A DNA stretch of 64,000 nucleotides from Pyropia yezoensis (taxonomy: Eukaryota; Rhodophyta; Bangiophyceae; Bangiales; Bangiaceae), in NCBI GenBank assembly GCA_009829735.1, contig CM020619.1, positions 13,693,777-13,757,776 of the forward strand. Reading direction: 5' to 3'. The position numbers and the translations under genes are program-made. The notes beneath the pieces were generated by a model. The model saw only the letters and a program-made list of their open reading frames with translations. It was not told where the DNA came from and made no database searches. This document shows, one piece after another, positions 1 through 64,000 of the stretch (positions are counted from its first letter, which is position 1; each line of letters starts with the position of its first letter).

Positions 1-256
1 CGCCGGGCCAGGGTCCGCTGTGGGACCCCGGAGTGCGGGCCAACACTCCCTACACTAAACACCCAATCAAAACACTCAGAACCCTCCAACACATCTCTCC
101 ACGCAAAACACGCTCAGTGGAGGAATCTCACTAAATCTCGGCCAGATTGGGGCGGAAGTAGCCCGCCCTAGGTAACTTCCCTTCACTGGCCAGAAGGCCA
201 ATTCCAATCGGGCGGGCGTAATCGCTCTACCCGATATTATCTTATCTCCCCCCCAT
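1..256 (-). repeat. Possible 3' LTR of element A, cut by the window edge
   Basis: On the minus strand a G-rich purine stretch near 256-244 is followed by sequence whose later part (around 105-60) resembles the middle of the element C LTR; both contain a GAGGGTT...TCTGAGTGTTTTGA core. The position, about 1.9 kb past the element A pol stop, matches the pol-to-LTR distance in elements B and C (about 2.4 kb). The other end lies outside the window, so neither the boundary nor the pairing can be proved. This is inference from a short similarity. Confidence 0.3.
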
Positions 257-929
257 TCATGGGGGGATCCAGCGAGGATGACGTGGCGTGCCCCTCCCGA
301 GGGAGGAGCGACCCCCTCCTGCCCCCGATTGGTCAGGGGCAGAAGTCGCCACGATCCGTCTCCCCCTGAAGGAGGATGCCCCTAGTCTGAGGGGTGCGGT
401 AAGCCCCCACACTCCCCACGCCTTAAGGCCACGCGTCCCGAGTGGTATATGCCGACACTGACGAGAAGGGGTCGTGTGACGCACCCCTGAAAGAGGGTGC
501 GGCTTTGGGACGGCCATCGCACCCCCTCCCCGCCCTGGGCAACCCCCTTCAGGGGGGTGTCCTCAGACGGAGCGCACGGGGGGTGCACACACGCACCCCC
601 TGCTTGCCGCTCTTCACCCGGGGTGGCCAACCCACGTGCCCCCATCCAGGGGCACCGGGCCTGCGCCGAACGGGTGCGACCCGGGTTTTCCCGGGCGTCT
701 TCGCTCTTCGCACCCTCATACGAGGGTGCAACCGCGGGGCCTGTAGGGGAGAGAGAGTGTCACCCCTCCCCTTCTTGTCGACCTCGTCCTTGGTGGCACC
801 ATACGGTGGAGCCACCGGCCTCCTTGTGGGATCCCACCGTTTTTCGGCGGGGCACCTTGGCCCTTCGCGGTACTCGCCCCTCCCCCTCCCCCTTTTAAGG
901 GGGGTCTCCGCTCGGAGTGTGCCGCATCT
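257..929. other. Non-coding 3' internal region of element A
   Basis: GC-rich sequence between the probable LTR and the minisatellite. Long plus-strand frames are open here but start with GTG, are low in complexity and show no family signature, so I call no gene. By position it corresponds to the zone that carries the antisense ORF in elements B and C. Confidence 0.4.
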
Positions 930-1430
930 TGGCGGCCACCATCGGCTCCTTTGTGCGCCGCCGCTGCGGGCGCCCAGCTCTTCCTCGGCGCGCCGCCGCT
1001 TCGGGCGCCCACCTCTTCCTTGGCGCGCCGCCGCTGCGGGCGCGCACCTCCTCCTCGGCGCGCCGCCGCTGCGGGTGGGCACCGTTGCTGTGGTCCGGCC
1101 GCTGTGGGCCGGCGTTGTCGTGGCCGCGCTGCCGCTGCGGGCGCGCGGCTTTGCTGTTGTCCGGCCGCTGTGGGCCGGCCTTGTCGTCCTTCTTGCGCCG
1201 CCGCTGTGGGCGGTCGCCGTTGTCTTTGTCCGGCCGCTGCGGGTTGGCGCTGTTGTCGTGGCTGCGCCGCCGCTGTCGGCGGACCTCTTACCCCCCGTCG
1301 CGCCGCCACCAAGGGCGGGCGCTCCTGTTGTCGTCGCGCCCCCTCTGTGGGCGGGCAACTTCTGGCCGGACGCGTGGGCGCTGTGGGCCGGCGCCTGTTT
1401 CCTCGTTGCAGGGCCGCCCTTCTGGGCGGC
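930..1430 (+). repeat. Minisatellite with ~36-bp units
   Basis: About a dozen degenerate units share a core GCCGCCGCTGCGGGCGC followed by a T/C-rich spacer such as CTCTTCCTCG or TTGTCGTGG. Because the period is close to 36 bp (12 codons), one plus-strand frame stays open and gives a repeating Pro-Leu-Trp-Ala-Gly-Val-Val pattern. The array lies 3' of the element A pol, in the same relative place as the 93-bp array in element C. Confidence 0.8.
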
Positions 1431-2128
1431 CGCTATGTCGTCTCCGGGAGACCACCCCCCTATGGGGGTGGATGACATACCGGAGGGTGACCGTGGGTTA
1501 ACCCCAGATGGGGTCGACACCCACCGGGGCGTACCCCTCACCGCTATCGATGAGGATCGGTACGACTCGACCAAGGGCAAGGGCGAGCGGTCGTTCTTGC
1601 CACCGTCAAGGGCGGCAACTGTGGGAGGGTCTTATGACCCTCTCATGTCACTCTGCTTGCACGCCCTGTGCCTGTGCACCCCCTTGGGGGTGACGACGGC
1701 CACGTGCCAACCCACGCACACGTGTAAACGTACGCGTCTACCACCCCCTTCTGGTGGGTGAGTTGGCCAAGTGGTACCACGGTACCAGTGTAAACGGCCG
1801 TCGGGGCGTACGTCATCGACGCCGTTAGCAAGGCGACCCCATATGGGGTCGACGCAAAAGGTTTCTGCGACGACGACGGCGTCCGCCATCGTCGTCAGCC
1901 TTGCGCTTCCTCACGGAGGTGATAGCCTCGCGGGGAAGGTCGACGACCGATGCCGTTGACCGGAACCCACGACCTTACGGTCGTGAATCAAACATTTTCC
2001 CACAATACTGCTCAGAGTGGTCTTGTCCAGTGTGATGCTCCGTGTCCTGTTGGTGGCAAGCGTAGTCGGCACAGTCGGCGGGAGAGATCGGAGAGGGCGA
2101 ATTCCATTAAATTCCAAGCTTCCGCCCC
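1431..2128. other. Element A, spacer between pol and minisatellite
   Basis: Nothing recognisable as a gene. No homology to the antisense ORFs of elements B and C was visible in any frame. Confidence 0.4.
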
Positions 2129-5100
2129 TTACCTCTTGGTGCCGTTGCATAAAAGAAGATGCCACTCGGGGTAACCCGAATTTTTAAGCTTCCTTCTTCT
2201 GCAATATTTTCGCACGGCTTCAGCCGGCAAGCCCGTTGCTAGCCGCCAGGTATCATCCTGGGGGCCATAGCCGAACCGGCGTATGCGTAATTCAAGCGCG
2301 CCCTCGGCATTAAAGCGGTGGTCCACAAACTTCTCGAACACGTACTCTTTGCCATCCCCTGGACTCGGGGAGGGCTGAGCCACTTTAAAGTTGGCTCGTG
2401 TTGCCTCGGCACGTGCCCAGGCAGGATGGCCTGCTTGGGGTGCCGGGGCACGAGTGGCATGGTCACTCGTAACCGTTCGGATCCCTGAAGGGGTCTCCAC
2501 AGTGAAACGTCGCCCATCGGTCCTCAAGACCATGTAGGGGCCCACGCTCTTATGAGCGAGCTTAGACCGCTTACGGGTATGGGCGGCCAGGAAAACCCAG
2601 TCCCCTTTCCGTAGGTCCTTATTCTTCTCCGCGACAGTGGCGTCAAATGTTTTCTTATACGCCTCCTGCGCCTTGGCCAGGTGCTTACGCACCTGGGGGA
2701 AAATGCTCTTCAAGTCTTCCACAAACCGTAAGGCTGCAGTCCGGGAGTCCTCGTCCTCGCCTTCCTCCAAGTCCTCCTTCTTCTTAAGGGGACGGAGCTT
2801 AGGGAGGCGCTCGACCCCCATTGTTTGGAGCCGCCTTGGGCTCACAAGCATGAGGGGGGCCTGCCCAGTGCTAGAATGCACTTGAGTGTTATAGGCCGTT
2901 GTGAGAAGTGAGACATAACGGTCCCACTCCTTTGGGTGCTCCGCGGTATAAACCCGGAGCTGCCTCAAAATAGTGCGATTACATCGCTCCACCTGCCCAT
3001 TTGTTTGGGGGTGGTAAGGCGTCGTATACTTCGCCTCAATCCCTAGGAGTCCTAAGACCCCCTGGAAAAAGACGGAAGCAAACTGCGGACCGTTATCGGT
3101 CAGCGTTGAGTCGGGTATGCCATAAGACGCTACCCAGACGTCAATAAAGGCCGAAGCCACTGCCACCGCGGTAATCTCCTTCATGTGGACCGCCCGGGTG
3201 AGCTTACTAAAACGGTCCACCATAACAAGTATAAACCTGTTACCGTTTTCAGAAGCGGGTAAGGGTCAGAGAATATCCATCGCCAGGCTGGCGAAGGGCT
3301 CGTTGGCTGGGAATAGCTTGAGCGTAGACGTATGCCTACGCTCATCCAGCCTATTCCGAGCACATCCCGTGCACTGGGAGACGTGTTTGTACACGTCTAC
3401 AATCATGGTGGGCCAGTAGACCCCACGCCTCAGCGTGGCGTACATCCGGTGAGCCCCAGGATGGGCCGCCAATGGTAACTCATGGTGGTACGTCATAAGA
3501 CGCTCCCGTAGAGATGTGGGGATCACCATCTGAGTGGTGTCCAGGAAGAAGGACCTCCGGCATAGTATTCCTTCTTCGTTCTCGAAGAAAAAAGCCTTCC
3601 TGGCCCATTTTGGGTCAGGCGGAGGTACCGACTCCCATTCCTTCCGCCGTCCCAGTCAGAAGGTGTCCTCAGCCTGAACTTTTATAAGCTTTTCTACCGT
3701 AATAGGCCCCAAAGGGCGATGCTTCTCGCTCCGCCCGGCCCAAGCCTAAGCAGACCTGGTCACCGTGGCGAGGACCGGAAGGTCCTCATCTATAGGAGCC
3801 TTGCCAGGCTCGTCCGTGGGCAAGCGTGACAAAGCCTCGGCCACCTTATGGTCGGCCCCCGGTTTATACCGGAGTTTGTAGGTGAACTCAGACGGCCGAA
3901 GCCGCCAACGGTTAATCCGTATGTTTGGGCTATTTGTAGCCAGCACCGACAAAAGGGCACGGTGATCACACCTTATTACAAACTCCTCCCCTTCAAGGTA
4001 GGATCGTAGGTGTGTCACGGCCCATACGACACCGAGCGCTTCAATCTCGGTGACGTGATAATTTCTCTTGGCCGGGTTCAACGTCCGGAAGTAGTACCCT
4101 ACAGGGAGGTATTCCCCGTCGGTTCGCTGTTGTAATGAACAACAGCCGAGCTGCTCATAGCTCGCGTCCACGTCCACTACATAGTGGCCGCCCATCCGAG
4201 GTATCGCTAACACGGGGGGTGATAGAAGCAGCCCCCGTAGCGTCTCGAAAGCGTTCCTCTCCACCTCTGTGGGGGGAGATAGCTTCGTAGGAAGCTTGGT
4301 GCTCGTGAGCGCGGTTAGGGGCTTCGCTACTTTGGCGAAGTCCCGTACGAAGCGCCGATAGACGCCGCACATCTCCAGAAAACTTTTCATCTGGGTTTGT
4401 GTACGAGGATATTGCAATCCTCGTAGCGCTCTCGTATTTTTCTCGCTAACGAGAACGCGGCCAGGTGTTATGACACGGCCGAGGGAGTCGACCCCCTCTT
4501 GAAAGAGGTGGCACTTGTTGGCCTTGAGGGAAACCCCATGGGCCTTGAGGAGGGAGAGCACCGTGTCAAGGTGCTCTAAATGATCCTCCGCCGACTTGGA
4601 AGAGACAATAACGTCATCCAAGTAGACGAGGCATATCTGCCACTCCGCGCCTGCCAGGATCATGTCCATGGCACGCTGAAAGGTGGCTGGCGCGTTGCAC
4701 AACCCAAAGGGAGGCGCTTGCACTGCCAAGTGCCAGAATGGCACGTAAAGGCCGTTAACGGCCGGTCCTCCTTGGCTACCGGTATTTGCCAGTAGCCAGC
4801 ATTACAATCCGACGACGAAAAGACGTTGGCGTTCTCGAGTGAATCTAAGCACTCGTCCATACGCGGGATAGGATATGCATCCTTCACCGTCATCTCATTA
4901 AGACGACGGTAGTCGATGCAAAATCGTTTACCGCCCTCAGGCTTGGGGACGATTACCACGGGGCTAGCCCATTCGCCGTGGGAGGGTTCTATGACCCCGA
5001 GCGAGTCCATTAATCGGACTTGCTCCTCTTCGACCAGCCGGGTCCTAGGACCAGACTGATAGGGATGTTGTCGGACGGGGACCGCTCCTGGCTTAAGCCG

Positions 5101-6060
5101 GATACGGTGTACCGTCTCTTTGATAGTCCCGAGGGTGCGATCCCAGAGAGAATTATATCTCTCTAAAAGCGCTGTGAGCTTAGCTCGTAGGCCTTCGGGC
5201 ACCTTCCCCAGGTCTATGCCTGGGGCGAGGGAGGATTCTTTTGGAGCCGGCTTCGGCTCTGGATCCTTTAACTCCTCAGTGGATGCCTCTTGGCTGACGC
5301 CATCAAACACAGTAATGTGTCCTATGGCCATGCCGGCACGTAAGCGTTCCGGCCGCTTAGTTGGATTCATAACCTGTACCGTAGTAGGCTGGCCAGGCTT
5401 AAGCGTGGCGGGCCCCTCGGCCAGTTGCGCTCCATGAATGGAGTGCAATGTGCTCTTGCCACGGATGTATCCGTGGCCTTGAAAGTTGCCACGCACTTGA
5501 ACGTGCGCAATCGTACCCGGGCGCATAAGCGTCTTCTGGGTAAGGACCAGGCGGGCGTCCCCCCCCCGGGGACACGCACACACCGCCTCTCTGATCGGCT
5601 TGCGGCGGGGGTTCTTCTGAACCCCCCGGAGGATGGGGACGGTCTCCCCCGATAAGAGGGTGACCGTCTGGTCCTCCGAGTTCAAACTCTTAGTTGCGTG
5701 GTCCATGAATGTGTTCCCCAGGATGACAGGGACGCACATATTCGGAACCACGCCAAAGAATATGTATGAGATTTGTTTTCCCACACAGACCCCCAGGGTG
5801 ACGCTTCCCACTATGGGGAGCCATCCCCCGTTCACATCATAAAACCTTAAGGTTTCCAGGTCTTCCAGGGGGTCCATAGGGAACCCCCGAGGTAATGCCT
5901 GCTTCCGGACGAGCGAAGGGCCACTCCCGGTATCGAGGATGGCCCTCGTCGCCCATTCGTATCCCTTAGTAATAAAAAGCCGTACGGCTAATTCATAAGC
6001 CGTGGGTGGTGACACTAATGGCACCATCCGAGCTGCTTGTTTAACTTCGTCCTTCCCTTT
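2129..6060 (-). pseudogene. Ty3/gypsy chromovirus pol of element A, truncated and interrupted
   Basis: The minus strand encodes, in order, an aspartic protease (LDTGSG motif), reverse transcriptase (YLDD), RNase H, an integrase with an H2C2 zinc module and DDE core (DNGPQFAS), and a C-terminal chromodomain-like module with FGY and DTW. It is collinear with the pol of elements B and C. It is broken by a one-base deletion in RT near 4710 (inside the KRLPFGLCNA block) and by in-frame stops at 3746-3748 (TAG), 3656-3658 (TGA) and 3266-3268 (TGA). The N-terminus ends abruptly at 6060, where a B-family LTR begins on the other strand. An ORF reading from 6528 is therefore a chance fusion of antisense LTR and protease. 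No gag is left beside it. Inactive relic. Confidence 0.9.
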
Positions 6061-6529
6061 TGTGGCAGTATTGACCCCCAGGTAGGGGGGCAACACGTGC
6101 CATGCAAGGGGCGGCAGGCCACTAGCCTGATCCGTTCCTCCCCCTGCATTTGCGTCCATATTCCCTAAGTTTGGGATAATTAGCTTAGTAGTAAATCCAA
6201 CTTGGATTTGAAGGTTTTCTGCATTTATCGTCTTGAAGTTTCGTGTGGCCCGGTGGGCAGGTGCTGGGGTGGGAGATTCTGAGTGGCGAGATTCTGAGGG
6301 GACCCTGGGGGGATAAGGGGAGGGACAGCGGGGCTTGGCCCTGCGTCCCCGTCGCGACCAAGAAACTGTTGGACCACACACCATCCTCTTGTTTGTCCGT
6401 GGGGGGTTTGCCCCACAACAGGGACAGAGTGTGTGCGACTTGCACTTCTTCCTGTTCCCCCGACACCGGAGGCAGCCTTTGTACACCGCCCTAACTTGGG
6501 TGTCGTGTGTGCAAGTGGTTTTTGCCACA
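6061..6529 (+). repeat. B-family LTR (469 bp)
   Basis: Begins TGTGGCAGTATTG and ends TTTTTGCCACA, so it has perfect 7-bp terminal inverted repeats (TGTGGCA/TGCCACA). It is the same sequence, in opposite orientation, as the two LTRs of element B at 15328-15797 and 24240-24708. It abuts the broken pol of element A at 6060. The element read on plus is therefore a separate B-family insertion. Confidence 0.92.
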
Positions 6530-6717
6530 TTTGGTGGAGCAGCAGGGGACAGAGGTAAACTTTACCTCCGGGTGCACCCGGGTGTAGGGGGCCCTCTGTC
6601 TCAGAGGAACGGTGGACTTGGACCGTGTCGTACGGATCGTCAGCCAACATGGCTAGTTCGGACCCCCCGTCGTCCGGGGAGTACACGGGTGACGCACGTA
6701 CTTCAGTGCCTTTGAGC
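6530..6717 (+). pseudogene. 5' leader and first gag codons of a B-family element, truncated
   Basis: Directly after the LTR come the 2-nt spacer and the TGGTGGAGCAGC... primer-binding-like sequence, then a leader and a gag ATG at 6649 (MASSDPPSSGEYTG...). It matches element B (24239 down to about 24052) and stops after about 23 gag codons near TTCAGTGCCTTTGA. The rest of gag, pol and the second LTR are missing, so this is a 5' remnant left by deletion or rearrangement. Confidence 0.85.
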
Positions 6718-9700
6718 CGTTACCAGCCTCTTCAACGCGTCCCCTGAGATACTGGCTACTTTTAAGTCTTCTTGGAGGCTCGGCGACAGGAGTCAGCAGA
6801 GAGCTTCGGTGGGACGAAGCAACAAGTTGGTTGTTCTGGCGCTGGCGGCGGGGACACGTGGGAACCGTTTGTCTTGTAATGGTGGCATGGCGTGGGACAA
6901 AAGGAAAAGCAAATTCGCTCATTGGTGATGTAGGGCAGTCGAGCAGAATTGATGCACTGTCCCTTGACATACGGCCATAGGGTCCGCCTCACTCGGGAAG
7001 CTCCGCCCCCCACCTACCCCCCTGTACCCCGCGGCTCCCCGTGGACAATAGCGGCACACGGACAGCAGCTTTGACAGGCAGTCGTCTCACACCGGCGGCG
7101 GGAGGAAGGACACGGGCGCCTAGCTGAGTCATTATCCTGTGAAGGTCCTGGGTTACTCTTCAGTGACAGAGCCCCACTGCTACGAACGCAAGTGCGCCGA
7201 CCACTCGCCCCCCCGCACAGTCGCCCTAGCGCTCCTCTCTCCTTGTGCGGCGGGCGCCCGAATCCTCCCCCTGGCGCTGCAACGTGGAGCTGGGAAGAGT
7301 CAGCGGCCACCCACTCTTTTGGTTGCGAGAAAAGAGAGGACGCCCAAGAGCCAAAAAAAGTGAGAGAGAATTACAAGTCTAAGCCAAGGCATAGCTATCG
7401 CAAAGAGCGCTGGGGTACCTTGTACGTTGGTTTCGCAGAAAAGGTGGCAGATGCTGATGACATCGAAAGGGAGGCTGTGGCCACAGCGAGATGGGGTGGG
7501 GGGGGGGAGCACCAGTCAGAAGCTACCAGGATCGCGGCGACTACCGCGACGTGTGGGCAACGTGGTGCTGCAGGAAATGGCCTTAGAGGGTGAGTGACGT
7601 GGCCGCACGTACGTGGGTGTCGTCGCTCGCAATCTAGAGGAGTTCGCGTCATGCTTACAGCGACTGCAATGAATGCGGAGCGCCTCGACGATACCGATTG
7701 GTGGGGTAGTCCGACCAGCAGAGAGAGAAGTGGCGCGGACGCAGACGTGTACTGATCAAGCGGGGCGGCCACTAATCGTAAAGGGGACGGAAGGTGCACT
7801 GGGGCGCAGCAGTGTGGTAGAGAGGCCGGGGGGACCGATGGGAGCAGGCGGCTCGCGAATCAGACCCTATGGAGTAGCAGGTTGACGTAGGATAACGGAG
7901 CGGAGGGGCTTGCCTACGCAACTTGGTGCAAATATACGGCGCTGCGTGTCAAAGGGTGACGTGGTCAGGAGGCGATGGGCGCTCGGTCAGGCGCAGGCGT
8001 ACAGAGGGGGTTGATGCGGCGGCGCACGTCGTGGACTTCGAAGGCTGCTACGTTCCAGGTCGGAAATGTATTTTTTCTTCTCTGCTTCTGCCCGAGGGTC
8101 GTCAAGTCCCTTGTTTCCGCGCTTAGATACATACACGTGCGTTGCTCCTCCATCCAAACGGTGTGACCTCTGGGGAGAACTTCACATGAGATTCGTTCCT
8201 TTCCAGCTGATACCGCATTTTGCTTCCCATGCCCGCAGCCAAGCGCTCACGCCTCCCACAGCACACATCGCTACCCCCCGCTCCGCACTGCTACCAGCTG
8301 CCCTCCGTGGGGAGCGCGGAATTCATCCATCGACGTCATGTACGCCCCTCGGCACCCCACAATGTCTGCCGCAACTCCGCGCCCTCTCGCGTCACGCCAT
8401 ATCGCCACCCACTGTACTGCAGCATCAAGTGTACACCTACTCCAACCCGCGTCGTCCAACACTCCCCTCCGCCGTTGGGACCGCCCCCCGCCGCCGCACG
8501 CCTGGCCTCTCCTCCTGCAGGGGATCCTCCGCTCCTCACCGTCCCTGAACTGAGGCCGCCAACCGCCGCGCATCGTTTTACTCCTACCGCCCCCAGAGGC
8601 CCCCGTCGCAAACCACGGCCCACGCACCAGCCGCATTGCTTCTGCCGGCACCGCCTCGCTCTGACCTGCCTTCAGTGGCTGCACCCCTGGGTCCCCCGCC
8701 GCCATCACCGCCCTCGGCAGATCTGTAGCCGCAGACTGCATCACGTGTCTCCCTCCGTGTCACCGCTGCCCCCGGAAGCTCTCAGTTACGGCTCCCGCCG
8801 TCGCACCACACACAGCATGCATGCGGGCTGCACAGGTACGGGGAGGGGGGGGGAGGACGACAGCACACGCTGGATTTTGAAAGTTGGTGAATGCGGGAGA
8901 ACTACACAGTTGTGCGGGCCGCGGACGCGACAGGGGGCCTGGGTAACGGGTGGCGAGCCCCTGCTCTCGCCGCCACCACATCCGCCGCGCCTACTGCTTC
9001 GGAGGGGGGGGGAGCGGAGCGCTGCCGCCGCCTCGCCGGGACCTGCCGGCGGTGGGGCCAGTGGTCCGAGTTCTGCCGTCGAAGCCTGGCCCGGGCGGTG
9101 CGAGGGAAGAAATGGCAGCAGCGCCCAGGCCGCGGTGCGGTGTCCCAGCGAATGAGGGGGGGCGCGGCGGCGGTGGCGGAAGGCACGGCGTGCTTTTCCA
9201 GGCCTTTAAGGGGGAGACCCGGGGGAGCAGGGCCCGTCTGGCAGCCGGCCGCTGTCGACGGCGAGGATGGATACGGTGACAGGCGCGAGGGGGCAGCGAC
9301 ATACGGCGACAGCGGACAGTTAGAGCTGCGCAGCTGGTGAGTACGGGGGAGGTGGACAGAAAAGCAACGCCCGTGGGGGTCAGGGGAGAGCAACATCCGT
9401 GGGGGGGGGGTGAAGCGATGTCCGTGGGGGGGGTGGGCGCGACTTGAATCAGGGGGGGGGGAGCGACGGAGCGACGTCCGTGGACGTAACGGCTACTGGT
9501 GTGGTGGCGTGCGAGTGCGTGGTGGGGGGCGTCCCGTGGCGCCTTCGTGGCGCGCGCGCGCCTCTTTACAGGCGGTCGTACGCGTCAGAATCGTGACGGC
9601 CGCGCCTATGACCAACCGAGCCCTATCTCCACATAACCGAGCTCCAACGCATTACACCGCAGGCGCACACATGCCCACGCTCATGTGAGAACGTTTTGCG

Positions 9701-9913
9701 GCATATCTTGTTTGCGCAACAGAACCGGAACCTCCGGGGTCGATCGGGCCCGAACCCTGATGCCTAGTCCGGAGAAGGAACCCTTGCCCGGAACAGAACC
9801 CAGAGTGCGTCGGTGTTTATGTCACTCCGAATGTTAATGGTCGAAGACCGCGCCGATCGCGAAGAAAACCACACCTTAAGAGCCACTTGGAGTCTCGCGC
9901 CCCACTTCACCAT
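6718..9913. other. Intergenic, no gene recognised
   Basis: Mixed sequence that becomes very G/C-rich from 8.8 to 9.6 kb, with short poly-G runs. Frames such as the Pro-rich plus-strand one at 8220-9155 have no domain, no codon-use contrast with the opposite strand and no homolog elsewhere in the window. I call nothing. Confidence 0.5.
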
Positions 9914-10794
9914 CGTGAGGAACAACCCAAGCTTGGGCAGCCCTCAACGTACTCGTGATGGTGTCAGAAACCCGTGGCAGTCAATAGGGCGACATGGGGC
10001 GGGGTAGAAGATGGGGGTGTTGCCGGTGGTGGGTCTGGGAAAGAGGACGACGCGACGTCGGTGGTGGTCGAAAAGAGGATGGCGCGACGTCGGTGGTGGT
10101 CGAGTCGGGTTCAAAGGGTGAAGGTCGTCTTTGGTCTGTGTCTCTGGTCGCCCGTCTGGTCTCCCCCGGTGGCGCCGACATCCGCTCACTATATACTCGC
10201 GTCGGAGCACCCGAGGTGCCCCAAAGCATGCGCTTCCCCGTCGCGCCTCCCGTGGGCACAGAACGGCCCAAAAACGAAGCATGGCTCTGAGAGCAAAGCA
10301 TGGGCGGGCGTGGACACTAGAGGAGTCCCACCCAGTTTGCCCCAAACGAAGGGGGTCTCGCGTGCGGTGCCTGGTGCCCCGCCCCAGCCGGCCCCGGACG
10401 CCAGTCGGCCCGAACGTCCGAGACGCGTGTAAGCACGGTTCAATCGTGTCGACCGAATCGGTCAGCCGGCTAGCCAGTCACATCGCTGCAAAGCTGCAGC
10501 GACGACAGTCTAACGGATTCGCGAGCTGTGGCAGATGTTGCTTGTCATGGGTGCTGACCGTGACGCCTTTCGAAAGGCCATGACGGGCTGTCGATGGCTA
10601 CTGTCGTGTGGCTGGCGAGACCCCGTGAGACAGCGGCTGCCTCAACTTGATTCTGGAAGGTACACCGTGTCATGCCCCACAATACAAGGAGTTGATCCAC
10701 GTTGCCAGGAGTTGATTCGGCAGGATCTGTATCGAGAGGCCCTGTATGTTATCCCTCATGTATGAGGCGTGGGATTAGGGTGAAAATCTTTACG
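9914..10794 (-). repeat. 3' LTR of element D
   Basis: Homologous over its length to 25681-26560. In element orientation it starts CGTAAAGATTTTC (TGTAAGGACTTC in the other copy, so TG has become CG) and ends CTCACG (CTCACA in the other copy). It follows an AAAGGGGGGAGG polypurine tract at about 10806-10795. A TATATA box inside both copies (minus strand, about 10192-10187 here) is a candidate promoter element. Confidence 0.8.
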
Positions 10795-10859
10795 CCTCCC
10801 CCCTTTAGAACTTGCGTTGGAAAAAAGCGTGGAGAACGGCAGGTGCCGTCGCGACGACC

Positions 10860-13855
10860 TGCTTGGTTTGCTAGGTGTTCTCACTGATATCGCAGCCTTT
10901 TCACTTGACGAGGTACTGCAGTTGTGAACGGCGTTTTCGTGACCTTATAATGGGGTCCACATTGTACTCAACCGAAGCGTCCGGAAATGCTACCGGAGGT
11001 GGAGCGGGAGAAAGTCGAACCGCCGGATCAGCGCTGTTCGGCTTCAGGAGGCTGGCGGGAATGGCGTTGTGCACCTTTCGGTCAAGGACTGCTTGAAGAA
11101 TATTCGGACGGAGCCTGACATCGTTGATGCTAGCAGGGACTCGGTACGGTCCCGAAGACTTGGGCATCAACTTACGAACGCCTGGGAAGGCGTCCGGCGT
11201 AAGGTTCTTGGTGCTCAGGAGCACGAGATCATTGACATCGATCGTACATGGTCGGCGTCCGCAGTCAGCGTACGCCGAGCGTGTCTCATTGGCGTCCTTG
11301 ATGGCAGTAATGGCAGTCTCCTGAGATTATCGCAGACTGCCTAGCCAATCTGAGACTGCTGCTCACTTCGATTCCTTGCTGTCGAGGCTGTCCACAGGTT
11401 CAGCTTTTGGGCTCAAACCCATAGTTCAGGAATAATGGGGAGTACGTCGTGACCGCATTGCATGACCGATTACAACCTACTTCTGGAGCAACAAGGAAGA
11501 GGTTCAAATCGCCCTCGGGATGATTCACGAAGTTCGCAGAATTATTTGAATCTTCTTGTTCATAGTTTGGCGTTGTGCGTCCATCTGGGGTTGACAGGCA
11601 GAAGATACCTTGATCTTGACCTTGAGAATTCTGGTGAGGGACTGCCAGGAGTTGAAGAAGAAGATACGGTCTCGGTCGCAGACGACGACAGATGGTAGAC
11701 CGTGATGACGGTAGACGTGATCATGGGACAGTTGCGCTACGACTGGTGCAGTACAGTCGGGCTTCATTGGTGCGAGTCGAATTATCTTCGGCAGTCAGTA
11801 AACAATGACGTAAATGCAATTGTGGTCCCTTAGGTTTAGATGAAGCGGGGCGATAGAGTCCATTGAGAGACTTCGCTATCGTTGGTTCGGTGGATCTAGG
11901 GGTGTGAGGTGACGCAGATTTGAATGGGTGCCAGCCTTGTTCCGCTGGCGCAAATCACATGATTGTACGTATCTTTAGATGTCCTTCCGCATCGTCTTCC
12001 AGTAGTATTTGGAAGCCATGGCGTTTGTCGATTTCTGAACTCCGATGTGCCCTTGGCTTGGGATATCGTGGTAGTCATGCAGTAGTATTTGGCGTAGCGT
12101 ACCAACGGGGATGCACGTACGGTCACCTCGTTTCAACAACCTCATGTGAGGCCGGTAGGGAGATACCAAGTCTTTGACTAGGTCGGCAACCTTGGGGTCC
12201 GCGACGTACTCTTGGTCTAGCGTGGCGAGGTCCTTATCGCTTTGGCTTATAGTCATGAGGTTCTTGATTTCAGTTTTCTTAGGTAAGTGTTCGGTGGTCT
12301 TGGTTCGCACGCGACTAAGAATACCTTGATTCGGAGCGTGCTCGTCGGGGGCGTCTTGTGGTTGCCTGGAAAGAGCATCAGCTACGGGGTTGGATGTGCC
12401 CTTGAGGGGGATGATCTTGAAATCAAATTGCTCCAACAGCTCTAGCCACTTGACTTGGCGGTCGTTGAACTTCTCTTGGGTCTTCAGGTACATTCGGGAC
12501 TCACGGTCGGTAAGCACCTCGAAAGGTCTTCCATGAAGGTAGCAGCGCTAGTTTCGAGTGGCATGTACTACTGCGACCAGTTCGCGCTCACGGATACTGT
12601 AGCGCTGTTTGTGGACGTTCAGCTTCAATGCGAAGTAGGCCACTGGGCTTCGTACTTTCCCGTCATATTGTTCAAGGACAGCGCTAACAGAATACCCACA
12701 TGCACCTGTGTACCCAAAGATTGGGTACCTCTTGTCGAATGGCCTCAGCACTGGTGCACTTGTCGTCAGGGTTTGTAGTTGCGAAAAAGCTATCTGGGCG
12801 TCAGAGTCCCATTCGAAGTCGACGTTTCCAGTGAGCCTTGTGAGTGGTGCAGCCACGGATGCCACTCCCTTATAAAACCTACGATAGAAGTTGACCGTGG
12901 CGAGGAAGGAATGCACATCCCTCTTGCTGTCTGGCGTTGCCCATGATCGAATGGCGTGGACCTTGTCGTCCTCCATAGAGTCGCCTTCGTAGGAAATGAT
13001 ATGGCCGAGGTAGTCCACAGTTGCTCGAGCAAATTGGCATTTGCTGAGCTTGGCGTAGAGTTTGTGCTCTCGCAATTTGTCCACGGCTTGCCTTAGATAC
13101 TTACGGTGATCTTCGTAAGTTTCACTGTAGATCAGGATGTCGTTGAGGCAGACACGGATGAAATCGTAGAGAGAGGGTCGGAAGACGTCATTCATTGAGT
13201 TCATGAATGTAGTATAAACTCGATCTACTTCTGTCACGTGTCAGTATCCCTCGGGGGAAAGGGACAGGTAACACAGAATGCGGAACTACCGGAGTGGTGC
13301 GCCTGATGCCTCACGTGCCTGTCTGCAGGGCTGACAGATACGCACGGTAATGCACACGGGGAAGAGGAAAGCAAACGCTCAGTTTTCTTTTTCGCTGAGG
13401 GAGCGGGCCAGGGGCGCCTCGCTGTCCCTCTTTACTTCTTCGGGGAAGACATCGGCGTACTCGTTGAGAGCCTCATGGAAGTCATTCTTGTTTTTTGCTG
13501 TTCCTTTTTTGGTTGCATTGATCTCAACGGTGCTGGAAGGATCTTCGGACTGAAGGTAGATGGCGGATGCAAGAAACTTTTGGATTACGTACTTGGCGAG
13601 GCCTTTCCCATTAATCAGGCCATGGGCCTTCTTGAGGTAGGCAGTGATGAAGATGTTCCTGTGGTTACACTTGAAGGAGATCATGTTCTTATTGATGATT
13701 ATGGCGTCCTTGTCGACACGCCATTTCTTTCCGAGGATGGTATGGTAGGCAATTAGGTCGCACACAGCAAGCCGGAGACCTTCTTGGTATGGGCTGGTGT
13801 GAATCTCTAAGGGTTCAATGGTTTCCGCGAGGACGTGGAGGCGGCCATCGGGCAT
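10860..13855 (-). pseudogene. pol of element D (PR-RT-RH-IN-chromodomain), decayed
   Basis: Fragments on minus include the C-terminal half of a retropepsin (HTILGKKW) and the pre-RT linker YADVFPEE (13855-13379). RT palm and thumb follow (13237-12548) with the catalytic YxDD changed to CLND. RNase H and the integrase H2C2 module lie at 12517-11975 (SNPVADALSR; HDYHDIPSQGHIG), and the integrase core at 11767-11525. The integrase C-terminus and a chromodomain start (EYNVD...YLVK) lie at 11224-10901. About 140 residues of RT fingers and motif A are missing between 13379 and 13237. The integrase glutamate is replaced by Gln (DAQRQTMNK). Two chromodomain tryptophan codons read TGA and TAG. Clearly dead. 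Confidence 0.88.
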
Positions 13856-13870
13856 GTTAGCCGCGAAGTC

Positions 13871-15327
13871 CTATTCTTTCGTGGTCTCATTCAGGGTATT
13901 CACGAGGCTCCCTGATACGACATCATTGGCAGATCTGTCGTAAAAACAGCACCTTAACAAGATGTCCACTGACAGAGGCAGTAGAAAGCAGAAGCCCGAG
14001 ACGCGGGCCGCCGAGTGGTGACGACATGTTTTCAGGAACCGAAGGAGCATCTGGCACCGGTTTTGATGATGGTTGCTGCTCCTGTTCCGCAGGACATTTG
14101 GGCAGTCTTCGGCCATATGTCCTTTCTCACGGCAGCGGAGGCAGAGACCTTCACGCTTGCAGCGCTGAAGCTCTTCAGGCGTGAGCTTCTCGACTTTGAT
14201 GCTGGAGATATCGATGGGAATGAAACCCGTCGTGGACGGCTTCGCAGATGTGCCTCCGAGGTGCCTCGAGGCACCAGATTAGGCAGTCTCTTCCCACAGA
14301 GCGTCAGTCACAGATATTCGATATCTGAATGGGTCATGAGACAAAGAGCCTGACAAACGCCCCGCTTCAAGCCTCGGGTGCAGCCGGCACGCTTCTGGGC
14401 TACCGTGGTGTCAGGGATGTCCAAGAGCACGCTCAGAAACGTCGTGTTGAACGTTCGGATGCTTTTTATCTGTCGCCGCGAGTGCAGCTATTCTCGTGTT
14501 GGTCAGTGGACTGAAGCCTCGGACTGGCGCAGAACGGCGACACTCCCAGTTCGGGACTGCTGTTGTCTCACAAAAGACCTTCCACCAGTCGAACGCTTCA
14601 CCGTGGAGGAAAGTGGAAGCGCAACTGCACGCATCGTCGGGGTCCCTCAGTCGTACATAGATTTCCATAAGCGAGCAACACGCTTCAACCGTCCCAGGTT
14701 TACCGGAGACAGGCACGGATTTCTTCGGCCTCGCGCACTTCAGGCCAGAAGTAGTGGTCCTGGCCTTGCTTCGGACAGATGCTGCTTAGTGTCCGCTAAT
14801 TCGACCTCGTGAGCCTCGCGTAGTTCGCTCATTTGCGTGACGAGCCCTGTAAGCTGGGTCCCGGCCTCCATGGTCGGTGAGTTCGTGCTTGATCCCGGAT
14901 TGGCCGAGTTGACTCCTCACGGGCTTTGTGCATCCATGGCGTCTTGGGTCCAAGTCCTTGGCAAACAAACTTACGACCCAGATTTTACAAGATTTGCTTC
15001 GGGAGGACCCCAAAAAAGATCTCGGAGGTGTGGGACTGAAGCTTGTCTGCAATAGTAGTGGTGTACACGATTTGAACCAGTGCTGTCGTAGTTGCTGCAA
15101 CGTTGCAAATGATGTGCAGTACTATATCGAGACGCACAAGAAATTCGGTTGAAATCACACAAAGGGATTATTCAGAAGCGTCGGTGCACGCGCCTGCGTC
15201 AGGCCGTGTCAGAGTTCCAAGCGTGGGCATCAATTGAGGAAGATCGGGCTTCTAGGCCAGATCCAGGGGTGCGTCAACAGATGTCGATGGGTGCGGCGCG
15301 CCAACGTGCGATGATGATCCTTGCCAC
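13871..15327 (-). pseudogene. gag of element D, 3' part
   Basis: A perfect zinc knuckle, CLRCREKGHMAEDC (C-x2-C-x4-H-x4-C), is encoded at 14143-14102. Upstream, 14716-14411 contains the retrotransposon-gag pattern with FLHGEAFDWW. Frames shift between blocks and there is no continuous ORF. The 5' end was separated from this part by insertion of element B at 15327/24714. Confidence 0.75.
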
Positions 15328-15797
15328 TGTGCCAAAAACCACTTGCACACACGACACCCAAAATGGGGCGGTGTACAAGGGCTGCCTCCCGTGTCGGGGG
15401 AACCGGAAAAAGTGCAAGTCGCACACACTCTGTCCCTGTTGTGGGGCAAACCCCCCACGGACAAACAAGAGGATGGTGTGTGGTCCAACAGTTTCTTGGT
15501 CGCGACGGGGACGCAGGGCCAAGCCCCGCTGTCCCTCCCCTTATCCCCCCAGGGTCCCCTCAGAATCTCGCCACTCAGAATCTCCCACCCCAGCACCTGC
15601 CCACCGGGCCACACGAAAATTCAAGACGATAAATGCAGTAAAACCCTCAAATCCAAGTTGGATTTACTACTAAGCAAACTATCCCAAACTTAGGGAATAT
15701 GGACGCAAATGCAGGGGGAGGAACGGATCAGGCTAGTGGCCTGCCGCCCCTTGCATGGCATGTGTTGCCCCTTTACCTGGGGGTCAATACTGCCACA
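15328..15797 (-). repeat. 3' LTR of element B (470 bp)
   Basis: Read on minus it runs TGTGGCAGTATTG...TTTTTGGCACA. It is preceded by the purine tract complementary to CTCCCCTCTCCTC at 15798-15810. On the plus strand it contains an open Cys-rich frame (CRGNRKKCKSHTLCPCCG). That frame is antisense to the LTR and is conserved only because the LTR copies are. Confidence 0.95.
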
Positions 15798-15810
15798 CTC
15801 CCCTCTCCTC
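15798..15810 (-). other. Polypurine tract of element B
   Basis: The minus strand reads GAGGAGAGGGGAG directly against the TGTG start of the 3' LTR. This is the expected plus-strand primer for reverse transcription. Confidence 0.85.
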
Positions 15811-16138
15811 AGTTCCGACCGACCCGGTCGGCCCTGTGAGGGGGTGCGTAAACGCACGTCTCGGCGTTGGGGGCGCGACTTGCTGTCCCCTCCGCTTGAG
15901 TACGTAACGCGGATGTGGAGGCGGTCACGTTGACCGCCCCTCTCCTCAAGCTTGCCCACTCGGCAGCTTGCTCTTCTCGGCTCACACTTCACCATCACCA
16001 CCACCTCCCCTTCACCTTCCACGGGGCCGCCCCACGCTGGGGAGGCCACCCGTCTACCCACGATCCGAGTCCCCCTCAACTCGAGGCGGGTCTCGGGCCG
16101 CTGTAGCCAGGGCGTCTCTCCCCAACTTGGGGAGAGCC

Positions 16139-17971
16139 ATGGCTACCCCTGGAGTGGAGACAGACTCTCTTGACGAACGTATAGAGGACACCTCCTACGG
16201 TGCAGCGCCCGCCGGGACTTCCGGCGGGGGCTCCGTGATCGCTCCGGGGGATGGGACTCCCCCGTCACCCGGCTTTGGGTTGACGGCGGGATCTCCCCCG
16301 GAGGCGGGACAAGTTGTCCCGCGTGAGGCCTTGGGGCGGTGGTTTTACCCCTCTTGGCCTCTCTATGAGGAGGGGTTGACTGTTCTTCGCTGTGGCCGAC
16401 TTGGCGCAGCGATGGGTCGGGTATGGGACTGCCTACGGGAGAAGTATCCCCGTAGGGTCGGGTTCCCTGCCGGCTTCAGGACGGACCAGTTTGCCTTCCT
16501 GGACGACGAGGAGGTCGAAGACGTACAGCGGGCCAAGGCTATGGTGGACCGCGGGGGAACTATCCCGGGTCCCGGTGACTTGCCGACCTTTACTTGGGAC
16601 GCGGTGGCAACTCGCCCCCCGTACCTTCACGAGGCCGATCCGCACACTCATCACTGTGGTGTGCGGATGGAGAAGGACTTCCGGCGAGGTCCGTACTTGG
16701 TGACCTCGGCTCAACTTGAGTTCCCTCAGCAGTCTGCTGCCAGTAAGTAGCACTACTATCCGAAGAAGCCCGAGTGGTGGCCTCAAGTTGAGGTCCCCTA
16801 CGGGTTCCCGGCGTTGCTGCCACGGTTGCTTGACCACTTCGGCTCCGTGATGTTGACGGCTGGCCCTGATCATCTGGTGTGGGCCATGTTGGCCACCCAG
16901 TGGCTCCTCGAGGTCATGTCGACCTGGGTGTCTTGTGCTCAGCGGCGGGGGATGCTCTGGCACCTCCCCCTCTGGCTTATCCAAGGTCTGGAACAGCTCA
17001 CCCCTCAGCTAGTTGCTGAGGGGTGCTCATCAGGACAACTCACTCTACTTGAGGAGATGCTCCGCCTTCACAAGTTTATCGAGTGGGAGAGCATTGAGCA
17101 CAAGTTGCGCCGCCCCACTCGTGGGCCCAAGGACGATGGCGCACTTCGCCAGTTCGTGTGGGTCGCTCGTGAACTTCACGACGGCCGTGTGGTCCTTCGC
17201 GAGGGGTTGGGCATCGGGGACTACCCGTATTCCCCGGGAGTGGATCGCCACACTGCGCCACCCCCGGACAAGCCCATAGTTATGGCTGTGCCCTCATATG
17301 ATGACCATATGACTCAACCTACTGCGGGGGCCCCAAGTCGGGGTCGCAGTTACACCCGGGTCCCGCCACCTCGGCGTGCCCCTCCGCTTCCTCCTGTCCC
17401 CTACCAGCCGCACGGGGACATCCCGATTAGCGTGGCCGTTGAGTCATCCACCCCGGTGTCCTCCAACTTGGGGGCCACCCTCCTGACGGTATACCCCAAG
17501 TTGGTGTTACCGCCCACGCCTCTAACCTCAGGGGTGATGGTCACCACGTTGGTGCGCACCATTTCCTGGTTGGCCGCGTCGATCGCAACCCTTCAAACTT
17601 CCAAGACTCCTCAACTTGCGGAGCGCGTTCGTAATGCAGTGGCGACCGCGAGTTGCGAGTCGGTGGCGGAGTTTATGACGGCCGAAATGGCTCGCATTGG
17701 GGCTATTATGCCCCAGCCAGCCCCACTTGGGCGTGGCAAACGTCGAGCGAGTCGGGCATACTCGCCTCCTCGCCGTCGTCGGCGACACTCGCGGCGCTCT
17801 CCCTCTGTGTCGGAAGACGAGTTGTCTTACTCCATCTCGGAGTCCTCGACTCCGTCAGAGTCGGAGTCGGTCCGGCGTCTGCGTCACCAACTTGCGCACA
17901 AGACCAAGCAGAAGGGTAGCCGCGGTCGTCGCCACTTGCGCGACCGTGAGGGGCGCGACGGGTCCGACTAG
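16139..17971 (+). pseudogene. Antisense accessory ORF (aORF) of element B, one in-frame stop
   Basis: An opposite-strand ORF of 610 codons lies between pol and the 3' LTR, convergent with pol (stops 208 bp apart). The start ATG has a good context (GCCATGG). Codon 204 is TAG (16748-16750), after which the same frame runs on to 17971. The region from about 16610 to 17550 aligns with the antisense ORF of element C: RPPYL / RPYL; WWPQVEVPYGFPA / WWETVEVPCGFPA; LWHLPLWLIQGLE / LWHLPPALVEGME; VLREGLGIGDYPYSPGV / FLREGLGDSSLPYAEGV. The N-terminus is acidic and Gly/Pro-rich. The C-terminus is an Arg-Ser tail (about residues 535-610) with an RRRRRHSRRS cluster. No signal peptide or transmembrane segment is evident, and I recognise no family. 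A structural or regulatory role is possible but unsupported. Confidence 0.85.
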
Positions 17972-18178
17972 GAGCCGCCGCCCCCTCCAACGGGTGGGGA
18001 GCGTTATCGCCGTGGGTCTCGCCACTCACCTCTACGTGAGGGCGAGGGCCGTGGGGTTGGAGAGTCTAGCATGCATACCTAGTTGGCAGCTGCCTCTGTT
18101 GTGAGAGTGTGAGGGTTAGGGCTGTAGTTAAAAGCCACTCTGCGTACCACTTCGACTTGAAGCACTCTCTTGGCACTG

Positions 18179-21100
18179 TTACTCGGCCTTCCCTCTCGTT
18201 GAGGGAGGGCTGCTGGGGTCTATCTCATGCCGGGCACAGTATGCCCGGACCTTCTCAGCGGGAAGGTCCTCCACATACTCCCACGTATCATCCTTGGCTT
18301 TGTAGCCAAACCAACGCACCCTCAACATGAGGCGGTCAGTGTCCTCATCCCATCCGTGGTCGATGAACTTATCGAACACGTATTCCTGCGGGCCCTGTTT
18401 GGCTGCAGGCAGTGAGGGGAGGCGCCACGCTTCCAAAGCACGCGCCCAAGCTGGGTCGCCTGCAGGCGGTGGTGCAACTTTGACCACGTCCTGTCCGTTC
18501 ACTGTGCGGACCCCATCGTCACTTTCGATGGTGAAGCGCCGCCCATCAGTACGAAGGACCTGGTACGGCCTCTTCGTCTGGAATACCAACTTACCCCCAG
18601 TTGGGGTGTGTGAGTGAACCAGCACCCAGTCACCCTGCTCGGGGACATGCTTAGCATTGCGCACCTTTTAGTTAAAGGTACGCTTGTAGCGCTTTTGTGC
18701 TTTGTCCATCTCAGCCCTGACTTTAGGGATGAGGTGTTCAAGCCTAGCAGTGAACTCCGCCTTACTCTCAGTAGGAGTAGGCGTACTGCCACCATCCTCC
18801 CTAGTTGGGAGCGACCGCCGCACAGCAATAGACCGGACGCGACGGGGGGTCACAAAAGCGAGGGGTACTTCCCCGGTAGATGAGTGAACCTGTGAATTGT
18901 AGGCAGTAGTAAGAATAGAAATGTATTGGTCCCACGTCTTCACGTGCTCACTCACATAGTGGCGCAGCTGCCTAACAATAGTTTTGTTGAAGCGCTCCAC
19001 CTGCCCATTAGTTTGTGGGTGGTAGGGGGTGGCATAGTTTGCCTTAACCCCCAACATGTCCAGCACTCCCTGAAACAGTACAGACGCAAATTGCGGCCCA
19101 TTGTCCGATAGTGTACTATCTGGGATGCCATACGCGGCAACCCAGTGATCTAGGAAGGCTGACACGACCGACATGGCCGTGATCTCTGCCAGTGGGATCG
19201 CTCGCGTAAGTTTCGTGAAGCGGTCACAGATGACCAGGAGGTACTGGTTGCCCTCCTAGGTCACTGGCAGTGGCCCAAGGATGTCCATCGCCAACGCGGC
19301 GAAGGGCTCCTTGGCCGAGAACAATAGCATAGCCGTACTAGGCCGCCGTTCCATCAGACGGTTCTGTGCACAACTTGTGCAGGCAGCCACCCAACTGTAG
19401 ATGTCCACCACCATGGACGGCCAGTAGTACCTGGTCCTCAGGGTCTGGTACAGTTTACTAGACCCCAGGTGTCCACCCGTGGGAGCGTTGTGCTCCCTCT
19501 CAAAGATACTGCCCTTGAGGGATGCGGGGACGACAAGTTGTTCGGTCCCCTGGAATACCCCCCTCCTCATGAGGAGGCCATCGTCTCCCAGGAAGAACCG
19601 CGTCTCCGCCACTGTATCCAGTGTATCCCTCTGCGACTTGCAGAAGGGATCCTCGGCCTGGGCCTTCACCACCTCGTCCAGGGACAGTGGCAAGTACTTC
19701 TTGTTCCCTGGCGCCTCGGGGTTCAACGCCTGACCCGAGCGCGTGACTACCCCCACGATGGGGATGTCCTCATCGACTGGGTTAGTGTCCAGCCCCTCCG
19801 TAGGTACCCGAGAGAGGCCGTCGGCAAGGGCATGTTGCCTGCCAGGTCGGTACTCAATATCAAAGTTGAAGGGTGCAAGTCGCACCCTCCACCGGTTGAG
19901 ACGAGTGTTCGTACAGTCCGTCTTGAAGATGAACTGCAACGCGCGGTGGTCACAGCGGATGAGGAACTTCTCACCCTCTAGGTAGTGACGAAGTGACGTC
20001 ACCGCCCATACCACTGCGAGTCCTTCCAACTCGGTGACTCCGTAGTTCTTCTCGGCCGAGTTCAGCCCCTTGCTGAAGTATCCCACCGGCAAGTACTCCT
20101 TGTCCGGCTGCTGCTGAAGCAACACACAACCAAGTTGGTCGTAGCTATCATCCACATCCAGGATGTATTGGCCTCCCAACCTGGGAATAGCCAGGATAGG
20201 GGGCTTCAGCAGAAGGTCCCGAAGAGTCTCAAAGGATTCCTGCTCCACCCGACTTGGGGGAGGCAGGTTTTTCGGAAGCGTTGAGCTCACTAACTCATTC
20301 AACGGCTTCGCCACCTTGGCGAAGCCCTTGGTGAAACGTCGGTACACGTTACACATCCCGAGGAAGCTCCTCATCTGGGTCTGGGTCCGGGGGTACTGAG
20401 CCTTACGGATAGCCCTCAAGTTCTTCTCGTTGACGCTGAGACGCCCCGGACAGACAACATGTCCCAAGTATTCCACCTCTTGAGTGAAGAGGTGGCACTT
20501 ACTCGCTTTCAGTGACACACCGGCGTCAGCAAGTAGCTTGAACACCTGGCCAAGATGGCCAATGTGTTCCTCCGGACTTCGGGAGAACACAATGATATCG
20601 TCTAGGTACACGAGACAAATCTGCCACCGTACTCCGGCCAGAATCATGTCCATAGCGCGCTGGAAAGTTGCCGGCGCGTTACACAGACCAGACGGTAGAC
20701 GCTTGCACTGGTAGGTACCACAGTGACAGGTAAAGATAGTTTTATGCCTGTCCTCCGGGGCAATGGGAATTTGCCAGTACCCCGCGTTACAGTCCAGGGT
20801 AGAGAACACGTTCGCCTCCCCAAGAGAGTCCAGACAGTCGTCCATCCTAGGTAGGGGATCACTGTCCTTCACCGTGCTCTCGTTGAGCTTACGGTAATCG
20901 ATACAGAACCGGGGGGTCCCATCAACTTTGGGGACGATAACCACCGGACTCGCCCACTCGGCTTTGCTGGCCTCGATCACATCGAGGGCCTCCATGCGAG
21001 AAACTTGCTCCTTAACGAGGGCCCTTGAACGGGGTCCTCCCCTATACGGTTGTTGGCGTATAGGGGGTGCACCGGGCTTCAACTCGATCCGGTGTTGGGT

Positions 21101-22177
21101 AGCTCTCATGAGTCCCAATTGACCATCCCACAACTTGTGATATTGGTCCAAGAGGCGTTCAACTTGAACCCTCAACCTAGGGGGAACACCCTCCATGTTC
21201 ACATGGGGCCGAGGAGAGGCGGCCGACTTGGCTTGATGCTTCTCCTTTCCGGACTTCGGGTCGCTACTTGCGCCCGCGTTGAGGGTGACCGCTACTACCG
21301 GTCCTTCGTGTTGGTCGATATAGCCGAACTTGGCTCCCGACTTGAAGTACTGGGGCGACGAGCTCAGGTTCATCACCTGGATCCTCCACGGGACTCCGGC
21401 TTTGGAGTCCATCGTGCCAAGGGCAACATGCACTTGATGCTTGCGAGCAAGACGGGGGTAAGGGTGCACCAACCCGTTCCCCGTATAATCAGTTACAACG
21501 TCAACGTGCGCCACCGAGCTGGGGGGCAACGTGACTTTACGGGCTATACGCAGGGTAGCAGTAAACCCTTCCCTCACAGAGCAAGCAGGCTTCGACTGTG
21601 AGACTGTCACAGGAGCCACAGACCTTCCCTTACAAAGGATGGGAATAGTCTCCCCATTCATCAACTTGACCCAGTACTCAGGGCCACAAATCAAAGGCAC
21701 TTGTGTAACAACATAAGGGGTACCCAGAAGCAGGGGTACCGATATATTCTCAACTACACCATAGGTCACGTCGACCTCATGGGTCCCCAACCTAGTTGGT
21801 AGGGTCACGGCACCAACGATGGGAAGTACCCCACCATTGATGTCAATCATATGGTCAGCTTTGGACCTCCAGCGTTGGAGCTTCACCTCCTTTGGTAATA
21901 GCGACTTGCGTATCAAGGAGGCTCCTGACCCGGTATCAAGTACGATACGGGCACAACAGGCGCGGCCGGGGGCAAGTTGCACCCGTCCAGCCACCTGGAA
22001 GTTCTTACCCGTCAGCACCGCGATGACCCGACGTGGGTTTACGTTCTTGGGGAGTCCTACCCGAGGTGGGCGGACTCCCTTAGGTCGCCGCAGTATCCGG
22101 CACGGTTGGTTCGTCCTCATGGCCCACTTGGCCGAGGCTGCCGTTGTGAGCTTCGGACGGCCAGCTCCAACGGTCAT
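18179..22177 (-). pseudogene. pol of element B (PR-RT-RH-IN-chromodomain), two nonsense codons
   Basis: A single frame of 1,332 codons holds the protease (VLDTGSGAS near residue 65), RT with YLDD at 524-527, RNase H (YRPGRQHALADGLSR), the integrase H2C2 module (HNAPTGGHLG...CTSCAQNR), the DDE core (DNGPQFAS, QVERFNK) and a C-terminal chromodomain (FDKFIDHGW...VRWFGY...DTWEYVEDLP). In-frame stops lie at 19256-19258 (TAG, between integrase LGPLPVT and EGNQY) and at about 18666-18668 (TAA, before the integrase C-terminal domain). No indel was seen. The ATG at 22177 overlaps the gag stop (ATGA), but expression more likely uses the frameshift site just upstream. Element C has the same order with no stops. 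Confidence 0.92.
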
Positions 22178-22186
22178 TCGTTTCCC
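22141..22186 (-). promoter_or_regulatory. -1 ribosomal frameshift signal, gag/pol of element B
   Basis: On minus the slippery heptamer G GGA AAC (22186-22180) lies in the gag frame, one codon before the gag stop TGA (22176-22174). After a 6-nt spacer (GAATGA) a stem forms between CCGTTG (22173-22168) and CAACGG (22146-22141). It continues after one bulged base as GAGCT/AGCTC (22167-22163 with 22152-22148), closing a 10-nt loop. Pol lies in the -1 frame. Element C has the same heptamer, spacer length and stem position with different bases in the stem. Confidence 0.85.
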
Positions 22187-24120
22187 GCCGACTTGGCGTC
22201 CGAATCTGAGGGCGGGGAGAAAGACGACGAGTCCGAGGACGACGTGTCCGCCTCCTCCGCCGGGGGTGTGGCGACCGCGACGACCGGTCGAGACCCACCC
22301 TCGCGGCGTGAACGTACTTCGTTCGTAGCCGACTTCTTACTCGCATTCCTAACAAGTTGTTGGGTGCGTTTACTCAACTTGGGGCAATCATATGCCCAGT
22401 GTCCATCGGAGTTGCAGTTCCAACACCGATTGTCTGTTCCGGGAGGGGTCTTCCCGACTGGGGAAGACGAAGAGGTACCCTGGGAAGTTCCCACGGCAGC
22501 TACCACCCTCTCCTTGCGGATTCGGCGTGCCTCTCTCAACTCTCTGGCTCGGCGCGCCTCCTCCAGTTCCTTGGCCAACTCGGCTTGACGCTCCTGGCGT
22601 TTTTCCTCCCGCAACTTGCGGTAGGCCTCGCCTCTGCGGTAGGCGAACCTAGCCAACTCGGCCAGGGTCGCCCGGGCAGTGTTATGCTCCCGGGTCTCCA
22701 TCCGGGCTGACCAATGGAGTCCCTCCACGAACCGACTCTTCACCACAGCTTGTGGATGAAGAAACTCACAAAGATTGTTGAGCTTACGGACTCGCTTCGC
22801 AAAGGACAACTCGTCCTCCGCCTCTTCCTGATGGGCTTGCGTAAACTCCTCGACTTGAGAAGCCAACGCCGATTCATCAACCGTGGCCCTCAACAACCAG
22901 TTGACGAGCTCCAAATAGGACGTCACCTCCCCAGCGCCTCCACTTGAGGAGCTGGGCATGACGGACATAAGTTCTGTCCGCAGGTCTCCCTTCGTAAACT
23001 CCTGTAGCATGTAAAAAGCCATGCCTTCACTTATGGCATTGTCGTCACAGGCTTTTGTGAAACGACGTAGGAACTCAAAGACACGGAGGGGGGGAGTTCC
23101 ATCCCACTCCGCTTTGTGCCCAAAAGAGTGAAGTGCATTCTTCTTGGCAGGGCCCATGGCTCGGGCCTGGTCAGGACCATACGCCACCGACTTGTTGTGG
23201 AGGGCGTAGGTCTCACAATCAAAGATCCTCTGGTAGACCGGGTTGGTCACCTGGACCTTGGGCGGCACCTCACGTTGAGGGAACAGCCGCTGGGGCACTG
23301 GGGTAAACTCACCCTCAGTGCCTGTAGTCCGGCGTGGCGCGCTTGGTGTAGCCGCCGGCGTTGCCGGGGGGTACTCCCCCATAAAGGGCGTATGCCCCAC
23401 CGAGTATGGTGTGGCTCCCTCGTTGGGAGTCACAGGTGTCGCCCCCTGTTCGGGGCGACCCGAGATAGGCGCAAGGGGGGATTCCCCCTGCGCCCGCGGG
23501 CTCGAAAGCCCCGATCCGGTCTGGACATTAAGGCCATCTGGCAAACTCGCCACAATCTGATACAGAATAGTATTCGTCATCGTGACCACCAGGTCCGGCA
23601 AAGTCTGCCGCAACACATTGGTCGCCTCCCGACGGACAGTTTCCGCGAGGAGTGGATTGACGACTCCAGTTGAGTCTCGGTCCGCCTCCGGGAGTCCACC
23701 TGAGGGGTAACCACGTTCCTCAGGGGTCTCAACCGGGGGCATGGGCGCGAGCCCATCGCCGACCAACGGAGGTCCGCCGTCCTCCGAAAGCCTAGTTGGC
23801 GACGGCTCCATGCCAAAGTTGGCTCCAACCCGAGTGGAACCCGCGGGGACAGTCCTCACCCCTTGGGACGTTCCCGTTGAGTATATCCCACGGGGGCCAG
23901 ACTTCGGCCCACCCACATCAGAAGTGTCACCCGAGTGAACTCCCGACTGAGTCGGGGTGGCCTGTTGCCCGCCCGCACTTCCAGTCCTGCTGGCTTGAGG
24001 GACCTCTAGTCCCTCTGCGACCCCAGGTAAACCCACCTGTGTCTCACCAGTATTCAAAGGCACTGAAGTACGTGCGTCACCCGTGTACTCCCCGGACGAC
24101 GGGGGGTCCGAACTAGCCAT
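22174..24120 (-). CDS. gag: Gag polyprotein of element B
   Basis: 648 aa from the ATG at 24120 (MASSDPPSSGEY); an upstream GTG frame extension is not needed, and element C starts the same way (MAGEGDPP). It has a long Gly/Pro/Thr-rich N-terminal segment and a conserved central capsid-like block from about residue 305 (FDCETYALHNKSVAYG...AEWDGTPPLRVFEFLRRFTKACDDN). A charged coiled-coil-like Arg/Glu helix follows (about 500-540), then a CCHC zinc knuckle CWNCNSDGHWAYDC at 566-579, then an acidic Ser-rich end. It is intact, unlike the pol downstream. It packages RNA and supplies the frame from which Gag-Pol is made by -1 slippage. Confidence 0.92.
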   Translation of the reverse strand: MASSDPPSSGEYTGDARTSVPLNTGETQVGLPGVAEGLEVPQASRTGSAGGQQATPTQSGVHSGDTSDVGGPKSGPRGIYSTGTSQGVRTVPAGSTRVGANFGMEPSPTRLSEDGGPPLVGDGLAPMPPVETPEERGYPSGGLPEADRDSTGVVNPLLAETVRREATNVLRQTLPDLVVTMTNTILYQIVASLPDGLNVQTGSGLSSPRAQGESPLAPISGRPEQGATPVTPNEGATPYSVGHTPFMGEYPPATPAATPSAPRRTTGTEGEFTPVPQRLFPQREVPPKVQVTNPVYQRIFDCETYALHNKSVAYGPDQARAMGPAKKNALHSFGHKAEWDGTPPLRVFEFLRRFTKACDDNAISEGMAFYMLQEFTKGDLRTELMSVMPSSSSGGAGEVTSYLELVNWLLRATVDESALASQVEEFTQAHQEEAEDELSFAKRVRKLNNLCEFLHPQAVVKSRFVEGLHWSARMETREHNTARATLAELARFAYRRGEAYRKLREEKRQERQAELAKELEEARRARELREARRIRKERVVAAVGTSQGTSSSSPVGKTPPGTDNRCWNCNSDGHWAYDCPKLSKRTQQLVRNASKKSATNEVRSRREGGSRPVVAVATPPAEEADTSSSDSSSFSPPSDSDAKSAGNE

Positions 24121-24219
24121 GTTGGCTGACGATCCGTACGACACGGTCCAAGTCCACCGTTCCTCTGAGACAGAGGGCCCCCTACACCCGGGTGCACCCG
24201 GAGGTAAAGTTTACCTCTG

Positions 24220-24237
24220 TCCCCTGCTGCTCCACCA
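24220..24237 (-). other. Primer-binding-like site of element B
   Basis: Two bases inside the 5' LTR the minus strand reads TGGTGGAGCAGCAGGGG. Element C has TGGTGGATCAGCGGGGG at the same spacing. A TGG start fits pairing with a tRNA CCA end. I could not name the tRNA. Confidence 0.65.
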
Positions 24238-24239
24238 AA

Positions 24240-24708
24240 TGTGGCAAAAACCACTTGCACACGCGACACCCAAGTTGGGGCGGTGTACAAGTGCTGCCTC
24301 CCGTGTCGGGGGAGCCGGAAAAAGTGCAAGTCGCACACACTCTGTCCCTGTTGTGGGGCAAACCCCCCACGGACAAACAAGAGGATGGTGTGTGGTCCAA
24401 CAGTTTCTTGGTCGCGACGGGGACGCAGGGCCAAGCCCCGCTGTCCCTCCCCTTATCCCCCCAGGGTCCCCTCAGAATCTCGCCACTCAGAATCTCCCAC
24501 CCCAGCACCTGCCCACCGGGCCACACGAAAATTCAAGACGATAAATGCAGAAAACCTTCAAATCCAAGTTGGATTTATTACTAAGCAAACTATCCCAAAC
24601 TTAGGGAATATGGACGCAAATACAGGGGGAGGAACGGATCAGGCTAGTGGCCTGCCGCCCCTTGCATGGCACGGGTTGCCCCCCTACCTGGGGGTCAATA
24701 CTGCCACA
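24240..24708 (-). repeat. 5' LTR of element B (469 bp)
   Basis: Direct repeat of 15328-15797 with about 15 differences. Read on minus it has TGTGGCA...TGCCACA ends and is followed outside by the GCCAC duplication at 24709-24713. Confidence 0.95.
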
Positions 24709-25680
24709 GCCACGTGTGTGGCACTCGAAATGTTCCACGGACTGAAGTTCGCGACCGCAGGGTTCGCAACGGAGAGGGGTTTCCGGGCCATCAATTGTGC
24801 AACGGTGGTGACGAGATCAGCGGTGATCGCGCAGCACAGAGAGGCTGTTGCACCGCACACCGCGCGGTTTGCAGAGGAGTTTCCCTTGCGCCCCACGGTG
24901 GCTGTCGGCATTTTGGCGTTGCTCACCCTGCTCAACCGCGCGCGCCGTGGTTGGCTTAATGTGACAAATCACCGGTGGCGGCAGGGCAGTGTAACGGGGC
25001 TCCTGTTCTTGGGGGCGCAGTTACAGGCGGCTGCAGACGCGGGCTGCCGTGTCCTTGATTGCGGGGCCCTGGCACTTGCCCGAGAGGGGGGCGGGGGGGG
25101 GAGGGGCGGCCCACCGAGGGAAGGCAGACTGGAACCGCCGAAGTAGGGGTGGAAGAGGCGCCCGCTGACGGGTTGTGTGCCCCCGGGCGGGCATGCGCCT
25201 GAGCGAGGCGGCGTGCCGACGGCGGGCCGCGTGCCGACGAGGGTCGCGTACCGACGGCCCGTGGGCCATGAAGGCGCCACGGGCCGTCGGGGGTGCGCGG
25301 CCCGACGGGGGTGCGCGGATCGTCGAGGGTGTTCGCACCGGGGAAGTGCCACGTGTCGTAGACCCCGTATTGCGCGCCGAGGCCGCTGAGGATGTCGGGC
25401 CCGCCGTCAGTGCTGGGGAAGAGTATTCCGAATCTGACGTGGATCACACTGGGATCCAGCAGTCGGTTGACCAACAGAATGCTGCCGTGAAAAACCCACG
25501 AAGCTTGTGTCAGGAAATCGTTCGTTGTGATCTGTGGAACCTGCTGCGTTTGTATTGCAGTGCCCGTGGCACGCCGAACGTAGGAGGCAACACGAATGCA
25601 CAATTGCAGAAAGAGCCAAAATAACCAGGAAATCGCAAGTCACCGCCAGGTAGAAAGTCAAACGATCTGAAGCTACTACA
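24709..25680 (-). pseudogene. 5' leader and gag start of element D, severed by element B
   Basis: With element B removed this joins directly to 15327. It lies between the 5' LTR of D and the D gag fragments. It has short minus-strand Ala/Ser-rich frames but no intact gag start that I can fix, and a G-rich patch at 25085-25110. Confidence 0.55.
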
Positions 25681-26560
25681 TGTGAGGAACCACTCACATT
25701 TCGGTAGCCCCCCGCGTCCTCGTGCTGGGCGTCAGCGACCCGTGCCAGCCGATAGGACAGCATGGTAAGGGTAAGAGCATGATGGTGGTGACGGTCGTGG
25801 GTCTGGGAAAGAGGACGGGGCGACGTCGGTGGTGGTCGGAAAGAGCACGGGGCGACGTCGGTGGTGGTCGAGTCGGGTTCAAAGGGTGAAGGTCGTCTTT
25901 GGTCTGTGTCTCTGGTCGCCCGTCTGGTCTTCCCCGGTGGCGCCGACATCCGCTCACTATATACTCGCGTCGGAGCTTCCCAGGTGCAACAAAGCATGCG
26001 TTTCTCCGTTGCGCCGCCGGTAGGCACAAAGTGGCCCAAAAACGAAGCATGGCTCTGAGAGCAAAGCATGGGCGGGCGTGGACACTAGAGGAGTCCCCCC
26101 CAGTTTGCTCCCAAACGAAGGGTCTCGCGTGCGGTGCCTAGTGCGCCGTCCCAGCCGGCCCCGGACCCCAGTCGGTCCGGAGGTCCGAGACGCGTGTAAG
26201 CACGGTTCAATCGTGTCGACCGGATCGGTCAGCCGGCTAGCCAGTCACATCGCTGCAAAGCTGCAGCGACGACAGTCTAACGGACTCGCCAGCTGTGGCA
26301 GATGTTGCTTGTCATGGGTGCTGACCGTGACGCCTTTCGACAGGCCATGACGGGCTGTCGATGGCTCCTGTCGTGCGGCTGGCGAGACCCCGTGAGACAG
26401 CGGCTGACTCATCTTGAATCTGAAAGGTACACCGTGCCACGCCCCACACACAAGGAGTTGATCCACGTTGCCAGGAGTTGGTTCTGCAGGATCTGTACGT
26501 AGAGGTCCCATATTTTATCCCATACGTAGTAGGCAAGGGATTAGCATAGAAGTCCTTACA
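25681..26560 (-). repeat. 5' LTR of element D
   Basis: Homolog of 9914-10794. In element orientation it begins TGTAAGGACTTC (26560) and ends GGTTCCTCACA (25681), so the TG...CA ends are intact here. A TATATA box lies on minus near 25959. Similarity to the other copy is strong in the middle (about 25860-26460) and weaker at both ends. Confidence 0.8.
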
Positions 26561-27163
26561 ACTACGTATGGCCGCGCCAAACCATTGTGTAGGCGGCAAA
26601 GAGCCGGAGCACTCGCGAAAGACGGAGCCACTGTCTCCAGCACGATCGTTACGGATCATCGACATGGAACGCGATTCCTTCACGGCCGTCGAAAAGCTGT
26701 AATGGTAGTGCAGCACCGAAGAGGTCCAGCTCTCCGAACGACGTCAGAAATTGTATAGGAACTATCCATGTCTCAGTGCAGTGCCTGCAGGGTGCTGGTT
26801 CGACCAAGAGGGCTGAGCCCTTGTGAGCATGGAGATGCCAAGCTGGACTGTGAATGCTATATGTTCCCAATACAAGGCCGAGCTGATTTAGTCTTTTGGG
26901 CAGACCTACGAGCCCTTCCGATGGGCGCTCGCAGCGGGAAAAGAGCCACTTAGAGACGGCCTTTCCTCCCATAGCTTGGAGCTTGCCTCGGAAGATGGCA
27001 TTGGCAGAGCTCTGTTGCCCCCTCCGGCTAGTGGGGCTCGGCTTCAAGACCACCAACTGACCTGCATGCGCGCAGTTTTTTCCTCTGATGGCATCAACTA
27101 AACAGATGAATCGATAACAGCCATGAATCATTTCCGGTTGACACTTGCTGGAGGCGGAATTGC
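26561..27163. other. Intergenic, no gene recognised
   Basis: Right flank of element D. A minus frame contains a stretch loosely like the integrase C-terminus of chromoviruses (LPLQLFDGREGIAFHVDD near 26700-26650), which could be another relic. The match is too weak to call. Confidence 0.35.
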
Positions 27164-27164
27164 G

Positions 27165-27946
27165 GGGAAGAGCGCACGATAAATCAATTGCAACGGTGAG
27201 CTGGATGGTGAGTTTTTGCACACCGTCGACTTCGTGAGATCGGGCTTGAAGACCACCCGACTCCCCCCGAAGCGCACCCTGAACCACTCTCCCGCATCAA
27301 GTGCCGACCAGGGACCGCCCACGGTACCGCCAGTTGACTTCCGCTGGGATGGAGCACCTAGGAGGGGTGGAGACAGAAAAAGTGAGGCGCCACCTGGGGG
27401 GAGGGGACGACAGTCGGAAGGGGGTGACCTCAGTAAATGGGCAGGAGAGGAAAGACAAGGGGAATCGAAGGAACTAGGACAACAATAAGCTGAAGTCTTC
27501 TCTCACGCATCCGACCTCCCCCCCCCGCATCTGCGCCAAAGGGTGGCACCTACTGGCCAGGGAGACGGGCTCTATCGTCTGTCTGGCTGCATCCCGGCCG
27601 CCCGCCGGTCAACGTGCTCATTCGGTTGTTCACACCCTCTCCATCAACAAGCGGTAGCAGTCCACCCAGCCACTGGTGTTCCACCTCCGCCTTCTTCCCC
27701 TTCCGTAATTGTCAGGTGGTGACGAAAGGTTGTCTGTCATCATGGGTAATAGAGTCCGTGGACGGGAAAGGGGGCCCCACCCCCCCTGCGACGGCATCCG
27801 AGGGGGGGCTTGTGACGCGTTTTATGACACGTTTAGCGTATCGATCCCCCGATGTCGACATGGGGAGGGCCCATATACCAATAAATGGTAACGCAATCGT
27901 GGGATCTTGACGCCACTTGGCACTAAGTGGCATACGTGTTGCGCCA
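27165..27946 (+). repeat. 782-bp inverted repeat, left copy (probable LTR)
   Basis: Near-identical, in reverse orientation, to 42297-43078. On plus the repeat runs GGGAAGAGCGCACG...GTTGCGCCA. With the extra T seen in the right copy the ends are TGGG...GCCA, which is LTR-like. Sequence just inside continues to resemble that beside the right copy for about 35 bp. No coding content. The two copies face each other across about 14.3 kb that includes element C. Confidence 0.75.
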
Positions 27947-28412
27947 TGGTGCCCTACTTGATCACACGAACGGGTTAAGAAGCCTCTCCAATGTCTACGG
28001 GCTTTTCGCAGTCCGAAACGAGGTGAGGTGCGCAAAGAGAGTGAAAACAAGTGAGCAACAACTCCTTGTCCGTGGCCGCTATCCCGATAGTCCTGAGACC
28101 ATATGCCTGAGACTATTCCGATACTAAAAAGAGCCTGTTTGGGTGCAGCGATAGCCCAGGAACCAACAAGGTCGGAAACTGGGCTCCATTTGTCGGCTGA
28201 GAACGTGCCACGCGGAACCACACGATCATTTCGCATTTTCAGCACTTCGCTTTGCAGTAAACTGTGAATGCGGGTAACCACCAGAAAGTCCGGTTCCCTG
28301 GTTTCGACGGCTAAGAGGTGGGGCCACTGGAGACGTGCCCCCCTCACATGATAAATGGCACCAATAGAATCGATGCAATGTACCGACTACATATCATCAT
28401 GTATTAATTATA
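27947..28412. other. Intergenic, possible internal remnant of the 782-bp-LTR family
   Basis: Starts TGGTGCCCTACTTG directly after the repeat, which could be a PBS. No pol or gag signature follows. Confidence 0.3.
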
Positions 28413-29000
28413 GATTAATCAGTTGGCGCTTTCCCGTTTTTGTATGTCTTTTCTAACTAAAAGATGAATGAGCCCTCCACCACTCCACCCCCTTCTTTTC
28501 ACTGCCTGATGCCCCGCTCGTTATATAACACTTTTCTCCCGACACGCCACAAAGCGGACTGGCGCTGCGCGACGGTAGGTCGCTCACGCGGACGCTGCCA
28601 ATTGTGGCACCACGGATGTCGCTGACACTGCAGACTTCCTTGCCGCGGCCCTGGCCAACGACCCCCACCCTTTCATGGTAGCATGCGCCAAGTACGGTGG
28701 GGGGTCAGGGTGACGCTGAAGAACACTAGTGCCGAAGCTGCTACGGCCGCTGGCTCTGTCGCATTCGCTGTAACGCCCAGGGTCGCAGCCGACCAATCGC
28801 CGCCTTCAACACCGTCCTTGGCGGCAAGAAGCTCATCTACGAGAGTGCGAGGAGCGCGCAGGTGTAAAGGGCAGTGTTTGGGCGACGAAGTGAGGGGCGC
28901 GCTCCACGGCGTCGCGGCAGCAAGGTCAGGACCAGTCCAGCAAAAACTTAAATTAATTAATGCAATATTTAAGTGATTGAGCTACAGATTAATCTATCTG
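28413..29000 (+). repeat. Diverged inverted repeat, left copy
   Basis: Shares blocks with the reverse complement of 43330-43725: CAGTTGGCGCTTTCCC, then CGCGCCAAGTACGGTGGGG / GCGCCAAGTACGGTGGGG, then GAAGAACACTAGTGCCGA. One plus frame gives an Ala-rich stretch, but neither copy keeps a full ORF. Order relative to the 782-bp repeat differs at the two sites, so this is an independent repeat family. Confidence 0.6.
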
Positions 29001-29780
29001 CGATGTAAAATACCCCCCTCTTTTTCCATCCATGCCCCCCATGTGATTCGTTTCGGGGCGAGTCGGCATCGCGTCCCACACTGTTAAGGTGATGCCGGAT
29101 CTCACCCCAGCCATCCAATCAGCGCTCATGCACAACGACATCTGATTCCACCTGCGCTCACCTCGCCGTATGTTTTAAGCGTATTGCGGATGAATTCAGC
29201 AGCAAGCAATACACGTGTTCAAAGGAGTGACTGGCTGCAGGTGTCTATGCGGTCGGTTGCCTGTCGGAATTGCTCTCAGAGGTGTCCGGCAGCGACCAGT
29301 CGGACTTGGCGACCCAACAGCTTGTAATTCCTGCATGGATGAGCGGAAAGCTGAGCAGCCTAATCCATGCGGCACCGTGTAGACGATGAGTCCAGTGCGT
29401 AGGTGCGCCGGAGAGCCCGCCATGTGCCTTCACGGCGCTGTAGCACCAGACTTGGGTCGCTACGCGGCTGACTGCAGCACGAGCTCTCGCGTACTAGACC
29501 TGAATGATCGATGGAAGAGCCATGTTGGCGACCGTGAGCTATTCTGACAGTCATGTGACGTTGCACAAGGGCCTCAAACGCCTGTTTGACCACAGGACAC
29601 CCTGTGGAGGAGAGGGCCTCGTTACTTGTGCGACTAAACTGCGCTCGCTAGTTCTAACATTGGAGTACGAACGTGTGACGAACCACCTGGACGGAAGGGA
29701 TGAAACAGAGGTGTCTTCTTGAGCGGATTAGGGCTTGTAGCCCCCTTCTGGGCCTTGAGTCCTTCACCGGCGCTCATCCC
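29001..29780. other. Intergenic, left flank of element C
   Basis: No gene recognised. A block CCTCTTTTTCCATCCATGC (about 29019-29037) recurs at about 39467-39485 on the right side of element C, so part of this flank is itself repetitive. Confidence 0.4.
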
Positions 29781-30319
29781 TGTGGGAGATTGGGCCGGAA
29801 TTCGGTACCAATACTTTGAAGATTCGGGTCAAGTGGACCTGACCGGAAGTCGAAATTCACCCGACCCACGATGGTGAAACTTCTGACTTCTGGACGGAAA
29901 TTCGACTAGGACTTCCGACATACTAGAGCAGGGTAATGCTGCTGGTATTTGTTTCTTGGGATTTTTGCACGGGAGCCAGACGGATTTCTACGCTTTGAGT
30001 TCTTTGCATGTGGAGTGATATGATTGGTTTGTTTGAGGGTTCATTTTCTGAGTGTTTTGAGGGGTTGCGTGAGCGTGTGAGGAGGGTTGATAAGGAGGGA
30101 CAGCAAGGCGGGGAGGGCCCACCTTGGCTGGCCAAGCAAGAAAACACCGTCTGGCTCCGACACATCTTGTTCGTGCCTTGGTGAGTGGACCCGCTCACCA
30201 CACGCAAGTTCCGTGTTCGGCTGTGTGGAGGTGCTTGCTTCCGGTGTCCCAAGTTGGGATATCGGCAATACTCCTCTTCCTTCCCTGACTCGGGGTTGGT
30301 GCTTGGGAGTACTGCTACA
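29781..30319 (+). repeat. 5' LTR of element C (539 bp)
   Basis: Starts TGTGGGAGATTGGG and ends GGAGTACTGCTACA, so TGT...ACA ends. The same sequence recurs at 38808-39346. Confidence 0.97.
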
Positions 30320-30321
30320 GT

Positions 30322-30338
30322 TGGTGGATCAGCGGGGG
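30322..30338 (+). other. Primer-binding-like site of element C
   Basis: TGGTGGATCAGCGGGGG lies 2 nt after the LTR. It matches the element B site at 15 of 17 positions and at the same 2-nt spacing. Confidence 0.65.
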
Positions 30339-30636
30339 AGAGGATATCGACTTTGGTACCTCCCTTGACCGGAGACGGGACCAAGTTGGCCCCTCTCCCC
30401 CTTCGGCACCGAGACTTCCGGTGACACGATCGACTCGCCTACGTTCCGAGCGTTCGCTGGGCGACGAGGTTGGCCACCGTGAGTCTTGGTGGGAGACCCG
30501 GAGTTTCGGGAAACCTCACCGCCTTCCTTGAGGCAGGTGGAGGGGTGGAACGTGCTCTAGGAACTCCCTAGCTGACGATCCCCGACTCTGGACACCGTTT
30601 GGTCGTTTTGGTTGACTCCACGTGACTCTTGTGGAG

Positions 30637-32400
30637 ATGGCTGGTGAGGGAGACCCCCCCATTGCGCCGAGTGTACCTGGGGAGGGGGAGCGTAGTCCTC
30701 CCCCGACGGGCGGAGTACCACCCAGGCCGGGCAGTGCGGATGTGGTGGGTCCAGAGGTTGGACCCCGACGGCGATCGGCCAGGTTCCTTCCCAGGCCGTC
30801 ACCGGAAGAGACGGGCGGAGTTCGCCCTTCTCCGGTGGGAGCGCCAAGCCAGCGTCAGGCTCCGGCAACCTCTTCGGGGAGTGACGACACTCACTTCGGC
30901 ATGGGACCGCCGACCGGCAGAGGTGACGGGACAGGGAGTTCTGTACCCCGGGTTGGTGGGTCCGCGCCACGACTGGTGCCGGAAGGACCGGGTGGGAGCT
31001 CGAGTCAAGCTCCACCTGGATCATCCGGTATCGTGGATAACTCGGTGATGACTGCCATCGCACAAGTCGTGCGAGAGGAGGTGGGGAAGGCGTTGAAGGG
31101 GAGCACCCCTCCGCCTGAGCAGGCCTCGAGGCGTCAGAAGCGACGGGAGATTCGACGTACTCTCCGTCGTGAGGTGGACTCGGAGTCTGAGTCCTCTGCA
31201 AGTGGCAAGTCGGGTGAAGAAGATCTTACTCGACATGGTCGTGTGACTCACACGGACCGTCTTGGGACTAGAGTCGTCCCAGGAAAGATCGTGGTGAATA
31301 ATCCATTGTTCAAGGATGTCTTCGACTGTGAGACATATGGGTTGGTCAACAAGTCGTTGACCTACTCAAATAGCCAGGCCCGTACCCTGGGCCGGCGCAA
31401 GAAACACGTTGCGCAATCATTCGGGGTCCGTTCAGAATGGGACGGGACTCCACCCCTGAAGGTCTTCCAGTTTTTGCGGAAGTTCGCAAAAGCCTGCGAT
31501 GACAATGATGTCTCTGAAGCTGAAGCGTTTTTCATGCTTCAGGACTTCACCAAGGAGCCACTCCGCTCCGAGGTGATGAACGTCATGCCAAGTCGGCATG
31601 GTGGGAATCCGGGTGAGGTGACCTCCTACCTGGAGTTGGTTAATTGGATCCTTCGTCTTCACGCAGACGAGGCTTCCTTGGCTGTGCAGGTTGAAGAGTT
31701 CAACCGCGCCACCCAGAGTAAGGGTGAAGAGGAACGGGAGTTCGCTGAACGACTCCGTCAGCTGAACGTCCTCTGTGGATTCCTATATCCCCAAGGAGTC
31801 ATTAAGGGACGCTTTGTGGAGGGTGTCCACCGAGCAGCTCGAGCGACTGTGCGAGAGCGTAATACTCCGACCATGACTCTGGCGGAGTTGGCACGCATCG
31901 CCCAGACTAAGGGTGATGAGTACCGCTGGCTCGTGTCTGAGCAGCGGAAGGAACGAGAGAAAGAAGTTAAGGGAATGGAAGCAAGTCGCTTCCGCAGAAC
32001 TGCAAGGATGCCTTCCTACACGCGGACGTACCCTGCAGTACCTTCGTCCTCAACTCGAGAGACGGAAGGTATGGTGGCCGCCATCCCTGATAAGTCACAG
32101 GGAAAAGCGGGGCCATCGGCGTCGATGAGTGATCGGCCGTGTTGGCAGTGTTCCAAGTCGGGACACTGGGCAGCCCAATGCCCCACTCTGGACGTTCGTT
32201 TGAGAGCCCTGTTGGCTCGTATTGGGAAGCTCGGTATTCCGAGGACTGATTCGGATACCCGGCCACACACCACACGTGTGACGGCCATGACTCAACCTAA
32301 GTCAGAGGATGAGTCCACGCTTGAGAAGGGGGAAACCTCTTCCCCCAGCTCAAGTGGCAAGGATACTCCATCATCCGAGTCGGATGAGGGAAACGCCTAG
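30637..32400 (+). CDS. gag: Gag polyprotein of element C
   Basis: 587 aa from the ATG at 30637; the upstream in-frame GTG is not used by analogy with element B. The Pro/Gly-rich N-terminus is followed by a basic segment (about 165-200), the conserved capsid-like block (FDCETYGLVNKSLTYSNSQ...SEWDGTPPLKVFQFLRKFAKACDDN, from about residue 229) and a CCHC zinc knuckle CWQCSKSGHWAAQC at 502-515. A Ser/Glu-rich end follows. It terminates with TAG two codons after the GGGAAAC slippery site. Collinear with the gag of element B. Structural protein of the retrotransposon particle, acting in the cytoplasm and binding RNA. Confidence 0.94.
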   Translation: MAGEGDPPIAPSVPGEGERSPPPTGGVPPRPGSADVVGPEVGPRRRSARFLPRPSPEETGGVRPSPVGAPSQRQAPATSSGSDDTHFGMGPPTGRGDGTGSSVPRVGGSAPRLVPEGPGGSSSQAPPGSSGIVDNSVMTAIAQVVREEVGKALKGSTPPPEQASRRQKRREIRRTLRREVDSESESSASGKSGEEDLTRHGRVTHTDRLGTRVVPGKIVVNNPLFKDVFDCETYGLVNKSLTYSNSQARTLGRRKKHVAQSFGVRSEWDGTPPLKVFQFLRKFAKACDDNDVSEAEAFFMLQDFTKEPLRSEVMNVMPSRHGGNPGEVTSYLELVNWILRLHADEASLAVQVEEFNRATQSKGEEEREFAERLRQLNVLCGFLYPQGVIKGRFVEGVHRAARATVRERNTPTMTLAELARIAQTKGDEYRWLVSEQRKEREKEVKGMEASRFRRTARMPSYTRTYPAVPSSSTRETEGMVAAIPDKSQGKAGPSASMSDRPCWQCSKSGHWAAQCPTLDVRLRALLARIGKLGIPRTDSDTRPHTTRVTAMTQPKSEDESTLEKGETSSPSSSGKDTPSSESDEGNA

Positions 32401-32450
32401 CCGCTGGGACTAAGACTGACCCAAAGGCTCCAGCGGTAATGAAGCGGGTT
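32388..32450 (+). promoter_or_regulatory. -1 ribosomal frameshift signal, gag/pol of element C
   Basis: The heptamer G GGA AAC (32388-32394) is in the gag frame. A 6-nt spacer GCCTAG contains the gag stop. A perfect 7-bp stem CCGCTGG (32401-32407) / CCAGCGG (32430-32436) follows, with a 22-nt loop. Loop bases GACCC (32418-32422) can pair with GGGTT (32446-32450), which would make an H-type pseudoknot. The pol frame is -1 and is open from the slip site to 36428, while a TGA closes it just upstream (32385-32387). Confidence 0.88.
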
Positions 32451-35400
32451 GCTTCACGCTCACCGACCCATGGGAGAGTGAAGGTCCTGACTCGACCTCG
32501 AGGGGTGAGACCTAGGGACAAGGCCCCTCCTCAGAAGCACGACCCGAGTCGGATTGTGTCAGTGCTGGTAGGGAGTAACTACCAGGTCGCAGCTCGACTC
32601 TGGCTGCAGGATGGATATGAGTTTACCTCTCGTGTCATAGTCGACACAGGCTCTGCTGCCTCTCTCATTAGGCAAGACTTATTGCCAGAGGGGACAGATG
32701 TGAGCCCCGCCGGCTCACCCGAGTGGCGTATGTTTGATGTCAATGGGGGACTCCTCCCCATTGTTGGGTCTATTGCATTGACTGTTTGCATTGGGTTCTA
32801 CCAGACGCAGGTGAACTTTGGAGTAGTCTCCAATATGTCAGTCCCCGTACTCCTGGGAACTGACTATCTGGACCTCCATGTCCCGGCCGTCTGTGGACCG
32901 GAAGGGATAATCCGAATGCGTAATGGAGAGACTGTCCCCATATTGCGTAAAGGGAGGACTGTTTCCCCTACGACTCATCAACCTAGGGAAAACTCTCCCA
33001 AGGGTGGAGGCTCTACGACCCATGTACGAGTATGTAAGGGTACGGTAGTCCCGCCCCGATCAAGGACCTTTGTGCGAGTACGCACACGGTTTCGAGGGAA
33101 TGGACTTGTTTCCCCCGTGGACCGAGTCTATTATACTCACCAAGTGCAAGTTGCTTGGGGCCCCATGACTTGTGGGGATGACCAAACCTGGTGGGTGGAG
33201 GTCCTCAACACGTCGGAGGAACCTCGACGACTCCCCGGAGGCATGAAGATTGCGTCGATCTCTACCTTTGAGGGGAATGTCGTTGCTGTGACTCAACAGC
33301 AATGGGAGGATATTGGAATGGCAGGCTCTGCCGACCAATCGAGTTCATCGACGGCTAAGTCGCCGACGGTACATCGGGAGAACATCCCGGAGTGTTTACA
33401 TGGACGACTGGATGAGTTAATCCAGAAGCATCACAAGTTGTGGAATGGTGACCTTGGGCTCATCAAGGCCACCGAACACAGAATCGTGTTGAAGCCAGGG
33501 GCTAGGCCAGTTCGCCTGAGTCCCTACCGTATGGGACCAGACTCACGGGAACTCACCCGAGAGCAGGTCCAACGGATGCAAGACATGGGTGTCATTGAGC
33601 CTTGCTCAAGTGAGTGGGCCAGTCCCATAGTCTTGGTGCCCAAGTCAGACGGCACGATGCGGTTCTGCATCGATTATCGTAAGCTAAACGAGCGGACGGT
33701 AAGGGATAGTTACCCCTTACCCCGTATGGACGATTGCCTTGACTCACTCGGTGAGGCACAGTACTTTTCCACGTTGGACTGCAACGCGGGGTACTGGCAG
33801 ATACCCATCCGCAAGGAGGACAGACACTTGACCACCTTCACGTGTCACTGTGGAGTTTATCAGTGTACACGGCTCCCTTTTGGGCTTTGCAATGCACCTG
33901 CGACTTTCCAGCGTGCTATTGACTTGATACTTGCCGGAGTCAAGTGGCAGATCGCCCTGGTGTATCTGGACGATATCATTGTGTTCTCCGGGACTGCCGA
34001 AGAACACTTGTCCCACTTGGACAGAGTGTTTACCCTGTTGGGTGAAGCAGGAGTAACACTCAAACCTACGAAGTGTCACCTCTTTAGTAATGAGGTGGAG
34101 TACCTCGGCCATATAGTCCGGCCAGGTCGCATTCTGGTCAATGAGAAGAACCTCATGGCCATCCGTCGGGCGAAGTTTCCCCAGACGCAGACACAACTCA
34201 GGAGCTTCCTGGGTATGTGTAACGTATACAGACGCTTTGTGGCGAACTATGCCAAAGTGTCTGCACCGTTGAACCACTTGGTAAGTTCCAAGATGCCCAA
34301 GCGCTTGGATGCTCCCAAACCCCCGGAGCAAGAAGCGTTTGATAGGTTGCGAGAGCTCCTCTGCAACCCACCGGTGTTAGCGATCCCGAGACCGGGGGCT
34401 CACTACATCGTTGATGTGGACGCAAGTTACGACCAACTCGGTTGTTGCTTACTCCAACAACAGCCTTCGGGGGAGTATTTACCCGTTGGCTATTTCAGTA
34501 AGGGACTCTCACCCGCCCAGAAGAACTATTCTGTGACGGAGGTAGAGGGTCTTGGCGTGGTATGGGCAGTCTCCATGCTACGGCCATACATCGAAGGAAG
34601 GAAGTTCCTCATTCGATGTGACCACAAGGCTTTGAAGTGGATACTCACCACTACAGCCTGTACGAATAACCGACTCAATCGATGGCGACTCTGCCTCGCT
34701 GAGTTCGATTATGATGTTGAATATCGGCCAGGCCCGAAGCATGCGGTTGCGGACGCGTTGTCTCGCATACCGACGGATGGGAAAGACACTTCCCCTATCC
34801 CTGAGGAACTCCCTCATGTGGCAGTGACCACTCGCTCCGGAACTGTCCTCGACCCGAGGATGCCTGGCAAGGCCAAATTATTACCCGTGTCTTTGGATGA
34901 GTTTGTCCAGGCACAGGAGAGCGACAAACTTTGTCGACGACTCAGGAAGGAGCTCGACCAGGCTCAACCGACTCGGTTCTTCCTGAATGACAACGGCATA
35001 CTCTGCCGTAAGGGATATACCCAGGGGGACAAGCAAGTCGTCGTCCCCAAGGAGTTACGCAAGAGTATCCTCCAACGGGAGCACTCCTCACCGTTGGGTG
35101 GACACCCAGGGTCTACGAGGATGTATCAGACCCTACGTAAGAAGTACTATTGGCCATCACTCGTGGCTGATGTGTACGGATATGTAGCCGCATGCGCGAC
35201 TTGCGCAAAGAATAGACTCATGGAGTCCCGGCAGACTTCTTCCATGAGACTCTTTCCTGCAACAGAGCCGTTTGCAGCGATAGCAGTGGACTTACTCGGT
35301 CCACTACCACGAACACCTGAAGGATATGAGTACCTTCTGGTGATGTGTGATCGCTTCACTAAGCTCACACGGGTATCCCCACTCAAGGATATCACAGCCG

Positions 35401-36428
35401 TGGACGTTCTGAGTGAGTTACTCGACGTCTGGGTTGCCAGTTATGGCATCCCCGACTCTATCCTTTCGGATAACGGACCACAGTTTGCGTCCGTCCTGTA
35501 TCAGGGAGTCATGAAGATGTTGGGGGTGCAGACGAACTTCGCCACCCCTTACCATCCCCAGACTAATGGGCAGGTGGAACGATTCAACAGGACTCTAGTG
35601 CGCCAGTTGCGTCACTATGTCCATGACCATGTAGTCACATGGGCTCGTTATGCGTCACTACTCGTGACAGCATACAACTCCCAGGTACACAGTAGTACGG
35701 GAGAGGCACCGTTTGCCTTCGTCTGCCCCCGACGACTTCCGTCAGTAGCTGTGGAGCGTCTCACCCAGACTGAGGGTGAGACTTCGACTCAAACACCGAG
35801 TCAGGCGAAAGCCTCCCTACTCCAGAGACTGGAGGAGATGATACCCCTTGTCCGGGCTACTATGGAGAAGGCCCAAGCCCGTTACAAGAGGTACTTCGAT
35901 GTCCGAGTCAGACATCGTCGCGATCCGCTCCGAGTTGGAGATTGGATTTATGTTAACTCCCACGACAATAAGGGAGGGAAATTGGTCTTCAAGACTCTGG
36001 GACCATATCACATCCTTAAAACGGATGGACGTCGGTTAACCATCGAGAGTGATGATGGTATCCGGACAATAAATGGGAATCACGCGACTCGCGCACCCGA
36101 ACCCCCAGAGGGAGATCCCGCTTGGGAAAGGGCTTTGCAAGCATGGAAAGTCCCATCCTTGCCGACCTCTTCCAATAAGCCATTGGAGGCGGTGTTCGAC
36201 AAGTTTGTCGGGCACGGATATGATGAGTCGGGGCGACTCATGCTCCGAGTCAGGTGGTTCGGGTATGGACCAACTTCCGACACATGGGAGTTTGTAGAGG
36301 ACCTACCAGTAGAAAAGGTCCGTAGATACTGCCAGACTGTGGGCATATCTATACGCCGACGTAGCACTCGTACGTCGGGGGATGAAGTCCCTGCTCCAAG
36401 TCAGAGCAGAGCGGCAAGCCAACCATGA
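32439..36428 (+). CDS. pol: Pol polyprotein of element C (PR-RT-RH-IN-chromodomain)
   Basis: 1,329 aa from the first ATG; as a Gag-Pol fusion it would begin at the slip site, 15 codons earlier. It contains the aspartic protease (VDTGSAAS, D69), RT with YLDD at 509-512 and RNase H (YRPGPKHAVADALSR). The integrase has an HHCC module (HSSPLGGHPG...CATCAKNR) and catalytic D951, D1011 and E1047 (spacing 59 and 35). The integrase C-terminal domain is followed by a chromodomain at about 1251-1299 (VFDKFVGHGYDES...VRWFGY...DTWEFVEDLP). There are no stops or shifts. It makes cDNA and inserts it; the chromodomain is expected to steer insertion towards modified chromatin, as known for chromoviruses. Confidence 0.96.
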   Translation: MKRVASRSPTHGRVKVLTRPRGVRPRDKAPPQKHDPSRIVSVLVGSNYQVAARLWLQDGYEFTSRVIVDTGSAASLIRQDLLPEGTDVSPAGSPEWRMFDVNGGLLPIVGSIALTVCIGFYQTQVNFGVVSNMSVPVLLGTDYLDLHVPAVCGPEGIIRMRNGETVPILRKGRTVSPTTHQPRENSPKGGGSTTHVRVCKGTVVPPRSRTFVRVRTRFRGNGLVSPVDRVYYTHQVQVAWGPMTCGDDQTWWVEVLNTSEEPRRLPGGMKIASISTFEGNVVAVTQQQWEDIGMAGSADQSSSSTAKSPTVHRENIPECLHGRLDELIQKHHKLWNGDLGLIKATEHRIVLKPGARPVRLSPYRMGPDSRELTREQVQRMQDMGVIEPCSSEWASPIVLVPKSDGTMRFCIDYRKLNERTVRDSYPLPRMDDCLDSLGEAQYFSTLDCNAGYWQIPIRKEDRHLTTFTCHCGVYQCTRLPFGLCNAPATFQRAIDLILAGVKWQIALVYLDDIIVFSGTAEEHLSHLDRVFTLLGEAGVTLKPTKCHLFSNEVEYLGHIVRPGRILVNEKNLMAIRRAKFPQTQTQLRSFLGMCNVYRRFVANYAKVSAPLNHLVSSKMPKRLDAPKPPEQEAFDRLRELLCNPPVLAIPRPGAHYIVDVDASYDQLGCCLLQQQPSGEYLPVGYFSKGLSPAQKNYSVTEVEGLGVVWAVSMLRPYIEGRKFLIRCDHKALKWILTTTACTNNRLNRWRLCLAEFDYDVEYRPGPKHAVADALSRIPTDGKDTSPIPEELPHVAVTTRSGTVLDPRMPGKAKLLPVSLDEFVQAQESDKLCRRLRKELDQAQPTRFFLNDNGILCRKGYTQGDKQVVVPKELRKSILQREHSSPLGGHPGSTRMYQTLRKKYYWPSLVADVYGYVAACATCAKNRLMESRQTSSMRLFPATEPFAAIAVDLLGPLPRTPEGYEYLLVMCDRFTKLTRVSPLKDITAVDVLSELLDVWVASYGIPDSILSDNGPQFASVLYQGVMKMLGVQTNFATPYHPQTNGQVERFNRTLVRQLRHYVHDHVVTWARYASLLVTAYNSQVHSSTGEAPFAFVCPRRLPSVAVERLTQTEGETSTQTPSQAKASLLQRLEEMIPLVRATMEKAQARYKRYFDVRVRHRRDPLRVGDWIYVNSHDNKGGKLVFKTLGPYHILKTDGRRLTIESDDGIRTINGNHATRAPEPPEGDPAWERALQAWKVPSLPTSSNKPLEAVFDKFVGHGYDESGRLMLRVRWFGYGPTSDTWEFVEDLPVEKVRRYCQTVGISIRRRSTRTSGDEVPAPSQSRAASQP

Positions 36429-36556
36429 GTACAAACACATACCATGGTTCTTCAAAGATTCTCTACTAACAAAGCCGACTATGGCACAATACAAAACGAG
36501 AAGAATACCCACCACTCTTCTCACCAAGGAAAGAACAAGTCGTTCGACCGCTGACT

Positions 36557-38257
36557 CTAGCGTTCCATATGGCCACCCCCACCACTATAGGGACCGCCCG
36601 ACCACGAACCCCCAGGGTCGTAGGCCGGTAGCGGAGGGGCGTAACCCACTCGGGAGGGCCCCGGAGTGGAAGCACTGGGAGGGGCCCGCCGACTCGCGGA
36701 CCCATCCCCGTCGTAAGATAGATGTCCGGAGGTACTCCCTCCGTGACGCGGAAGCTGCTGCTGAGTCGACAGCAGCCGTTGGACAAACTCGTGTCCAACC
36801 GCGAGGCGAGTGACCTCAGCTGCCAATGACTGTCGCGCCGTGGCTGAGTCGCCCGACGCGAGGAAGTGACTGACACGCCGGGTGACCCAAGCCAACGTGT
36901 CAAGGGAGGCCACGAGTGAGGCCTCCACCGTGGCGTCATACATGATGGCTCCCAAGTTGGGAAGCATCTCGCCAACGCCACGCGCAATCGGCATGGGTAC
37001 CGGAGTTCGGACCCGTAGCGAACCCAACGCCACGTCGGGGAAGGGCTCGAGGAACTGGAAGGGTGGAGCCTGAGTCGGCTCCACACCCCCCGAGGTCGGA
37101 GTCGCGACCCGCGGGGAAGTCGTCGGCACAGCTCGCCCGCGGCTTCGAGGGGCTCCTCGATGAGCACCACGACGAGTCGTCGCCGATGATGTCGCCCACC
37201 CAGAGCCAGGGGGCGACGTAGAGGGAGTAACCCCCTCTGCGTAGGGAAGGGAAGAGTCCCCCAACCCCTCACGCAAGAACAGCTGTCCCTGCACCAGAGT
37301 ATGGGTGACATGGACGAACTCCCGGGGTGGCTCACTCTCCAACCCCGGCTCTGGACGCTTGTTGCGGCGGAGGAAGGGTTCCAGCTGCGCCCAATCGAGT
37401 CGATTGTGCAGGGTGACCATACCCTTAAGGAGGAACGGAGCCAGGTCCCCCGCGCCCAAGGCTAACCAGTGGAAGCCAAGGGTTTCCATACCCTCCACCA
37501 GAGCCGGTGGGAGGTGCCACAGGTAACCCCGATGGACTACATCGGAGTACCAGCCCCGAGCCACCACGACCACCCAGTGCGTGGCGAGGTAGGCGAAGAC
37601 CCGGTTACCCTCCGAGCTGGAGCGTAGCACGGAGCCAAAGTAGGCAACGAGGAGGGGGATCCGAGCCGGAAACCCACAAGGTACCTCCACTGTCTCCCAC
37701 CACCCTGGGAGAAAAGGGTACTGGTGCTCACGCTCCTCCAGAGGTACGTGGGTGAACTCCACCCGCGACCCGTGGATGAGGAAGCCCGAGGAGCCCCGGA
37801 GTCGGAACTCCTCTCGCACCACGCCGTGTTGGGCGTGGGCGTCCTCTCCGCCCAGGTAGGGACGGGGAAGGGCACACCACTCGGAAGACACAACCCCGCC
37901 AACGAGGACAAAGGGGGGGGACACGACCCACGCCCCCACCGACAACGAAGAAGCCCGACACAAGGGGCAGCGCGGGGAAGACACAACCCCGCCAACGAGG
38001 ACAAAGGGGGGGGAACACAACCCACGCCCCCACCGACAACGAAGACGCCCGACACAGGGGCGGAAGGGGGAAGACACCACCCCAACCAACGACACCAACC
38101 GCACGGCGGGAAGAGACAGACCCGCCGACGCGAGGGAGCAGCGGCGGGAAGGCACACACCCGCCCGCACACACGAAGGTGAGAGAAGACCCCGCACCGGC
38201 GGCCGAGTCCCACCGCCGGCGACCGAGTGCAACACCCCCAACTCGGGGTGCGCACAC
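36557..38257 (-). CDS. Antisense accessory ORF (aORF) of element C
   Basis: The frame is open from 38257 to 36557 on the strand opposite to pol; stops of pol and aORF are about 130 bp apart. The part from about 37864 (RPYLGGEDAHAQHGV) to the end, some 435 residues, is homologous to the element B aORF (conserved WW..VEVP.GFPA, YLWHLP, FLREGLG). The upstream ~130 codons are translation of the 93-bp minisatellite and contain no ATG, so the true start is unclear; a spliced leader exon or an N-terminal replacement is possible. The middle region is Trp/Leu-rich and probably helical. The C-terminus is Gly/Ser/Pro-rich and lacks the Arg-Ser tail of B. No known domain seen. Its coding nature is inferred from conservation between two diverged elements. 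Confidence 0.75.
   Translation of the reverse strand: MCAPRVGGVALGRRRWDSAAGAGSSLTFVCAGGCVPSRRCSLASAGLSLPAVRLVSLVGVVSSPFRPCVGRLRCRWGRGLCSPPFVLVGGVVSSPRCPLCRASSLSVGAWVVSPPFVLVGGVVSSEWCALPRPYLGGEDAHAQHGVVREEFRLRGSSGFLIHGSRVEFTHVPLEEREHQYPFLPGWWETVEVPCGFPARIPLLVAYFGSVLRSSSEGNRVFAYLATHWVVVVARGWYSDVVHRGYLWHLPPALVEGMETLGFHWLALGAGDLAPFLLKGMVTLHNRLDWAQLEPFLRRNKRPEPGLESEPPREFVHVTHTLVQGQLFLREGLGDSSLPYAEGVTPSTSPPGSGWATSSATTRRGAHRGAPRSRGRAVPTTSPRVATPTSGGVEPTQAPPFQFLEPFPDVALGSLRVRTPVPMPIARGVGEMLPNLGAIMYDATVEASLVASLDTLAWVTRRVSHFLASGDSATARQSLAAEVTRLAVGHEFVQRLLSTQQQLPRHGGSTSGHLSYDGDGSASRRAPPSASTPGPSRVGYAPPLPAYDPGGSWSGGPYSGGGGHMER
37883..38170. repeat. 93-bp minisatellite in element C
   Basis: Units starting GGAAGACAC at about 37883, 37976 and 38069 give a 93-bp period (31 codons), with a partial diverged copy from about 38108. 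The period keeps the minus-strand frame open. The array sits at the 5' end of the aORF homology, the same structural place as the 36-bp array beside element A. Confidence 0.85.
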
Positions 38258-38794
38258 CCCTCAACCCTGACTAGAAAGGGGGGGAAGGAGTGAGGAACAC
38301 CCCGCAGAGAGCCAGCTGGGGGTGGATCGAGCTGAAGGGGGGGACACAACCCGACCCCCCGAGAGCAACCGTACCCCAACTGAAGGGGCAGGTGCAGGTC
38401 GACGTTCCGAGTGAGAACGTCGACGCCCTACTCCTCCAGTTGAGGGGCAGGGGGTGTGGCGGAGGTACGCCGACACCCAGATTAGGGGGCTCACCCACAC
38501 GTGAGTCCACCCGTGGAGCACCCTGACCAGGTGGGGGACGACTTTCCCCCACACCTGTTTCGCGTGGAGGGGGCTCCTCTACCCAGTGTCAGGGCAGAGA
38601 GCGCACCCCACGGAGAGGGACTGCCTCTCCCGGAGGGCCCCGCCGGACGCGAGTGCAACCCCGGCGTAACCCTGGTGCACGCTAGACGCCAGCGATGCAC
38701 CGTACTTTGCATCTCAACTCGGGAATTGCATCCTCCTCTCCCGGTCACTGCGACTCGCCGCTGATTGGACGTCCACCGGGACGGCTGGACTTTT

Positions 38795-38807
38795 GAGAAG
38801 GGGGAAA
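38795..38807 (+). other. Polypurine tract of element C
   Basis: GAGAAGGGGGAAA directly against the TGTGGG start of the 3' LTR. Confidence 0.9.
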
Positions 38808-39346
38808 TGTGGGAGATTGGGCCGGAATTCGGTACCAATACTTTGAAGATTCGGGTCAAGTGGACCTGACCGGAAGTCGAAATTCACCCGACCCACGATG
38901 GTGAAACTTCTGACTTCTGGACGGAAATTCGACTAGGACTTCCGACATACTAGAGCAGGGTAATGCTGCTGGTATTTGTTTCTTGGGATTTTTGCACGGG
39001 AGCCAGACGGATTTCTACGCTTTGAGTTCTTTGCATGTGGAGTGATATGATTGGTTTGTTTGAGGGTTCATTTTCTGAGTGTTTTGAGGGGTTGCGTGAG
39101 CGTGTGAGGAGGGTTGATAAGGAGGGACAGCAAGGCGGGGAGGGCCCACCTTGGCTGGCCAAGCAAGAAAACACCGTCTGGCTCCGACACATCTTGTTCG
39201 TGCCTTGGTGAGTGGACCCGCTCACCACACGCAAGTTCCGTGTTCGGCTGTGTGGAGGTGCTTGCTTCCGGTGTCCCAAGTTGGGATATCGGCAATACTC
39301 CTCTTCCTTCCCTGACTCGGGGTTGGTGCTTGGGAGTACTGCTACA
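38808..39346 (+). repeat. 3' LTR of element C (539 bp)
   Basis: Same length and, by eye, same sequence as 29781-30319. Followed by the ATCCC duplication. Confidence 0.97.
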
Positions 39347-39739
39347 ATCCCGATAGCATTACGATAGTCCAACGACTCAGGGGCATACACGTATGCACAC
39401 GTGGCGTTCTAGAATGAACCGTTTGAGACCGATAGTCGACCTTGGTGGCGGTGCCCTAAAAAATCCCCTCTTTTTCCATCCATGCTGGTTTGTCTTCTGA
39501 GCGATCACCGGTCAGGAAAGTTGCTACCGTATACTACCGACACGTGGCGATCTGGAGTCAATGAGGTACAAAAGCACCCCAGGTGCTGGCAAGTCCTGGC
39601 ATCTCGCCGACGACTGGTCATACCGTCCCATGTGGCCGTCCATCACCAACCCTGTCTCACCATCGTGCTCCATCGCCGTGTTCCGCGTCCTGTCCGTCCC
39701 CCCTCTTCACTTCCACCGCAGACTACCATGCCTCCCCGG

Positions 39740-41470
39740 CCCCTCCACCCCCCGCGCGGGAAGTGCGCCGTGCGAAGCTTTCTCCCGGTGTCTGTCTGCG
39801 ACGGTAAGAAGGTCTTGTTGTGCTTTGCGGACGCCTGTTCGCACAGCATCAGTGGCAACATCTCAAGGGCTGAGGCACACTTGCGTCGGTGTGAGAAGGC
39901 TGCAACGTAGATGCCGGTTATGCTTTCGAGGGTTGGGGAGTCTCAGAGAGGTCCGAGTTGATCTGTGGGGAGCTCATCCGTTGCGAGTGATCGCCTCTCG
40001 CCTTCCCCGGGGAGATAGATGGCGGCAGCAGTGTGCGCAGCTGTGTGTGCAGCTCATGTTTGAGGACAACCTCCCTTTGTCTACTTCCGCCGCTGAGAAG
40101 TGGCGTCGGTCTTTCTGGCTCGTGTCCGGGGGACGGCTTGATGGGCCAAGCGACCGCTGCCGAAGGGATGGACCTGCCATCGATGCATCTGACCTGAGTG
40201 TGCGTCAGCTCGTGCTGGAGAAGGTGTGCCAGAGTGACTGCGTTTGTATTACGATTGATGTGTTGACAGACGTGAACGCCAAGGGGGTCTACAATTTCAT
40301 GAGTTGTACCCCTACTTCTCTTCTGCTCGGTTTTTTTCGAATGGCCTTGCTGGTGTGCTCCTCCGAAAACTGGTTGGCAGCTCTAAAAGCCGTGCTATCC
40401 CTATATCTCCTCCCCACAGACATGGCAGGGGTGGTGTGAACACCCACGACTTAGAGCCCACGTCTGCGGGCTTCGGGAGAGCGGCGCCTTTGGGCAGTGT
40501 ACATCGACAACGCCTCTGTTACAGTATCCATGCGAAAAAAGGCCGAGGTACAAGGGCTCGTACTATTCTCCTATGGATGCTTCGATTACGCCGTGAACCT
40601 CATCGGTAAGGATTTCTGTCAACGGCCCATTTTTGTGTCTGCCTTGCGTGGAGTTGTGGAGATTGCTCTCCACTTCCACCGTTACACTGGCGCGCGCGCC
40701 GCTTTTCAGAGTGATTGTGCGACGCACGCCGCTGCTGATCCCCGGGTTGGACAGCTTGTTATTTTTAGTGCAGCTGGTGGGTCGATCACAGCAGCACCGT
40801 GCGCTCTCTTCTGGTCAACCTGCCTGTCCTTCGTCGAGTCCTCTTGAGGAGCTCCTCTGAACAGAACGGCTTTTCTGTGCCGCCCGCGGTGGCCGCCACC
40901 ATCACTGATGGCGAGGTGGAGGCCACCGTGAAGTCATTATCGCCCTTTCTCAACTTGCTGTTCCGTTCTTCTGCGTCGCTGGAGACCTACGCATCCCCTC
41001 TGTCGTCCGTGATTCGTCTTTTCGCCGGATTTTGTATTGTGCTTCGGGGTAATACTTTCCCTCTCCTCGATGACACTCGCTCTGTTTTTTCCGGCTTCTT
41101 TTCTTCTCGATTGTCGTTGTACTCCCACCCCGTTGTGGTTTGGGCCTTTACTTGGACCCGATTTTTGTGCCCTCCAGGCAGTGTGATGGGACGGCGTTGT
41201 GGGGGACGGAGACGATGTGGACAGCACTGGCCCGCGCCGTGGCTTTTCTGTATTCCGGGGAGGCGGAGCTGGGTTGCAGCTCACACGCGAGCTGGGCGGC
41301 TTTCTGCGCTTCGCGGATGGCGGGGTCGCGGAGACGCCTGCGGTTCACCTGCACCCGGCCATCTGGTGGCACTTTCATTGAGACGAGTGGTGAACTCTGC
41401 AGTTCGTTTCTAAATCGGCTTCTGAGCCTGCTCTGCTCGTCGGGGGTCTCCGAGTGGGCCTTTCACCCAT
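39740..41470 (+). pseudogene. hAT-like transposase relic (BED finger and DUF659-type region)
   Basis: Three blocks in different frames resemble hAT transposases. At about 39760-39907 there is a BED-type finger with C...C...HSISGNISRAEAHLRRC. At about 40020-40340 a region has the DUF659-like order ending CITIDVLTDVNAKGVYNFMSC. At about 40494-40720 YIDNASVTVSMRKK is followed by GCFDYAVNLIGKDF, where hAT proteins have D-N-A and a CAAH-type motif. A further Trp-containing stretch follows to about 41470. Frames are interrupted by stops and shifts, and I found no terminal inverted repeats or 8-bp duplication. It may contain short introns, but decay is more likely. Identification rests on motif order only. 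Confidence 0.5.
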
Positions 41471-42296
41471 AGAGCTCTTTGCTCTCGCGCACCCGCAACC
41501 GTACGATGGACTCACAGGTCGACAGGACGTGGAGCATCTACGTCAAATCCCGGCAGCCGAAGCGTGCGGACGTCTAGCGTGAGCACACAAAATACGCGTA
41601 GGCGCGTTACGTTGTTGAGATGGTCAGCGCCGGGAACCCTGGGCCACCGGCCGGTGCAGAGTGGTCCTGCAGGTGGGGGCGCAGGACCCGCCGGCGTTCC
41701 CGGGCCAGCAGCGGCAGGGGTGCCTCCGGGTAAGGGGGCAGCGGAGGTGGACGTAAGAGCGGTGGCGGCCGCTGCTGACGCAGATTCAAACTCCGGCGTG
41801 GACTCCAGCAGCAATGACGGAGCTGAGAGCGAAAAGGACGAAGAAGCAATATCGGAGCAGGTCGACTCGCCATTCGTCAACTGACGCTGACGCGAAATTC
41901 GACACCTATCAGTTACAAAGCGGGTCGAGCTACGAAAGACATTCAAGAGAGTCAAGAAAGCAGGGTTGTCAGACTGATAAGCCGTCTGAAAAACATTGGA
42001 TGTGCACTGGGAGGTCTCTGCACCGAGAGTGATGTGTGGGAGCGAAAAACAGCGGACATGCAGAGCGAGTCGGCGGGGCAGGAGAGGAACGGTGGTGCCT
42101 GCTGTTGATCCCGCCTTGCGCCCCCTCGTCCGCCGCCGATGCGGGTTGACGGCGGCGGGTCTGACTCTAGACAGCTGGCCTCGAACGTTTCGGGGCTGGG
42201 TCGAAGCGCCGGCAAGGGGGGGAGGACTATTGGGAGCCAGCCCAATCCTCATTAGAGAGTTTTTGCAACCCGTTCGCGAGATCAAATGGGGAAGCG
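41471..42296. other. Intergenic, no gene recognised
   Basis: A plus frame ending at 41884 encodes an Ala/Gly-rich then acidic Ser/Glu-rich stretch that could be the tail of the transposase relic. Nothing else is recognisable. Confidence 0.35.
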
Positions 42297-43078
42297 TGGC
42301 GCAACACGTATGCCACTTAGTGCCAAGTGGCGTCAAGATCCCACGATTGCGTTACCATTTATTGGTATATGGGCCCTCCCCATGTCGACATCGGGGGATC
42401 GATACGCTAAACGTGTCATAAAACGCGTCACAAGCCCCCCCTCGGATGCCGTCGCAGGGGGGGTGGGGCCCCCTTTCCCGTCCACGGACTCTATTACCCA
42501 TGATGACAGACAACCTTTCGTCACCACCTGACAATTACGGAAGGGGAAGAAGGCGGAGGTGGAACACCAGTGGCTGGGTGGACTGCTACCGCTTGTTGAT
42601 GGAGAGGGTGTGAACAACCGAATGAGCACGTTGACCGGCGGGCGGCCGGGATGCAGCCAGACAGACGATAGAGCCCGTCTCCCTGGCCAGTAGGTGCCAC
42701 CCTTTGGCGCAGACGCGGGGGGGGGAGGTCGGATGCGTGAGAGAAGACTTCAGCTTATTGTTGTCCTAGTTCCTTCGATTCCCCTTGTCTTTCCTCTCCT
42801 GCCCATTTACTGAGGTCACCCCCTTCCGACTGTCGTCCCCTCCCCCCAGGTGGCGCCTCACTTTTTCTGTCTCCACCCCTCCTAGGTGCTCCATCCCAGC
42901 GGAAGTCAACTGGCGGTACCGTGGGCGGTCCCTGGTCGGCACTTGATGCGGGAGAGTGGTTCAGGGTGCGCTTCGGGGGGAGTCGGGTGGTCTTCAAGCC
43001 CGATCTCACGAAGTCGACGGTGTGCAAAAACTCACCATCCAGCTCACCGTTGCAATTGATTTATCGTGCGCTCTTCCC
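42297..43078 (-). repeat. 782-bp inverted repeat, right copy (probable LTR)
   Basis: Reverse complement of 27165-27946, near-identical over the whole length. The outer flank on the high side reads CGTGGGAAGAGCGC on minus, giving a TGGG start. Confidence 0.75.
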
Positions 43079-43329
43079 ACGAAATAGCCACGAATACTTC
43101 CCACGACCTGATAGCAAAACTCTCTATTGAAGAACGGCCCGATCCGCGCCACGTTAGGTGTCCAGCTCCACGCTTCCGCTACGTGGCACGAATATGGGCA
43201 AATATTCCTGATAGTCGACATTGGTGGCTGTGCCCTTCCATCCCACATAGATTAATCTACAGATTAATATATTAAGTCTCGATGCTTCAATTAACCTATT
43301 GTTTTTGATGGACTTGGCCATACCCTCAC

Positions 43330-43725
43330 TGCCGCGACGCCGTGGGGCGCGCCCCTCGCGTGGTCGCCCAGAAATTACGCTCTCTACATGCTCGCTCCTG
43401 GCACTCTCGTTACTGAAGTACCTGCCGCTGAGGACGGTGCTGAAGGAGTGGATGGGTCGGCTGCGAACTTCGAAGTAGCGGCAAAGCCGACCGAGCCAGT
43501 CGCCGTAGCAGTCTCGGCACTAGTGTTCTTCAACGTCGCACCGACACCCCACCGTACTTGGCGCGTGCGATCATCAGAGTGGGAGGTTCTGCGGCCGAGG
43601 CGGCGGCGAGGAAGTCTGCGAAGTCAGCAACAGCAGTGGTGGCACAATTAGCAGTGCTCGCCCAGCATTTAGTCAAACAACATATTAAGAAATGGGAAAG
43701 CGCCAACTGATTAAATGCATTTGAG
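43330..43725 (-). repeat. Diverged inverted repeat, right copy
   Basis: Reverse complement shares ordered blocks with 28413-29000 (GTTGGCGCTTTCCC, AAGTACGGTGGGG, AACACTAGTGCCGA). Flanked by AT-rich sequence including GATTAATCTACAGATTAAT near 43250. Confidence 0.6.
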
Positions 43726-44502
43726 TTAATGTTAATTGTATCAATTTAATGCATCGTTTTTATTGTTGCCATCCATGGACAACGGGGAGGTGTCGTGACA
43801 TAACATGGAAGTTTCCATACGTAGCGCTCACTTGCACAATGCTACTGTACGTCTCAAAAAGTGGGCGTGCACGGGTCGTGCAGTGTGGGTTTGATTAGTC
43901 CAGTGGCCGATATTCGACATGATCACGACACGAGCACGTCCACTTTTTACGGGACGCACGATACTGAGCAAGCTCATACAGTCAGTATTGGGCATTGTCC
44001 CGGGCTGTGCCACGGCTGACAGAACTTTATGACTTGCCGCGGCCTCTGCTAGTTTTAGCAACGATCGGCGATTCTCGCTGTGTAGATCCATGTGTGAGAC
44101 CAGGATAGTCGATCGATCGTGACTGAGTATTGTCACGGACGTGACATTATCCAGTCAGACAATACCCAATACAGACTTTAAATCATTTGGCAGAAGACCG
44201 ACCTGGGGGTCATGCCTTATGCCCGACTTGTCAAAAAAATGTGTCAGACGGATAAGTACTGAAAGAATTAATCATCGGTCTTGTCACGACTTCATATCAT
44301 ATAAGTAGTGTGGATGCGTGTGGCCGGGGCCGTCATGCTTCGGAGGAAGGCAGCCCGCGCGAGACGCGCTTCGTTTCGTTCGCCACGACCCCTGTCTGTG
44401 CCTGCCATCCTTCGACAAGTTCCCCATTGTTACGGCCCTACCGCTGTTCCATCGCTCACCCTCGTCCTTGTTTTTTGGACTTTTGTGCATCCCTCGGTTG
44501 CC
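43726..44502. other. Intergenic, no gene recognised
   Basis: More AT-rich than the neighbourhood. It must hold the promoter of the plus-strand gene starting at 44503, but no clear TATA box is placed. Confidence 0.4.
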
Positions 44503-45295
44503 ATGGCGCTGCTGCGCGCGGCTGGGCTCGCCGCCCGCACTGTAGCGGCTGCGCCCACCTCCGCCGCTGCCCGCCGCACCGCGATCGTGGCGACAGTGGC
44601 CAAGGCAACGGATACGTCGGCGATGGATTTCGCGGCACCCGCCTCGTTTGACGTCGCTGCGAGTGGGCGGCGAGCTGCGAAGGATCTGCGTTCCTTTTTT
44701 ACGAACGGCGGTACGTAGGGCGAGCGGCTGCTCTGTTTTCCTTTTCGGGGGCAGGTGGAAGGCGCGGGGGGTCCGGGCAGTCACTTGCTCCTTTGCGCGA
44801 GCTGGGCTTGTGAGTTGTTTTTGTTGGAGGGGTAGGTTAGTCTGTCAGATGGGGTGCGGAGACCCGGTGCGTAAAAGCCGATGAGTGTGCGACAGGACTG
44901 CTTGCTGACGAGAATCTGCCATCGGTTTGGTTGCTGCAAGTGTCTCTTTTCTGCTGGGCGTATTCCGTCTCCGCCGCGTGTGCACTTGACCGCGTGTTGG
45001 TCTTGTCGGCCGTCCACACTGTGTCACGTGGCCTCTTGCGGTGGACTGGTGCGCCTCCGTTCTTTCCTGACGCTGTGTACCGGGGGGCGGCATGCGACAC
45101 ACAGACAGCAAGATTGAGCTGGACGAGTCTGACCGGGCGGAGGTAGTCTCATCTGTTAAGGCTACCGCATCGGCCCTGTCGGCCGACTCGACGCTGGATG
45201 TGGACTCAGCGGTTGCGGCCGTTGGCGTGAAGAATTCATACAAGCTGTCCAACCTGACCTACTTCGACGTCTTCAGCAAGGCCCGCAAGGCCTGA
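44503..45295 (+). CDS. Small protein with mitochondrial-type leader, two exons
   Basis: Model: exon 1 44503-44710, intron 44711-45104 (GTACGT...ACACAG, 394 nt, phase 1) and exon 2 45105-45295, giving 132 aa. The N-terminus MALLRAAGLAARTVAAAP is rich in Ala, Arg and Leu with no acidic residue in the first 30 or so, typical of a mitochondrial presequence. The C-terminal half is acidic and Ser/Ala/Val-rich, ending SNLTYFDVFSKARKA. The splice sites give matching phase, but the acceptor has a poor pyrimidine tract, so the exon junction is uncertain. Converges with the OSBP-related gene (stops about 280 bp apart). I do not recognise the family. Confidence 0.5.
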
Positions 45296-45576
45296 TGGGG
45301 GGACCGGTCCCACATTCGTGTTTTCCCCTTTTTTTGCTTGTTTTTTTGCAGCCGCCTACTTGCTGTGTGTCTGCTGCGCGTGTTGTAAGCGTACCTTTCT
45401 GAGGGCAGTGGGCGGGTGGCTTTCCCTGTTGACTGCAGTCGTACCTCCGCCAACGCCTCTAGCATGGCGATCGAAAGGCTGGGCCCTCAGCGTGAACGGG
45501 CCTTTGCACCTGGTACATGTGCAAACGAAAAAAAAGGCCCCTCCCTCGCCACAGGCACCCCCGCCGCGCCAGCACC

Positions 45577-47548
45577 TCACCACAAGGGAGGCGGCACATT
45601 CCCCACTGGCTCTCCTCGCGGTCGATCCCAAAAGCCATCCACTGCCACCCACTCGCCCACCACCTCCATCTTGGTGGCACCACCGTCGTCGCTGGGAGCC
45701 CCATTGACTTTCCGAAACCAGCGGGCCACCCCCGCGCTGCCCTCTCCTCCATCCGCCGAGGCCGCTGCCGCGCGGCGGCGCTGGCCCTCCTCCACATCTG
45801 CCTTTGACACCGATGCCGCAGCATTGTCGCCCAGATGCAGGGCCAGCCGGTCAGGCCGGGTGCGCGAGTCCCGGCCAGCCTCAGCCCAGCCGGCACCCTC
45901 CTCACCGAGGAGACGCTCGCAAAACCGGGGCATCACGACTGGCACGGGCGCCGCCCCGCCCGCGGAGACGCCGCCCACGGCGCCCATGGTGGCTGCGGTG
46001 GGTGTCTTCGGCGGCGGCGGCGCGGCCCACACGCGCATCACGCCTTCGCCCTTGGCCTTGGCACCGAGCTTGTCAATATCCACGTGCTTGTTCCAGAACC
46101 CGCTCACCGCGTACGCTCCTTCCCCTGACGGCGTCGCCACCGTCCCACTGACAGCGTGGCGGCCCGCCCCAAACCAGCCGCATTTCTCAAACACCAGCTT
46201 GGTCACTGCCCCCGTCCCCGTGTTGGTGATCGTGACGTCCCCATAGTGGTCCACAAACGCGCCGCCGATAAACAGATTGGCCACCCCCGCCGACGGCAGG
46301 TTCCACTCGTAACGGTCCCCGTTCGCCAGCCGGACGTAGCGGGAGCCGACGTTGCGAATCTCCAACGAGTTGCCCCAGTAGGTCGCGTGTACGTCCACCA
46401 CCTCACCGCCAGTGAAGCCTTCCCCCGACACGGATGATACAGACAGGGGCGGGTGGTGGCTCACCTGCTCAGCAAGGAACTGAAAGGGCGCGCCCGCCCC
46501 GTCGTTCGGCCCCGGCAGGCAAACGGAAAACGTCTCGCCCAGCACGGGGTTGAAAGGCTTGCGCACCCGCTCCGAATGCGCAAACGCGGAAATGACAAAG
46601 GCCGCGACCAGCGCGTCGCGGAGGGCGGGCTGCTCCGTCGCCGACGCGCGGGTCAGCAGCGAGTGGTGCTCAAACGTCTCGGCCATGCGGGTGAGGGCGG
46701 TGGTCGGCTCAAAGAGCCAGACGGGCAACGACAGCCGCCGCGCCATGACATTTGTGCCAATAAGGGATGTCAGCTGCTGCCACAGGGCACGACGCTGTGG
46801 CAGAGGAAAGGGTCAAGTACAGGAGAGGTGCCAGCGCACCAGTGGTTGCGACGGGGAAAGCAGGCACCACGCATTCCAAGGGGTCGTGTCAGTGGGTGGT
46901 CTCGGTAGCAGCCGCGGGCGGCGCGGTAGTCTCACGGCCATCAACAGCCGCAAAGAAGGCCAAGAGGGCCTTGAGACACCAGCCACCAGCCAGGTGCCGT
47001 CCACGCCCCAATCCGCGGGGGACAGCCCGCGCCACAGCACGCAACTATGAGAATGGCGCGGCCCCCTTGCTCGTATCCCCACACTCCCGTGCCTTCCCCT
47101 CACTGACACCAGCCACCCACGCTCCCTCCGCGCAGTACAGACGTGCCACAGGACCGCCCGTCGAGGTGGGCAACACATGGCCAGGGGATCCACGCGCTCC
47201 CGCTGCCACCTCCCCCCCCCCCCCATCCCCCCCCCGCCGTTGCCCACCTCCCCAGCCCCTCCCCTGTTCCCCCAACCCCCCCACCCGCCTACAATACCGT
47301 ACCTCTGACTCATCAACCGCCCCAAACTGCGTCGACGCCGCCGTCGCCGACGCAGACGACAGCGTGGTCGTCGCGGCGAGGCTGTCAAAGTCCGCCTGCG
47401 CCACGCCCTCCCCCCCAGGCCCACGACCGCCAGGGCCACCGCCGCCGCCGCCCCCCGCCGCGGCGGACGCGCCGCCCTCCCCCGCCACCGTCTCGTACGC
47501 GGCGCGGACAGACTCAGAGATCCAGGTGCTCCAGCCGCTGTCTGCCAT
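45577..47548 (-). CDS. Oxysterol-binding-protein-related lipid-transfer protein, two exons
   Basis: Model: exon 1 47548-47303, intron 47302-46795 (GTACGG...CCACAG, 508 nt, phase 0) and exon 2 46794-45577, giving 487 aa. The acceptor follows CTTTCCTCTGCC, and the new exon start restores the family block RRALWQQLTSLIG before LSLPVWLFEP. The OSBP domain shows KPFNPVLGE (161-169) and the signature EQVSHHPP (191-198). The C-terminus (RPDRLAL, ARWFRK, FWDRP) is complete. There is no PH domain, FFAT motif or transmembrane segment, so it is a short ORP. Such proteins exchange sterol or phosphatidylserine for PI4P between membranes. The N-terminal 80 residues are Gly/Ala-rich and weakly conserved. Assignment certain, exon 1 likely. 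Confidence 0.88.
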
Positions 47549-48814
47549 GTTGGGCCCGTCCAGGCCAGGACAGAAGCAAAAAAGAAAAGTAGAGGGGGAG
47601 GAAGGGGAAGAGGGAAGGCAAGAAGAGTTTCAGGGTCGGGGGAGAAGGGGGGGTGGACCCGCGGGGAGGAGTATTTGAGACAAAAAAAAAGGAGCACAGG
47701 GGAAGCGTGGGGGACGAAGGGAATGGAACAAAAAAGAAAAAACAGAGAAAAAAAAATACGCGGGGCCGAGTGCGAGGCAGCCGCCGTCCGACACCAGTCC
47801 GCGGCCGCACACGCGCCGTCGGCAGGGGGGGCGTCGGTTGGGCTCGGGGGGGGCGGGGGGGGGTCTCTCGCCCGCGTGGCGAGCCGCCGCCACTCGCGCC
47901 GCTGCTGCCGACCGCTGCCGACCGCCGTGCGCGGCGTGCGTTCACGCGGCGACGGCGTGGCGCGGCGGCACCCGCGCGGTGACCGAGAGGGGGCGCCCGT
48001 CCAGAGAAGGGTGCCGGTGCCGCGCCGCGCAGACCCCCGCCCGCCGATCCGCACACGCCCGTGACGTGGGCCAGTGGGGGGACAGCAGGCCCGACCCCTC
48101 CCCCCCCCCCTCAAAAGCACCGGCGGGCGGGAACAAGCCCGTTTTTTTTTCCTCTCGGTTTTTTTTTTTTGAAAACCGGCCACGGGTCTCACGCCCCCCG
48201 ACACCCCCCCCTCGCACCGCCATCGCCCGTCGCCCCCCTAAAGGCCGACAACTGCTCCACGGGCCGCCCCACCGCCATCGCCGACCGCCCCACCGCCACC
48301 GCCGCTCGCCCCACCGCCATCACCGCCCGCCCCGCCGCCACCGCGGCTGCCGCCCAGGGGCGGGCCCCCGCGCGCCGCAGCCGGCGGCGGCGCCCAACGG
48401 CCACGCCGCCATTGCCCACCCTGCGCAACCCATTCGGGCGCCGGCTGGGGGACCGCGGTTTGCGGTACCAGCAGCCGCAACAGCAGCGCAAGGGCGCTGC
48501 TGCAGCGGGGGCAGCGACAGGCGTCGCGGGCGGCAGCCGCAGTGGCGGCGGCGGTGGGTGGCGGCGGCGTGCCGGCAGCGGCAGGGGGGGAGGAACGGCC
48601 CGCCGCGGGCGCGCCGCGGCGGCGTGGCCGGCGGCCCTCCCCCCCCATCCCCCGGCTATGTGCGCACATGGTAGAGCCGTGGGGCGGCGGTGATGGGGGG
48701 GTGGCGGCCCCCCAGCCGCGACCGCCCACCGGTGCCGGGGGTGCGCGACTTGTAAGGGGCAGGCCAGGCCGGTCCATCGGCGGCGGCCGCCGCGGCGGCG
48801 GCGGCCGCGCACAA
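47549..48814. other. Intergenic: upstream of the OSBP-related gene, downstream of the NOC3-like gene
   Basis: Very GC-rich, with oligo-A and oligo-T patches (47685-47760, 48140-48172) and CCGCCAC/CCGCCATCG minisatellite-like repeats at 48260-48350. Several long frames are open on both strands only because of base composition. Confidence 0.5.
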
Positions 48815-48882
48815 GCGCCTCCCACACCCCATCCCCTCTGCCCGGCAGCTGCCGGGCAGAGGGGATGGGGTGGGGGAGGTGC
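48815..48882. repeat. 68-bp near-perfect palindrome
   Basis: Centre between 48848 and 48849 (GGCAG|CTGCC). The inner 24 bp of each arm are perfectly complementary with no spacer, and the next 10 bp pair with two mismatches. It lies about 25 bp beyond the stop codon of the NOC3-like gene, so its transcript could form a long hairpin in the 3' UTR. Confidence 0.9.
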
Positions 48883-48906
48883 TGCCCTGCAGGGGGGGGG
48901 GGACGC

Positions 48907-51840
48907 TCACGCCTTGGCCGGCCGTCCCCCCGCCGGCCGGCGGCGGGCCAAGCCCGGCGGCGGCGTCGGCGGCGGCGGCGGCGCAAAGCCGCCGCCCCGC
49001 GCCGAGAAGCGGCGCACCATCGCCGCGCCGTCGGCGAGGCGCACCCCTCCGACGGCGGCGGCGGGCACGCCGGTCCCGGCCAGCAGCCCCGCCGCGGCGG
49101 CCGCCACGCCCGGATGGGACGCAGCGGCCAGCGCCACCAGCGGCCACGGCGGCGCCGCCGCCGCCACTGACGTGAGGAGACCCGCGTCCACATCCCCGCC
49201 GCCGCCGCCACCGCCGTCCCCGCCGTCCCCGCCGCCGCCGCCGCCAACGCGGCAGGCGCCCAGGAGGGACGGGTCGTCCCCGACGGCCGTGGCGCCCCGG
49301 TCGGGCAGGGCGGCGGCGTCACCAACGGGCCCGCCATCGTCGTCGTCACCGCCGGTGTCCCCCCCCCCGGCGGTTGGGGGGCGGTGGCCCCCCGCAGGGG
49401 GCGGTCGCAGGGCGGGGAGTGCCCGTGCGAGCGGACTGGCCGCGGCGAGCAGCGCAAGCGCCGCTGCCGCCGACGGGGCGGCGGCGGCCCCCCGGAGGAG
49501 GGCCGTCGCCAGCGCCGCCGCCGCGGCGGCGGGCATGGCACGGGCGGCGGGGCGACCCTTGGCGGCCGCCGCCAGCGCGGCGGCCGCCGCGGCCGCCACC
49601 TCCTCTGCGGCGGCCGGCGTCGCGGCGGCGGCCTCGGCCGCCGACAGGCGGCAGAGCGTCACCAGCAGGGCCGCGTCAAAGGCGGCAAGGTCGCCGACGC
49701 CCGCCGCGGCAGCCGCCGCGTCTGCCACGCCCACGCTCGACGCGGCGGGCGTTTGGAGCAGCACCGCGTACGCGGCGGCGAGCGTCCGCAAGGCGTCTGC
49801 AATGGGCAGCGCGGTCGGCGCCAGGAGCGGCAGCAGCGTGTCCACCAGCGCCGCCAGCAGGGGGGCGGTCAGCGAGTTGGCCACCCGCCCCACCCCCGTC
49901 ACGGCCGTCGACAGCGACGGCGGCGCAGGGGGGGGGGCACCGCCGGGCATCCCCCCGCGGCCGCCGCCACTGGTGCCGCTACCACCACCACCACCGTCCC
50001 CTCCGCCCGCCCCCCCGCGGCGCGCGGCGGCCGCGGCGGTGAGGACGGAAAAGTAGGCGGTGGAGGCAGAGCCAACGAGCGCCGCCCGCGCCTTGCGCCG
50101 CTCTGCCGATGACGCCTCTGCGTCGGCCTCGGCAAGATCCCGCGCCAGGTCCGCGGTGGCGCCCCGGTCGGTGCCCGCCCACTCGGCGGCGGTGCGGCCC
50201 GCGGCGGCCGACCGGGCGGCCGCCCCCGCCGCCGCCCGCGAGCGCCGCGTTTCCCCCGCCGCCGCCCGCGCCGCCGCGGACCGCTCCCGCGCCGACGCGG
50301 TGCTGATAGCGCGGTCGAGGAGGTCAAAGCGGAGGGCCAGGAGCGGCGACACCGCCTCGGGGGGGAGGCCCGCCACCGCCGCCGCGCTCCCGCGCCGCGC
50401 GTCGACGCCCCGCGCCAGCGCCGCCGCCGCCGCCACCGCCGCGTCGAGGGCCCCCCCCGACGCGCGGTGCGCGGCGCCGAGCACCGACGCCACCGCCGCG
50501 GCGGCGACACGGCGGGCCTCTGCCGCGTCCTCCCCCCCCCCCGTGGCTGCGCCCGCCGCGCCGCCGCTGCCGCCGCCCCCGCGGTCAGCGCACGCCGCGG
50601 CGAGGGCGGCCACCAGCTCGGGGGCGCCGTTAAAGTGGGGCAACGCCGCCACCAACGCCGCCGCCGCGCGGGCGGCGACGAGCCGCGCAGGCGCGGGCGC
50701 GCGGGAGCGCGGCCCCAGCACCGCCACGAGCGACCGCACAAAGCGGGTGTAGGCGGCGAGGAGCGCCTGCTCAAAGTTGCGCACCGCCGCGACGGGCGCC
50801 GACACGCGGACGGCCGCCTCGGCGGCAGGCAGCCGGCGGATGGGGTAGGCCGGTGCCACGTCGGCAAAGACGGCCGCCTCGGTGAGGAGGGCGGAGCGGG
50901 CGGCGGCCATGGCACCCGCCGCCGCGTGCGCCACCGCCGCCGCCGCGGCGGGGGTGGCGGCCGCCGCCGCAGGGGGGGGCTCCATCAGCCGTCGCAGGTG
51001 GCGGGCGGAGAGGTCACGCAGCTCCGCCAGCCGCTTGACATGCCGCGGCGGGTCCGACGTGATGGCCGACGCGGCCGCCGCGAGCGCGTTCTTCAACTCC
51101 TGCAGCGACTCGACGGGGGGGGGGGGGGGGGCGGTCCCGCCGGCGGCCGACGAACCGCCGCCGCCCGCCGCCCGCCGCACACCCGCCACCGGGGCGGCCG
51201 AGCCGCCGGCACCCCCCTTCCCAGCCGGCCCACGCCGCCCACCCGCGGGCGCCACAGCAGGGGCCCCACCCCCCGGGGGCTTCCCCCCCCCCCCCTTCCC
51301 GCCACCGCCACCGCCGCCACCGCCCCACACCAGCGCCGCGTCGGTGGTGGGCGCAGCCGCCGCGCCCCCGTCGGTGGGCACCCGGAAGCGGCCGTCGGGG
51401 CCAAGGACGGGCAACGCCCGGCGGTCGCCGACGCCGTCCCCGCTGCCGGTGGGGCGCGCAAACTTGCGTGGCCCCCCCGCCTCCCACGCGGGGGTGGGTG
51501 GGGGCGGTCGCGCCCGCTTGGCCCGCGGGGGGGGGATGCCATCCCAGTCAGCCGCGCCGCTGCCGCCGCCGCCGCCACCGCTGCCGCCGCCGCGGCCACC
51601 GCGGCCGCCGCCGCGGCCGCCACGGCCACCACCCCCGCGGCCCCTGCCAGCAGCACCGCCACGGCCACTGCCGCTGACCCCACCACTGCTGCTGGCGGGG
51701 GCGTCACCCCCACCGTCGCCACCCCCGCCGCCGCCGCGGCTGGCAGAGCGGCTGCGCTTGGCGCCTGGCCGAGCGGAGGGGGTGCCCTTGGTGCGCTTGG
51801 AGGCCACCACCACCTTCTTCTTGGCTGCCTTGGCGGCCAT
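48907..51840 (-). CDS. NOC3-like nucleolar complex protein, alanine-rich
   Basis: 977 aa, no intron, from the ATG at 51840 (MAAKAAKKKVVVASKRTKG); the frame upstream opens only with TTG. The N-terminus (1-250) is basic then Gly/Pro-rich. From about residue 350 the NOC3 order is visible: FEQALLAAYTRFV (about 355), ALPHFN (about 400), GLPPEAVSPLLALRF, the acidic helix AEADAEASSAERRKA (about 573) running into YFSVL (about 595), a distal helical block from VANSLTAPLL (about 653), then DDPSLLGAC (about 858) and WPLVALAAASHPGV (about 900). Noc3 works with Noc2 in 60S pre-ribosome maturation and export in the nucleolus. Ala and Gly make up most of the non-motif positions. The call rests on motif order and spacing. 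Confidence 0.75.
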   Translation of the reverse strand: MAAKAAKKKVVVASKRTKGTPSARPGAKRSRSASRGGGGGGDGGGDAPASSSGGVSGSGRGGAAGRGRGGGGRGGRGGGRGGRGGGSGGGGGGSGAADWDGIPPPRAKRARPPPPTPAWEAGGPRKFARPTGSGDGVGDRRALPVLGPDGRFRVPTDGGAAAAPTTDAALVWGGGGGGGGGKGGGGKPPGGGAPAVAPAGGRRGPAGKGGAGGSAAPVAGVRRAAGGGGSSAAGGTAPPPPPVESLQELKNALAAAASAITSDPPRHVKRLAELRDLSARHLRRLMEPPPAAAAATPAAAAAVAHAAAGAMAAARSALLTEAAVFADVAPAYPIRRLPAAEAAVRVSAPVAAVRNFEQALLAAYTRFVRSLVAVLGPRSRAPAPARLVAARAAAALVAALPHFNGAPELVAALAAACADRGGGGSGGAAGAATGGGEDAAEARRVAAAAVASVLGAAHRASGGALDAAVAAAAALARGVDARRGSAAAVAGLPPEAVSPLLALRFDLLDRAISTASARERSAAARAAAGETRRSRAAAGAAARSAAAGRTAAEWAGTDRGATADLARDLAEADAEASSAERRKARAALVGSASTAYFSVLTAAAAARRGGAGGGDGGGGGSGTSGGGRGGMPGGAPPPAPPSLSTAVTGVGRVANSLTAPLLAALVDTLLPLLAPTALPIADALRTLAAAYAVLLQTPAASSVGVADAAAAAAGVGDLAAFDAALLVTLCRLSAAEAAAATPAAAEEVAAAAAAALAAAAKGRPAARAMPAAAAAALATALLRGAAAAPSAAAALALLAAASPLARALPALRPPPAGGHRPPTAGGGDTGGDDDDGGPVGDAAALPDRGATAVGDDPSLLGACRVGGGGGGDGGDGGGGGGGDVDAGLLTSVAAAAPPWPLVALAAASHPGVAAAAAGLLAGTGVPAAAVGGVRLADGAAMVRRFSARGGGFAPPPPPTPPPGLARRRPAGGRPAKA

Positions 51841-52441
51841 GGCGGGGACCAACAGGTTAAGGCGGGAGGGGTGAAGGAAAGCGATGAAGGGGGGGCGTCG
51901 CGGTTACACGGCAGCGGTGGCCGACAAAGGAGGCGACCCGTCGGACACATGTGGACAGCGACGACGGCGACGGCGACGATTGTCCCAGGAATATCTTTCC
52001 CGAGCGCGGTACGGAGCGCTTGTACAGTATACCGTACAGTACATGACATTCCCGTCCAGCACAATATCGTTTGGTTGGGCGAAAAGCATATAAACTGTTC
52101 ACGGATTTTCTGGCAGGTGGAACCAGCAATCGAGACGAAAGTTCGACCCCACCTTGCCGACCCCGCCCTCTTGCAGGACGACAGCGTCCTCCCGACCACC
52201 GAGTCACTGCGGTGGCGGTGCCCCCTGGCACCCGGCGCCGCCCCCGCCTTGGCCACCCACCTACCCACCGAAGCGCTCCCCCCACGGCACATCTGCGGAA
52301 TCCCTCCGCTCCTTTGACACCTCTCCCTCCCCACTGACCCAAGAAAGAACACACCTCCCCAAGAGTCTTTATTAGCGTGGCGGCGCTGGGGTGCGGCATG
52401 TAGATAGACACGGGATGCCCGGCAGACCCCCCCCCACTCAA
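51841..52441. other. Intergenic: promoter side of the NOC3-like gene, 3' side of the Cys-rich membrane gene
   Basis: Relatively AT-rich island in a GC-rich area, with TACAGTATACCGTACAGTAC (about 52024-52043), a short palindromic cluster, and TTTATATGC on minus near 52093-52085. Either could belong to the NOC3-like promoter, but neither is demonstrated. Confidence 0.4.
52368..52373 (-). terminator. Poly(A) signal AATAAA
   Basis: The minus strand reads AATAAA about 70 nt after the TGA at 52444-52442. This supports 52442 as the true end of the Cys-rich membrane gene. Confidence 0.6.
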
Positions 52442-54522
52442 TCATCCACACGAGCATCCCCCCCCCCCGTGCGCGTGCGGGTGCACTGGGCACGGCGGCC
52501 GGCCGCCACTGCCCCCCCCGCCAGACCGGTAGCCACCGGCGTGCCCCCAAGCGGGCACGCACACCGAGCACCCGCCGCCGCCCGGCACACACACGGTGCA
52601 ACCGCCTGCCGAGCCGGGCCCGCCCCAGCCGCCGCCACCGCCGCCCCAGCCACCACCACCACCACCCCCCCCCCAGCCACCCCCGTGCGTCACAGTCGTG
52701 TACCGCACGGTCGCGGTGGGCACCATGCCCGCCGGGCACGGCGACCCGGCCGGCACCAGCACCGCCGGGGTGGTGCCCGCTGGGCACCTCGCCACGCCGT
52801 CGGCGCCGGTGATGGGGGCCACGATGCCGCCGCCGCCACCGCCCCCATGGCCACCCCCCCCATAGCCGTACGGCACCACCGCCCCGCCGCCGTACGGCTG
52901 GACCGGGCCGCCACCGCCGCCGCCACCATACGGGACCAGCGCGCCCGTCCCCGCGGGGGGGAGCACCACCGCCCCACCGCCGCCGCCGCCGCGGTCGTCG
53001 CCACGGTCGCCACGGTCGGCACCGCCGGCGCCGCCGCCGAAAAAGGTGGACTGGCGGCGGCCGCCGCCGCCACCGCCCCCTCCCCCCCCCGGCGCGGCTG
53101 CGCCCGCCACCACCACGGGCGCCACTGGCGGCGCGGGAGGAGCAGCCGCCGGGGCAACGACGGCCGCCGCCCCCCCCCCCCCCCCCCCCCCCCCCCCTCT
53201 TGCCGCGCCGCGGCGGCCGCCCGCTTCTTCCCCCCCCCCGCCGCGGCGGCGGCGCACGCGCCGAGGAGGCCCAGCAGGAGGATGAGGCCCACCACCGCGC
53301 CAATCACAATCCCCGCAATTGCCCCCCCCGACAGCCCGTCGTCGTTACCGCCGCCGCCGCCGTCGCCGGGGGCGGCGAGCGAAAACTCCCCAAACGTTGC
53401 GCACGCGCCGCCGCTGTCGCACACACCCGCCAGCGGGCACGCGTCGGCGGCGGGGGTGGCGGTGCGGCGGCAGCACTCGGCGTCGCCACAAATGTCCCGC
53501 GTCCCGCAGCGCGTAATGTTGGCGGGGGGGGCGGCAATGGCGCCCACCGCACACCGCGGGTCGGCCGTCTGGTTGTTGCTGCCGCCGCCGCCACCGCCGC
53601 CGCCGGGGGGGACAAACTGGCCGAAAATGCCGCACGACGCCAGCGTGTCGCACACGCCCGACGTGGCGCACACGGGCCCGGCAGACGGGAAGCGCACCCG
53701 CCGGCAGCACTGTGCCGCCCCACACCCGTCCACGGTCGTACACCGGAGAATGGTGGCGGGCGGCGTGTCGATGGCGTCATTGGCACACGGCGGCGGCGGC
53801 GGCGGCACCGACGGCGGCGTCTGCAGCGGCACAAACGCGCCGTACACGCCGCACGTGGCCGCCGCGTCACAGACGCCAGAGGTGGGGCAGGCGGGCCCCT
53901 CGGACGGCAGCCGCAGGCGCCGGCAGCAGTCGGCCGCGGCGCACCCCCCCTCGGTGGTGCACCGGGTGATGACCGCCGGCGGCGCCGAGATGACGCTGTT
54001 GGTACACGCCGGCGGCGGCACGGCGGGCGTGGCCGTCACGGCCGGTGGGGGCGTCGGCGCCGGCGTCGGCAGCACCACGGAGGGGGTCGGCGCGGGCGTC
54101 GACGGCGGCGGCGGCACCGGCGTCGACGGCGCCGGCGCCGGCGCCGCCGACGCGGATGGAGCCGGCGCCGGCGCCGCCGACGGTGGCGCCGCCGGCGGCT
54201 GCGTTGGCGGCGCCGCCGGCGCCGCCGACGGTGGCGGCGCCGGTGGCTGCGTTGGCGGCGGCGGCGGGCACGACGCGGCCGCAGGGCAGGCGGCCTGCAT
54301 GCACCCGCACCGGTGCTCGGCGCACCCACACCCGCGGCTGATGCACTGGCTGTTGACGTAGCAGATGAGCTCCCCCGCGTCGGCGGGGGCGGGCGCCCCC
54401 ACCGCCGCGGCCACCAGCACCGCCGCCCCCAGCACCCCCGCGAGTGACGCCCACCGCCGACCGCCGGGTGGCCAGACACGCGCCGTCGCTGCCGCGGCTG
54501 CGGTCGGCAAAGGCGGCGCCAT
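52442..54522 (-). CDS. Secreted or membrane protein with three 8-Cys repeats; frame change in a C28 run
   Basis: ATG at 54522. Residues 1-50 form a signal peptide (hydrophobic VLGAAVLVAAAVG), followed by a Cys-rich knot (ICYVNSQC, CGCAEHRCGC) and a Pro/Ala stalk. Three ~60-residue repeats (about 172-233, 243-305, 321-382) share C-x13-C, RC(T/G)T, GC..A(D/Q/E)CCRR and SGVCD...C..FG. A transmembrane helix (about 401-427, IAGIVIGAVVGLILLLGLLG) and a basic stop-transfer come next. The frame then enters a run of 28 C (53170-53197). In the sequence as given it continues to 52690 in Arg-rich nonsense. The -1 frame gives a Gly/Tyr-rich tail (VPYGGG, CPAG, CVPGGGGCSVC) ending at 52442, 70 nt before AATAAA. 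The latter is probably right, with the run length mis-assembled or polymorphic. Family not recognised; a cell-wall or surface role is likely. Confidence 0.75.
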
Positions 54523-55034
54523 GAGGGAACCGACGCAGGGGGGAGGGCGGGAGCGAGGAGGAGGGGCGGGGGTGGGCGAGCGGACTCTTCAAGGTGCGAC
54601 TCCCCTAAGCAAAAGGTGGCCGCCGTTGGGTGCCGCGCCCGTCGATACGGGCTAGGGTGGAGCGCCACCACCCTCGTAGCAGCAGGGGGCACGGACCAGG
54701 GGGGGGAGGGAGAAGAGCGCCGTCCACCCGCCCCGCCCGGGGGACGAAGCACAGTGGGTGATGGGACGGGCGGTGGAGGGACGGGGCGGGGTGGGCGAGG
54801 TGTCGCGGAGGAAGACGCCGCCAAGGGGGTGTAGGGCAGTCGTCGAGACCGGCGGCGGGGGGGGGGAGGGGGAGGGGGGGGCAGGAGGGGAGTGGTCACG
54901 CGGCCACGAGCGACCGCATTCGCCGCCCCAAAGCCTCCCCCCCCCGCCCCCCTTCCACCCCAACTCCTCCAGCAGAGTTTGGTGGTAGAGGGAGAGGCGG
55001 GCGGGCACACTACGGAGAACTGGCGAGGACGGGG

Positions 55035-55065
<31 letters not shown>

Positions 55066-57156
55066 TAGTGGTGGGGGAGACTCCTGCCGGCCAAGTCACC
55101 ACCCCCCCCCACCACTGCAGACGCCCCGGCCGGGGGGGGGCGGAGGGCGTCACCGCCGCCTGGCTGACGGCCGCCGCCACCGCCGGTCGTGGCGCTTTCA
55201 CCTCCCCCTCCCAGCCTCCGGCCCTCGCGCCGGCCGCGACGTCGGAGGGCAGCGGTGGCCACCCGGGGGGGGGGGGGAAGGGGGGGAGGGGGCGCACGTG
55301 CTCGTAGCGGGGACGAACCAAGGCACACCGACGTCCACGGTACTTCCACCGGGGACCGACACACAGACACACCCACCTACGGGGAGGGGTGTGTATGTAG
55401 GCACGCAATCAAAAAAAAAAAAGTGACGCGCGCGCACTGGAGGGGAGGACCGCGGCGCCGTCAGCCACCGCCAGCCGTCCGTTGACAGGGGACGAGGCGT
55501 GACTTGGCGCTTTCCTCCCCCTTCCCTCCCGCCGGCGCCTCCATCATACATACCGTGTGCACTGTTCATGCATGCGGCGCGACGGAAAAAGAAAAAAGCA
55601 AGGCACACACCACCACCACCACTCGAGGCCCGCGCGGGGGGTGGCGGCGGCGAGACCCTTCCCGACGACGATCGCCAGGCGAGCACACCGCCACCGCCAC
55701 AGCTGCGGGGGTGGCGGTGAGCTCTCGCCAGCCCGAGATGGGGGGGGAGGATCATCCCATGATGCGGCAGGCCGCTCACCGGCGCCCCCCCCCATAAAAA
55801 AACGGCTGGATTTGTGGGGGGGTGCAAGCAGGCAGGGCCGCGGTGCCTTGCCCCGCCCGACAAGCGGCCGCTCCACGCTGCGAGCGCGGTGGTGATTGCG
55901 GTGACGGGCGCCGCGGCGTGGAAGGTCGTCACCTGTCACGAGGCGGTCTGTTCCTTGACCTGGATCCACCACGGCCCGCGCGGCCCCCATCAAATAAACA
56001 AGAAAACGTACAAGTACATGGATGTACTTGTAATCTCGATTACCCCGTCACGGCCGCCAAGTGCCATACAGTACTCGCGATACGCGCGTGATCCCGCTCG
56101 AGGTGGATCACGAGGATGCATCCTGCGGGAGGCGTCCTCCACGCCACCCATCGGCCGTGACCGCCCCCCCCCTCGGAGCCCCGCCCGTTGCCGCCTCGAG
56201 GGCAAGGCTCTCCCCCCCCTTTTCTTTCCCACAGACACCGCGCCCCCTCCCTGCCTCCTCCTCTCTTCCCCGCCACCGGGGCCGTGGCAACCGCCCTGTC
56301 AGCGGCGCCATGACCACCACCCCGCCCGACGGGCGTCTTCCGGCGCGCTGGCGGTGGGCGGCTGGCCGTGGTGGGAGCGGGGGGGCGGGGGCTGCTGGTC
56401 GCCACCGTCGGCGGTGCGGTGCGGCCGCTGGCGGGCGGGGGCGGGTTTGGGGGCGCGCAGCTGGTGCTGCAGCGGCGGCGGCGGTTGCGGACGGTACCAG
56501 CGGCACAGCTGTCGTGGTGATGGTGAGTTTTGTCCCCAGGGGCGGGGGGGGGATGTCGTGTAGACGGCGGGGCGTTGGGGCGGCCACCTCGGACATGAGC
56601 AGCGAGCGGTTGCTGGCTGTGGGCGTGGGGCTCTAGTGGGCGGTGCGGGGAAACCCCCCCCCCTCTGGTGGCCCGGGCGATGGCGCTTTGGAAAACGGCC
56701 GGTCGCGGCAGGCGGCTCGGGTAGTCACCCCACCCCTCCCCCTCCACCATGCCCCCCCTCCTGTTTTTTTCTGCAGCCGGGGGGAATGCGGCGGGCTGTC
56801 GAGGCAGCTTGCTGGTGCCTGGGGCCCGCCCTGGCCGGTTGGTTTCCCGCCACGGCGGGCTAGAAGCCAACAGCCTGCAGGCGGTCGGCGGCGCGCGCGC
56901 GGTGGAGTTGGGACACCCCCTGAAGGGTGGACCTACCGGCGGCCGTGCCCGCTGTCCATGCACGGGTGGGGGGTGCGGCCGCCTGTGGCGGGGGGTCCCC
57001 ATTGTCAGTACGCCTTGCCAATCGGTTGGTTGCTATCCTAGGCTACGGGGGTGGCCCTCGCGCCGCCGGCTGGCAAGGCCGCGCCAGCCTCTCCACGGCT
57101 CTCGGCGGGCAGCTCTTCCTCTCCCCTTCCCTTCCTCTTGCCCACCTCCCGTTACC
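54523..57156. other. Intergenic, low-complexity with a G27 run
   Basis: Contains a G27 run at 55036-55062 and other G/C tracts, an AATAAA on plus at 55993-55998, and the palindromes at 56010-56040. No frame shows a recognisable protein. Part of it must be promoter for the gene at 54522 and 3' UTR for the one at 57157. Confidence 0.4.
56010..56040. repeat. Two adjacent short palindromes
   Basis: ACAAGTACAT-GG-ATGTACTTGT (56010-56031) is a perfect 10-bp inverted repeat with a 2-nt loop, overlapped at its end by GTAATC-TC-GATTAC. It sits in a short AT-rich island. Possible regulatory site or hairpin; function unknown. Confidence 0.6.
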
Positions 57157-57627
57157 CTACTTGCACTTGGACGCACACGTCAGCGGGCGGCCGGTCCCCG
57201 GAATGAGCCGCGTCCCCACCTTGATGGGCCTAACCATGCAGGCAGTGTAGCACGCTGGCGACACGCGGACGAGCTTGCACATCCGCGTCACCCGGTACGA
57301 CCGCCCGCACAAGTCCTTGACCACCCCCCCCCGGAAGCTCATGGGCACAACCGCGACGGGCTTGGTTTTCTTCTTCCACGCACACGGGTCCTTAATGGTG
57401 CACATCAGGATGCGGCGGGCGACGCAGGTGGGGGAAAAGAGGATCTCCTTACCGCAGGCGTCCACGACCACGTCGCCGGGGCGCCCCGACAGGATGCCGG
57501 AGCGGGCGCAGCCGTCCTTGAAGAGGCACACCCTGGCGGCCGCCCCCGTGGGGGCGGTGGCGATGACGGCCACGGCAGTGGCGAGCAGGGTGGCGACCAG
57601 GGCGACCAGGCGCCAGGGGGTGCTCAT
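57157..57627 (-). CDS. Small secreted Cys-rich protein with internal duplication
   Basis: 156 aa. A clear signal peptide covers residues 1-32 (MSTPWRLVALVATLLATAVAVIA, then APTGAAA). The mature part has about 14 Cys and no membrane segment. It consists of two tandem ~45-residue units: CLFKDGC...VVVDACGKEILFSPTC and CTIKDPCAWKKK...GVVKDLCGRSYRVTRMC. A short Cys-rich end follows (SPACYTACMV...LTCASKCK). The second unit and the tail are strongly basic. The spacing suggests disulfide-bonded modules. It is on the same strand as the 8-Cys membrane gene 2.6 kb away. Family unknown; extracellular matrix, defence or carbohydrate binding would be guesses. Confidence 0.8.
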   Translation of the reverse strand: MSTPWRLVALVATLLATAVAVIATAPTGAAARVCLFKDGCARSGILSGRPGDVVVDACGKEILFSPTCVARRILMCTIKDPCAWKKKTKPVAVVPMSFRGGVVKDLCGRSYRVTRMCKLVRVSPACYTACMVRPIKVGTRLIPGTGRPLTCASKCK

Positions 57628-60600
57628 GACGACGGAGGAGGCCGCGGCGGTGGAGGAGCAGAGAGGGGCGGCGGCGGTGGATGAGCAGAGAGGGGCGGGA
57701 GCAGAGGGGAGGGCGGGTGGGGGGGGGGGTGGGCAGGCGGTGAGTGGCCAGCGGCGGGTGGGGAGGACGGGTGTGGGGCGGGGGCAACGGAAGAGCAGAG
57801 CGCAGCAGCCAAGAGGGCGAGTGTGGGAGGGGGCGGAGGGGGGAGACGGCGGGGCAGAGAGGGGCGGTGGCTACACCCTCGGCAATGGGAGGGGAGGCGT
57901 GTCAGTGCGCGCTGTAGGAGGCAGCTTGCGGCGGATCGTGAGGCGGTCCGTTGGGGCGCCCTCCCCCGCTCCCCACCCCGGTGGCTGCCCTTGTAGGCGC
58001 CCGGCCGGCGGCGCCGCTGAGCCCCGGCGGCGCCCCACCGCGGGCGAGACACGGCGGCGGGCGGCGCCCGCGCCTGGCGGCCGCCGGCCCAACGTGTCCG
58101 CCACCGCCTCGCGGTGGCGGCGGCGGCGGCGGCAGCGGCGGCGGCAGCGGCGGTGGCGGCGGTGGCGGCCGCCCGGCCCGCCGCCCCAGCCACGCGTGCC
58201 AATGGCGCCACTGACCCCCGCCGCCGCCGCCGCCGCCGCCACCGCGGCCTCCTCCACCGCCGCCGCCGCCGCCACGGCCGCCGCGCCGCCGCCGCGTCGG
58301 TGGCCCCGCTGCCGACGGGCGCGGGCGGCGGCGTCGCGGTGGGTGGCCAACGACACCGGGCGGTGGGGGTCGGTCGCCCGGCGGCTCTGCTGCCCTCTGC
58401 GCCACAACGGGCGGGCGGCGTCAGAGGCAGTCAGTGGCAGGCAGGCCGTCGCCCGCCCGCCCGCCCGCCCGCCCCCCCCCCCCCCCCCCCCCCCCACCAC
58501 CCCCTCACCGCGCACGTTGCGCGTTGGTCGGGACGCACGCAGCGGGTGCCCCCCCGCCCCACCAGCACCAGCACCAACCTCTGCGGCAACGGCAGCGGCA
58601 CGTGCTTGGCGACCGCGGCGGGCGCGCCGACACACCACCCCTCCCCCAGGGGCCCCTCTGACCCCGGGGGGTGATGGCCACACCGCCTCCCCCCCACCCA
58701 CTTCCCCCCCCCGCCTCTGACCAGCACATCTCACCCCCCGCACTCCTCCCCCTCCCGGCGGCCGTGCCCCTCGAGGGGGTGGTGTGCCCCGTGGGTGGCC
58801 CCCCAGCCGGGGCAGGCGGCCCGTCCGTGCCCCCCCCTCGCCCCCCCGCCCCCTTTCCCCTGTTACCCCCCTCCCCCCCCCCCCGCCACCGCCAGCGACA
58901 GTGTTCGCCCGTCTATCCCTCTGCTGCTGAGGTTGGGGTGGGCGCACCCCCCCCACCCCCCCCCCTTCCCCTTCCTGACCGGCCCCCGTCCATCGTACGC
59001 TTCGCACCCGTCTTCCCCCCCCCCCCCCCCCCTTGTCTTGACCCGTTCGTCTGCGGGTGCGCACGAGCCCACCCGCCCCCGCGTGCCCGCGGCCGGCACC
59101 GCCCCCCCTTCCGCCCGCCCCACCCTGCGCACGGTGGGTGGGTGGGCGAGCGGCCCTTGTGCGGCGGCGAGCTCTCTCGCTCCCTCCACCCCCCACCCCC
59201 CCCCCCCCCCGCCCCCTCCCCACCCACCTCACCCCTCCCCACTCCACCCCGCCGCAAGCCCCTCGCCCCCCTACCTGAAGGGATGGATGGCGTGCGGCGG
59301 CGTCACGGGGCGAGCGGGGGGGAAGGAGAGATGGACGGCAGGGGAGATGGGGGGGGGGGGGGGGGGAGATGCTGGGTGCGGGGCGAGGTGGGTGGGGGGG
59401 GGCGGCGACGAGGCGGGGAAAAAGGGACACGCCGTTGTGCGGCCGACCGCCGCCTCTTCCGCTCCACCCGCCCCCCCCCCCCCCGCCCAGGTCGTTGGTA
59501 GGTGGTGCACACATGCGTCCCACCCACTACCCCCCGCGGCTGCGGGGGCCACCGTCCACGTGGAGCGGCCCCGCGGGCACGCTCATCGGTGGCCCTTCCC
59601 CCCCTCCCCGCCACCCCCCCCCCCGCCACCCCCCCCCCGCCACCCCCCCCCCCGCACCGCCCAGACGCGCCGTCGCGCACGCCACGGGCAGCACCCGCCG
59701 GCAGCGGTCAAACGGGGAGCGCCAGGGGTGGAGGAGCGAGGGGACAAGCGGAAGGGCCCGGCGGAGGGGGAGGCGCCTGGGGGATGAGGAGGAGGGGGGG
59801 GGGGGGGGGGCTCGCACAGCGCCGCGCCTCTCTTCCCCCCCCCCCCCCCCCCCCCCCCCCGTCACACTGGCGGTGGACCGGGGCGAGTGTGGTCCGGGCA
59901 GCAGGTTTGGTGGGGGGAGGCGCAGGCAGGGTGGTCCAGACAGCAGTTCCGAGGGAGGGGGGGGAACCACGGTGGACGTGGAAGGGGCGGTGGCAGAAGA
60001 AGGGAGGGACGGAGGAGCGGTGTCACTGGGCGCCCCCGCGCGACAGGCGCGGTGGCCGAGAGGGCGAGCCCCGCCGCGGCGGCGGCCGCCGCGGGAGCCC
60101 CGCCCGCCAAGAAAGAAAAAACAATCACTCGTGCATCCGCCTCTGGAGCAGGGGCACGACGAAAGAGCCGCGGCGACGCGCCGCTGGGTGCGGCGCTGCC
60201 GACCAGTGGTGCCGACCGGCCGGCCGCGGCCGCCCGCCAGCGGACGTGCAAGGGAAGAATGGGGTTGCGGTGGGAGGGCGGGGGGGGGGGTGCGGCACAC
60301 CCGCCCGCCCGGCGGCGCACGACCGGCCGTTGCGCTCCCACGTGGCGTGGTGGCGGCCAAGGAGGGGGTACGGTCAGGAGGAGGGCCCTCCGCCCCCGCC
60401 GGGTAGGGCGCCGCCGGTGGGGGGGGGGGGGGGGGGGGTTGGGCGGCCCGGCCCGCCGAGGGGGCACGCTCGCACGCACACGCCCCGCGGGGCGTGACGG
60501 GCTGTCAGCGAGGCCGCCACGTGGGTTTCACCGGCCGGCCGGCCGGCGCTTGTTGCGCCCACCGCGGCAGCTGAGATCGTGCGCGGCACCAGGCGCCGGG
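57628..60600. other. Low-complexity GC region, no gene called
   Basis: Long runs include C24 at 58472-58495, C26 at 59835-59860 and G20 at 60419-60438, with (GCC)n, (CCCG)n and related tracts. Frames of up to 550 codons on both strands overlap the same bases, and their content is Gly/Pro/Arg/Ala from base composition. A segment near 57900-58420 has GCC-type repeats dense enough to be an Ala/Gly-rich exon, but nothing identifies it. Confidence 0.5.
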
Positions 60601-61244
60601 TAGCTACGTAGCTACAGTAGGGCTACTGCTGATCCCCCCCCATTTTGCCCTGGGGGACTGGGGGACTGGAAGTGGATCGGGGGTCTCTCGACCAATCAGA
60701 GCGTAAAGGAATCGGGCACAACAGCTTCCTCCAAAAGTCTAGTGAAACCAGTCTGAGGAAGCAAGCCTGACCAATCAAATCGCAGCAGAGCAACCACACC
60801 AGAACGCAGGAGAGCCACGCCCGACACAACAACGTCGACCCAGATCTCACCAGATCCAGACGTGACCGTCCGACGTGGGCGCCAGACAGACAGGGTTCAG
60901 GACTCAGACACGGACACACTCAGATACTGTCCAGACAACCGCCACCGTCATAAGGATATCCAAGGGACAACAGAAAATATCGCAACACGAGACCCACAGC
61001 GAGACCAGTAGTCATGACGTCATATTGACGCGAGAGTACGACGACATATCGAAGCGCAAAGTAACGAAAACGGGACGCTCCCAAACCGATAAAGAAAAAC
61101 AACCTCAAACTCAGAACATGACCTAAAACCTCCTGACAACCTTTAAAAACATGAGCCATAAGAACAAAAAAGAGCGACAGCGCAGGCACAGCACGATGGT
61201 GGCGGGCACAGTTTGGCGAACGTTGCAGACTTTATTGGGGCAGC
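60601..61244. other. Unique, less GC-rich spacer
   Basis: Abrupt drop in GC compared with both sides. No gene recognised. It borders the ~224-bp tandem array. Confidence 0.5.
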
Positions 61245-62055
61245 CGCTTCTTTTCGGGGGGCGCCGCGTTTTTGGGCGCCACCGCACTTTTTGGGCGGGC
61301 TGCCCCCCCCCCCCCCCCGCTTCCCGGGGCCTGGGGGGCCGCTTCCGCTGCCGCCGCGGCCGCTGGATCCGCGCCCCCCCCTCGCTAGCGGCCATTTGGG
61401 GGGCCGTGCCACCACCGCTCGGCTTTTGGCGAGCTCGATTTAGCGCTTTCGCGGGCATTATTTGGGCGGCCGCTTGTTTTCGGGGGGCGCCGCGTTTTTG
61501 GGCGCCCCCGCGCTTTTTTGGGCGGGCTGCCCCCCCCCCCCCCCCGCGTTCGGGGCCTGGGGGGCCGCTTCCGCCGGCGCGGCCGCTGGATCCGCGCCCC
61601 CCCCTCGCTAGTGGCCATTTTGGGGGGCCGTGCCCGCACCGCTCGGCTTTTGGCGGGCTCGATTTAGCGCTTTCGCGGGCATTATTTGGGCGGCCGCTTG
61701 TTTTCTGGGGGCGCCGCGTTTTTGGGCGCCACCGCGCTTTTTTGGGCGGGCTGCCCCCCCCCCCCCCCCGCGTTCGGGGCCTGGGGGGCCGCTTCCGCCG
61801 GCGCGGCCGCTGGATCCGCGCCCCCCCCTCGCTAGCGGCCATTTTGGGGGGCCGTGCCACCACCGCTCGGCTTTTGGCGGGCTCGATTTAGCGCTTTCGC
61901 GGGCATTAATTGGGCGGCCGCTGTTTTCTGGGGGCGCCGCGTTTTTGGGCGCCCCCGCGCTTTTTTGGGAGGGCTGCCCCCCCCCCCCCCCGCTTCCCGG
62001 GGCCTGGGGGGCCGCTTCCGCCGCCGCCGGGGCCGCTGGATCCGCGAGCTGCTCT
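61245..62055 (+). repeat. Tandem array, four copies of a ~224-bp unit
   Basis: The core GCGCCGCGTTTTTGGGCGCC recurs at 61261, 61487, 61711 and 61934 (periods 226, 224, 223). Each unit then has TTTTTTGGGCGGGCTG, a C run of about 14-18, GGGGCCTGGGGGGCCGCTTCCGCC, GCGGCCGCTGGATCCGCG and GGCTCGATTTAGCGCTTTCG. Copies differ mainly by short indels in the homopolymers and single substitutions. The first and last copies are partial. Probably a satellite or the repetitive part of a transposon. Confidence 0.92.
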
Positions 62056-62358
62056 CGCGACGACCGAGACTCGGGTTGCTTTGATTTGACGAGGTTCTTC
62101 TTTCAGTGCTTCTCTCATGTTTGACTGTTTCTGTTGATGCTGACGTGTTTTTGTTTGCGGTCGGGCCGCTTTTGCCACGTCGCGGTCGCCACGTCATCAC
62201 CTGCTGGTGCGGTATCCTCGTCGCCGTCGTGGCGCGTTGGCTGGTCGCCTGTTCGGTTGTGCCGTATGCCCGTCCTCTTTTGAGGGGTCTGTCCCTGCCC
62301 GTGCCCATGCTGCTAGACCCGGCAGTACTGCTACTCGGCTTCATTGTTGCGGTTGGCT

Positions 62359-62424
62359 GCGCTGCGCCGGTTGGCGGCGCTGCGCCGGTTGGCGGCGCTG
62401 CACCGGTTGGCGGCGCTACACCTC
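62359..62424 (+). repeat. 18-bp tandem repeat
   Basis: GCGCTGCGCCGGTTGGCG starts at 62359, 62377 and 62395 (third copy with CACCGG), then a partial copy. The six-codon period gives Gly-Ala-Ala-Pro-Val-Gly in one plus frame. Confidence 0.85.
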
Positions 62425-62476
62425 CTCCGCCGCGTGCCGTCGATGATGCTCTTTCCAGTGCCGCAGTAGCTCTGTG

Positions 62477-63904
62477 ATGTCAAGCTCAGACGACGGTGAC
62501 CCTGAGCCCGTGTTTCACGATCCCGTTTCCTTCTCGGTTCCCTGCGACCCCACCCTCATAGCCGCGGTCAGTCAACACGTGGCCGATCTACCCCTGTCTG
62601 GCCTCGGCTGCGTTGTGCAAGCCGATGCTGATGGCCCTAAGAGCTTACCCGCATGCGTAGGTTGGACGGCTGGCCCGGCCGTCGCTGACTCGCCAGAATA
62701 TGCGGTGGCCGTTCCAGGGGAGGGGCTGCCCGGTGCCAATCCCCCGCGTCATCGTGCAGCGGCTGGCCGTGCGCCTGGTCAACCACCACCAGACGGCGCT
62801 GATGACGTTGATGGGGACGACGCAGGCGCTGGCGCGTCTGAGCCGCAGGGCATTGAAGCTCGTCCGCGTCCCGTGCCTCCCGTGCGTCGTGCGCCTCGTC
62901 ACCTCGTTCGTGTGCCGGAGGGGGATGGCATGGGCGAGGCCCTTACTGCGTGTGTCCGTCGTTGTTGCGGCTTGCCCTCATCGACGCTAGTGGGGAAGGG
63001 CGCTGCCGCGGTTTCGGCGACGTTGGTTGGGGACTCCACGACGCGCGCACGCGCCATCGTCCTGCGCTACGGGGCCGCCAAGCGTGACGCCGTTTTGTGG
63101 GTGTCTTCCATGGGTGGCTTTATGTGCTCCTGTTTCATGGGCACGCAGAATGCACTGTTGCTGTCCGTGTCGGGGCGAAGCTCGGACTGCAGGCATTCGT
63201 CATTGCTGCGTAAGTGCGTCGGCGACGCGGGTGTGGCCGTCACCATGTTTCAACGGTGCATGAGATTGCCGGCAGCGGCTCACGACTATGCTGTGCACCG
63301 CCAATTTGGCGGTACTGTCGTGTGGACAGCGTTGTACCAAGAGGTGTACTCTCTCGTCATGTTCACCCCCGGCGGCGTCCCGACATGCATTGCTCCTGGT
63401 TGTCGGCGCTTCCGTGGCCGCTGTGGCCACGTTAAGCTAGTGCGTCCTCTGAACCAGGAGCTCAAGGTGACCAGTGCCCTAAGTGCTGCGTTGAACGGCG
63501 GTGATCGAGCCATCCCTCGCCAGGTATCGCAGGCCTCAAACGATCGACCCTCTTTTCTGAGTTCGTCCGAAGAGGACCAAGGCATAGAGAAGCTGCCGTC
63601 GGACACAAGTCGTGGCGACGACGACTCTGATGAGGTGCTCTTGTCCAAGCGTGTGCCACGGAACCTGTTGCCCTGTGTTGGCGAAATTAAGGAGGGCGAT
63701 GTATGTGGCATAAATACCCCCCCCGCACCGCACCCGCCTAAGGGGACGGGGGCGTGCAGGGGTCGGGCCACGGGCGGAACGGGACGCTGCCAGCGCCAAG
63801 TGCTGGCAGCACGCCCGCCGCCGCCCGGGCGACCCTGCCCCCCGACGCCTGCTGGCGTCGGGCGGCACCTGCGGCCGCGACTGGTGATCCGCCACCAGGC
63901 GTGA
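62477..63904 (+). CDS. Protein with two SWIM-like zinc-binding clusters
   Basis: 475 aa from the ATG at 62477. The N-terminus is acidic. Residues 100-160 are Pro/Ala/Gly/Asp-rich. A first cluster has C217-x-C219 ... C238-x-H240 (CSC...DCRH), which is the SWIM pattern CxCx(n)CxH. A second cluster has C304, C309, C316 and H318 (CIAPGC...CGH). Between them lies a conserved-looking helical stretch (MFQRCMRLPAAAHDYAVHRQFGGTVVWTALYQEVYSLVMF). The last 80 residues are Ser/Asp-rich then Pro/Gly-rich; the real end may be earlier through splicing near 63710, so the C-terminus is doubtful. SWIM-like fingers occur in MULE, Zisupton/KDZ-type and chromatin proteins, and a mobile-element origin is possible. 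Catalytic domain not seen. Confidence 0.55.
   Translation: MSSSDDGDPEPVFHDPVSFSVPCDPTLIAAVSQHVADLPLSGLGCVVQADADGPKSLPACVGWTAGPAVADSPEYAVAVPGEGLPGANPPRHRAAAGRAPGQPPPDGADDVDGDDAGAGASEPQGIEARPRPVPPVRRAPRHLVRVPEGDGMGEALTACVRRCCGLPSSTLVGKGAAAVSATLVGDSTTRARAIVLRYGAAKRDAVLWVSSMGGFMCSCFMGTQNALLLSVSGRSSDCRHSSLLRKCVGDAGVAVTMFQRCMRLPAAAHDYAVHRQFGGTVVWTALYQEVYSLVMFTPGGVPTCIAPGCRRFRGRCGHVKLVRPLNQELKVTSALSAALNGGDRAIPRQVSQASNDRPSFLSSSEEDQGIEKLPSDTSRGDDDSDEVLLSKRVPRNLLPCVGEIKEGDVCGINTPPAPHPPKGTGACRGRATGGTGRCQRQVLAARPPPPGRPCPPTPAGVGRHLRPRLVIRHQA
63786..63862. repeat. Two consecutive perfect hairpins
   Basis: GCTGCCAGC (63786-63794) pairs with GCTGGCAGC (63802-63810) around a 7-nt loop, and CCCGACGCC (63841-63849) pairs with GGCGTCGGG (63854-63862) around TGCT. 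Both have 9-bp perfect stems. They overlap the doubtful 3' end of the SWIM-like ORF. Confidence 0.7.
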
Positions 63905-64000
63905 CCCCCCCTGGGCAAACAAGTGGCGGGCGTGCGCCGGCGGGCGATCCCACCACTCATTGGAGCTCCCGGGCTCGTGGAGGGCAGCCACGTGGAGCCA

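What the first reader, a model, noticed from the sequence alone, without database searches (positions are those of the whole stretch)
16139..17971. Conserved antisense ORF in two diverged chromoviruses
Elements B and C each carry a long ORF on the strand opposite to gag-pol, between the pol stop and the 3' LTR and convergent with pol. The two ORFs are homologous for more than 300 residues (WW..VEVP.GFPA; LWHLP; LREGLG.....PY..GV) although the elements differ in LTR sequence and length. Conservation of a reading frame on this strand argues for a functional protein. Antisense extra ORFs are known in some plant Ty3/gypsy lineages. I recognise no relation to those, and none is known to me from an alga of this kind. 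This is the strongest candidate here for an undescribed component.
Basis: partly seen in the sequence, partly recalled or inferred. Interest (0 to 1): 0.88.

Follow-up and report, generated by a model that had tools for sequence, protein, structure and literature searches.

The report
Antisense accessory gene in algal retrotransposons
Jumping genes of a red alga carry an extra, backwards-facing gene for a protein of a new family that natural selection has kept working in several old lineages, so these elements probably need it, although what it does is unknown.

Summary
Two Ty3/gypsy elements (B, 15328-24708, minus; C, 29781-39346, plus) each carry an antisense ORF between the pol stop and the 3' LTR. 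The ORFs are homologous: 36% over 288 aa, E 3e-44, for less damaged copies; profile comparison 384 columns, E 9e-40. Neither window copy is intact. B has TAA at 16748-16750; C lost about 30% of its frame in a deletion of about 680 bp found once in the genome. Elsewhere the frames are 647 aa (B) and 638 aa (C). B has 1,012 aORF sites against 1,101 integrase sites. Selection acts on the protein: shared substitutions in B give N/S 0.12, and dN/dS is about 0.36 to a third lineage with the same pol-aORF layout. A 5-kb derivative without most of gag-pol was mobilised, and 5 of 6 copies in hand keep the full aORF frame. No Pfam, PDB-sequence or Gag relation was found; named homologs are from Pyropia and Porphyra. 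Antisense accessory ORFs at this place are known (Grande, Retand, Boty): a new variant of a known kind. A nuclear regulatory role is inferred, not shown.

The parts
16139..17971 (+). aORF of element B, copy in the window: ATG 16139, in-frame TAA 16748-16750, early stop at 17971; 647 aa in other copies
   Evidence: homology to the C aORF
16748..16750 (+). in-frame TAA that interrupts the aORF in this copy
   Evidence: residue 204
36557..37895 (-). aORF of element C, C-terminal part (about 70%); N-terminal part lost in this copy (638 aa in other copies)
37895..37909 (.). place of the deletion of about 680 bp that removed the aORF N-terminus; junction pattern found once in the genome
15328..24708 (-). 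element B, Ty3/gypsy with chromodomain-like C-terminus; TSD GTGGC at 15323-15327 and 24709-24713
15328..15797 (-). 3' LTR of B
24240..24708 (-). 5' LTR of B (97% identical to the 3' LTR)
22174..24210 (-). gag frame of B with CCHC zinc knuckle (25.4 bits, above cut-off)
18179..22336 (-). pol of B, RT to chromodomain-like tail, interrupted by in-frame stops at 19256-19258 and 18668-18670
29781..39346 (+). element C, Ty3/gypsy, LTRs 29781-30319 and 38808-39346 (100% identical); TSD ATCCC at 29776-29780 and 39347-39351
30616..32400 (+). gag frame of C; zinc knuckle match just under cut-off (20.0 of 20.8 bits)
32388..36428 (+). pol of C, uninterrupted 1346 codons, RT-RNase H-integrase and weak chromodomain match
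38795..38807 (+). purine-rich tract of C next to the 3' LTR

Best explanation
The antisense ORF is a genuine accessory gene of a group of Ty3/gypsy elements in bangialean red algae. Shown: its reading frame has been kept by purifying selection, it lies convergent to and just after pol in three diverged lineages of this genome, and in the large B family its sites are about as many as integrase sites. Inferred: it is transcribed from a promoter in or near the 3' LTR, on the strand opposite to the genomic RNA, and translated separately from Gag-Pol into a soluble protein of about 640 aa with a conserved core of about 290 aa flanked by low-complexity tails. Inferred with less confidence: the protein works in the nucleus as a regulator of its own element (relief of silencing, transcription control or handling of the element's RNA or DNA), as has been proposed for antisense ORFs of plant elements. 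The basic tail of the B form (pI 12.3) fits nucleic-acid contact or nuclear import; the C form lacks such a tail.
For: Selection on the frame: in 30 B copies, shared substitutions 40 non-synonymous and 111 synonymous, ratio 0.124, against 0.599 for singletons (Fisher p 1.7e-15). Of the five other frames four give shared ratios of 1.5 to 2.9; the fifth (0.203) shares third positions with the aORF and has 23 majority stops. pN/pS 0.257 in 24 B copies against 0.199 for pol end; 0.264 for the older C copy L065 against young C. Third lineage L067: pol end 69% (208 aa) and aORF 48% (626 codons) identical to C, same convergent layout, dN 0.46, dS 1.29. Abundance: 1,012 aORF and 1,101 integrase sites at up to 1 mismatch. 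No stop in 100 of 102 scored B places, 68 of 68, 56 of 69 C rows. Named homologs in Pyropia vietnamensis and Porphyra umbilicalis. No membrane-like stretch: highest 19-residue hydropathy 1.23 and 1.38. Mobilised 5,018-bp derivative with TSD GTCTG keeps an open aORF.
Against: No transcript, promoter or protein evidence was available. Among 30 young C copies pN/pS is 0.449 against 0.201 for pol end (few changes, pS 0.006); shared changes in C are only 11 N and 13 S, 0.318. The leader between 3' LTR and ATG is less conserved than LTR and aORF core in B (0.0388 against 0.0238 and 0.0255) and the least conserved part in C (0.0073), so no conserved promoter shows there. The aORF diverges faster than pol (32% against 57-65% identity between B and C). 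Window C, with identical LTRs, has lost part of the frame, so loss can be recent. Structure models failed (pLDDT 36 and 43), so no fold supports a nuclear role.
Confidence: 0.55

Rival explanations
1. The aORF encodes a second structural or particle protein (capsid-like, or a Gag partner) and works during particle assembly.
For: The low-confidence models show mostly helices in the core, which is weak support.
Against: No profile similarity to either Gag frame of these elements (hhalign probability 0.2 each); no zinc knuckle or other Pfam match at E up to 10; the models are too weak to judge.
Confidence: 0.15
2. The antisense RNA, not the protein, is the functional product (dsRNA or chromatin control); the ORF is incidental.
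For: Antisense non-coding transcripts of retroelements are described (PMC7264820).
Against: Synonymous changes are tolerated and amino-acid changes are not: N/S 0.124 in B, dN/dS about 0.36 to the third lineage. An RNA role alone predicts no such frame bias.
Confidence: 0.05
3. The ORF is a captured host gene or a passenger from another mobile element that sits in these elements without a role in their replication.
For: Gene capture by LTR elements is known (PMC7264820); no similarity to other element proteins was found.
Against: Found after pol in three diverged lineages, with sites about as many as integrase sites, and under selection. The genomic context of the Pyropia vietnamensis and Porphyra homologs was not examined, so a host gene is not excluded.
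Confidence: 0.12
4. Env-like protein in reverse orientation.
For: Position between pol and 3' LTR.
Against: Antisense, and no transmembrane-like stretch.
Confidence: 0.02
5. Chance open frame in GC-rich DNA.
For: Many long open frames occur on both strands of this window.
Against: Homology between lineages and frame-specific selection.
Confidence: 0.01

Closest known systems
Antisense additional ORFs between pol and 3' LTR (aORF-3R): maize Grande gene23, rice RIRE2, Silene Retand, PvRetro13, Botrytis Boty (PMC7264820, parts 1 and 2 of 3 of the text read)
   Same: Same place and orientation, present in most copies, conserved about as strongly as other element proteins, no clear relatives outside.
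   Different: Host is a red alga; elements carry a chromodomain-like tail; no Pfam domain at all. A direct sequence comparison with the Grande, RIRE2, PvRetro13 or Boty proteins was not made.
Retand TRP28 proteins (PF04195; PMC11963269, passages seen, some from the abstract)
   Same: Antisense ORF in the pol to 3' LTR region.
   Different: No PF04195 match in the own genome at E up to 10 or in the proteins; Retand is described there as a non-chromovirus lineage found in flowering plants.
Antisense genes of HTLV-type retroviruses (named in PMC7264820 and PMC11963269, passages)
   Same: Antisense coding near the 3' LTR; regulatory role.
   Different: No sequence comparison made; the algal protein is about three times larger (size recalled).
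Chromodomain Ty3/gypsy elements of plants, fungi and algae (PMC2864245, PMC3350952, PMC3605345; passages seen)
   Same: Integrase followed by a chromodomain-like tail; PMC3605345 says that chromoviruses occur also in red algae.
   Different: Extra antisense gene. PMC3350952 found no retrotransposon chromodomain in Porphyra yezoensis in the data of its time.
Opposite-strand accessory genes of algal DNA transposons (Sola1 of Ectocarpus; PMC12477816, passage)
   Same: Accessory gene opposite to the replication gene, in algal mobile DNA; role in modifying the element's own DNA proposed.
   Different: DNA transposons; ParB-like and methyltransferase domains, for which the aORF has no Pfam match.

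Membership tests
aORF-3R of LTR retrotransposons | ORF between pol stop and 3' LTR, antisense | tested here: met
   B and C. L067: pol end and convergent aORF seen, its LTR not looked for
aORF-3R of LTR retrotransposons | present in most copies of the family | tested here: met
   1,012 aORF sites against 1,101 integrase sites in the genome, each at up to 1 mismatch; site counts, not paired copies
aORF-3R of LTR retrotransposons | conservation similar to other element proteins | tested here: met
   pN/pS 0.257 against 0.199 for pol end in B; but 0.449 against 0.201 in young C, and faster divergence than pol between B and C
aORF-3R of LTR retrotransposons | own antisense transcript and promoter (Grande) | not testable with these tools
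   no RNA data; leader not specially conserved
aORF-3R of LTR retrotransposons | nuclear protein (Grande gene23) | not testable with these tools
   only a basic tail in the B form
Retand TRP28 (PF04195) | TRP28 domain | tested here: not met
Chromovirus | chromodomain after integrase | tested here: inconclusive
   Pfam Chromo 23.0 bits (B) and 16.7 bits (C), both under the 25.1-bit cut-off
Chromovirus | RT phylogeny within the chromovirus branch | not tested
   no reference set; chromodomain Gypsy elements outside chromoviruses exist in brown algae (PMC12477816, passage)
Env-like aORF | sense orientation and transmembrane stretch | tested here: not met
Gag | profile similarity to Gag, or a CCHC knuckle | tested here: not met

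The most novel reading that the evidence does not exclude
Red algal Ty3/gypsy elements encode a lineage-specific class of antisense-coded proteins that favours the copy it is encoded on, for example by countering host silencing. That would explain why a derivative that had lost most of gag-pol still spread while keeping this gene, and why the protein evolves fast but under constraint, as in an arms race.
Probability: 0.25. Interest if true: 0.82.

Novelty: new variant of a known kind. Interest (0 to 1): 0.6.

Why it matters
Antisense accessory genes of LTR retrotransposons have been described mainly in flowering plants, with no known function (PMC7264820). A protein family in the same place in red algae, without detectable relation to the TRP28 type, would mean that such genes arose more than once, which argues for a common need. 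The B family has about a thousand sites in a genome of 107 Mb, so the gene belongs to an abundant parasite of this alga. The many near-identical copies, the diverged lineages and the short derivative that keeps the gene make the question of what these proteins do directly testable.

Tried and rejected
Gag origin: hhalign of the aORF profile against both Gag frames gave probability 0.2. Known domains: none in Pfam at E up to 10, NCBIfam at E up to 1, PDB sequences at E up to 10, phage records. TRP28: a resemblance of the VP.GFP..P...F region to plant TRP28 proteins is my recollection only; PF04195 gave no match in the genome at E up to 10. Structure: two AlphaFold2 jobs gave mean pLDDT 36.1 and 43.1; no fold search was run, because such models give meaningless matches. 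Conserved promoter: not seen; the bacterial promoter scan does not apply here. Tandem repeats: none reported for L031, although the window C copy has a 118-bp repeat at 91%. Protein database searches scored only the 8,000 candidates sharing most words, so distant homologs may be missed.

Dropped rows and biased samples: the pol-end control for B (N/S 0.451 singletons, 0.587 shared) included the six deletion derivatives, which have other sequence there; one search repeated it without them. The loci used for selection counts are the best hits to a query, hence biased to intact copies; an attempt at more copies failed. L062, L063, L064 and L066, fetched as possibly diverged, are C-family copies and were left out of the counts. 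Codons with stops were left out of the pN/pS counts.

Short-derivative argument: of 65 junction sites, 16 could be matched by position, by hand, to scored aORFs: 14 open, 1 with a stop, 1 with a shortened frame; the other 49 are unknown. pN/pS 0.077 among 6 of them may reflect youth or exchange with other copies, since many places without the junction match the L023 protein at 99-100%. I therefore do not claim selection within the derivatives.

Full report
Setting. The window lies in a genome of 107,475,971 bases in 11 contigs, three of them of 29 to 44 Mb. Relatives of the ORF with a named source come only from Pyropia vietnamensis and Porphyra umbilicalis; the rest are from unnamed contigs. 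I take the host to be a bangialean red alga; size and contig number fit Pyropia (Neopyropia) yezoensis as I recall it, which I did not verify.

The elements. Element B (15328-24708, minus) has LTRs of 470 bp, 97% identical, TSD GTGGC, a purine tract before the 3' LTR, a Gag frame with a CCHC knuckle and a pol with RT, RNase H and integrase domains that is interrupted by two in-frame stops, followed by a chromodomain-like stretch below Pfam's cut-off (23.0 of 25.1 bits). Element C (29781-39346, plus) has LTRs of 539 bp, 100% identical, TSD ATCCC, an uninterrupted pol of 1346 codons, a zinc knuckle match just under cut-off and a weaker chromodomain match (16.7 bits). B lies between the two copies of a repeat at 9911-10778 and 25679-26544, 89% identical, taken as LTRs of an older element, A.

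The antisense ORFs. In B the ORF starts at 16139 and ends at 17971, with TAA at 16748-16750. In C it ends at 36557 and is recognisable up to about 37895; a deletion of about 680 bp removed the rest, and its junction pattern occurs once in the genome. Both ORFs lie outside pol, so their conservation is no by-product of pol. Window pieces: 42% over 174 aa, E 4e-36. P0001 against L005: 36% over 288 aa, E 3e-44. Profile of 10 C-type relatives against L005: 384 columns, E 9e-40.

Copies in the genome. A 29-mer of the B aORF has 1,012 sites and a 32-mer of the B integrase 1,101 sites, each with up to one mismatch, and none for the reversed controls. These are counts of sites; pairing was not computed genome-wide. 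If most copies were full length B alone would fill roughly 9 Mb; this is an estimate. Of 102 scored B places 100 have no stop in the matched 406 residues, a stretch that begins after the window's TAA; of 68 scored against the 647-aa protein of L023 none has a stop; of 69 rows for C, 56 have none. Of 30 fetched B loci (the window copy included) 21 read through 647 codons from the ATG; of 31 C loci (30 best hits plus L065) all read through 638. These lists are ranked by similarity and favour intact copies.

Selection. In 30 B copies, changes shared by two or more copies number 40 non-synonymous and 111 synonymous (ratio 0.124); singletons 289 and 166 (0.599); Fisher p 1.7e-15, and p 1e-34 against the site expectation. 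Four of the five other frames give shared ratios of 1.5 to 2.9; the remaining opposite frame, which shares third positions, gives 0.203 but holds 23 majority stops. In C the shared changes are few, 11 and 13 (0.318). pN/pS is 0.257 for 24 B copies without the deletion and 0.199 for the end of pol in the same copies; the older C copy L065 against young C gives 0.264. Among 30 young C copies it is 0.449 against 0.201 for pol, at a pS of only 0.006; this is the weakest point. A third lineage, found with P0010 as query and fetched as L067, has a pol end (69% over 208 aa to C) followed by the convergent aORF, with 3 stops in 648 codons. Against C the aORF is 48% identical over 626 codons, with pN 0.346, pS 0.615, corrected dN 0.46 and dS 1.29 (0.36); third positions differ most (360 against 224 and 205; p 9e-13). 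Between B and C third positions also differ most (336 against 278 and 241 of 517; p 3e-4), near saturation.

A short derivative. L061 and L023 cover an insertion of 5,018 bp with both LTRs and TSD GTCTG that lacks most of gag and the region from RT to mid-integrase but keeps the integrase end and an open aORF. Its deletion junction has 65 sites, 53 of them exact. Six were in hand (L014, L016, L023, L024, L025, L027); five have the 647-codon frame and L016 is interrupted. Without RT it was presumably copied with proteins of other elements. Keeping the aORF may reflect need, a cis signal in that stretch, or simply where the deletions fell; the data do not decide.

What the protein looks like. 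An N-terminal motif (LGTEESLSRGSAM in C relatives), a conserved core of about 290 residues (PYLGG.DAH, WW..VEVP.GFPA, LAT.W, LWHLP, LREGLG....PY..GV) and low-complexity tails. The C-terminal 130 residues have pI 12.3 in B and 7.7 in C; no membrane-like stretch. No Pfam, NCBIfam, PDB-sequence or Gag relation. Structure prediction failed, probably for lack of relatives.

Interpretation. The evidence shows a protein-coding accessory gene kept by these elements. Its transcription and function are inferred from its layout and from plant elements: in maize Grande the antisense gene has its own promoter and a nuclear product (PMC7264820). A nuclear regulatory role is my leading guess; a particle protein is the main rival.

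Known or new. Antisense ORFs at this place are known in plants and in Botrytis Boty (PMC7264820), and TRP28 proteins in Retand (PMC11963269, passages). Chromoviruses have been said to occur in red algae (PMC3605345, passage), while PMC3350952 found no retrotransposon chromodomain in Porphyra yezoensis data of its time (passages). I saw no description of an antisense ORF in a red algal LTR element in the listings, or in the passages seen of six papers. The library holds open-licence PubMed Central papers only. Hence a new variant of a known kind.

Noticed in passing
L061 5144-6101 and L023 1-4140 (G000 C1, about 13896443-13901460): Mobilised 5-kb B derivative without most of gag-pol but with LTRs, integrase end and aORF; its junction occurs at 65 sites.
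   Followed up: partly
window 9911-10778 and 25679-26544: Repeat pair, 89% identical, that flanks B: an older LTR element (A) into which B probably inserted; its exact ends and genes were not worked out.
   Followed up: partly
L067 1967-2074 (G000 C1:3607250-3610150): On the sense strand opposite the aORF of the third lineage there is a weak pol-like match (46% of 39 aa, E 3e-4).
   Followed up: no
window 61169-62066: Four tandem units of about 224 bp, the middle two 97% identical.
   Followed up: no
window 48000-54600: Stretch rich in GCC/GCG repeats with long open frames on both strands.
   Followed up: no
G000, places: About 40 of 68 aORF places have the same score, so apparently one identical protein: a sign of a recent burst.
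   Followed up: no
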